IMG/VR virus record: IMGVR_UViG_3300033143_001691 | Span: 1-31,371 of that record | Strand: one strand, 5' to 3' | Length of the DNA stretch: 31,371 nt | Source: a virus | In this document: positions 1-31,371 of the stretch, piece after piece | Layout: the number at the start of each line of letters is the position of its first letter | Position numbering within the stretch: the first letter of the stretch is position 1 | Translations under genes and position numbers: made by a program | The notes under the pieces: model-generated | Seen by the model: only the letters and a program-made list of their open reading frames with translations | What the model was told of the DNA's origin: nothing | The model's database searches: none

Positions 1-36
1 ATTGTCTATCGTTACGCGGTGCGTATGTTTGCGCGT
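1..36. repeat. Left copy of 36-bp terminal direct repeat
   Basis: These 36 bases are identical to 31336-31371. The repeat lies inside the SSB coding sequence, and joining the ends through a single copy keeps that gene open. This is the normal signature of a circular or circularly permuted genome closed by an assembler, not of a packaged terminal repeat. Confidence 0.95.
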
Positions 37-409
37 TTTGTTGGTTGTTGTCGTTTTGCGGTGCGTTTGCGTTCGTTTGGCTATCGTTTTTACTATCTAG
101 CATTTGCATAGTTTCAACTATAACGCTATGTTTGCTTCTTTTACTACCGTCTTGCGCTACCCATTGGTCGAATTTAATACGACCTTCGGCTAAAATCTTG
201 CTACCTTTACGTAGGTACTGATTAGCTACTTCCGCACTACGCCCGAAGAAAGTTATATCTATAAAACATACTTCTTCTTTTTTTTCGCCGTTGCTCGTAA
301 ACTTTCTTGAAGTTGCTATAGCTGTTTTAGCTATTCCCATACCGCCTTGACTATAACGTAACTCTATATCGCGGGTTAAATTCCCTACTAATATTATTTT
401 GTTAAACAT
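1..409 (-). CDS. ssb: Single-stranded DNA-binding protein, N-terminal part (gene continues at the right end)
   Basis: SSB coats single-stranded DNA during phage replication and recombination. The start at 409 (MFNKIILVGNLTRDIE) opens a canonical OB-fold of about 110 residues, with EEVCFIDITFFGR and ANQYLRKGSKILAEGR, followed by a Gln/Asn-rich linker. Across the circular join the frame continues to a stop at 31238, giving 168 residues ending in the acidic tip DEDEIPF that recruits partner proteins. The wording of the OB-fold is very like Campylobacterota SSBs, which is the best host clue here. A good Shine-Dalgarno (AAGAAGG) precedes the start. The linear window splits the gene; the sequence shows no real break. 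Confidence 0.96.
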   Translation of the reverse strand, partial: MFNKIILVGNLTRDIELRYSQGGMGIAKTAIATSRKFTSNGEKKEEVCFIDITFFGRSAEVANQYLRKGSKILAEGRIKFDQWVAQDGSKRSKHSVIVETMQMLDSKNDSQTNANAPQNDNNQQNAQTYAPRNDRQ

Positions 410-421
410 TCCATACCTTCT

Positions 422-556
422 TTATAAGTTTTGACCGCGTGCGTATTTCATCAGTGCGGTAGCTAGTTTTAAAAGCGTCTTGTATTTTACCGCTTCGCCT
501 TCTTTTGACAATGTTAGAAACCAAAAGCCTTCTTTTTTTTCTATTAATATAATCAT
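422..556 (-). CDS. Small hypothetical protein, 44 aa
   Basis: The gene starts at 556 in an ATGA overlap with the stop of the upstream 38-aa gene and ends 13 bases before the SSB start. The protein has a hydrophobic, well-mixed composition (FWFLTLSKEGEAVKYKT, then LLKLATALMKYARG), as expected of a folded small protein. Its codon use (GAA GGC GAA GCG) matches the neighbours. A longer frame over the same DNA (402-617) encodes an implausible Arg/Lys-rich chain and is probably a shadow. No family recognised; the genuine-gene call rests on composition and coupling. Confidence 0.6.
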   Translation of the reverse strand: MIILIEKKEGFWFLTLSKEGEAVKYKTLLKLATALMKYARGQNL

Positions 557-669
557 TTTTCGCCCTTCTTTGCTCTTTCGCCTTTGTTGGTACACGTTTT
601 GCTACAGTAATTTCCATACTTTTTAAATACCTCTTTCGCTTCGCCTTCTTTACATACTGAACATTTCAT
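553..669 (-). CDS. Small zinc-finger-like protein, 38 aa
   Basis: The protein has two cysteine pairs, C3-x2-C6 (MKCSVCKEG) and C22-x3-C26 (YCSKTC), about 15 residues apart, a pattern typical of tiny phage zinc-ribbon proteins that bind nucleic acid or partner proteins. The start at 669 lies 9 bases below the stop of the preceding small gene, and the stop overlaps the next start as ATGA, suggesting translational coupling. Function is not known; the zinc site is inferred from cysteine spacing alone. Confidence 0.6.
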   Translation of the reverse strand: MKCSVCKEGEAKEVFKKYGNYCSKTCTNKGERAKKGEK

Positions 670-678
670 ATTTTACCT

Positions 679-807
679 TTAGATTGTTATTTTATTTCTT
701 TCTTCTTCGTTATCCCACTCACCACCTAATTTATGTAACTTTTTAATTTGGCTATTCATTTCTTTACGAAGTTGTGCTAATCTTGCTCTTTTTAATCTGT
801 ATCTCAT
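679..807 (-). CDS. Small basic hypothetical protein, 42 aa
   Basis: This ORF (MRYRLKRARLAQLRKEMNS...) is short, basic at the N-terminus and acidic near the C-terminus, and is predicted to be largely helical. It starts inside the end of the 57-aa gene above it, overlapping by 44 bases, with AGG five bases upstream of the ATG. The large overlap makes it less certain than its neighbours, but it fills the gap between two other likely small genes. No family recognised. Confidence 0.45.
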   Translation of the reverse strand: MRYRLKRARLAQLRKEMNSQIKKLHKLGGEWDNEEERNKITI

Positions 808-937
808 ACACGCCTATAGTCATACATTGTTTAGTTAAATCGGCTTCCGCCACATTATGAAGTTTTGCGGTAGCCCTTAGCGTTACGTACGCGTCGCGTA
901 GTTCCCGCCCTTGTTCGTCTAATTCTTCTTCTCTCAT
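764..937 (-). CDS. Small hypothetical protein, 57 aa
   Basis: The start at 937 is preceded by AAGGGGTAAATT, a strong Shine-Dalgarno at good spacing. The N-terminal half is an acidic amphipathic helix (MREEELDEQGRELRDAYVT) followed by a second helix-like stretch containing KLHNVAEADL. It sits between the 94-aa gene (ending at 948) and the overlapping 42-aa gene in the early operon. No family recognised. Confidence 0.6.
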   Translation of the reverse strand: MREEELDEQGRELRDAYVTLRATAKLHNVAEADLTKQCMTIGVYEIQIKKSKISTTS

Positions 938-947
938 AATTTACCCC

Positions 948-1232
948 TTATAACTTATCGTTAGCGTAATATTCGCGGTCTTCGTCTTCTAAAGGCTTAT
1001 TCTTAACTCGCGTATCTAATAGCGGGTTTTTTACTAAAACGTGCCTTCTAGTTCTTACTACCGAAGCTAAATATATAATTTGTTCCGCCGTGAGTTCTAT
1101 GCCATATTTATCTTTAAATACTTCGATTTCTATATCGTGTACGTTATCGCCACAAAACTTAGGATTATCGGACATTTTTTTAAACATAACGTCGTATAGC
1201 TTTTCTTTTTTATCCGTTCTACTTTCATTCAT
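948..1232 (-). CDS. Hypothetical early protein, 94 aa
   Basis: A soluble, mixed-charge protein with a central helical part (TAEQIIYLASVVRTRRHVLV) and an acidic C-terminus. The ATG at 1232 is preceded by the phage's recurring leader box, here AAAAAGGTTATATT. The operon position, between recombination genes and SSB, suggests a DNA-metabolism or host-takeover role, but no family is recognised and the function is open. Confidence 0.75.
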   Translation of the reverse strand: MNESRTDKKEKLYDVMFKKMSDNPKFCGDNVHDIEIEVFKDKYGIELTAEQIIYLASVVRTRRHVLVKNPLLDTRVKNKPLEDEDREYYANDKL

Positions 1233-1247
1233 AATATAACCTTTTTC

Positions 1248-1565
1248 TTATTTCTTTTCGCTATCTATGTATCTATTCATAGCATATTTAACAAAGCCTA
1301 TTAAGTCTTTCATTATCTTAGACGGTATTATTTTCGTAGATACTGATACTTTAACAATTATTCCGGCTACTATTTCTAGCGCGTCCAAAGCGCTAATATT
1401 TACCATACTTATTTTAACTTCGCCGTCTACTATAGTCGCTACTAAACCTTTTTTACCGTTTTCTACTGCGGGAGTCTTTCCGAGTTTTTTAATATATTCG
1501 TCCACTTCTTGCCCGCGCTTCATATCTTCTACTTTTATCTCGTAGTCTTCATTTTTATTACTCAT
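1248..1565 (-). CDS. Hypothetical early protein, 105 aa
   Basis: The N-terminal 40 residues are charged (EDYEIKVEDMKRGQEVDEYI). The middle is beta-rich and hydrophobic (ATIVDGEVKISMVNISALDALEIVAGIIVKV would be its core, residues about 43-73), ending in a basic helix. The start at 1565 overlaps the upstream 56-aa gene's stop as ATGA. A plus-strand frame over the same DNA is its antisense shadow. No family recognised. Confidence 0.75.
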   Translation of the reverse strand: MSNKNEDYEIKVEDMKRGQEVDEYIKKLGKTPAVENGKKGLVATIVDGEVKISMVNISALDALEIVAGIIVKVSVSTKIIPSKIMKDLIGFVKYAMNRYIDSEKK

Positions 1566-1732
1566 TTTGTTCCTTCCTTTTCTAATTTGTCTATATACTC
1601 TTTTAACACGTCTTTAAACGGTTTTTCTTCGTCGCCTATACTTGGTATAGTCGTAGTCGGTAATCGTCCGTTGTTGCTATCATAAAATGATTGTAGGGTA
1701 TCTTTTACTTCTAACCCGCTTTCGTCGTACAT
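1562..1732 (-). CDS. Small hypothetical protein, 56 aa
   Basis: The gene starts at 1732 (MYDESGLEVKD) with AAAAGG seven bases upstream, and its stop overlaps the next start as ATGA. The start also overlaps the stop of an 11-codon upstream ORF as TAATG, so translation is likely coupled at both ends. The C-terminus is a charged helix. No family recognised; reading frame and coupling support it as real. Confidence 0.6.
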   Translation of the reverse strand: MYDESGLEVKDTLQSFYDSNNGRLPTTTIPSIGDEEKPFKDVLKEYIDKLEKEGTK

Positions 1733-1767
1733 TATAAAGCCTTTTGTATTGCTAGCAAAGTTTTCAT
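1732..1767 (-). CDS. 11-aa upstream (leader) ORF
   Basis: A perfect leader box (AGAAAAGGTTAAG) precedes an ATG at 1767 that opens only 11 codons (MKTLLAIQKAL), ending in TAA that overlaps the next start as TAATG. The promoter-like palindrome at 1799-1806 lies 35 bases upstream, so this is the first frame met by a transcript from it. It may be a regulatory leader peptide that passes ribosomes to the 56-aa gene, or a remnant of a longer N-terminus. No product function is claimed. Confidence 0.4.
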   Translation of the reverse strand: MKTLLAIQKAL

Positions 1768-1791
1768 TTTCTTAACCTTTTCTATTTGAGT

Positions 1792-1848
1792 TAAAGAAGT
1801 ATATACCTTCTAAGCTTAAAAGGACATAATGAAAAGTATATACTATAA
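1792..1848 (-). promoter_or_regulatory. Regulatory region with two GTATATAC palindromes
   Basis: Two copies of the palindromic core GTATATAC lie at 1799-1806 and 1836-1843, with centres 37 bases apart. On the minus strand the first reads AGAAGGTATATACTTCT. The second overlaps the stop codon of the gene above. The core contains TATACT, a possible -10 that would start RNA about 24 bases before the 1767 ATG. Either a paired operator or a pair of promoters fits. Confidence 0.5.
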
Positions 1849-2052
1849 CTTCATTTTAGATTGTTTTTCGTGGTCGCGCGGTTTTCTTCTTTGTGCTTTG
1901 ATATACGCCATTACTAAAACTTCCAAAAGGTCGTTAAAACTCTTAATATTTTCGTCTTCTGCTATAAAGTGCATAGCTTCTAACTTTACAGAAGGGCGCA
2001 TTTTATAGCTACCCCCTACTTTGTTTTCTTTTACTTCTGCTTTCTTACCCAT
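1843..2052 (-). CDS. Putative ribbon-helix-helix DNA-binding protein, 69 aa
   Basis: After a basic, flexible N-terminus, residues 15-52 read as a possible strand (SYKMRPSVKL) followed by two helices (EAMHFIAEDE and FNDLLEVLVMAYIKA), the arrangement of CopG/Arc-type repressors. The C-terminal 17 residues are strongly basic. Such proteins bind palindromic operators as dimers of dimers. The stop codon overlaps a GTATATAC palindrome, making it a candidate binder of that element, but this is inference only. Start at 2052, three bases after the DUF1351 gene. Confidence 0.5.
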   Translation of the reverse strand: MGKKAEVKENKVGGSYKMRPSVKLEAMHFIAEDENIKSFNDLLEVLVMAYIKAQRRKPRDHEKQSKMKL

Positions 2053-2055
2053 TTC

Positions 2056-2922
2056 TTACCCTTCTATATAAATTTTGTTTAATTCCGGTATGCCGGCACT
2101 TCTTAAAAGTTCGCGCATTTTTGCTAAAACTTTTTCTTCGCTTGCGTTCTCACGTACTAAGATTTCAAAGCCTATATTTATACGTAGAAGCTTTTTACCT
2201 TCCGGTGCGTCTGTTTGTACTTCTTTAACCACTTCCGGCGCTTCTGCTACGGTTTCCGGTTGTTCTGCTACCGCTTCCGGCACTACTACGGTATTCTTGG
2301 CGTTTATTATTCTTTGTTCTGCTATCCTCGCGTCTTCTAACCTTTGTTCGTTTACTCTCTTTTGTATTTCTGCTTCTCTCTCTAAACGCTTCGTTTCCGC
2401 TTCCGCTTCGTCTACTTTTTGTCTTTGTTTTGCATTTGATACGCGGGCTTCTATTTCGTCCGAAACTTTTTTAACTAAGTTTCCGGTCTTTGTAATACTC
2501 CCTAAAAGAACTAAATCGCTAAAGCTGATACCGTGATAAGCTTCGCCTAAATCTTGTATTTGATATTCGTCCATTTCTTTAACTACTATAAGGTCGTTTA
2601 CTTGTTGTAGAATTTTGTCTTCAAACTCTTTTACTTGCTCTAATATTTTACCGCGCCCACTTTGTACTATTCCGTTAAGTTCTGCTATTTGAGATTTAAA
2701 CAGTTTTACCGGTGCTTCTAGTATTTCTAATTGCGTCTTCTTAACTTCATTAATTCCCTTAGTTACTGCGTTAAGTTCTGTAGCTAGTTTCTTAGCGTCT
2801 TTAACGGTATGCTCGAAAACTTCTACGTCATACTTCGCAACTTCTTCGATTAAATTTACTTTCAAATCTTTAAAGTTAGCGTTTACTATTGCGGGTGTTA
2901 TTTTTACAGTTAAATTTTTCAT
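2056..2922 (-). CDS. DUF1351 family phage protein
   Basis: A 288-residue protein with long coiled-coil segments (about 60-125 and 160-205) and an N-terminus like the DUF1351 family, which commonly sits beside RecT/Bet annealing genes. An Ala/Pro/Glu/Val-rich linker (about 210-240) leads to a compact C-terminal domain of about 45 residues (KKLLRINIGFEILV...). It lies 12 bases after the Bet gene in the same operon. The biochemical role is unknown; genomic association suggests recombination or replication support. Confidence 0.75.
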   Translation of the reverse strand: MKNLTVKITPAIVNANFKDLKVNLIEEVAKYDVEVFEHTVKDAKKLATELNAVTKGINEVKKTQLEILEAPVKLFKSQIAELNGIVQSGRGKILEQVKEFEDKILQQVNDLIVVKEMDEYQIQDLGEAYHGISFSDLVLLGSITKTGNLVKKVSDEIEARVSNAKQRQKVDEAEAETKRLEREAEIQKRVNEQRLEDARIAEQRIINAKNTVVVPEAVAEQPETVAEAPEVVKEVQTDAPEGKKLLRINIGFEILVRENASEEKVLAKMRELLRSAGIPELNKIYIEG

Positions 2923-2934
2923 AATATATCTTCC

Positions 2935-3672
2935 TTATACGTCTATTTCTAGCGTTTTTTGTTTAGGTGCTTCTTCGCTTTGTGGTGCTTCCATATACGC
3001 CGGCGCTTCTTCTGTAACTTCGCCCGTAACCATATTTACGTTTTGACCGCCCATATCTTCCGTTATAAGTGCCGTAACGTCGTCCGTAGTCGTTTCTACC
3101 ACTTCTTCGGCTTTTGGTACGGGATTAATGTCGTTTAGTTCTTCTTCGGCGTATATACCGCTTACGTTAAACGCTTTTCTTAAACATTGACTTTCGGCTA
3201 CCTTTTTAAGCATAGTCGCGCCTTTTTCCTTCCAAAACTTAGTTAATTCGCCTTCGCGTGTTTTTCCCGCATATTCTTTAAATGATACTTCTACGATAAA
3301 CGGTTTTTCGGTGTCCGTTCTGTATACACTACATATAGCTACTAAGTCGCGTTCTTCTATCCATTCGTTATTTTTATATACGGGTACTTGCTTAATAGTA
3401 GTCTTTGTTTCAATACCCGCAAATTTACCGCTTTTATGTGCGATAGTTAAAAAGCCGTCACGTCCTACCATAGGGCTAACTTTTTCGACCCATTGATTAT
3501 TTATCTTAGCTTTGCGCCCTACGAAATAGATTTGATTAAGTAGCGGGTTAAGCCCGAATTGATTAGCAATAGACATACAAAAGCGCATATCGTCATTACT
3601 TGCATTAGTTGGGAAAAAGTTACTTTTAATAACCTTTTTTTCGTTGTCTGTTAGCTGTAGTGCATTTTCCAT
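2935..3672 (-). CDS. bet: Phage recombination protein Bet (RecT/Red-beta-type annealing protein)
   Basis: Bet anneals complementary single strands and pairs with an exonuclease in phage recombination. The 245-residue protein shows the family core near residues 28-60 (DDMRFCMSIANQFGLNPL, then QIYFVGRK) and the central GRDGFLTIAHKSG and KGATMLKKVAESQCLRKAF segments. The C-terminal 60 residues are acidic and disordered, ending in LEIDV, a tail that may contact SSB or the exonuclease. A leader box AGAAAAGGTTAAATA precedes the start. The RecE-like nuclease at 4922-5743 is its likely partner. Confidence 0.92.
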   Translation of the reverse strand: MENALQLTDNEKKVIKSNFFPTNASNDDMRFCMSIANQFGLNPLLNQIYFVGRKAKINNQWVEKVSPMVGRDGFLTIAHKSGKFAGIETKTTIKQVPVYKNNEWIEERDLVAICSVYRTDTEKPFIVEVSFKEYAGKTREGELTKFWKEKGATMLKKVAESQCLRKAFNVSGIYAEEELNDINPVPKAEEVVETTTDDVTALITEDMGGQNVNMVTGEVTEEAPAYMEAPQSEEAPKQKTLEIDV

Positions 3673-3866
3673 TATTTAACCTTTTCTTGCTTGATTTGTA
3701 CGCATACCGTTTTATATCTTTTCACTTGGTACGAATAGTAAGTTTTATTCGTTTGTACGCGCTTTTCTTCGAAGCCCGCTTTACATTTAGGGGCTTTCTT
3801 TTTCACTTCATAAGTAGCCGAAAATAAAGCCGAAGCAACTAATATTAAGAGTAATATCTTTTTCAT
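3672..3866 (-). CDS. Small secreted protein with signal peptide, 64 aa
   Basis: The N-terminus is a clear Sec signal peptide (MKKILLLILVASALFSA) with likely cleavage after ALFSA. The mature part of about 47 residues is very basic, Tyr-rich and has two cysteines that could form a disulfide in the periplasm. It overlaps the Bet start by one base and has its own palindrome-containing promoter region. A periplasmic protein made with recombination genes suggests envelope modification or superinfection exclusion, but no family is recognised. Confidence 0.65.
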   Translation of the reverse strand: MKKILLLILVASALFSATYEVKKKAPKCKAGFEEKRVQTNKTYYSYQVKRYKTVCVQIKQEKVK

Positions 3867-3890
3867 AATTTAACCTTTTCTTTGAGATTT

Positions 3891-3935
3891 AAAAGTATAT
3901 ACTTTTTAACCTTAAATAATCCTATATTATAATAT
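3891..3935 (-). promoter_or_regulatory. Promoter region with AAAAGTATATACTTTT palindrome
   Basis: The 16-base perfect palindrome is at 3891-3906, centred 32 bases before the ATG at 3866. Its TATACT could be a -10 giving a leader of about 21 bases that includes the ribosome-binding box. A second candidate -10 (TATAAT, 3926-3931) lies farther upstream in an AT-rich stretch, in which case the palindrome would be an operator just downstream of the start point. Confidence 0.6.
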
Positions 3936-3941
3936 AAGATA

Positions 3942-4916
3942 CTAATGATTTACTTTTATGAAACTAAGCGCTTCGTCAAAAGTTACACCGTTATTTTTTA
4001 AAGCCATTATCTTTTTATACTGCTTAGGCTTTCTTAATTTTAATCTTTCAAACCTATTATTAATAGTTAAATCGCTTTTTTCTTGGTCTGCTCCGAAGGC
4101 GCAATAAGCGCACCCCGTATTATGTTCGCCTTCTATCAATACTTCGCCCGTTTCTTCGTCTATTACGTCGTCATAAATAGAACTATAAGAAACACTAAAT
4201 CTTTTTAAATATTCCCATATATCGGCACTACTCCAAATACTCAAAGGTCGGCTTTTTATATTATTCCCTTCGTAAGTATTACACCCTACGTCTATCCACG
4301 TACTTTTACGCTGTAGGCTATCGCTTGCCATAGTTCCTATAAATCCTTTTAAGCCCGTTTCTTTTTCAAATTCTAAAGTAGGATTTTTCTTTAGAATATC
4401 GCAACACTTATTAGTTATATTAAAAGGTGCGTCTATTAACGGCTTCCACTTTTTAGCAAGCTTCCACCTACTAGAATAAAACCCTTTTCTATTGTAGCCC
4501 GTCATATATAAATTACGTGTCGCCTTCGTATTGTCTGCTTTTGCCTTTAGCATAGGTATAGCTTTAGCTACTTTCTTGCTAACTAATGGAAAACCGTATT
4601 CTTCTATTGTCTGATTAAACGTCATTTTCGGATTAACCGTTACTACATTCGGCACTTTTTTAATAAAGTCTAATATTTCTACGTACTCATTTGTCGTATT
4701 ACTAAAAACCGCTACTATGTCGGGGTATAAGCTTCTAACTAAATGAAGTAATACGGTGCTATCTTTCCCGCCACTAAAAGCTATATATACTTTTCCTTTT
4801 TCGGCTTTATAAAATTCTTGTATTCTTTTTAATGCGTGATTTATCTTTTTATCTAAATCCCACTTTAACATTTCTTCTAAATGTTCGCGTCTATACTCTA
4901 TAGTACCTTTTTGCAT
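3942..4916 (-). CDS. PAPS-reductase-like ATP-pyrophosphatase superfamily enzyme
   Basis: The PP-loop motif SGGKDS at residues 48-53 places this 324-residue protein in the adenine nucleotide alpha-hydrolase/PAPS reductase superfamily, which adenylates substrates or handles sulfur transfer. Cysteines at C171-C172, C212 and the pair C269-x2-C272 (GCAYCAFG) could hold an iron-sulfur cluster, as in APS reductase and DndC-like proteins. A WSSADIWEYL motif near 228-237 is typical of the family. It is followed closely upstream by the exonuclease gene. Phage homologues are common but their substrate is mostly unknown; sulfur metabolism and nucleic-acid modification are both possible. Confidence 0.8.
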   Translation of the reverse strand: MQKGTIEYRREHLEEMLKWDLDKKINHALKRIQEFYKAEKGKVYIAFSGGKDSTVLLHLVRSLYPDIVAVFSNTTNEYVEILDFIKKVPNVVTVNPKMTFNQTIEEYGFPLVSKKVAKAIPMLKAKADNTKATRNLYMTGYNRKGFYSSRWKLAKKWKPLIDAPFNITNKCCDILKKNPTLEFEKETGLKGFIGTMASDSLQRKSTWIDVGCNTYEGNNIKSRPLSIWSSADIWEYLKRFSVSYSSIYDDVIDEETGEVLIEGEHNTGCAYCAFGADQEKSDLTINNRFERLKLRKPKQYKKIMALKNNGVTFDEALSFIKVNH

Positions 4917-4921
4917 TTCAT

Positions 4922-5743
4922 TTACTCCACGTAACCGTATTTTTTTAACTCATTATAAGACGGGTCTAAATCTATAAACGCGTCGCTAATATTTCCGTTT
5001 TGTTCGTAATCTAAAATCTTTTCGTAAGCTATGCCATATTTAGCCCTACCTATTTCTAAAAAGAAGTTACTAGGACGATATAATAAGGCTCTATAATCTG
5101 CTTTACTACTAAAGAGTAACCCAAAGCCCGAAACGTCGCCCCCCGCCCCTTTAATAACGTCGTAATACCACGCGCCCGAAGTATCATAACCATACTTAGC
5201 CGATACATAGCGAATATTATCTAAATAAATTTCTTCACTACTTGATTTTAAGTCGAACATATTACCGCTTAATTCGTCGTATATATCTACTTTACAATTA
5301 CGCTTAATCTTGTTTTCGTCTGTATAACTAAAGACTACTTCGCGCTTCGCACGTTCTATAATTTTGCCGTATCTATTCATTACTACTTCACGCATATTTT
5401 TAGCTAGTTCGTAATCGTCCATAGATAAGATAGTGCGGTCTAAATTTTCTAGGTCGTAAATCTTTTTTGCGTCCTTGTAAATGTTAGTAAGTTTATTTAG
5501 TCCTTTTACTGCGGGGTTATCTATCTCTAAAGGGGGTGCATATAAATCGTCTATCTTTTCCGGCTCTAAAACTAAGGTATGAAAATAGATACCGAAGTCT
5601 AAAGCTACACCGCCACGCTTAACGCCTTCGGGTTTTAAAAAATCAAACATACCGTATTTTATGATAGATTTTATGCCGGTACTTCTATACCCTCTTAGGT
5701 TATTATATTCTTCATCTGATAACTCTAAATAAGCTTTTTTCAT
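4922..5743 (-). CDS. RecE-like PD-(D/E)XK exonuclease
   Basis: This 273-residue protein matches the phage exodeoxyribonuclease VIII-like family (DUF3799/PDDEXK). The N-terminal FGIYFHTLVLEPE segment (about 50-62) carries His55, and the catalytic part reads CKVDIYDE (Asp153) and MFDLKSS (Asp164, Lys166), fitting D-x(n)-D-x-K. It would digest one strand of double-stranded ends to give tails for Bet. It overlaps the homing-endonuclease start region by four bases and sits six bases before the PAPS-reductase-like gene. Confidence 0.82.
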   Translation of the reverse strand: MKKAYLELSDEEYNNLRGYRSTGIKSIIKYGMFDFLKPEGVKRGGVALDFGIYFHTLVLEPEKIDDLYAPPLEIDNPAVKGLNKLTNIYKDAKKIYDLENLDRTILSMDDYELAKNMREVVMNRYGKIIERAKREVVFSYTDENKIKRNCKVDIYDELSGNMFDLKSSSEEIYLDNIRYVSAKYGYDTSGAWYYDVIKGAGGDVSGFGLLFSSKADYRALLYRPSNFFLEIGRAKYGIAYEKILDYEQNGNISDAFIDLDPSYNELKKYGYVE

Positions 5744-6294
5744 AATGCTACCCCGTTTATTGTATGTTCTAAATTATTGTCTATTATGTATTTATCGTAA
5801 GCTTTCGCACCTTCTAGGGCGGTACTAAATCTTCCTAAATGTTTTGGTACTCCATTTAGTGAAATTTGTGCTAAGAATTTGTTTCGTTCTTTGTCAAACA
5901 TTACACCACGATACCCCGTCTTATTATTTCTTTGTATTTTTTGAGTGTTTCTGTTTTGTATTTTCTGCGTAGTAAATCTACAATTTGAAGGCTCGTAATT
6001 CCCGTCGTTTTCTTTTCGGTCTAAAGATAAGCCCTCTTTATATCCATTTTTTAAAGCCCACGCTTCAAAAGATAAGAAATTTTCTTCCCATTCTTTACAG
6101 ATTTCAATACCACGCCCGCCGTAGTCTTTATAGCTAGGATTGCTTTTGGTATTTATTCTTCTTTTCATATTTTGCCATACCGTATATAATTTAGTATAAC
6201 TTTTCCCGTGGGTAGTGTTCACTTCTTTACTTCGTGCTATTGCTTTCTTATTAAAGTCTTTGCACGCTCTGACTTCTTTTGATATTCTTCTCAT
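5740..6294 (-). CDS. HNH homing endonuclease with AP2 DNA-binding domain
   Basis: The 184-residue protein has the usual order for phage free-standing homing enzymes. An N-terminal HGKSYTKLYTVWQNMKRR block (about 29-46) leads to an HNH-type core with LSLDRKENDGNYEPSNCR (about 89-106). A C-terminal AP2 domain (about 127-172, TGYRGVMFDKERNKF and LGRFSTALEGAKAYDKYI) follows. It overlaps the downstream exonuclease gene by four bases and has its own palindrome-containing promoter and leader box. It is probably a mobile intruder rather than a core gene. Confidence 0.88.
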   Translation of the reverse strand: MRRISKEVRACKDFNKKAIARSKEVNTTHGKSYTKLYTVWQNMKRRINTKSNPSYKDYGGRGIEICKEWEENFLSFEAWALKNGYKEGLSLDRKENDGNYEPSNCRFTTQKIQNRNTQKIQRNNKTGYRGVMFDKERNKFLAQISLNGVPKHLGRFSTALEGAKAYDKYIIDNNLEHTINGVAL

Positions 6295-6321
6295 AACCTA
6301 ACCTTTTCTTATTAATATTTA

Positions 6322-6382
6322 GAAAGTATATACCTTTTTAACTTAATCAAAGCTTTAAAATATCCTATATTATATTATAATA
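6322..6382 (-). promoter_or_regulatory. Promoter region with GTATATAC palindrome
   Basis: GTATATAC at 6326-6333 is centred 35 bases before the ATG at 6294, nearly the same spacing as the copies before 3866 and 1767. On the minus strand it reads AAAAAGGTATATACTTTCT. Overlapping TATAAT boxes lie upstream at 6369-6379 in a run closely resembling that at 3921-3935, including a shared ATATAGGAT segment. Confidence 0.55.
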
Positions 6383-6388
6383 TATTAG

Positions 6389-6637
6389 TTATGCGGTATC
6401 GTCTTCTTTCATTTCCGACATAATAGCCATAGCTCCGCCGGTCTTTAGGTCTATATCCATTAAGTGCGCCATTTGTCTAACTACGGCTTTATTCGTCCAC
6501 TTCCATACTAAGCCGTCCATTTCGTGCTTAACTTCTTGTAGCTTCATATCAAACGCCGTTAATTCCATTCTACCCATAGACGCTATATTATCTACGTGTA
6601 TTTTTATAGCACCTATTCTTTTCTTAGTTAGTTTCAC
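6389..6637 (-). CDS. Hypothetical early protein, 82 aa
   Basis: A helical, mixed-charge protein with many methionines (MAHLMDIDLKTGGAMAIMSEM near the C-terminus). It overlaps the end of the 172-aa gene by 14 bases in the early operon downstream of the replication gene. No signal peptide or membrane segment. No family recognised. Confidence 0.7.
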   Translation of the reverse strand: MKLTKKRIGAIKIHVDNIASMGRMELTAFDMKLQEVKHEMDGLVWKWTNKAVVRQMAHLMDIDLKTGGAMAIMSEMKEDDTA

Positions 6638-7142
6638 TTAATGCCTTTTTTCTTAATCTATATTCTTTTAATTCTAGGTCGTCTTTAGCTACTTCTACTT
6701 TTAGTTTTTCTAACATTAGATTAACCACTTTTAAAGTTTGAAAAGTTATGCCTTTTTCGTCGTGTACTTTATCTAATTTTATGAAGGCTTTTATATTAAC
6801 GCCCATTTTTTTAAACTGCTTAGGCTTTCTAAATGCTATCGACTTACAAAAGCCGGCTATAGAAGTGTTTATAGGTAATTCTTTGAAGGTGTCGCCCCAT
6901 ATTGTATTAGACGCGTTTACTATGCCGTTTACGTATACCGTAGCTTGTAATATCTTATTAAGCGCTTTTAGTTGCTTTTGCACGTAGTCTTTACATTTGT
7001 CTACTTCGTCTAGTTGCGCTAACATTGTCTTCATTAGTAGTGCTAATACGTGTTCTTCAAAAGTATATCTTTTTAGATTTAAAAGTATTTGCTTTTGTAT
7101 CACGGGTTTTAATAATTCTATCGGTATTATTTCTTTACTCAT
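6624..7142 (-). CDS. Hypothetical early protein, 172 aa
   Basis: Predicted all-helical and soluble, with a basic C-terminus (ELKEYRLRKKALSE) and a central patch KSIAFRKPKQFKKMGVNIKA. The start at 7142 carries the leader box GAAAAGGTTAAG. It resembles in style the 183-aa product at 7311, both lying just after the replication gene, so a helicase-loader or replication-accessory role is possible, but no motif (no Walker A) supports it. Confidence 0.7.
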   Translation of the reverse strand: MSKEIIPIELLKPVIQKQILLNLKRYTFEEHVLALLMKTMLAQLDEVDKCKDYVQKQLKALNKILQATVYVNGIVNASNTIWGDTFKELPINTSIAGFCKSIAFRKPKQFKKMGVNIKAFIKLDKVHDEKGITFQTLKVVNLMLEKLKVEVAKDDLELKEYRLRKKALSETN

Positions 7143-7171
7143 ATTCTTAACCTTTTCTTTTTATTTATTTA

Positions 7172-7309
7172 TTATAAAAACGTAAGCGTATAATCATTCG
7201 CTTTTAAGTTCTTCTTAGCGTTTATACGGCGTTTTATCTTTAAAACACTCCATAGCACTAAACCGTATATTATTGTACCGCCTATAGCAAATAGCATAGC
7301 ATTTAACAT
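7172..7309 (-). CDS. Small single-pass membrane protein, 45 aa
   Basis: One hydrophobic helix (about residues 4-24, MLFAIGGTIIYGLVLWSVL) is followed by a strongly basic tail (KIKRRINAKKN), predicting an N-out/C-in inner-membrane protein. It begins one base after the stop of the 183-aa gene (TGATATG). It lies outside the lysis cluster, so an early membrane function is more likely than a holin. No family recognised. Confidence 0.55.
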   Translation of the reverse strand: MLNAMLFAIGGTIIYGLVLWSVLKIKRRINAKKNLKANDYTLTFL

Positions 7310-7310
7310 A

Positions 7311-7862
7311 TCAACCCTTCTTTATTTGTAAAGCATTAAAAGTTTTATATTCTATTGCGTCCGTACTGCTAATTTTATCAAAATAATTTATAGCTTCTTT
7401 AAACGCGTTAATTTGTGCCGTTCCGTCTGCATATAAGCTTATTTTTGTTACTAAAATTTTTAAGTTACAATGCGGTTTTACTAAATCAAATATACTTAAA
7501 TCATTTTCTTCTAGGTTTAAAAACTTAGTGCCTTTTAATTCATCTTCAAAGCTTCGCCCACTCTTTTTAGAACTATCAAAAACCGCATTATTCATACTAT
7601 AAACAAGTGCTATTAATTTATTAGCTTTTATTATTACTAAGTCTATATTTACGGGCTTAAAAGTTTCGGCTATCTTCGCTACACGGTCTAAGCCGTTGAA
7701 TATCTTAGCACCGTCTTTAAATAATGCCATATAAAAAGCTTTTAGTTCTGCGTCTGCTATATGCGCTATAAACTCTTTTACCACTTCAATATTAAAAGGG
7801 CTATTATCTATTTTTAGTTCTGTTAATATAGCTTTTATCGTTTCATTTCGTAGATTAAACAT
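7311..7862 (-). CDS. Hypothetical protein next to replication initiator, 183 aa
   Basis: The start overlaps the end of the replication gene by eight bases, so the two are translationally coupled. The protein is helical, mildly acidic, with no cysteine pairs, membrane segments or Walker motif. In many phages this slot holds a helicase loader or helicase, but nothing in the sequence shows that activity. It is best described as a replication-linked protein of unknown function. Confidence 0.7.
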   Translation of the reverse strand: MFNLRNETIKAILTELKIDNSPFNIEVVKEFIAHIADAELKAFYMALFKDGAKIFNGLDRVAKIAETFKPVNIDLVIIKANKLIALVYSMNNAVFDSSKKSGRSFEDELKGTKFLNLEENDLSIFDLVKPHCNLKILVTKISLYADGTAQINAFKEAINYFDKISSTDAIEYKTFNALQIKKG

Positions 7863-8658
7863 TTTCGCCCCCTTCTATTTGTGCTTCTATGACTTCTTCG
7901 CCTTGACTTTCGTAGTTCTTAGGGTCGAAAGGGTCGAAGCCTTGATTTAATACCGCGTCCGCTACTTCGTCCGTGCGTTGTCGGTCTTGTTCTTTGAAGC
8001 TTTTAGGTGCTGTAGCTTCTTTAGGCTCGTAAAAGTCCTTCCAATTTCCTACAATAGCATTAGTAATAATTTCTTCTATGCTATGCCCTTTTTTGTAGTA
8101 ATCTCTTACTTTGCCGATTAGTCTTTTAAGTACCGTTTCGCTATTAGATAATTTCATCTTTTTTCTAAGGGCTAAGTATTCGTAGAATAAATCGTTGTTT
8201 TTTCTTTCAATAAAATAAACGTGATTTTCTGCTTTTTGTATATTTTTAGATTTATTAGTTTTGTTATTGTTAGTCTTATTGCTATTAGTCTTATTAGTAG
8301 CGGGTTTTGTGTCTTCACATAGCGTGTCGTCACGTTTTGTGTCTACACATTTCGTGTCATATTCTTTATAGTCGTCTTCGGTAGGGTTTAATATCCATAA
8401 CGACTTATTAAACCCCGCACCGCTTCCGCGTTCTTGATACTTTAGAAGTAATTTAGCGTCTAATAGTTCTTGCACTCCGGCTCTAATACTTCTTACACCG
8501 TCCGTGAAGTTCTTAACTATTTCGCTTTCGTAAAATTGCCACCCGTCTTTTTTACTTTGTAGATATAAATATATACCTTTTGCTTTCGCGCTTAGTTTTT
8601 CATTGTCTACTATTTCATTTAGAATAATAGTAAAATTACCGTTTTGTCTGTTTATCAT
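7855..8658 (-). CDS. Phage replication initiator (winged-helix replisome organiser)
   Basis: Residues about 10-92 form a winged-helix domain (NFTIILNEIVDNEKLSAKAKG, then SIRAGVQELLDAKLLL) typical of phage replication proteins and plasmid Rep. A low-complexity linker (about 100-140, DTK and KTN repeats) follows. The C-terminal part includes SNSETVLKRLIGKVRDYYKKG and NWKDFYEP, the segment that in relatives recruits host helicase machinery. The ATG at 8658 has no recognisable Shine-Dalgarno and follows a long structured leader, so translation may be regulated. The linker DNA carries direct repeats that could be the origin. Confidence 0.82.
   Translation of the reverse strand: MINRQNGNFTIILNEIVDNEKLSAKAKGIYLYLQSKKDGWQFYESEIVKNFTDGVRSIRAGVQELLDAKLLLKYQERGSGAGFNKSLWILNPTEDDYKEYDTKCVDTKRDDTLCEDTKPATNKTNSNKTNNNKTNKSKNIQKAENHVYFIERKNNDLFYEYLALRKKMKLSNSETVLKRLIGKVRDYYKKGHSIEEIITNAIVGNWKDFYEPKEATAPKSFKEQDRQRTDEVADAVLNQGFDPFDPKNYESQGEEVIEAQIEGGENV
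8270..8360. repeat. Direct repeats inside the replication gene (candidate origin iterons)
   Basis: Two 26-base copies at 8305-8330 and 8335-8360 match at 22 positions with a 30-base period, beginning TTTTGTGTCT. Next to them TTAGTCTTATT occurs at 8270-8280 and 8285-8295, period 15. They encode the linker repeats of the initiator. Placement of iterons inside the initiator gene is known for lambda O and several other phages. Confidence 0.5.
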
Positions 8659-8705
8659 TTTATAATGGTATCTTAAAATTTAGAGAAAAATAGTTTTGTG
8701 AAGTA

Positions 8706-8813
8706 TTAAAAAGAAGTGGCTACCAAACGACTTCTTTTAATAGTTCGTATTAAACTCTTTAAGCTAACAAGTAAATGTTAGCCGAAGTCGCTTGGTAGCT
8801 TAAAAAGTTCGTA
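8706..8813 (-). ncRNA. Structured RNA: three-way junction with alternative terminator-like hairpin
   Basis: On the minus strand a 16-bp stem (8784-8799 with 8719-8734, one G-U pair) closes two perfect 7-bp hairpins: GCTAACA/TGTTAGC (8763-8782, six-base loop) and TTTAATA/TATTAAA (8736-8754, loop CGAAC on the RNA). Only 1, 8 and 1 bases are left unpaired at the junction. A competing 9-bp hairpin, AAAAGAAGT (8730-8738) with ACTTCTTTT (8709-8717), would break the long stem and ends in a run of five U, like an intrinsic terminator. The RNA begins just after a good promoter at 8819-8847 and lies about 50 bases before the replication gene. It could be a stand-alone RNA of about 105 bases, an attenuator or riboswitch-like leader, or a cruciform used in replication. 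It is not a tRNA. Confidence 0.65.
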
Positions 8814-8818
8814 ATGGA

Positions 8819-8847
8819 ATTATAGTATATACTTTCTTAATTGTAAA
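8819..8847 (-). promoter_or_regulatory. Sigma70 promoter with GTATATAC operator in its spacer
   Basis: On the minus strand TTTACA (8842-8847) and TATAAT (8819-8824) are separated by exactly 17 bases, the best-formed promoter in the window. The palindromic core GTATATAC (8825-8832) fills the spacer next to the -10, where a bound repressor would block polymerase or an activator could remodel it. The predicted start, about 8812, leads straight into the structured RNA and the replication gene. Confidence 0.75.
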
Positions 8848-8850
8848 TGA

Positions 8851-8890
8851 AGCCCGTAACCGAAAAGGTTAATTAAAAGCTACGGGCGAA
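8851..8890 (-). other. Stem-loop with loop antisense to the phage leader box
   Basis: GCCCGTA/TACGGGC (8852-8858 with 8881-8887) encloses a smaller AACC/GGTT stem (8858-8861 with 8867-8870). The minus-strand RNA contains TTAACCTTTTC (8872-8862), exactly complementary to the GAAAAGGTTAA box in front of several phage genes. There is no U-run after the stem on either strand, so it is a poor intrinsic terminator, though it might still end lysis transcripts. It begins at the predicted start of the 8897 promoter. Confidence 0.55.
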
Positions 8891-8896
8891 GATAAA

Positions 8897-8905
8897 ATTA
8901 TATCA
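8897..8905 (-). promoter_or_regulatory. Extended -10 promoter TGATATAAT
   Basis: TTATGATATAAT on the minus strand overlaps the endolysin stop codon. RNA would start near 8890, directly at the 8851-8890 stem-loop, and run towards the replication gene. No -35 box is evident, as at the other extended -10 sites of this genome. Confidence 0.5.
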
Positions 8906-9385
8906 TAAAATTAGTTCTACGTGGTTGCCGTCCGGTAAAGTATTATCTTTTTCGGGTCTTTGTAGTGAAGACATAGCATTATCGCGCCATTTAAAGCCCG
9001 TTTTGATAGTAATATCTAACTTATACGCTAAAGCTAAACAAAGCCCGTCAAACTGCGCCCACCGTAGCTTATTTTCTTCGTCGTTATCGTTATACATATT
9101 AACGCCCACCGGTAAAGGTAGCATATCCACCGCGTGACCGTAACCGTCTTTTTTTGTTTGATGATTGCTACGCTTAGTAGTGCCGTCGAAAGTGCTTTTA
9201 CCTTCGTTAAATAGTTCTAATTGTTCGGGGTCGCTTCTAACGCCATAGACTAACCTTAAATCTACGATATTAGCTAGTTCAAATACAAATTTAACTAGCT
9301 TCGGGTGTACTCCTATTAGCTTTTCTAAAGAAGATTTGCTAAACGGATATTTTACGGTTTTATTTCTTGCTAATAGTTCTTCCAT
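8903..9385 (-). CDS. Endolysin, M15-family peptidoglycan L,D-peptidase
   Basis: The 160-residue enzyme has the M15/VanY-CwlK zinc ligand pattern: SNHQ (His75), GHAVDMLP (Asp87) and GNHVEL (His155, Glu157). LVYGVRSDPEQLELFNEGKS (about 45-64) matches the conserved substrate-side region of this family. It would cleave peptide stems of the cell wall. No signal peptide is present, so export depends on the holin encoded upstream in the same operon. It starts one base after the stop-side boundary of the outer spanin gene. Confidence 0.92.
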   Translation of the reverse strand: MEELLARNKTVKYPFSKSSLEKLIGVHPKLVKFVFELANIVDLRLVYGVRSDPEQLELFNEGKSTFDGTTKRSNHQTKKDGYGHAVDMLPLPVGVNMYNDNDEENKLRWAQFDGLCLALAYKLDITIKTGFKWRDNAMSSLQRPEKDNTLPDGNHVELIL

Positions 9386-9658
9386 TTATTCGCCTTTTGT
9401 AGTGTTGTTTTCATTAAAAGATTTTTCATAGTCTGCGATTTGTTGATTATGAAAGTCTATGATATTTCTAAAGTTTGTAACGTAGCCTTCATATAGCTTT
9501 ATATCCGGCGCATAAACTCTTATATCTCTTTTCTTGGGTTGTTCTACCGTTTGAAAGTTAAAGGGCTTAGACTTGATATATACGTACTCGGTTGTACTAC
9601 ACGCTTGAAATAATAAAGTTATCGTTACTAGCAAACTCGCTATTAGGGTTTTCTTCAT
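9386..9658 (-). CDS. Outer-membrane spanin lipoprotein (Rz1-like)
   Basis: A lipoprotein signal peptide ends in the lipobox LFQAC with Cys20 as the lipidated residue. The 70-residue mature part is polar and has a short helix near the C-terminus that could pair with the inner spanin. The start lies inside the 3' end of the i-spanin gene (62-base overlap in another frame), the classic Rz/Rz1 layout. The product would link the outer membrane to the inner spanin for the last step of lysis, implying a Gram-negative host. Confidence 0.85.
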   Translation of the reverse strand: MKKTLIASLLVTITLLFQACSTTEYVYIKSKPFNFQTVEQPKKRDIRVYAPDIKLYEGYVTNFRNIIDFHNQQIADYEKSFNENNTTKGE

Positions 9659-9923
9659 TTTCTTTAATTTCCTTTTCTATTTCGTCTAAAGTTATTTCGG
9701 TTTTTTTGAGTGCTTCCGCCCGTGTTTTCTGCTTAGTATCAAAGACGGCTTTTTTAACTTCGTCTTTAGATACTTCTTTTCTAACTTTGATTTCTTTTTT
9801 TAGTCTAATTATGTTTTCTTTTTGTTCTTCGTTTGAAGCTTTTAAGTATTTCACATAGGCTAAAAAACCTAAGACTATCGCACCGATAAACATACTAGCA
9901 TATAGCTTTATAGTGCTAAACAT
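9597..9923 (-). CDS. Inner-membrane spanin (Rz-like)
   Basis: One N-terminal membrane anchor (about residues 8-26, ASMFIGAIVLGFLAYVKYL) is followed by a long charged coiled coil (about 30-92, KENIIRLKKEIKVRKEVSK...). At 108 residues it is a little shorter than lambda Rz but has the right topology. The end overlaps the outer spanin gene, and the start abuts the holin stop. It acts in the periplasm with the lipoprotein partner. Confidence 0.85.
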   Translation of the reverse strand: MFSTIKLYASMFIGAIVLGFLAYVKYLKASNEEQKENIIRLKKEIKVRKEVSKDEVKKAVFDTKQKTRAEALKKTEITLDEIEKEIKENEENPNSEFASNDNFIISSV

Positions 9924-10126
9924 TACTTCATCTTTAATTTAATGATTTCTATAAGACTATCTACTAATTTAGCGCCCATATCGGAACGGCTCATAACTGC
10001 TAAAAATGCAATTAAAGCTATTAATCCCGTATTCCATATAACCGCTTCGCTTTTGTCGCCGAAAGTCGTATAAGCATATATAGCAATAAATAAAAAGAAC
10101 GCTACAAAACTTTTCCAATTTTTCAT
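9923..10126 (-). CDS. Putative holin, two membrane segments
   Basis: The 67-residue protein has two hydrophobic helices (about 6-21, FVAFFLFIAIYAYTTF, and 30-46, IWNTGLIALIAFLAVM) separated by a short charged turn, then an amphipathic basic C-terminus (IEIIKLKMK). Small size, two segments and position directly before the spanins and endolysin fit a class II-like holin. It overlaps the DUF1353 gene end by four bases (ATGA). The family itself is not recognised. Confidence 0.7.
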   Translation of the reverse strand: MKNWKSFVAFFLFIAIYAYTTFGDKSEAVIWNTGLIALIAFLAVMSRSDMGAKLVDSLIEIIKLKMK

Positions 10127-10437
10127 CTAACCCACCTTGTATAAAATTTAACTGATTTTACCATAAGCTTAGTTTTAAAGCTATCTTCTATTTCTAATAA
10201 CACTTCTTTAAATACTTCGTCGGCTTCTTCGTACATTCCTAAGTCTACTAAATAGTCGTGAATTACTATAGCCGGTAAATATTTAGGCGTATTAGGTGCT
10301 ATGTAACTCCAAAAAATGCGCGGTATATCTGCGCCGTTTGTCTTAAAGCCTACCGGTACTTCATAGTCGCCTACAATAAAAGCTTCTAAAACTGTAAATG
10401 TATTGTCTTTGTTAGGGGTTAATATTAAATTATTCAT
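10123..10437 (-). CDS. DUF1353 family protein
   Basis: The 104-residue protein shows the DUF1353 signature: VPVGFKTNGADIPRIFWSYI (about 28-47) and LPAIVIHDYLVDLGMYEEAD (about 54-73). Members occur in many phages close to lysis or tail genes and their role is unknown. Start at 10437, coupled to the holin by an ATGA overlap. Confidence 0.85.
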   Translation of the reverse strand: MNNLILTPNKDNTFTVLEAFIVGDYEVPVGFKTNGADIPRIFWSYIAPNTPKYLPAIVIHDYLVDLGMYEEADEVFKEVLLEIEDSFKTKLMVKSVKFYTRWVR

Positions 10438-10443
10438 AAAGAA

Positions 10444-10947
10444 TTATACCTTTATATCTGCGTAATACCATTCTAAAAGCTTTTTAGCTTCTTCTTCGGT
10501 ATAGCATACTTGGTATAAACCGCCTACGTGGTCTACTGCATTTTCGAAGTCTTTTTGATTATCGCTTTGTTTATTTTTGCCGTGTTTCATTTCTATACAT
10601 AAATAGCCAAAGCCACGCGAAGCAACTAAAAAGAGTATATCGGCTACGCCACTTTCTACACCTTCTTTTTTAAGTTCTATCGCGGTAGTTTTACTTCTAT
10701 AACCGCCGTTCGGTACTGCAAAAAGTAGTTTTTCAAATAACGGATATTTCAATTTAGAAGAAGGTAATTTAGTCCAATTAAATAGCTTTACTTGTTCTAT
10801 GTGTTCGTGGTCTATGCGTGGCGCTCTTTTCTTTTTAGGAAACATAGCCGAAATATTAACATTAGACGGCTTTTTAGCCCTTTTAAGCTTTTTTACGTCT
10901 ACTTTATCGCTTATGCTTCCGAAGTCGTCTAAGGGGTTGTTATTCAT
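10444..10947 (-). CDS. VRR-NUC domain nuclease
   Basis: The VRR-NUC fold is visible from about residue 50: HIEQVKLFNWTKL, FAVPNGGYRSKTTAIELKKEG, GVADILFLV and YLCIEMKHGKNKQSDNQKDF, the last two carrying the catalytic D and E-x-K. Phage members are structure-selective nucleases often found near packaging or lysis genes. I place the start at 10947 (MNNNPLDDFGS, 167 aa) because it overlaps the upstream HNH stop by only eight bases. A longer frame from 11028 has a chance GGAGTAA before it but lies wholly inside the HNH gene. Confidence 0.85.
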   Translation of the reverse strand: MNNNPLDDFGSISDKVDVKKLKRAKKPSNVNISAMFPKKKRAPRIDHEHIEQVKLFNWTKLPSSKLKYPLFEKLLFAVPNGGYRSKTTAIELKKEGVESGVADILFLVASRGFGYLCIEMKHGKNKQSDNQKDFENAVDHVGGLYQVCYTEEEAKKLLEWYYADIKV

Positions 10948-11452
10948 CTTTAGCCCATTCCCAAAAGAAACCGCCCGCCGTTTTATGTCCTTTTGCACCG
11001 TTACATATTTCGCTAATATTTCCCGCATTTACTCCGGTTGTTTCGCTTGCTTCCGACAAAGATATAAACTCTTCTATAAAAACGCCGTCTTTGTATTGTC
11101 TTATCGCTTTGCACTTTTTAGTATTTTTTCCTTTTTTCATATCCTCTTTAAATTTTTGATTATTTTCCGCCCACGTCATAAGCTGTATATTATCCATAGT
11201 GTAACCTATATAATCGTCCTTTCGGTCTACGCTTGGTACGTACTCTTTTTGATAGTCTAAACGCTTCCAATTATCAAATAAAATATGAAAAAGTGTTTGA
11301 CTAAATAGCCATTCTTTAAATTCTTTTTTTGAATATGTAGGCGGATTATCCGCGCGCGTTTTAGACGTTCCGCATTGACTCCAATACATACGATTTGCTA
11401 AACCTTCTTTTGTTTTATATCTATCTTTATCACGCTTCTGTTTTGAAGTCAT
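10940..11452 (-). CDS. HNH-type homing endonuclease with NUMOD1 domain
   Basis: Residues 73-98 (PSVDRKDDYIGYTMDNIQLM, then WAENN) form the conserved core of a family of HNH-like phage and cyanophage homing proteins. Residues 117-165 are a NUMOD1 DNA-binding module (AIRQYKDGVFIEEFISLSEA, then GNISEICNG and TAGGFFW). The N-terminus is strongly basic. It is inserted between the ribbon-helix-helix candidate, whose 3' end it overlaps by 23 bases, and VRR-NUC. Homing activity is inferred from the domain make-up. Confidence 0.82.
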   Translation of the reverse strand: MTSKQKRDKDRYKTKEGLANRMYWSQCGTSKTRADNPPTYSKKEFKEWLFSQTLFHILFDNWKRLDYQKEYVPSVDRKDDYIGYTMDNIQLMTWAENNQKFKEDMKKGKNTKKCKAIRQYKDGVFIEEFISLSEASETTGVNAGNISEICNGAKGHKTAGGFFWEWAKDE

Positions 11453-11609
11453 TTAAAGCCCCTTTTTTATCTGCTAAAAGTAAAGCCGTTTTTACTGCTT
11501 TCGATAACGCCCCGCGTTTAAAAGAAGCTACTAAATCTACTATTTCTTTGTCTAAATAAAAAGATTGATTTTGTCTTATCATTTTTACTTCTATAGGCTT
11601 GTCTTTCAT
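11430..11609 (-). CDS. Putative ribbon-helix-helix regulator, 59 aa
   Basis: This is the first gene after the structural operon's terminator and has its own promoter. A short beta-like segment (NQSFYLDK) is followed by two helices (EIVDLVASFKRG and LSKAVKTALLLADKKG), suggesting an Arc/CopG-type DNA-binding protein. Position at the head of the HNH/nuclease/lysis operon fits a late regulator. The fold is inferred from pattern only. The last 23 bases overlap the HNH gene in another frame. Confidence 0.5.
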   Translation of the reverse strand: MKDKPIEVKMIRQNQSFYLDKEIVDLVASFKRGALSKAVKTALLLADKKGALNDFKTEA

Positions 11610-11638
11610 CTTGTATAATTCCTTATTTTTAATAAAGC

Positions 11639-11647
11639 ATTATAACA
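11639..11647 (-). promoter_or_regulatory. Extended -10 promoter TGTTATAAT for the lysis operon
   Basis: TTATGTTATAAT on the minus strand lies about 30 bases before the ATG at 11609 and just after the terminator of the structural operon. There is no convincing -35. The predicted start near 11632 gives a short leader of about 23 bases. Confidence 0.65.
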
Positions 11648-11676
11648 TAAGATATTATAGGATATTAGAAGGTTTT

Positions 11677-11699
11677 AAAAAAGGGAATTTAATCCCTTT
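11677..11699 (-). terminator. Intrinsic terminator of the structural operon
   Basis: On the minus strand AAAGGGA pairs with TCCCTTT around a six-base AT loop and runs into six T. It begins about seven bases after the stop of the last structural gene (11706) and comes before the lysis promoter. Confidence 0.75.
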
Positions 11700-11705
11700 A
11701 GTATT

Positions 11706-11978
11706 TTATACAAAAAAACTATTTCGCTTATGCATAAACCATAAAGCGAAGTCCTCAAAATCTACATTAGATATAGGCATAATAGTGCCGTTACTAAAAT
11801 GTAATTTTGTAGAAGTTAATCCCATAGCAAAACCGGTGTTTACTTGTAACATAGCGTCCGCGTCGTCTTTTTTAAACGGTACTTTATAGTCCACTTCATT
11901 AAGTGCGTATGTTTCGCCTTCTTCTTTTAATTTTTTTAAATCTATTTCGTTGGCTTTATCTTGATTTACAATAAACAT
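11706..11978 (-). CDS. Hypothetical protein after tail fibre, 90 aa
   Basis: The C-terminal half contains KLHFSNGTIMPISNVDFEDFALWFMHKRNSFF, of which the SNGT-x-MPI and the FxxFxxW pattern recall small proteins encoded with tail fibres that help fibre folding or attachment. It is the last gene before the structural terminator, one base from the 92-aa gene. No named family; a tail-fibre accessory role is inferred from position. Confidence 0.65.
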   Translation of the reverse strand: MFIVNQDKANEIDLKKLKEEGETYALNEVDYKVPFKKDDADAMLQVNTGFAMGLTSTKLHFSNGTIMPISNVDFEDFALWFMHKRNSFFV

Positions 11979-11979
11979 T

Positions 11980-12258
11980 TTATGCCCCTATAATTGCGTA
12001 ATAATCTGCTAATAGTTCCGCGTCAAATTCGTTATTTTCGCCCCCGAAGCCGTCGGGCGTTATGTTACTATCCCATTCCCACGCGTCGCGATATGTTCTA
12101 TCTGTTGGTATATCTGTAGTAGCAACTACTTTATAAGGCGTGTTAAAAGGTACGTCCTTTTCTGCTATCTGCTCTATCGTTGCAAAACTCAAAGCTTCTT
12201 CTGTTGGAATTAAAACACACACGGTATTATCTTCATTTTTAAATATTATTCTTTTCAT
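11980..12258 (-). CDS. Putative tail-fibre assembly protein, 92 aa
   Basis: The phrase DIPTDRTYRDAWEWD (about residues 49-63) is a recurring motif in small phage proteins encoded directly after tail fibres, where many act as assembly chaperones. It lies 12 bases after the tail fibre gene in the same operon. The remainder is acidic and has no other recognised domain. Confidence 0.65.
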   Translation of the reverse strand: MKRIIFKNEDNTVCVLIPTEEALSFATIEQIAEKDVPFNTPYKVVATTDIPTDRTYRDAWEWDSNITPDGFGGENNEFDAELLADYYAIIGA

Positions 12259-12270
12259 TTTATTCCTTTA

Positions 12271-13134
12271 TTAAGCGATTACTACTACGCTTATGTAGTC
12301 TATATCGGCTTGTTCGTTACTTCCTGATATTGAAGCTATGTCGCAATAACTTACATTAGGTAATCCCTCGTAACAACTAAGCCAATAATTACTACCCGTA
12401 CCCGTACCCGAAGCCCCCGTTACTGCATAATCAACGTGTGGCATATTCGCTATAAAATTCATTCTATAAGCACCCGTTCCCCTATCTGTAATACTGCTAA
12501 CATTTCCACTATCTCTTATTGCAACAATATTTTTTCCGTTAAAATTTACCCACGCTCTACTTGCGAAGACGTAGGCGTCGCCTAATGCGTTTAATGCTGT
12601 TTTTACTCTACTATCATTAGCTAACCACGCTTCTTCTGCGGGTAGCACTACGTCTTCTTGCGACCCGTCGCCCTTGAATAAAGACAGTGTTTGTCCGCTA
12701 ATCCTTAAAGCGTCCGTAGCGTGTAAGGCTTGTATGCCATTCGCTAAAATTGCTTTTATTCCATTAACTAAAAAATTACCATCATTCGCTATATAGCTTT
12801 TTTCCGTTCCATTTTGTAGAAACGAAGCTATTTTACCCGCGCCCGCTTGATTAAATCTGGCTACTGCGTCCGTAGCGTGACTATATGTTAGATGAATAAA
12901 AGCCGTTATTGACTGACTTATTTGAATATATCTACTATCGCCCGAAACCCTACTTACTGCGTTATCTTGGTCGGTTAAGTCATTTTTAACTTTAAAAATT
13001 CTTGCATTACTTCCGGCTTTCGCGTCTGTTATTTCCGTGTCTATAATGTCGCTATTCGCATTAACTACGTCTAAGTCGTACTTTTCCGTACCTATAGGCT
13101 TTGTTAATCCGATATTTGGTGTAGTAGTTGCCAT
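12271..13134 (-). CDS. Tail fibre protein
   Basis: The N-terminus TTPNIGLTKPIGTEKYDLDVV is the adhesin-attachment motif seen in many phage fibres that bind the baseplate via the gpI/XkdU-like protein. A repeat-rich shaft follows, then a C-terminal beta domain with VNFNGKNIVAIRDSGNVSSI (about 195-214) and RMNFIANMPHVDYAVTGASG, typical of receptor-binding tips. At 287 residues it is short. It is the likely host-range determinant and lies 19 bases after the XkdU-like gene. Confidence 0.82.
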   Translation of the reverse strand: MATTTPNIGLTKPIGTEKYDLDVVNANSDIIDTEITDAKAGSNARIFKVKNDLTDQDNAVSRVSGDSRYIQISQSITAFIHLTYSHATDAVARFNQAGAGKIASFLQNGTEKSYIANDGNFLVNGIKAILANGIQALHATDALRISGQTLSLFKGDGSQEDVVLPAEEAWLANDSRVKTALNALGDAYVFASRAWVNFNGKNIVAIRDSGNVSSITDRGTGAYRMNFIANMPHVDYAVTGASGTGTGSNYWLSCYEGLPNVSYCDIASISGSNEQADIDYISVVVIA

Positions 13135-13153
13135 TTTATACCTTTTTTTTTAT

Positions 13154-13798
13154 TTACGCGCTTTGTTTATATGCGTGTAGATTGTCGTGACTAAATACAT
13201 TTAATTCGTCGTGAGTAAACGCCGACATAGCTATATCTATACTTACTTCGAAGTCTAAATCTGCTTGCAATATTTCTATAATTGTATTTTTAAATATATC
13301 TATATCCGCCGGCAAAACTTGCATATTTGAAAAAGTGATAGTTAGTGTGTAGTCGTCGCCTAATTCGCTTAATGTCGGGTTTGGCTCATTAGGATAAAAT
13401 TGTTTCGCTATTCCTATAATAACAGAACGTGTAGTAACTTTTCTAACTAGCTTAGAAGTAAGTCTACCGGCTCTATAATCGCTACTTAATGTTTTATCTA
13501 CCGGTACTTTTAACATTTCTTCCATATATGTTAATTGTTCGTCGCTTGCTAAGTGGAATATATAACCATTTCGAAAGTTTAAGGCTATTTCTTCCCACCC
13601 TTCGGTAGTAGCTTTAAAAGCGAAAGATAAATCTACCCATATACCGCTTAATTTGTGGTAGTATTTTGGTAGATACCAAAGTATATCTGTACTATTTATT
13701 TTATAGTTTTCGAATAGCATAGTATCGCCGTCTTCTAATAACATTAAGTCGTTATCTTCTAATAGCATTTCTTCCGTTTCGAAAGGGTTTAAAGCCAT
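13154..13798 (-). CDS. Baseplate protein, XkdU/YmfQ-like (DUF2313)
   Basis: The body (WYLPKYYHKLSGIWVDL, RLTSKLVRKVTTRSVIIGIAK) resembles the DUF2313/gpI group that follows baseplate J protein in PBSX- and P2-type tails and connects the fibre to the baseplate. The first 30 residues are an unusual acidic repeat, MLLEDNDLMLLEDGDTMLFE. It sits between the J protein (four bases) and the fibre. Confidence 0.75.
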   Translation of the reverse strand: MALNPFETEEMLLEDNDLMLLEDGDTMLFENYKINSTDILWYLPKYYHKLSGIWVDLSFAFKATTEGWEEIALNFRNGYIFHLASDEQLTYMEEMLKVPVDKTLSSDYRAGRLTSKLVRKVTTRSVIIGIAKQFYPNEPNPTLSELGDDYTLTITFSNMQVLPADIDIFKNTIIEILQADLDFEVSIDIAMSAFTHDELNVFSHDNLHAYKQSA

Positions 13799-13802
13799 AA
13801 TC

Positions 13803-14855
13803 TTACACCGTTGCCGTTATGCTATTAGCTTTAGGTATTTCTATGCCCGTAATAGGTATAGAAGACGTAGCACCGTTTAGAGTTAATCCCGTATAATTTG
13901 CTACGCCTTCCGTTTGTATGACTACCTTAACTACTCCGATATACGTCACTTCTGTAGCGTCCATTGGAAAAGTATTTACATACGAAGTTACATTTTCGAT
14001 TATTGCTTCTAAAACTTGACTTTCACTAAGCCCGCTTGCTGTATCTATAGTTACGCCCGTTACTGCTACGTCTATATTTAAAGGCGTCGCGCTAACTACT
14101 TCCAATACTCCCGAAGTTGCGGGGCGTTCTTCTAAAATATGGTCGTAAACATCATCTAAAAGCGTTTGCGGTGCTGTATCATTATCTATATTAACAATAG
14201 CAACGCGCATACTACCCGCGCCCGTTGGTTTTACGATAATACGCGCCCCGCCTACGCCCGAAACTTCTGTAGCCCATTCGTAATAATGGTATGCGTTTCC
14301 ACTTGTAGCCGGATAACGTAAACTATCGTCTATTCTTTTTCGTAATTGTTCGTCCGTTTCTAAGTCTTGTGCGTCTGCTAATTCTAACTCATTAGTAACA
14401 CTATCTAAGCCTACTATAGAAATAGGAATATTTACTATAGAGTTGGCTATAGTATTCCCTTTAACTCCGTCTTCTTTTGCCGTAATAGCCGTAATTACAG
14501 TTCCCGAAGCTTCTATTACCGCGATACTATCTAAAGCATATTCTACGGTATCACTTGCTACTACGAAACCTTTAGGAATACTCGCGCCTTCTGTACCGGT
14601 TAAAGTAACGAAACCCGTAGCAAAAGAAGATAAACGTCTATAGATACCAAAGTTTAGCGCTACGCTTGTAAGGTCTTCGCCTTCTGCTACTCTATAGTCT
14701 AAACTCTCTCTTACTTTATCCCATTCTAAATAAAAATGCTCATTTGCTAAGGCGTTAGCCGTTGCTAAGTCATTTATAACTGTACCTTCTGTTTTGTCGT
14801 ATGCGTCGCTCATAGCGTCTAAAAATATTTGTTTTTGGTCTGATACTAAACTCAT
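13803..14855 (-). CDS. Baseplate J-like protein (XkdT/gp47 family)
   Basis: At 350 residues it has the normal size for the family. GFVTLTGTEGASIPKGFVVA (about 79-98), the ALDSIAVIEASGTV repeat region, and LETDEQLRKRIDDSLRYPATSGN (split about 165-187) with the following YYEWATEVSGVGGARI are characteristic of baseplate wedge J proteins. It forms the wedge ring around the hub of a contractile tail. Adjacent to the gp25/XkdS-like gene. Confidence 0.92.
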   Translation of the reverse strand: MSLVSDQKQIFLDAMSDAYDKTEGTVINDLATANALANEHFYLEWDKVRESLDYRVAEGEDLTSVALNFGIYRRLSSFATGFVTLTGTEGASIPKGFVVASDTVEYALDSIAVIEASGTVITAITAKEDGVKGNTIANSIVNIPISIVGLDSVTNELELADAQDLETDEQLRKRIDDSLRYPATSGNAYHYYEWATEVSGVGGARIIVKPTGAGSMRVAIVNIDNDTAPQTLLDDVYDHILEERPATSGVLEVVSATPLNIDVAVTGVTIDTASGLSESQVLEAIIENVTSYVNTFPMDATEVTYIGVVKVVIQTEGVANYTGLTLNGATSSIPITGIEIPKANSITATV

Positions 14856-15341
14856 TTAAGCCCCTTCGCTATATAGACTATTTCCGCCTATAACTTCTTT
14901 GATTTCTATTTCGTCGTAAGTAGAAGTTAAAACTATGTCGATTAATATTTTATCTTCTACCGGTATTACTTGAAGGCTATTAATTGACTCTACATCATAT
15001 TCGCCATTTAAAAAGTTTCTGATTTCACGGCTATATTTTCCTAAAATAACAGAAGTAAAAGTATGTCCTATAGCTTCATAAACTGAAAAGCCGAAAGTTT
15101 CGCCCGCTTGTATTTGGTATTGTTCTTCGTATAACTTATAGTAGTCTTTTTCAGTACGAAGAAATTTAAGAATACGTTGTATTAAGGCTTCCGCGTTTTC
15201 TATCTTTTTAAGCCCTTGATTTTCCATAATACCTAAGCCCGTAGTAAAATCTATTCCCACTATAACCTTACCGCGTGGCGTAGCTTCTTCGGCTTCTACT
15301 GCTTGCGTTTGCTCTAAGTAGTCGTAAGAATATGTAGCCAT
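14856..15341 (-). CDS. Baseplate wedge protein, XkdS/gp25-like (DUF2634)
   Basis: The 161-residue protein includes GLGIMENQGLKKIENAEALI (about 35-54) and LRTEKDYYKLYEEQYQIQ, matching the DUF2634/XkdS pattern next to J proteins. It caps the tail sheath at the baseplate in relatives. The C-terminal 40 residues form beta strands (ILIDIVLTSTYDEIEIKEVI). A 40-base gap with a possible TATAAT lies upstream. Confidence 0.78.
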   Translation of the reverse strand: MATYSYDYLEQTQAVEAEEATPRGKVIVGIDFTTGLGIMENQGLKKIENAEALIQRILKFLRTEKDYYKLYEEQYQIQAGETFGFSVYEAIGHTFTSVILGKYSREIRNFLNGEYDVESINSLQVIPVEDKILIDIVLTSTYDEIEIKEVIGGNSLYSEGA

Positions 15342-15381
15342 TTTATACCTTTACCTTAATTTTCATTATCTGTATTATATC

Positions 15382-15888
15382 TTAAAAACTTACTACTTTA
15401 TCCATAACGTAAAATAGTTGATTTGTTTCCGTTGCCATTAATACCACTTTGTCGCCGGTCTTTATTTCGTCCGTTAGCGTTATAGTACCGGTACTTTTAA
15501 AGTCTTTACTATCTAAATCGAAGTCCGTAGCGTCTGTACTCCACGAAGTCGCTACGCCTTCCGGTATTGCTACTATCGGGCGCGGGCTTCCGTCTTGTAG
15601 CGTATCAAAAGCTACGTAAGGCGCTCCTACAAAACTATAATCAGTTCCTATACTATTTAACTTATTTCCTAAAAGTTGCGCGTCTTCACTCTCTATTGAA
15701 TATTCGCGTACGTAGTCTTTTAATATTCCGGCGCTAAATATTAGGTCGTCTTTATCTAATATAATACCGTTTCCTATATCTATTTTAATCTCTGGTAAAT
15801 CTGCGGTTATTTCGCCTATAATTAACCCGAATTTATCGGGGTTTTTTAACGCTCTAAAGATTTCTACTAATCCTTTATTATTATCCAT
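15382..15888 (-). CDS. DUF2577-like baseplate protein (XkdR)
   Basis: The N-terminal part (FGLIIGEITADLPEIKIDIGN) and the C-terminal GDKVVLMATETNQLFYVMDKV match DUF2577, a small OB-like protein located between the hub protein XkdQ and XkdS in PBSX-type tails. A middle insertion of about 70 residues is longer than usual. The start overlaps the hub stop by one base. Confidence 0.75.
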   Translation of the reverse strand: MDNNKGLVEIFRALKNPDKFGLIIGEITADLPEIKIDIGNGIILDKDDLIFSAGILKDYVREYSIESEDAQLLGNKLNSIGTDYSFVGAPYVAFDTLQDGSPRPIVAIPEGVATSWSTDATDFDLDSKDFKSTGTITLTDEIKTGDKVVLMATETNQLFYVMDKVVSF

Positions 15889-16823
15889 TAGTTACCCTTT
15901 TCGTATGCTATTACGCTTACGCTCATTAAGTGTATTTCGTCTTCTATCGTATGCTTTAGCCCACTTATAATATAATCGTTACCTTCTACGGTTACGCCCA
16001 TACCTACACGCGCTTTATAGTCGCCGAATAGAGTAAAACTACCGCTTCTTTTAATTTGCCCGTATACCTTTAATAGGTTTTCGGCTACTAAATCGGCTTG
16101 TTTTTTATCTACCGCTTTAATAGTTTCTACCTTCTGAATAACGCCGGCTTTTTTAGCTAATTCGATATTCTTCTTTATTGCTTCTACTGATATTTTTTTT
16201 TTTTCTTCTGTATAAACTTTTATTTGTGTTTTTATGTCTTCGCCGTTATATGAAAGTTTTAAATTACTTATTGCGTAAGTTAAATCTAATTCGTAGGCTT
16301 CGGGGTCTGTAAATATCTTTAAAACTTCATTTTCAAAAGTTCTATATATCTTTTTACCTATTGCGCCTTCCGATTGTCTTATAACGTCGTCAATAATGCC
16401 TATAATACTTTGACTTTTATATATCTTTGTAATAGTGTTTTGAAGCGGTATAGTTTCTACTTTAAATTCACTATCGTATCTTGATAAAGTTTCTTCTATA
16501 ACTTTGTCGGCTCTAAAGTTCTTAACCTTTATAAGTTCTTCAAAAGTGGATATATACCAACTATTAGAAACCGCCGTTAATGTTACGCGCTCTATATTGC
16601 TCATATCTGTATTTATCACGATACCAATAAAACCGAAGTCGCTACCACTTGACGCGAATACACGCGAAAAAACCTTTATTTTGTTTTCTTCGTAGTAGTC
16701 GTAAGGTAAATCGAATTTGAAGGTAGAATAAACATTATCTAATGAAGTTTCAAAAGAGATTTTAGCCGTTCTTAAAGAAGCGTCTACGTTTTGACCTTCT
16801 AAATTATCAATTATTAAGTTCAT
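15888..16823 (-). CDS. Tail hub protein (XkdQ/gpD-like)
   Basis: The protein resembles XkdQ, the gp27/gpD-type hub under the tail tube: beta-rich N-terminal part, NSWYISTFEELIK, a helical insert (KKISVEAIKKNIELAKKAG) and a C-terminal GDYKARVGMGVTVEGNDYIISG. I choose the ATG at 16823 (311 aa), which has AGAGG nine bases upstream. A GTG at 16865 would add 14 residues but overlaps the upstream gene by 59 bases and has no Shine-Dalgarno. Confidence 0.8.
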   Translation of the reverse strand: MNLIIDNLEGQNVDASLRTAKISFETSLDNVYSTFKFDLPYDYYEENKIKVFSRVFASSGSDFGFIGIVINTDMSNIERVTLTAVSNSWYISTFEELIKVKNFRADKVIEETLSRYDSEFKVETIPLQNTITKIYKSQSIIGIIDDVIRQSEGAIGKKIYRTFENEVLKIFTDPEAYELDLTYAISNLKLSYNGEDIKTQIKVYTEEKKKISVEAIKKNIELAKKAGVIQKVETIKAVDKKQADLVAENLLKVYGQIKRSGSFTLFGDYKARVGMGVTVEGNDYIISGLKHTIEDEIHLMSVSVIAYEKGN

Positions 16824-17298
16824 ATTCGTAAACCTCTTGTAGTTCGGCTTGTACGTAAATATCACGTACGCCCCTATAAACTATTCGTAAGCCTTCAATA
16901 GTTACCGGATATTCTACTTCTATTTCTGATACGTTAAACGGTACGGGGTCGCGGTCTTTTTTTATCTTGTTTAGTTTGTTTACTTGCTCTTTCATAAGCG
17001 CGCTATTATCGTTAATAAAGTCATACTCTATGATAAAGTTAAGGTTTATCGTTCGCGGTCTTCTTTTACCCCTTAGCGTTAATATGTCGCCGTATGTAGT
17101 TTCGTATGTAATAGACTTTTGCCCGTCCATAAAATCTAAGTCGCCAAACACTTTTAAAACGTCGCCGTCTAAAGTAATTTTATAAGGTACTAATTTGTCT
17201 TCGCCCCGTTCTTCCCACTCGTTAAAAGCTTCTTCTACTGCGGGGTCTTTAATTAGTGCCAATAATTCGGAAAATGTCGCGTTTTGATATGATGCCAT
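16807..17298 (-). CDS. Tail protein between tape measure and hub (XkdP-position)
   Basis: The 163-residue protein occupies the place of XkdP, which in relatives carries a LysM domain and joins tape measure to hub. The strands SITYETTYGDILTLRGKRRPRTINLNF (around residues 62-88, quoted in part) fit a tail-hub beta domain, but no LysM motif is visible, so it is shorter than most family members. It starts directly after the tape measure stop. Confidence 0.65.
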   Translation of the reverse strand: MASYQNATFSELLALIKDPAVEEAFNEWEERGEDKLVPYKITLDGDVLKVFGDLDFMDGQKSITYETTYGDILTLRGKRRPRTINLNFIIEYDFINDNSALMKEQVNKLNKIKKDRDPVPFNVSEIEVEYPVTIEGLRIVYRGVRDIYVQAELQEVYEYELNN

Positions 17299-18756
17299 TT
17301 AGATAACCCCCGCCAATTTACCGGCTTTATTAAATTCATTTGCTATTCTGTAGGTTAATCTATCTATTAAATTTTCGTCGTTTTCGTCGTCTTTTTTAGT
17401 GATATTTATAGTTATGTCGCCTACGTTTAAAGTTCCACTTTTGCCCGCCGTACTGCTACTTCCTTTTTTATCAAAAGTTTGGTAGAAGCTTTCGCCGTCT
17501 GCTTTCGTTCCCGTTCCGGTTGTTCCGGCTATAGGGCTACCGCTTCCGGCTACTCCGGCTACGTTTGCGCCCGCTACGTTTGCGCTTAACTTCTTAGCTT
17601 TTTCTATTTGTGCTTGTGCTTCGCCGAAGCCTACCGTATCAAATTTAGTTAATAGTTTTAAAGGCTTATCGTTTACTAGATTTAGAAGCATTATATAGCC
17701 GTTTGCCGATTGTATAAGCACGTTAGCGAATTGCCCTACAATATTAACCATTTCCGCCCACCCTTTTAAAAAGGCTACTCTAAATTCTTCGTTTGTATTG
17801 TATAGGTAAACCGTCCACCCAACAAGCGCCGATATAGCAGTTATCATAATACCGATAGGGTTAGCCTTCATAACTGCGTTTAATACTAAAAATACGCCCG
17901 ATAAAGTAGATATAGCTATAGCTAAATCGGCTATTTGTCCTATATTTTCCGCGATATAATTAATAAAAGTTCCTATTGCGCCTATTACTGCGCTTACTGT
18001 AGGTAAAAAAGTCTTACCTAACATTAAAGAAACTCTCTCTATTGCGGTATTCATTTTTCGCACTACGTCTACATAGCTACCGCTTGACCGTTCCATATCT
18101 CCGACGGCGTTTTTAGACTGCATTTGTATAGCTTTAAATCTAATAAGTATTTTTGTATTTTCGTCCATTTTATTAGAATATTCGCCGAAGCCACCCGCTA
18201 AACTTGCTACTTTTAATTGAGTTTCTAGAATAGAAGCCCCTAAGCCTTTAGCGCTTTCGCTTTCGCCCATTAGTGCGGACATCATTTTACGTTGTGCGTC
18301 GCCGGTGCTAAGATTATTAAAGCTTGCTAAATCATTCGTTAATAATAAAACTTCTTTAGAGAAGTTGCGCGCTTCGTCTGCGCCCATACCGAAGCCGGTA
18401 AAGAGATTTCCCGAGTCTGCTACAAAGTTCTTTGTTTCAAGTACCGAAGCCCCTACACTATCACGGTATGCGTTAGCGAAGTCGTGTATTTGCTTTTGTC
18501 CTTTAGTTCCGAATACTGCGCTAAGTTTATTTTCCGCTTCTTCTAGGTTAGAAGCTACGTTAATAGTGTGTTTAGCCATTGTAGACAAAGCGCCTACTAC
18601 TGCTATACCGCCTAAGATACTACCCATTTTAGAAAATAGGGCGTTATTCTTATCGGTTTGTTGTTCGGTCTTTTTTAATTTACCGTTAATTTTGTCGATA
18701 GAATTAAGCGCTTTTTTGTCGTTGGCGGTTATGTCTAATATTACTTTTTCTTCCAC
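17299..18756 (-). CDS. Tail tape measure protein
   Basis: The 485-residue chain sets tail length and is ejected with the DNA. It has a coiled N-terminus (VILDITANDKKALNSIDKIN), a minor-tail/TMP family core (about 60-250) and a strongly hydrophobic region (about 255-325, FLPTVSAVIGAIGTF, LVGWTVYLYN). The C-terminus is Gly/Ala-rich. By the usual 1.5 angstrom per residue it predicts a tail of roughly 70 nm. Start is GTG at 18756 with AAGGGG upstream, overlapping the frameshift product's end closely. Confidence 0.9.
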   Translation of the reverse strand: MEEKVILDITANDKKALNSIDKINGKLKKTEQQTDKNNALFSKMGSILGGIAVVGALSTMAKHTINVASNLEEAENKLSAVFGTKGQKQIHDFANAYRDSVGASVLETKNFVADSGNLFTGFGMGADEARNFSKEVLLLTNDLASFNNLSTGDAQRKMMSALMGESESAKGLGASILETQLKVASLAGGFGEYSNKMDENTKILIRFKAIQMQSKNAVGDMERSSGSYVDVVRKMNTAIERVSLMLGKTFLPTVSAVIGAIGTFINYIAENIGQIADLAIAISTLSGVFLVLNAVMKANPIGIMITAISALVGWTVYLYNTNEEFRVAFLKGWAEMVNIVGQFANVLIQSANGYIMLLNLVNDKPLKLLTKFDTVGFGEAQAQIEKAKKLSANVAGANVAGVAGSGSPIAGTTGTGTKADGESFYQTFDKKGSSSTAGKSGTLNVGDITINITKKDDENDENLIDRLTYRIANEFNKAGKLAGVI

Positions 18757-18757
18757 T

Positions 18758-19320
18758 TTACGCCCCTTTTTTTGCTTCGTCTTCTAGTTGTATTATCATA
18801 CTTTGTGTATAAAATTCCAACTCTAAAGAGGTTAAATTTATAATCTCTTTAGGCTTAAAACCCTTCTGTAGATAATAGTGTATCAAAAAGAGGCTATTAA
18901 CCTCTTTTATTTTTTTTTTATTGTTATAGCGTTGTCTTCTAAACCTTCCATAAGTGTAGCCATTAATAAAAGGGCTTCGTCTTTAGTGAAAAGCTTTTTA
19001 ACTGCGTCCAACTGTTTAGCTACTTTTAAAGCTTTTAGCATTTCGTCGGTTATCTTTGTTACTAAGTTCATAGATAAAGCTTTATATACTTCGTCTATAT
19101 TCATTTCGCTATTTTTACCGCCAATAGATACTAAATCTTTTAATTCGGGTACTAAAAACGTAAAATCTGCGTTAAGTCGTTTATGCGTTATAGTGATTTC
19201 TTTATCTTTACCCGCGTCGTTAATTTCGTCAATATTACTTAAAATATCATCTAAACTAAATTCCGAAGTAGCTTTAACTTCTACTTCTTTTTTAACTTCT
19301 TTTGTTTCGTTCTTTTTCAT
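18758..19320 (-). CDS. Tail assembly chaperone, -1 frameshift fusion
   Basis: The upstream chaperone frame ends ATA AAA AAA AAA TAA in a run of ten A (18919-18910). A -1 slip continues into an open frame of 50 codons (IKEVNSLFLIHYYLQKGF..., ending LEDEAKKGA, stop at 18758) just before the tape measure gene. The extension has no start codon of its own near its beginning, yet is clearly protein-like. This matches the conserved G/GT arrangement of tailed phages, where the minority fusion binds tape measure. The product would be about 187 residues. Confidence 0.85.
18907..19320 (-). CDS. Tail assembly chaperone, unshifted product (XkdN-like)
   Basis: The 137-residue zero-frame product is acidic and helical, with a charged N-terminus (KKNETKEVKKEVEVK) and a core FSLDDILSNIDEIND. 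It lies between tail tube and tape measure, the place of XkdN/gpG. The start at 19320 carries a perfect leader box (AGAAAAGGTTAAATT), suggesting high expression relative to the fusion. Confidence 0.85.
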   Translation of the reverse strand: MKKNETKEVKKEVEVKATSEFSLDDILSNIDEINDAGKDKEITITHKRLNADFTFLVPELKDLVSIGGKNSEMNIDEVYKALSMNLVTKITDEMLKALKVAKQLDAVKKLFTKDEALLLMATLMEGLEDNAITIKKK

Positions 19321-19345
19321 AATTTAACCTTTTCTTTTTAGTTGA

Positions 19346-19786
19346 TTATTCCGTTACTAAATCTATCGGAATTACATTTGTAGGATTAAACCCAAAGCTT
19401 ACAGTTTCTTCCATAGTTGTACCCATTTCGAACTTAAATAAGTCAAAATCGTTAAACCATACGTCGGTAATAGAAATAGTTTCTTTACCTAATCCGTCGG
19501 GGTCGTCTACTGTTAAAATAAGCACCGTCTTAAAGTCTTTACCCGAAATTAATTGCGGAATTTGACGCGCAATTACACGACTATTAACTTTTCTAAAAGT
19601 CATTGTACCACTACCCGCCGAAGATAGTAATTTACTATCTATTCCTAAGTTTCCCGAAAATTGTAAATCTTCGCGTGTGTTTGTTATTTTACTTTCGAAA
19701 CTCATAATATTAGCATATTCGATACCGTCTATTCTAATCATTCCGTAAGTTCCGTTCATTACGTTTTTAGCGTTTACTTTTCCCAT
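19346..19786 (-). CDS. Tail tube protein (XkdM-like, DUF2001)
   Basis: At 146 residues it fits the XkdM tube family. NAKNVMNGTYGMIRIDGIEY (about 4-23) and the later STDVWF-like stretch ISITDVWFNDFDLFKFEMG with the C-terminal TVSFGFNP are typical. It polymerises inside the sheath and immediately follows it in order, as in other contractile tails. Confidence 0.9.
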   Translation of the reverse strand: MGKVNAKNVMNGTYGMIRIDGIEYANIMSFESKITNTREDLQFSGNLGIDSKLLSSAGSGTMTFRKVNSRVIARQIPQLISGKDFKTVLILTVDDPDGLGKETISITDVWFNDFDLFKFEMGTTMEETVSFGFNPTNVIPIDLVTE

Positions 19787-19796
19787 AATAACCCCC

Positions 19797-20852
19797 TTAT
19801 GTGTACACGTTAATAGTAACGTCTTCGATAGTATCTAGTAATCTACAATTAATAATTAAGTATAGGTTATCGCCCGTATCTATCTTTTTAATTTGCGTTT
19901 CTGTATAGCCCGTAGTGTCTTCGCCGTGACTTTCTGCATAATCTATATGCGCCTGAAGGTCTAAAGTACATTTATTATCAAAAGACGGGTTAAGATAGTT
20001 CGCGTCTGCTAAAACTTGTAAAAATTGATTTACCGCCGTAACGATAAGATTTTTATTATCTAAGCTATTCGTAAATTTACCTATATAATCGTCTTCTACT
20101 ACTTCGCGAATACTATAAGCTATCATATCCATAGTTTCGACGTTTTTAATCTTTTGGAATAAAGCGCCTTTTTCCGGTGTAAGTGATAAGAAACTATTAA
20201 CACCGCGTGCTATTTTAACTTTAGCCCCGTCATTAATATAGATTAAGTGTCCGCCGTCTATTTCTGCGTCGGGGTCTGCGAATGCGTCTACGTCGTCTAC
20301 TTCCGGCACTACGTAATAAGTCGCGCTTCTTGTAGGGTCTAAACCGGCTACTATTCCCGCTACGCGTGCTTCTTGATTTGGTAATGCTACCGCTTCTTCA
20401 TCTACTGCGCCCGTAATTTTAACGTCGATAATATACTCTTTATCGCTACCCGTAGAAACTAACACGCCTTTGATTTTTGCGCCCGCGTTCGTTCTCTTAT
20501 CTGTAATAAAAGAAATAATAGCCGTATTGTCCGCCGTGTATTCCGGTGCTACTAAGTAGTCTATGTCGGGGCTATTTTGCAATATTAGTAGTTGAATATC
20601 TGCAAATACCGCTGTAGGTGCGCCCGAAATAACTTTAACTTTCGTAGGGCTACCTTTAAAAATAGCTTCCATTAAGTCGTAGTTATCCGCGTCATAATCG
20701 CCCGCCACTACTTCCGCAAAGTTTTTATATGTATACGTTCCCGCTGTTTGAGTAGCGTCTTTTATACATAATGCCACAAAGCCACGCGTAGCTAATCCTA
20801 TAGCTTCGATTGCTTTCGTCTGAAATTTTATACTAAATATCGGTAAACCCAT
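19797..20852 (-). CDS. Tail sheath protein (XkdK-like)
   Basis: The protein (351 aa) starts MGLPIFSIKFQTKAIEAIG, the standard sheath opening, and includes a variable middle domain (about 110-200) and a C-terminal domain ending ITVNVYT-like (DVTINVYT). It is short for a sheath, like other PBSX-type ones. I prefer the ATG at 20852, with AAAAGGA nine bases upstream. The ATG at 20861 would put the Shine-Dalgarno directly against the start codon. Confidence 0.92.
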   Translation of the reverse strand: MGLPIFSIKFQTKAIEAIGLATRGFVALCIKDATQTAGTYTYKNFAEVVAGDYDADNYDLMEAIFKGSPTKVKVISGAPTAVFADIQLLILQNSPDIDYLVAPEYTADNTAIISFITDKRTNAGAKIKGVLVSTGSDKEYIIDVKITGAVDEEAVALPNQEARVAGIVAGLDPTRSATYYVVPEVDDVDAFADPDAEIDGGHLIYINDGAKVKIARGVNSFLSLTPEKGALFQKIKNVETMDMIAYSIREVVEDDYIGKFTNSLDNKNLIVTAVNQFLQVLADANYLNPSFDNKCTLDLQAHIDYAESHGEDTTGYTETQIKKIDTGDNLYLIINCRLLDTIEDVTINVYT

Positions 20853-20854
20853 AA

Positions 20855-21307
20855 TTAACATTCCTTTTGTAAGTGTAATACGCCCATAAGGTCGTAAGTT
20901 GGATTAGTTACTACTACGTCGTCCGTAAAGTCGCTAATCATTCTAATTGACAAAATATCATCTATAACCGTAACGCTACCCGATTTAACTAAAATGTATT
21001 TTACCACATTTTTGGCTATATCTAAAATAGGCATAGAGTTAATAAATATTTCGCTTTGTAAAACGTCGCGTACATCATTAAGATTTCGATTAAATTCTAT
21101 CTTATCGTCTTCGAAGTATTGTACGATTATTTCTAAATCTTTTTTTTGATAATCTCTATTTTCTGTAGTGGCTTGCATTTCTACATTAACTACAAAAGTA
21201 GGCTTATCGCTTGTTTGCGTAGCATTACGTCTAAATATATCCGCGTCGGGATATTTAGCATTTAAAAGTGCTACTACGCTATTTTCTATCATTGTAGTAG
21301 TTATCAT
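20855..21307 (-). CDS. Tail terminator-like protein (XkdJ position)
   Basis: A 150-residue alpha/beta protein (TFVVNVEMQATTENRDYQKK, LEIIVQYFEDDK) in the slot that holds the tail terminator (DUF6838-like/XkdJ) between gp10-like protein and sheath. The protein forms the ring that ends tail tube growth in relatives. Its end lies beside the sheath start and its start overlaps the gp10-like stop by one base. Assignment rests mainly on order and general fold pattern. Confidence 0.7.
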   Translation of the reverse strand: MITTTMIENSVVALLNAKYPDADIFRRNATQTSDKPTFVVNVEMQATTENRDYQKKDLEIIVQYFEDDKIEFNRNLNDVRDVLQSEIFINSMPILDIAKNVVKYILVKSGSVTVIDDILSIRMISDFTDDVVVTNPTYDLMGVLHLQKEC

Positions 21308-21672
21308 TATAAACCACCTTTTCGCGTAGCTTTTAAGCCGTATTTTTTAAGCATTTTTTCTACTGCTTTACTCATTAAGTAAGCACCTTTCATAATGCCC
21401 CCGCCACGTATTCTATGCCCGTATTCATAATAAGGCGCATAGGCTATTTCGTTAAATATCTTCATACCGCCCGAAGCAAGCCTTTTAATGTTCCACCCGT
21501 CGCGAAATGTACCGGTACGTCTATATTTACCGCTATCGCTAAGGGTGTCCTTTTGCGGACTTGTTTTAACTATCTCTTTAAAAGTATCGGCACTAAACTT
21601 TTTAACTACATTTTCGCCGTGCTTTTTTATAGCTTGCTTTAAATGTCTATCGTCAAAAGTTACGCTACCCAT
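21307..21672 (-). CDS. HK97 gp10-like head-tail joining protein (XkdI)
   Basis: The 121-residue basic protein carries the gp10 family pattern: GKYRRTGTFRDGWNIKRL (about 47-64), NEIAYAPYYEYGHRIRGGG (about 74-92) and LMSKAVEKMLKKYG. It joins head completion and tail proteins. Adjacent downstream is the terminator gene with a one-base overlap. Confidence 0.85.
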   Translation of the reverse strand: MGSVTFDDRHLKQAIKKHGENVVKKFSADTFKEIVKTSPQKDTLSDSGKYRRTGTFRDGWNIKRLASGGMKIFNEIAYAPYYEYGHRIRGGGIMKGAYLMSKAVEKMLKKYGLKATRKGGL

Positions 21673-21684
21673 AATTAAGCCTTT

Positions 21685-22764
21685 TTATCTTATGTGTACG
21701 GACGTTAAATCAAACGTAGCTAAAGTAGTAGATACATTAGTCAAAGTGGCGGTATCGCTTCTAAATTGTACGTGATAATCTTTACCCGCTATAAGGGTAG
21801 CAAGTGGCGTTAAAGATACTCCAAAAAAGCCGGAATTTCTACCTATTACGTTAGGTATGTCTACAGTTTGCGACCCGTCATTAGCTCTAAGTCTAATTGT
21901 TACCGCTTCTTCTGCATTTCCTACCGCGTCGAAAGATATACCAAAGTTTAAATTAAATCTATGCTTACCGTTCTTAGGCGCTCCAATTAAGCCCGCTACC
22001 GCGTTTAATGGCATTAATACGTTATCGTCGTCTACCGAAGCGTTAAAGTTGCCTAAATCGTAGAATTGATTAGCTGTTAGAGTTGTAGCAACTGAGCCAC
22101 CGGCTAAACTTCCGTAGATTGTAGGTAACTCTAAATGTGCGTCCGGCGTAACAAATATTTGACCTATCGCTACGTCTGATACAATTACAAAACCTATAAA
22201 AGTAGCAATATCCGGCGCTACGTTTGTTACCCCACCTAAAACCGTATCGGATAAATATAGTCTTTCGCCAACACTAAAGCTAGAAGTGTCTAGGTTTTTA
22301 ACTACAATATCCCTCGCTACTCTACCTTCTTCGGTATCTAATATATCAGTTATAATCATACCTACACTTGCCGAATTTTCGAAAGTATCGGCTAAAGCTA
22401 AAACCGGCGCGGGTACACCACCCGAAACGCTGTTAAACCGTATAATTTTACCCTTTAAAAGAGTTACTCCGGTTATGTTTACTACGCCTACGCTACCTAA
22501 GCCCGATATAGCCGTATCGTGTTCGGCTATATCTGCTTCATTTTGTGCTACTTTCGGTGTTAAAATGCTAATATTATTAGTATTTGCACTAACCGAAGAA
22601 GATAAGCCCGACACTATATCATCTTGCGCCGTATTCTTAGCTACTAATTCTTGTAGAAAGTTTTGTTTAGAAATACGTTTAGAAAAGCCCCCTTGAATAA
22701 CTACAAATTCGTGTGTATCTGTAGCGGTGCTAATACTATCTATTTCACTCCATTTTTTAGGCAT
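21685..22764 (-). CDS. Fibre-like virion protein in the connector cluster
   Basis: This 359-residue protein starts KKWSEIDSISTATDTHEFVV and has the VVxQGGxSKR motif common at the start of fibre and appendage proteins. A heptad-rich trimeric coil follows (about 40-90, SSSVSANTNNISILTPKVAQ), then a beta-rich tip with two domains (VGERLYLSDTVLGG; NFNASVDDDNVLM; AGKDYHVQFRSD). Its position between head-closure and gp10-like genes suggests a head or neck fibre, or decoration protein, rather than a tail fibre. It overlaps the head-closure gene end by eight bases. No exact family recognised. Confidence 0.65.
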   Translation of the reverse strand: MPKKWSEIDSISTATDTHEFVVIQGGFSKRISKQNFLQELVAKNTAQDDIVSGLSSSVSANTNNISILTPKVAQNEADIAEHDTAISGLGSVGVVNITGVTLLKGKIIRFNSVSGGVPAPVLALADTFENSASVGMIITDILDTEEGRVARDIVVKNLDTSSFSVGERLYLSDTVLGGVTNVAPDIATFIGFVIVSDVAIGQIFVTPDAHLELPTIYGSLAGGSVATTLTANQFYDLGNFNASVDDDNVLMPLNAVAGLIGAPKNGKHRFNLNFGISFDAVGNAEEAVTIRLRANDGSQTVDIPNVIGRNSGFFGVSLTPLATLIAGKDYHVQFRSDTATLTNVSTTLATFDLTSVHIR

Positions 22765-23092
22765 TATTTACCCCTTTATTCCATTTGTCTATAAAATTTA
22801 ATCTATATTCATTATGCGAAGGAAAATTATCGAAGTCTATAACTTGATATTGACTATTTAATATGTCGCCCGTGTTTAAAATTACTTCGGGTTTAGTAAA
22901 CAGTATTCCACCGCTTCGCGTAGTTGGTATAGTTTCGCCACTTTGTCCGTTAGAAGACATAGATTTACTTAAATAACCTTCTATATCTTTTTCGGTTGCC
23001 GTTACTTCAATACCGCCGAAGTCGTCCGTAGCATTAACGGACGTTTTAACCTTCCATTTTGTAAAGTATTTTACGTAGCTATCTATATTCAT
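22757..23092 (-). CDS. Putative head-closure (stopper) protein, 111 aa
   Basis: A small beta-rich protein (ILFTKPEVILNTGDILNSQY and the N-terminal ATDDFGG) of the size and place of SPP1 gp16/HK97 gp9-type stoppers, directly after the adaptor gene with a one-base overlap. The identification is from order and length; sequence similarity is not evident. Confidence 0.55.
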   Translation of the reverse strand: MNIDSYVKYFTKWKVKTSVNATDDFGGIEVTATEKDIEGYLSKSMSSNGQSGETIPTTRSGGILFTKPEVILNTGDILNSQYQVIDFDNFPSHNEYRLNFIDKWNKGVNNA

Positions 23093-23571
23093 TACGAAGC
23101 CATACCGTAAGTTTTACGAATATATCTCGATATGACTATAGAAGCGTCCGTAGATAATAGCCCTAAAGCCGATTTAATACTCTTAGCTAAACCGGCTAAA
23201 CCGCCCGCATTACTTTTATCGTACTTTGTCGTAATATTACCCATTTTTTCTTCTACGATATTAGTATTACTACCCGAAGCACTATTTAAACCGCCGTTAG
23301 TTATTGTAGAAGGGTTTGTATTAGCTAAGGCTATACTATTCGCTTCAAACGATACGGCGCGCTTTATATCATCATTTCTTTTAGTATCTTCGCCTACTTC
23401 ATATATACGAAATTCGCCAAAAATAGGCTCTACTTTAAAAAATGATAAACTTAAAAGTGATGTGATTTGTTCGTCGGTTAGTGTAGTTGTAGAAAATAGG
23501 CTTTTGTAGTATTCTATAGCTTCCGCTTCGCTTCCGTATAAGTCTATATACGTTTTTCGTGTAAATGCCAT
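23092..23571 (-). CDS. Putative head-tail adaptor (connector), 159 aa
   Basis: The N-terminal half is helical (TYIDLYGSEAEAIEYYKSLF; LTDEQITSLLSLSFFKVEP) and the C-terminus has a small helical domain ending SRYIRKTYGM. This and the position after capsid genes fit a gp6/gp15-type adaptor that binds the portal. A Ser/Asn-rich linker lies in the middle. The start has AAGGGG upstream. Confidence 0.6.
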   Translation of the reverse strand: MAFTRKTYIDLYGSEAEAIEYYKSLFSTTTLTDEQITSLLSLSFFKVEPIFGEFRIYEVGEDTKRNDDIKRAVSFEANSIALANTNPSTITNGGLNSASGSNTNIVEEKMGNITTKYDKSNAGGLAGLAKSIKSALGLLSTDASIVISRYIRKTYGMAS

Positions 23572-23585
23572 TTAAGCCCCTTATT

Positions 23586-23607
23586 AAAAAGGGGGTTTTA
23601 AGCCCCT
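23586..23607 (-). terminator. Weak intrinsic terminator after the coiled-coil gene
   Basis: On the minus strand AGGGG pairs with CCCCT around an eight-base loop and runs into five T. It lies in the 44-base gap after 23616 and could reduce transcription from capsid genes into connector genes without stopping it. Confidence 0.5.
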
Positions 23608-23615
23608 AAATTTGC

Positions 23616-23966
23616 TTATTTATTAAGCGTAATTTCGTAACCCGTACCTTTTCCGATAAGTGGTTTTCCGTTTTTACCTTTTTTACTAAAGGCTTTCGCT
23701 TTCGCTTCGTACTTATCCGCCGAAGGTTGGTTAGCTTCTTTTTCTAGTTTAGCTTTTTCGCTTGCGTCTAATTCATCTTTAGTGTCGTCTAAAGTAGTAT
23801 TAGCTTCGTCGATTTGTTCGTCAATATCTGCCAATTCTGCATTAGCCGCATCTTTAGCTTTGTTTGTTGCTTCTAATTCTTCTTTAGCTTTTGCTATTGC
23901 TTCGTTAGTCGCTACTAATTCTTCTTTAGCTTCTTTTGCTTGTTGTGCGTTTGTTTTAGTTGCCAT
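23616..23966 (-). CDS. Coiled-coil protein after major capsid, 116 aa
   Basis: Residues about 8-75 are an almost unbroken Ala/Glu/Lys coiled coil (KEELVATNEAIAKAKEELEA and similar heptads), followed by a short basic C-terminal domain (KAFSKKGKNGKPLIGKGTGY). The C-terminus resembles small head-decoration or connector-linked proteins coded just after capsids. The start has the leader box AAAAAGGTTAAATT. Exact role unknown. Confidence 0.65.
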   Translation of the reverse strand: MATKTNAQQAKEAKEELVATNEAIAKAKEELEATNKAKDAANAELADIDEQIDEANTTLDDTKDELDASEKAKLEKEANQPSADKYEAKAKAFSKKGKNGKPLIGKGTGYEITLNK

Positions 23967-23997
23967 AATTTAACCTTTTTAATTTATTTAGATATTA

Positions 23998-24009
23998 GCC
24001 CCGAAGGGC
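23998..24009 (-). other. UUCG tetraloop hairpin after the capsid gene
   Basis: The minus strand reads GCCC-TTCG-GGGC, a perfect 4-bp stem with the very stable C(UUCG)G loop, five bases after the capsid stop codon. No U-run follows, so it is more likely to protect the 3' end of capsid mRNA than to terminate. Confidence 0.5.
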
Positions 24010-24014
24010 GCTAC

Positions 24015-24830
24015 TTATGCTTCGTCGATATCAAAAGCGATAATTCTATCAGACTCGCCCGTAGCAGTTTCTACGATATCAATACCGTAAACTAAAAGCC
24101 CTTGAAGTGCTACGCCGAAAAAGCTATCGCCGTTAATTTCGCGTAGTTCTTCGTAAGATTTAGCTAATACTAAAGCCGACATATCTACACCCATACAGTT
24201 AGCAACCGTTGTAGTGCTTCCAACTTTATTAGACTTGAAGATTTCGATACCCATATATGCACCTAAGTAGCCTTCGTAAACAATGTTAGACGCTTTTTCG
24301 CCTTGTAGTGCTTTACCTTGAAGTTCGATAAGCTTATTAGCTACCGAAGCGCTTAAAACTACGGCTCTATCATTCATAGATACGTTAGCTTCGTCAAAAG
24401 CCGTTGCTAATCCCGTAAATGCTTGGTCTACTGTAGCAATTACGCCCGTTACTGTAACTACTGCTTTAGCTACTAATGCAACTAATTGAGTATCTACGTC
24501 TAGCGCTAAACCGTCCGAAGCTTTACCCGTTAAAAAGTTTAACTCATTCGTCGGAACTTGACTTAAATCGTCCGCGCCTAACTTAATAGAGAAATACGGT
24601 TTTTTAGATATTGCTACGTCTTGCGCCGTACCGTCCATAGCTTGATGTGTAATAGTTCCCGCATACTGCCCGATAGTTACGTCTTCCGTACCTAAAATTT
24701 TAACAGTTCCACCGCGTACAACTTGACCTTTATAAACCCCACGCGCGATAGAAGGTACAATACTTTTTTCTTGTAGCTTCGTGTCCATTACGTCCGTAAA
24801 TATCGTGATTTTGTTATTATCTAAACCCAT
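24015..24830 (-). CDS. Major capsid protein
   Basis: The 271-residue product follows the scaffold gene and has the features of the small HK97-fold capsid proteins of SPP1/P22-5-type groups. The N-terminal LQEKSIVPSIARGVYKGQVV leads to a beta-hinge (GGTVKILGTEDVTIGQYAGT), KPYFSIKLGADDLSQV, and an A-domain with VSMNDRAVVLSASVANKL and YEGYLGAYMGIEIFKSN. It forms the head shell. The C-terminus is acidic. No decoration fusion seen. Confidence 0.88.
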   Translation of the reverse strand: MGLDNNKITIFTDVMDTKLQEKSIVPSIARGVYKGQVVRGGTVKILGTEDVTIGQYAGTITHQAMDGTAQDVAISKKPYFSIKLGADDLSQVPTNELNFLTGKASDGLALDVDTQLVALVAKAVVTVTGVIATVDQAFTGLATAFDEANVSMNDRAVVLSASVANKLIELQGKALQGEKASNIVYEGYLGAYMGIEIFKSNKVGSTTTVANCMGVDMSALVLAKSYEELREINGDSFFGVALQGLLVYGIDIVETATGESDRIIAFDIDEA

Positions 24831-24852
24831 AGTTTTAGTTCCTTATAATCAA

Positions 24853-25413
24853 CTAGCTTAGTAATGCTAGTTTGTCGGCGGTACTAATCTTAGCCCGTTC
24901 CGATTTTGACATACCCGCGTATTTTTCTGCGGTTAGCCCCGTTTTTGCTTCTTTGTTGTTCTTCGTAAGATTAGAAGGCGTTTGTTTTTTGTCGTCGCCT
25001 TCTTCTTCTTCTTCTTTTTTTGAAGACGTAAATACTATATCTTCGCCGTATTTCTTTTTAAAGCCTTCTTCGTTAAAGTCTTCGCTACCGATTGTAGCTA
25101 AGTCGTCTTCGTCGATAGACTTCATAGCACGCTTAGGGTTTTTAACGCCCATTTTTGTAAGTGCCGTTTGTAAAGAAAAGCTTTTATCTCTCTTACTTAA
25201 CATTTCTTCTACGTCTTCTTTTTTAATATAACCGTCTTTAACTTCATCTTTAGAAGCATTTTTAGCCTTATCAAAACCTTTGTTATAAGATACTTGTATC
25301 GCTTTTTCGTGCGTCTTAGTTAAATCGTCTAACGCCGTCTTACTCGTATCTTTTAACCCTTGTATTTCTGTTTTTTGCGTTTCAATTAACGCCAAAGCTT
25401 CTTCTAATTCCAT
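24853..25413 (-). CDS. Capsid scaffold protein
   Basis: The 186-residue protein is highly charged and mostly coiled coil (LEEALALIETQKTEIQGLKD), with an acidic stretch KKEEEEEGDDKK (about 132-143) and a basic C-terminus (GMSKSERAKISTADKLALLS) typical of the capsid-binding end of gp20/SPP1 gp11-type scaffolds. It precedes the capsid gene by 22 bases. It is expected to leave or be degraded before packaging. Confidence 0.82.
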   Translation of the reverse strand: MELEEALALIETQKTEIQGLKDTSKTALDDLTKTHEKAIQVSYNKGFDKAKNASKDEVKDGYIKKEDVEEMLSKRDKSFSLQTALTKMGVKNPKRAMKSIDEDDLATIGSEDFNEEGFKKKYGEDIVFTSSKKEEEEEGDDKKQTPSNLTKNNKEAKTGLTAEKYAGMSKSERAKISTADKLALLS

Positions 25414-25470
25414 TTTTAACCCTTATCTTAAAATATTTCCCGTCGATTACTCCACGCGATTTATGAAAAA

Positions 25471-25479
25471 ATTATAGCA
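25471..25479 (-). promoter_or_regulatory. Extended -10 promoter TGCTATAAT for scaffold and capsid
   Basis: TTATGCTATAAT on the minus strand is about 58 bases upstream of the scaffold ATG (25413). It restarts minus-strand transcription beyond the plus-strand gene and is preceded by ATCTTATA, also found before the 3926 and 11639 promoters. Confidence 0.65.
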
Positions 25480-25506
25480 TAATATAAGATTAATTTGTGT
25501 AAATGT

Positions 25507-25515
25507 TGTTATAAT
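25507..25515 (+). promoter_or_regulatory. Extended -10 promoter TGTTATAAT for the plus-strand gene
   Basis: TTGTTATAAT reads towards the ATG at 25549 with a predicted leader of about 27 bases and AGGG eight bases before the start. It is divergent from the capsid promoter 28 bases away. Confidence 0.65.
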
Positions 25516-25548
25516 ACGCTAATAATCAAACTATTTAGGGTTTAAAAA

Positions 25549-26001
25549 ATGCCAAACGAAGACGAAATAAGATTACGGGCGGTAGAAGAAGCCGTTATAG
25601 AGTTTAGAAATATAGCTAAGATAGTAATCGTAGATTTAAAAGAACGTGTAAGAACTTTAGAAAATCACGACGAAGAATTTAGTAAAATTATTTATACTAC
25701 GTGCGATTTAAAAACTAAAGAGATAGAAACAAAGATTAAAGAAAGTGAAGAAAACATATACCCTTCTATTCGACGCGGTAGAACTTCGGTTATGGTTTTA
25801 ATCGCGGGCTTATTTAGCTTATTTGTTGGTGCGGTTGTTTATTTTAACGGGCAAATAGGCGCGGTACACGAAAAGATAAACGTAGCGCATAAAGAAAGTG
25901 CTAGAATTGAAAGCGCTAATAGTGCGGATATTAAAAGCGTTCTTAGCGAATTACGGTATATACGTTCTATCATAGATAAAAAATCACATACACATAAATA
26001 A
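25549..26001 (+). CDS. Plus-strand membrane protein with coiled coils (moron candidate)
   Basis: This is the only convincing plus-strand gene. The 150-residue protein has a charged helical N-terminal domain (about 1-72), one membrane helix (about 79-99, VMVLIAGLFSLFVGAVVYF) preceded by RRGR, and a helical C-terminal part. The topology (cytoplasmic N-terminus, periplasmic coil) is like small phage membrane proteins that block superinfection or alter the host envelope. It has its own promoter, inserted between scaffold and minor head protein, and its stop directly abuts the convergent stop at 26002. No family recognised; function is inferred from layout only. Confidence 0.8.
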   Translation: MPNEDEIRLRAVEEAVIEFRNIAKIVIVDLKERVRTLENHDEEFSKIIYTTCDLKTKEIETKIKESEENIYPSIRRGRTSVMVLIAGLFSLFVGAVVYFNGQIGAVHEKINVAHKESARIESANSADIKSVLSELRYIRSIIDKKSHTHK

Positions 26002-26895
26002 TTAAGGCTCGTAAGGCACTATCGTACTTCTACAATATATATGCGTAGGCGGTGCGTTTACTCCTACTATCATATCTTCTAATCTAAATATCTTATCGTC
26101 TAAATTATTGCATATTTGGGTAGTCTTATCGTCACTTACTGCTATATACTGATACATACTAAACCCCGCGTCGGTAAAACTGCTTTCTTTAGCTATTGAA
26201 TTAATGCGCGCCGTTTCTGTTATCAATAATCGTCTAGCTTCAAAATCAGAAACGCCGAAACTTCTTTTTAAATCTGCTTTCAAGTCTAACCAATTACTAC
26301 CCTTTGAAAAATTATCTAGCATAGTGCTAAAAAGCTTTTTTCCTAAATTGCTTCTTTGCGTCCAAACACGGGGCGAAAATCTGCGCCCTTGAAACTCGGT
26401 ATTTATCACTACCCGCATTTTGTATTCGCTAGTTTGTTTAAAGTCTATATCTATAACTTTTTGTGTAGCTTCTTCGGTTTCTTCAAAGGTCTTTATTAAG
26501 CTATCTTCCATACTCTCTAAGTGCGTTTGCTTTAGTTCTGATAGATTAGCCGTTATTTCAGCTTCTAAGCGTTGTAGGCGGTTTATTTTACTTGTACCCG
26601 CTAATCGGTCTATAGTTGCTATAAATGATTTGTCGCTAATATATGTATCGTTCTTAATCCATAATCTAAGCTTTGCGTTAAACTCTCTAAATTCTTTAGC
26701 TGTCAATAGCGTTTTAGCTTGTTTTACGGTAATTACGTTTTCTACCGCGTACTTAGTATAGAAAGCTTCTATTTGTGCTTCTACTTGCTTTAGTTTAGCG
26801 CGATAAATTACGTCTAAGTCTTTAGCGTCCGCGTCTACTCTTTTGTGTAGCTTATTATGTTCAGATTTCCAATAATTAGCGCTTACTATAGGCAT
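26002..26895 (-). CDS. Minor head morphogenesis protein (SPP1 gp7/Mu gpF family)
   Basis: The C-terminal half carries the family core: DFEARRLLITETARINSIAK (about 223-242), a YIAVSDDKTTQICNNLDDK stretch and the final PPTHIYCRSTIVPY, with two cysteines positioned as in the gp7 zinc-like motif. It associates with the portal and affects DNA exit or early infection in relatives. It overlaps the portal stop by one base. Confidence 0.88.
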   Translation of the reverse strand: MPIVSANYWKSEHNKLHKRVDADAKDLDVIYRAKLKQVEAQIEAFYTKYAVENVITVKQAKTLLTAKEFREFNAKLRLWIKNDTYISDKSFIATIDRLAGTSKINRLQRLEAEITANLSELKQTHLESMEDSLIKTFEETEEATQKVIDIDFKQTSEYKMRVVINTEFQGRRFSPRVWTQRSNLGKKLFSTMLDNFSKGSNWLDLKADLKRSFGVSDFEARRLLITETARINSIAKESSFTDAGFSMYQYIAVSDDKTTQICNNLDDKIFRLEDMIVGVNAPPTHIYCRSTIVPYEP

Positions 26896-28280
26896 TATTT
26901 AACTTCGTTTTCGTCCGTCTTATTGTCGTCTACGTCGAAGCCTTCATAGTTGCCCGAAACTTGCGCCGAAGCTTCTTTTATAATCTGTTTATAATCGTCT
27001 TCGTTACCGATTTCTATACACGCTTGTTTAATACTCATAAACCCGCCGTCTACTGCTGTTTTAGTTGTGGTTACTTCTTCTTTATAATCTTCGCCTATAG
27101 GGTCGCTAAAATCTATAACTATGCCCGCTAATTTATCGAAAGCTTTAGCTACATTTTTACGCTTTTCTTCTACGCGCGCCGAAGTGTTACTTAACATACG
27201 TTCTATAGCTATACCGCTAATATTCCCACTATTCCCACTAATGCCTAAAGCTACCGTATTTACTGCTAAACTGCTAAAGATTTGACCTTCTAAGTTTTCG
27301 CGGTGTTGGTCGCTTTGCTCTATTCTACTCTCTAAGCTGATTTGTTCGGGCTTTGCGCCACCGTCACGAATAATAATTACCCTATCACTTAAATTGATTT
27401 TAGCGTTTCCGCTTTCGTCATACTCTAAGGCTTCTTCCGGTACTGCTAAAAGTGGGTTTGATATTTTGTCGAAGGTCTGCGAATTAATAGTATTTGTAAC
27501 TACGATTTCACGAAGTAGGGCTATATTGTCGTCCGTATAATCGCTTTCGCCACTAAAGACTAAATTTGTTACTTCTGCTACTACTGCTTTTTCTACTACT
27601 TCAAAACAATACTTTACCCCGTTATTGTCTACCGCTTCCGTAAGCCCGTCTAAAATACAATTTTCATAACTAATTGCTACGCCGTCTTCGCTTGTAGTTT
27701 TTGAAATATATTTATATTCTATTCGCGTGTCTTTATGTTCTTCTAAAAGATATACTTCTTTATTGTCGGTTTCTTCTACTAGATTAAAAATAACGTAAGA
27801 ACTTTTAAGGTCTTGTACGTCTTCGTCTTCTACTGAATAGTAACTAATCGCGTTAAAGATATTAATATACGGTTGCCCTTCTTTTTCAATAATCTTTAAT
27901 AAACAACTACCGCCGATAGATTGTTCTTTAATTGCGCTCTTTACCTTCTGTAACATATATTCGTTTTCTTCTTTTTCTTTATCTTTTTCGCCAAACAGTA
28001 CGCGCCCATTAGTTGAGTAGCTTATATATGTCGAAGTTATAGCCGAAAGAAGGTTAGAAGGTACGATAAGGTCGCCAATTGCCGAATAATTGCCTTTACC
28101 ACCATTAAAACCACTAAAAACGGTATCATTTTGTACTATTGCCCCGCTACCCATTAATTCAAGTTTAATACGGCTATTTACGGTACTGCGAAACACGCCC
28201 GCCGATTTTTCGTCGAAAATCTCTTTATTACGTGTATAGTTTCTATACTTTGCGCTTTGCATATACTCAAATAAATACAT
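26895..28280 (-). CDS. Portal protein
   Basis: The 461-residue protein fits SPP1 gp6-like portals: an N-terminal wing with LLSAITSTYISYSTNGRV, a central domain, AVNTVALGISGNSGNISGIA (about 345-364) followed by ERMLSNTSARVEEKRKN (clip/crown helices), and an acidic C-terminus. It forms the dodecameric DNA gate. The start at 28280 has AAGGGG seven bases upstream, fed by its own promoter at 28313. Confidence 0.9.
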   Translation of the reverse strand: MYLFEYMQSAKYRNYTRNKEIFDEKSAGVFRSTVNSRIKLELMGSGAIVQNDTVFSGFNGGKGNYSAIGDLIVPSNLLSAITSTYISYSTNGRVLFGEKDKEKEENEYMLQKVKSAIKEQSIGGSCLLKIIEKEGQPYINIFNAISYYSVEDEDVQDLKSSYVIFNLVEETDNKEVYLLEEHKDTRIEYKYISKTTSEDGVAISYENCILDGLTEAVDNNGVKYCFEVVEKAVVAEVTNLVFSGESDYTDDNIALLREIVVTNTINSQTFDKISNPLLAVPEEALEYDESGNAKINLSDRVIIIRDGGAKPEQISLESRIEQSDQHRENLEGQIFSSLAVNTVALGISGNSGNISGIAIERMLSNTSARVEEKRKNVAKAFDKLAGIVIDFSDPIGEDYKEEVTTTKTAVDGGFMSIKQACIEIGNEDDYKQIIKEASAQVSGNYEGFDVDDNKTDENEVK

Positions 28281-28312
28281 ATCTATAGCCCCTTAAATTT
28301 ATCTTTGTGCTA

Positions 28313-28321
28313 ATTATATCA
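28313..28321 (-). promoter_or_regulatory. Extended -10 promoter TGATATAAT for portal operon
   Basis: AATGATATAAT on the minus strand lies between the HNH gene stop (28328) and the portal ATG, allowing head genes to be transcribed independently of the inserted HNH gene. No -35 is evident. Confidence 0.6.
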
Positions 28322-28327
28322 TTTTTA

Positions 28328-28933
28328 TTAAGCTATTAGTTTCGCGCCTTTACTCATATTAGCCGTAGCGGTTAGTATTTGCATATTTGAAGGATTATGA
28401 AGCCCACCTTTAGAAAGTGGTATAACGTGGTCTACGTGTTGCGGTATGCCGGTAGTTTCTGATTTAAAACGGCTAAAAGCGTAGATACATTCTATAAGGT
28501 AATTTTCGTGCGGGGTATTGTTTATTGAAGTGCCGGCTTTTAGTGCGCGTCTTTTACCGCTTTTTTCTGTATCTTTAGCTTTTCCGTTTGCTGTTTGAAG
28601 TCTTTTTTTATCATATTCTTTTTTGTTTTCTTTGTTTTCTTTTCTGTAGCCTTCGTAGTGTTTTTTATTTTCTTCATAGTGTTTTTTATTTTTTTTAGAT
28701 ACCTTTTCTACATTCTCTTTTCTGTATGTTTTTCCGTATTTGTTCATTTCTTTTTTATGTGCTTCTTTATATATTTCATTAGCTTTTATGTAGCCGTCTT
28801 TTTGCTTTGCTTTTTTATCTCTTTTTCTGCAACATATTTTACAAACAGAATTTAACCCGTCCTTCATTTTTGAATATTTACCGAAGTCTTCTAAGTCTTT
28901 ATATTCTTTACATTTGCTACATATTTTTTTCAT
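28328..28933 (-). CDS. HNH endonuclease with N-terminal zinc finger
   Basis: An N-terminal zinc finger (C5-x2-C8 and C31-x2-C34) leads to a long, highly charged repeat (about 65-115: KKHYEENKKHYEG and similar KEN/KKY units). The C-terminal HNH domain contains HVDHVIPLSKGGLHNPSNMQ (about 166-185) and a final TATANMSKGAK. This design is common in phage homing endonucleases. It separates terminase from portal and has its own promoter and leader box, as an insertion would. Confidence 0.9.
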   Translation of the reverse strand: MKKICSKCKEYKDLEDFGKYSKMKDGLNSVCKICCRKRDKKAKQKDGYIKANEIYKEAHKKEMNKYGKTYRKENVEKVSKKNKKHYEENKKHYEGYRKENKENKKEYDKKRLQTANGKAKDTEKSGKRRALKAGTSINNTPHENYLIECIYAFSRFKSETTGIPQHVDHVIPLSKGGLHNPSNMQILTATANMSKGAKLIA

Positions 28934-28955
28934 AATTAAACCTTTTCAAAAGCCT

Positions 28956-28979
28956 ATTATAGCATAATAAGGTATATAC
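28956..28979 (-). promoter_or_regulatory. Promoter TGCTATAAT with upstream GTATATAC palindrome
   Basis: An extended -10 (28956-28964) lies 23 bases before the HNH ATG, and the palindromic core GTATATAC (28972-28979) sits about where a -35 would be, so a bound protein could act as activator or repressor. The palindrome is only four bases before the end of the terminase gene. Confidence 0.6.
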
Positions 28980-28982
28980 TTA

Positions 28983-30242
28983 TTAAATACCTTTTGGCTT
29001 TTGTATTCTTCCTATTGCGCCCCGTCGCGTCTGTAAGTGTTCCGTAGCATATCTAAGGCTATCAAAAAAGTGATTATAATCATCTACGGGTTTATTTAAT
29101 GCCCTACCGTTTCTATCTGTAGCCCACGCATAATTTAAGCCTTCTTTTTGAAACTCTACTAAATGCGCATTTAGAATAATCTCATAATCTAAAAGAAAAT
29201 CTATACCCGCGTTAATACTATCTTTTCCTTTTTTGGCGGGTCTTGCGTTTATACCTTTAGCTTTTAAGCTTGCGATACTTTTAGGCTCGCTACTATCAAA
29301 AGTAGTTATATGCCGGTGTACTTTTAAGTCTTTTAATCTTGAAGCTATAGCCCCGTTACTTAATCCTTTTTCATAAAACCCGTCGTAAACATAAAGCTTT
29401 TTATTCTTAATATCTATATAGCTTTCGTTAAATGCCGTAGGGTCGTTCGTGTAACCAAAATCGCCACCTTGTACGCATTGTAAGCCTTTTATTTCTTCGG
29501 GTTTTATAAGGCGGGTTGTTATATTATCAAAAATAAGTCCTTCCGCCGTTCCCCAATTAGCAAGGGCGTAAATCTGATAATAGCGTGGATTAGTAAGCTT
29601 TTTAGCGTCTAATACGTCTTTATATTCCGCGTCTATAAACTGATTATCTAAGTACGTGGTCTTTAATATAAATACGTTCTTCATTCCACTATCAAAGAAG
29701 ACTTTTTTAACCCAATTTTCGGCACTAATAGGATTAAAAGTTACGGTTATTTGTTTATACGTTCCGGTATCGCCCCTTAGTCTTAAATCTAGTTGTTCGA
29801 AGTCTTCTTGCATTAGTTCCGTAGCTTCTTCTATCCATACGCCGGTAATACCTTCGATAGATTTAAGCTTTTCTACGTCGTCTAATCCGGTAAAAAGGAT
29901 TTGCGCCCCCGTTGGTTTATATATCATTGTTTTATCTGTTAAGTTAATAGAAAAATCGGCATATAAACCCCACTTTACTATTAAATTTTTAAATAGTTCG
30001 AATACACTACGCTTTATAGTGCGGTCTACCTTCCGTACGATTAAAAACTTATGGTCTACGTCCTTTTCGTATAGTAGGCGATAAAGTATCTTACGGGCTA
30101 CGATATGGCTTTTACCACTACCACTTCCACCGTAAACAACTTCGTAGCGTAATTCGTTATTAAATATCGGAACATATACGGGGCTATACTTTCGCGTATA
30201 TTCTCTAAATTCTGCGAAGTCGAAGGAAGGGGCTTTACTCAT
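28983..30242 (-). CDS. terL: Terminase large subunit
   Basis: The packaging motor at 419 residues is full length. The ATPase has Walker A GGSGSGKS (38-45), Walker B VWIEEA (135-140) and FNP coupling (TVTFNP, about 166-171). The nuclease begins at GGDFGY (Asp261) and has TTFDSSEPKSI and HFFDSLRYA near the end. It belongs to the Terminase_3/XtmB-like group. It follows the small subunit and a 64-aa ORF. The nearest end-specificity class cannot be told from the sequence; a headful mechanism would fit the circular map. Confidence 0.96.
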   Translation of the reverse strand: MSKAPSFDFAEFREYTRKYSPVYVPIFNNELRYEVVYGGSGSGKSHIVARKILYRLLYEKDVDHKFLIVRKVDRTIKRSVFELFKNLIVKWGLYADFSINLTDKTMIYKPTGAQILFTGLDDVEKLKSIEGITGVWIEEATELMQEDFEQLDLRLRGDTGTYKQITVTFNPISAENWVKKVFFDSGMKNVFILKTTYLDNQFIDAEYKDVLDAKKLTNPRYYQIYALANWGTAEGLIFDNITTRLIKPEEIKGLQCVQGGDFGYTNDPTAFNESYIDIKNKKLYVYDGFYEKGLSNGAIASRLKDLKVHRHITTFDSSEPKSIASLKAKGINARPAKKGKDSINAGIDFLLDYEIILNAHLVEFQKEGLNYAWATDRNGRALNKPVDDYNHFFDSLRYATEHLQTRRGAIGRIQKPKGI

Positions 30243-30437
30243 TTAATTTCTTTCTTCTATAAATTGTTCAAAAAAGCCATTAATAAAGCCTTTTGAAAAC
30301 GAAGAATAATCAATATCTTTAGTTCTGCTTTCTACTTTATATCTAATTTTTATTCTTTTAATTAATATACTACTTGAAGGCGTATATTTGATTGTCTTCA
30401 TTTTTCTTTTTGCTAATATTTTTTCTCTTATTGTCAA
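30243..30437 (-). CDS. Small basic protein between terminase subunits, 64 aa
   Basis: The frame fills the space between small and large terminase genes, beginning with TTG overlapping the TerS stop (TTGA) with AAGGG six bases upstream, and ending directly before the TerL ATG. An ATG at 30401 would give 52 residues but lacks a good Shine-Dalgarno. The protein is basic (KRIKIRYKVESRTKD) with an aromatic C-terminus (FINGFFEQF). No family recognised. Confidence 0.5.
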   Translation of the reverse strand: MTIREKILAKRKMKTIKYTPSSSILIKRIKIRYKVESRTKDIDYSSFSKGFINGFFEQFIEERN

Positions 30438-30997
30438 AATTTACCCTTAAATTCTTTATCACTATCTACTAAGGTTAAATTATTAACCGTCGTATCTGAT
30501 TTAGGCGCGTGTCGTGGATTAACCCCTAAAGTTACGGATAGTTTGTCTACTGCGTCCGTTAAGTCTTTAAGGTCTTTCGGGTCGTGGTCTATCTCGTATT
30601 CTACTTGCTTACTTACGCCGTCGCCCATACCTTCGCTTTTTAATACTTGTTTAGTTCCGCCGTCTATATGATTACCTACTTTTAATAATAGTTTTTGCGT
30701 AATTCCTAAAACTAAATTTCTACTTACTGCTACTTCTAAAAGGGCTTCGTCATAACTTCGTCTTTCTATCGTCGAAAGCTCGTCTTTTCTCGTTTTTATT
30801 TTGTCTTGTATTATAATGTTTTCTATTTCGGCTTTTGCTAACTCGTTTATCTCGTCTTTTTTTAATCCGTATTTTTTAACTATTCTTCTTACTGTAGCTT
30901 CTTTACACCCTACCGCTTCGCCTATTTTTACGTTAGATAATTTACCTTCTTTTACGTGTAGCTTTATAAGCGCTATTTGTTCTTCGGATAAAGCCAT
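30434..30997 (-). CDS. terS: Terminase small subunit
   Basis: An N-terminal helix-turn-helix (about 1-42, EGKLSNVKIGEAVGCKEATV then RRIVKKYG) is the DNA-binding head of TerS, followed by a long oligomerisation region and a flexible C-terminus (NLTLVDSDKEFKGKF) that would contact TerL. At 187 residues it is of usual length. A strong AAAGGGGG lies upstream of 30997. Position directly before TerL supports the call. Confidence 0.78.
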   Translation of the reverse strand: MALSEEQIALIKLHVKEGKLSNVKIGEAVGCKEATVRRIVKKYGLKKDEINELAKAEIENIIIQDKIKTRKDELSTIERRSYDEALLEVAVSRNLVLGITQKLLLKVGNHIDGGTKQVLKSEGMGDGVSKQVEYEIDHDPKDLKDLTDAVDKLSVTLGVNPRHAPKSDTTVNNLTLVDSDKEFKGKF

Positions 30998-31000
30998 AAA

Positions 31001-31087
31001 TTAACCCCCTTTATAATAAGGGATTACGTAATAAACCTTAGCTACTAAATAACCCGCTTTATTAAAATATATATGATACTTCTTCAT
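31001..31087 (-). CDS. Very small protein, 28 aa
   Basis: Leader box GAAAAGGTTAGACT precedes an ATG at 31087 that opens 28 codons rich in Tyr and Val (MKKYHIYFNKAGYLVAKV...), ending three bases before the TerS start. The Shine-Dalgarno of TerS is within its last codons. Real translation is plausible from the box alone; function unknown. Confidence 0.45.
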   Translation of the reverse strand: MKKYHIYFNKAGYLVAKVYYVIPYYKGG

Positions 31088-31090
31088 AGT

Positions 31091-31222
31091 CTAACCTTTT
31101 CCGTTTACGTCTTTTTCTAATAACTTAGCTATTCTTTGTACTTCATTATTCCAAAAGGTAGCTTTTTCTATTGCTAGATTAAACGCCTTTACTAAAGCTT
31201 CTAATTCTTCGTCCGTTTTCAT
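31091..31222 (-). CDS. Small helical protein, 43 aa
   Basis: The ATG at 31222 follows the leader box GAAAAGGTTTAGT. The protein is one acidic-to-basic amphipathic helix pair (DEELEALVKAFNLAIEKATF; NEVQRIAKLLEKD). It lies between the SSB stop and the 28-aa gene in the early operon. No family recognised. Confidence 0.6.
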   Translation of the reverse strand: MKTDEELEALVKAFNLAIEKATFWNNEVQRIAKLLEKDVNGKG

Positions 31223-31237
31223 ACTAAACCTTTTCTT

Positions 31238-31371
31238 TTAAAATGGTATTTCGTCTTCGTCTATATCTATTTCCGGTACTGCATTAGCTGGCGGTCTTTG
31301 TTGTTGGTTAGCTTGCGTTCCATATTCGCCCGTAGATTGTCTATCGTTACGCGGTGCGTATGTTTGCGCGT
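31238..31371 (-). CDS. ssb: Single-stranded DNA-binding protein, C-terminal part
   Basis: This is the 3' end of the SSB gene whose start is at 409. It encodes the Gln/Pro-rich linker end (NQQQRPPANAVPEIDID) and the tip DEDEIPF with stop at 31238. The last 36 bases duplicate the start of the window. On a circular map of 31,335 bases the gene is 507 bases, exactly 168 codons plus stop. Confidence 0.95.
   Translation of the reverse strand, partial: AQTYAPRNDRQSTGEYGTQANQQQRPPANAVPEIDIDEDEIPF
31336..31371. repeat. Right copy of 36-bp terminal direct repeat
   Basis: Identical to bases 1-36. See the left copy for why it indicates circular closure rather than a biological repeat. Confidence 0.95.

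Follow-up and report, generated by a model that had tools for sequence, protein, structure and literature searches.

What sets the timing of replication-gene expression in small phages without an evident integrase is, to our knowledge, rarely known, and the locus described here raises that question in compact form: does a structured stretch ahead of a replication initiator gene act as a regulatory RNA and, if so, by what means? The DNA analysed (31,371 nucleotides, hereafter ‘the window’) is a 31.4-kb viral record encoding terminase, portal, head, tail-sheath and baseplate genes, together with RecT and a DUF3799 PDDEXK-like nuclease. The region in question, 8706-8813, lies between an endolysin-like gene on its upstream side (8903-9385; PHROG 465) and, downstream, the initiator gene (7855-8658, minus strand), which matches both PHROG 678 (E 2e-16) and PHROG 428 (E 9e-15). 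Two 25-nt direct repeats, set 30 nt apart at 8304-8358 inside the initiator gene, are candidate origin iterons.

Just ahead of the region sits a predicted sigma-70-type promoter (TTTACA-17-TATAAT; 8847-8819, minus strand) that agrees with the consensus at 11 of 12 positions and is the top-ranking site on that strand within 1-16000; promoter-like sites are no commoner overall than in shuffled sequence, such that the case rests on the quality and place of this one site. Transcription from it would be expected to start at ~8812, within the first base or two of the 8813-8706 region.

The surroundings hold some further features that we record in their own right. A palindrome, AGTATATACT, occurs between genes at 1835-1844, 3894-3903 and 8824-8833, with near copies at 1798, 6325 and 28971; the copy at 8824-8833 overlaps the -10 element of the leader promoter, and a role as an operator is possible, the overall count being weakly above chance (6 against 3.2 expected, with one mismatch allowed). 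Between the endolysin stop and the promoter (8851-8887, minus strand) is a hairpin whose loop, UUAACCUUUU, is the reverse complement of AAAAGGTTAA, a motif that the window contains 7 times against 0.8 expected and that precedes several of the phage’s start codons closely; a hairpin with the same loop motif occupies the corresponding place in two relatives, G001 and G002, and it could represent the end of a late transcript pairing with early ribosome-binding sites. Mutually similar intergenic stretches at 1757-1820, 3860-3940 and 6280-6386, which match several places in G001 and G002, appear to be dispersed phage repeats.

Every coordinate given by the first-pass annotation for 8706-8813 matches the sequence. 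The long stem that it described (P1) pairs its 5′ arm, 8799-8784, with 8734-8719 (P1′, the last segment to be transcribed) through 16 pairs, 15 Watson-Crick and one G-U in the minus-strand RNA, and the outer nine bases of the 5′ arm are shared with a further helix described below. Both of the 7-bp inner hairpins are present where they had been placed: P2 (8782-8763, minus strand) pairs 8782-8776 with 8769-8763 across a 6-nt loop, whilst P3 (8754-8736, minus strand) is a weak hairpin, all A-U, formed by 8754-8748 with 8742-8736, for which RNAfold favours a different, 5-bp form. The 8-base repeat AGTTCGTA likewise occurs at 8742-8749 and 8806-8813, and the P3 loop repeats the sequence at the 5′ end of the RNA, UACGAACU. 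One description does need correcting: the hairpins had been said to be joined with almost no unpaired linker, but eight unpaired bases (8762-8755) separate P2 from P3. Beyond the junction runs a pyrimidine-rich tail (8718-8690, minus strand) containing a weak boxA-like motif, CUUUUUAA. A fold much weaker than shuffled sequence had been named as grounds for abandoning the idea, but the computed fold of 8813-8700 as minus-strand RNA reaches -38.3 kcal/mol, where dinucleotide shuffles average -17.3 ± 3.0, a z-score of -6.95 that none of 200 shuffles equalled. Rfam searches at gathering score return no match in the window, nor at the leaders of seven relatives, and at E<=10 only chance-level matches in the window; a tRNA search found none. 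Attenuation through a leader peptide was considered and set aside on reading the sequence, as the leader is without an ATG.

Repeat searching and direct pairing revealed a second long helix, which we call helix A and which had escaped the first-pass annotation, in which 8810-8791 pairs with 8771-8752 at 19 of 20 positions. Its outer half is contributed by the 5′-terminal segment of the RNA, F (8810-8800; 11 bases in the window and 11-14 nt in all ten members tabulated), which pairs with its complement F′ (8762-8752), a segment most of which is, in the junction state, the unpaired P2-P3 linker; the remainder is formed by the outer nine bases of the P1 5′ arm with the 3′ side of P2. Neither P1 nor P2 can therefore coexist with helix A. 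Minimum-free-energy folding of growing transcripts places helix A at intermediate lengths in the window, with P1 replacing it once P1′ has been made, and the same order, A before P1, is computed across ten members with the exception of L040, in which P1 never wins; this sequence of events is a thermodynamic calculation rather than a kinetic simulation. In the hok mRNA and the MS2 leader an early, metastable 5′ hairpin gives way to a different fold as transcription proceeds, and the early 5′ helix predicted here resembles them in being replaced later; the likeness is one of description, drawn between different genes, and on our side it is computed only. Since in the window the P1-P2-P3 junction exceeds A combined with the terminator-like hairpin (helix C) considered below by 5.6 kcal/mol in stability, something would have to keep this RNA in the A state.

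Searches by several routes brought the total to 16 elements in 15 viral records, the window included; the 15 further elements lie in 14 other records, and one (L095) is weak. Homology to RecT led to G001 and G002, whose leaders are of other sequence and yet carry the same two helices. A descriptor scan of fetched loci in which helix A was required gave L025, L008, L029, L038 and L040, so that the last four, and L025 in part, provide no independent test of that helix. Scanning viral contigs for the P1 pattern alone yielded 13 loci and recovered the G001 contig again; the AT-rich new loci among them, L085 and L086, also have helix A (scores of 40.5 and 38.5, against 12-19 in the other loci), with the caveat that high scores for one helix alone, A-only or B-only, can arise in GC-rich or low-complexity loci. 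A protein search with the L008 and L086 initiators as queries added four new loci, three with a clear element upstream and one with the weak element mentioned above, and a pattern of F′ plus tail found L098, which carries two. The RecT, P1-only and initiator routes did not select on helix A, and hence the P1-only scan and the initiator search do test it. At the same thresholds, which L095 does not reach, the fetched stretches of the members’ contigs hold no further match; nor do three phage isolates whose initiators are related (Pseudomonas HU1, Staphylococcus vB_Q2 and Erysipelothrix SE-1) carry the element at the thresholds used. No close relative at the DNA level was found among GenBank phages, and searching phages and plasmids with RecT and initiator queries brought up distant matches only. 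L029, L094, L096 and both L098 elements are mutually related, which brings the number of effectively independent members nearer to eleven or twelve.

The element and its downstream genes share a strand, and nearly all of the elements head an operon that includes replication-initiator or antirepressor genes. An initiator stands downstream, in some cases with other genes in between, in the window, G002, L008, L086, L094, L095, L096 and L097, and initiator-like genes follow in L038 and L040 by inspection rather than family search. On our own reading of the sequence, likewise made without a family search, an antirepressor-like gene follows in L029, whilst one of the L098 elements precedes a Rha-like antirepressor and the other an initiator-like gene. 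The -10 element, where recognisable (window, L008, L029 and, weakly, G002), ends 18-21 nt before P1, a spacing that would place F at the very start of the RNA in those members; L025, L038 and L086 have no recognisable promoter just upstream of the leader. Some of these loci have peculiarities of their own: the leader-initiator interval of G002 holds a GIY-YIG-like endonuclease gene (L020, 1155-1757) that the window lacks and that is a probable homing endonuclease insertion, and in G001 (L006, 5560-6080) and L085 the leader is separated from the first gene by some 500 bases devoid of any normal-sized gene.

Because the members are too divergent for reliable alignment (MAFFT), conservation was assessed by an alignment-free ‘cross-pairing’ test, in which each segment is paired with its own partner and with those of other phages and a p value obtained by permutation, rather than with a covariance model. 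F pairs with its own interior at -10.9 kcal/mol as against -4.9 with those of others (p 0.00005), and the P1 arms with one another at -22.1 as against -7.7 (p 0.00005), although for members taken from the P1 or A scans the excess is partly a product of selection. Ranked against the alternatives, F’s own interior came first in 10 of 14 cases and second in the other four. Pairing of F with the tail, a control, gave p 0.70; a second control, in which the interior was paired with the 25 nt preceding F, returned p 0.02, which means that p values of that order are not to be trusted here. A want of compensatory change in related phages would have spoken against the structure, but it recurs with other letters. 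Taken at the level of sequence, this comparison establishes that helices A and P1 exist, are conserved and stand before these genes.

The same data bear on whether DNA or RNA is the functional molecule, the alternative offered at the outset being a DNA cruciform at the origin, alongside which we considered a single-strand origin signal. A strong inverted repeat does adjoin the initiator gene, but helices A and P1 together contain 48 G-U pairs, which suit one RNA strand only, and in 14 of 16 elements folding is more stable for the sense strand than for its complement; both features favour a sense RNA. Moreover, a second, overlapping helix is conserved, as is the promoter spacing where it is visible, the element also stands before antirepressor-like genes, and the 25-nt repeat within the initiator gene makes the better origin candidate. 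The cruciform is thus unsupported, and we regard it as the least probable of the explanations considered.

Competition with a terminator-like hairpin had been central to the first-pass view of the locus. Mutually exclusive folds before the replication gene are indeed supported, but the competition that runs through the family is that of helix A against P1. The hairpin itself (helix C; 8738-8709, minus strand, pairing 8738-8730 with 8717-8709) reuses the first bases of P1′, and was described as a 9-bp stem ending in five U; the stem is present, the free U5 is not, as four of the five U lie within it. Helix C (-9.1 kcal/mol) can have either nine pairs and one U or five pairs and U5, and for this reason is marginal as an intrinsic terminator. 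Of the members tested, three show it as significant against shuffles and the others do not (p 0.007 in the window, 0.020 in G001 and 0.003 in L085), and these three are also the only members in which cross-pairing (p 0.009 overall) ranks it top. An anti-terminator/terminator arrangement ahead of the replication gene can be drawn for these three, with a weak U-tract, and helix C is absent from the other members. It is not the family’s general mechanism, and we therefore claim no terminator for the family.

This anatomy recalls the repC leader of the staphylococcal plasmid pT181, in which a hairpin able to arise immediately ahead of the gene is kept from doing so because a 5′ segment captures its 5′ portion (PMC4878617). 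Here, too, there is a replication-gene leader in which the P1 5′ arm could serve as anti-terminator by sequestering the 5′ part of helix C, and one might envisage attenuation of the same type, driven by a separate counter-transcript from the opposite strand. The pT181 switch, however, is a fully complementary counter-transcript, whereas the competitor in our case, F′, is carried by the leader itself, whose terminator is not conserved. As a consensus scan of the members also turns up no antisense promoter that is strong or conserved (the best sites match at 7-9 of 12 positions, in varying places), we consider such a counter-transcript very improbable.

Synthesising these findings, we think that the element is very probably a real RNA switch, of a family not previously described, that helps to decide replication-gene expression. 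The reading that we prefer, and to which we would assign a probability of roughly 0.55, is that the region forms the 5′-terminal leader of an early replication transcript and acts as a bistable switch, refolding during its own synthesis and controlling the downstream genes in cis. To begin with, F and the outer half of the P1 5′ arm would pair with the segment following P2, giving helix A; the emerging P1′ would then pair with those P1 bases held in the loop of A, displace A, and close the P1-P2-P3 junction. In the helix A state P1′ would be free, allowing helix C to form (in the window and two relatives) or leaving a ribosome-binding site open (in L040, where P1′ has an AGGAG just before the ATG, such that P1 would hide it), and in the junction state P1′ would be sequestered. 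The most likely role, we suggest, is cis control of passage from the leader into replication or antirepressor genes, which is attenuation in the broad sense; the output of the switch, its sign and the signal to which it responds are what we infer. Of the earlier interpretation, which also allowed for a free RNA of about 105 bases, the minus-strand regulatory RNA with mutually exclusive folds is supported, by the promoter-derived start at ~8812, by a structure that recurs with other letters and by the fit of the G-U pairs to a sense RNA. Several observations count against the bistable leader. The output element is not conserved, with helix C in three members and a ribosome-binding site within P1′ in L040 only; in G001 and L085 the bases before the first gene are non-coding; three members lack the recognisable promoter just upstream; and, in the window, the junction holds its 5.6 kcal/mol advantage in stability over A plus C.

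The tail suggests another possibility, namely that the element is a nut- or put-like antitermination site, with the junction and a boxA-like motif modifying RNA polymerase to read through terminators further along the early operon, and with helix A being only a folding intermediate. The boxA consensus is GYTCTTTAANA (PMC5725501), and a CUCUUWAA-like motif is enriched soon after P1′ (Fisher 3e-4 without close relatives) and in part strictly conserved in five elements; in the window, L008 and L029 the element also comes straight after an early promoter. What many of our members have in common with lambda nut, rrn boxA and HK022 put is a folded RNA close to where an early transcript begins, with a boxA-like motif behind it. 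They differ in the competing 5′-end helix that our elements maintain and in the window’s weak boxA, and no gene for an antitermination protein was identified. That motif was noticed post hoc and is absent from L040, and an antitermination site would need no compensatory upkeep of helix A; we hold this explanation to be unlikely.

A stronger, if still doubtful, possibility is an RNA that acts in trans, on the pattern of the P4 CI and P1/N15 C4 RNAs, for immunity or copy control: the leader, or a piece of it, would accumulate with phage copies, pair with new leaders (F′ with F, or a P1 arm with P1′), and shut off the replication operon. In P4 CI and C4 RNA, segments pair either inside a compact RNA or with a downstream target (PMC4825925), and our element, also a non-coding leader with alternative pairing segments, has the same place at the head of replication or antirepressor operons. 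When run on P4, our descriptor ranks first, as competing helices, the C4 closing stem and a CI-downstream pairing that covers a Shine-Dalgarno sequence; helix A, at 15-20 bp, is long enough for intermolecular action; and P1′ of L040 covers a ribosome-binding site as in P4. Set against this, the C4 model (RF01695), which gives 75 and 79 bits for P4 and N15 as positive controls, matches none of ten records at E<=10, and isrK models give no match either; sizes and sequences are other than those of P4 CI/C4; and a Phage_integrase domain occurs in none of the 15 records, the window included, some of which may be fragments. There is also no room for an upstream target, F being the start of the RNA where the promoter is visible. 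A downstream, seqC-like target, in which F′ would pair with the tail, was appealing in single cases but was rejected on the evidence of shuffles and of cross-pairing (p 0.15). As for targets elsewhere, the window contains no second exact match to F′ or to UUUGGUAGC, and near-matches are somewhat above expectation. The two elements of L098 (1941-1867 and 1021-945, minus strand), whose P1 arms differ and whose F′ and tail motifs are the same, amount to a natural test of cross-talk.

By the tests run, then, the leader belongs neither with the pT181 attenuators nor with the P4 CI/P1 C4 RNAs, although its logic is akin to both. We would speculate, with some hesitation, that it might represent an undescribed class of phage RNA in which a replication leader is its own antisense regulator, switching between two helices of 15-20 bp during synthesis, such that its copies count genomes and gate replication with neither a protein repressor nor a counter-transcript.

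Finally, what the comparison brings to light is one RNA architecture that recurs ahead of initiator and antirepressor genes across 15 uncultivated viral records, which have little sequence in common, and for which Rfam has no family. A switch of the kind that we propose predicts that breaking helix A and breaking P1 would have opposite effects, each rescued by compensation. If it acts in trans, the element would constitute an RNA-only system of copy control or immunity that the P4/P1 RNA family does not match; acting in cis, it would be a compact natural example of a co-transcriptional switch.
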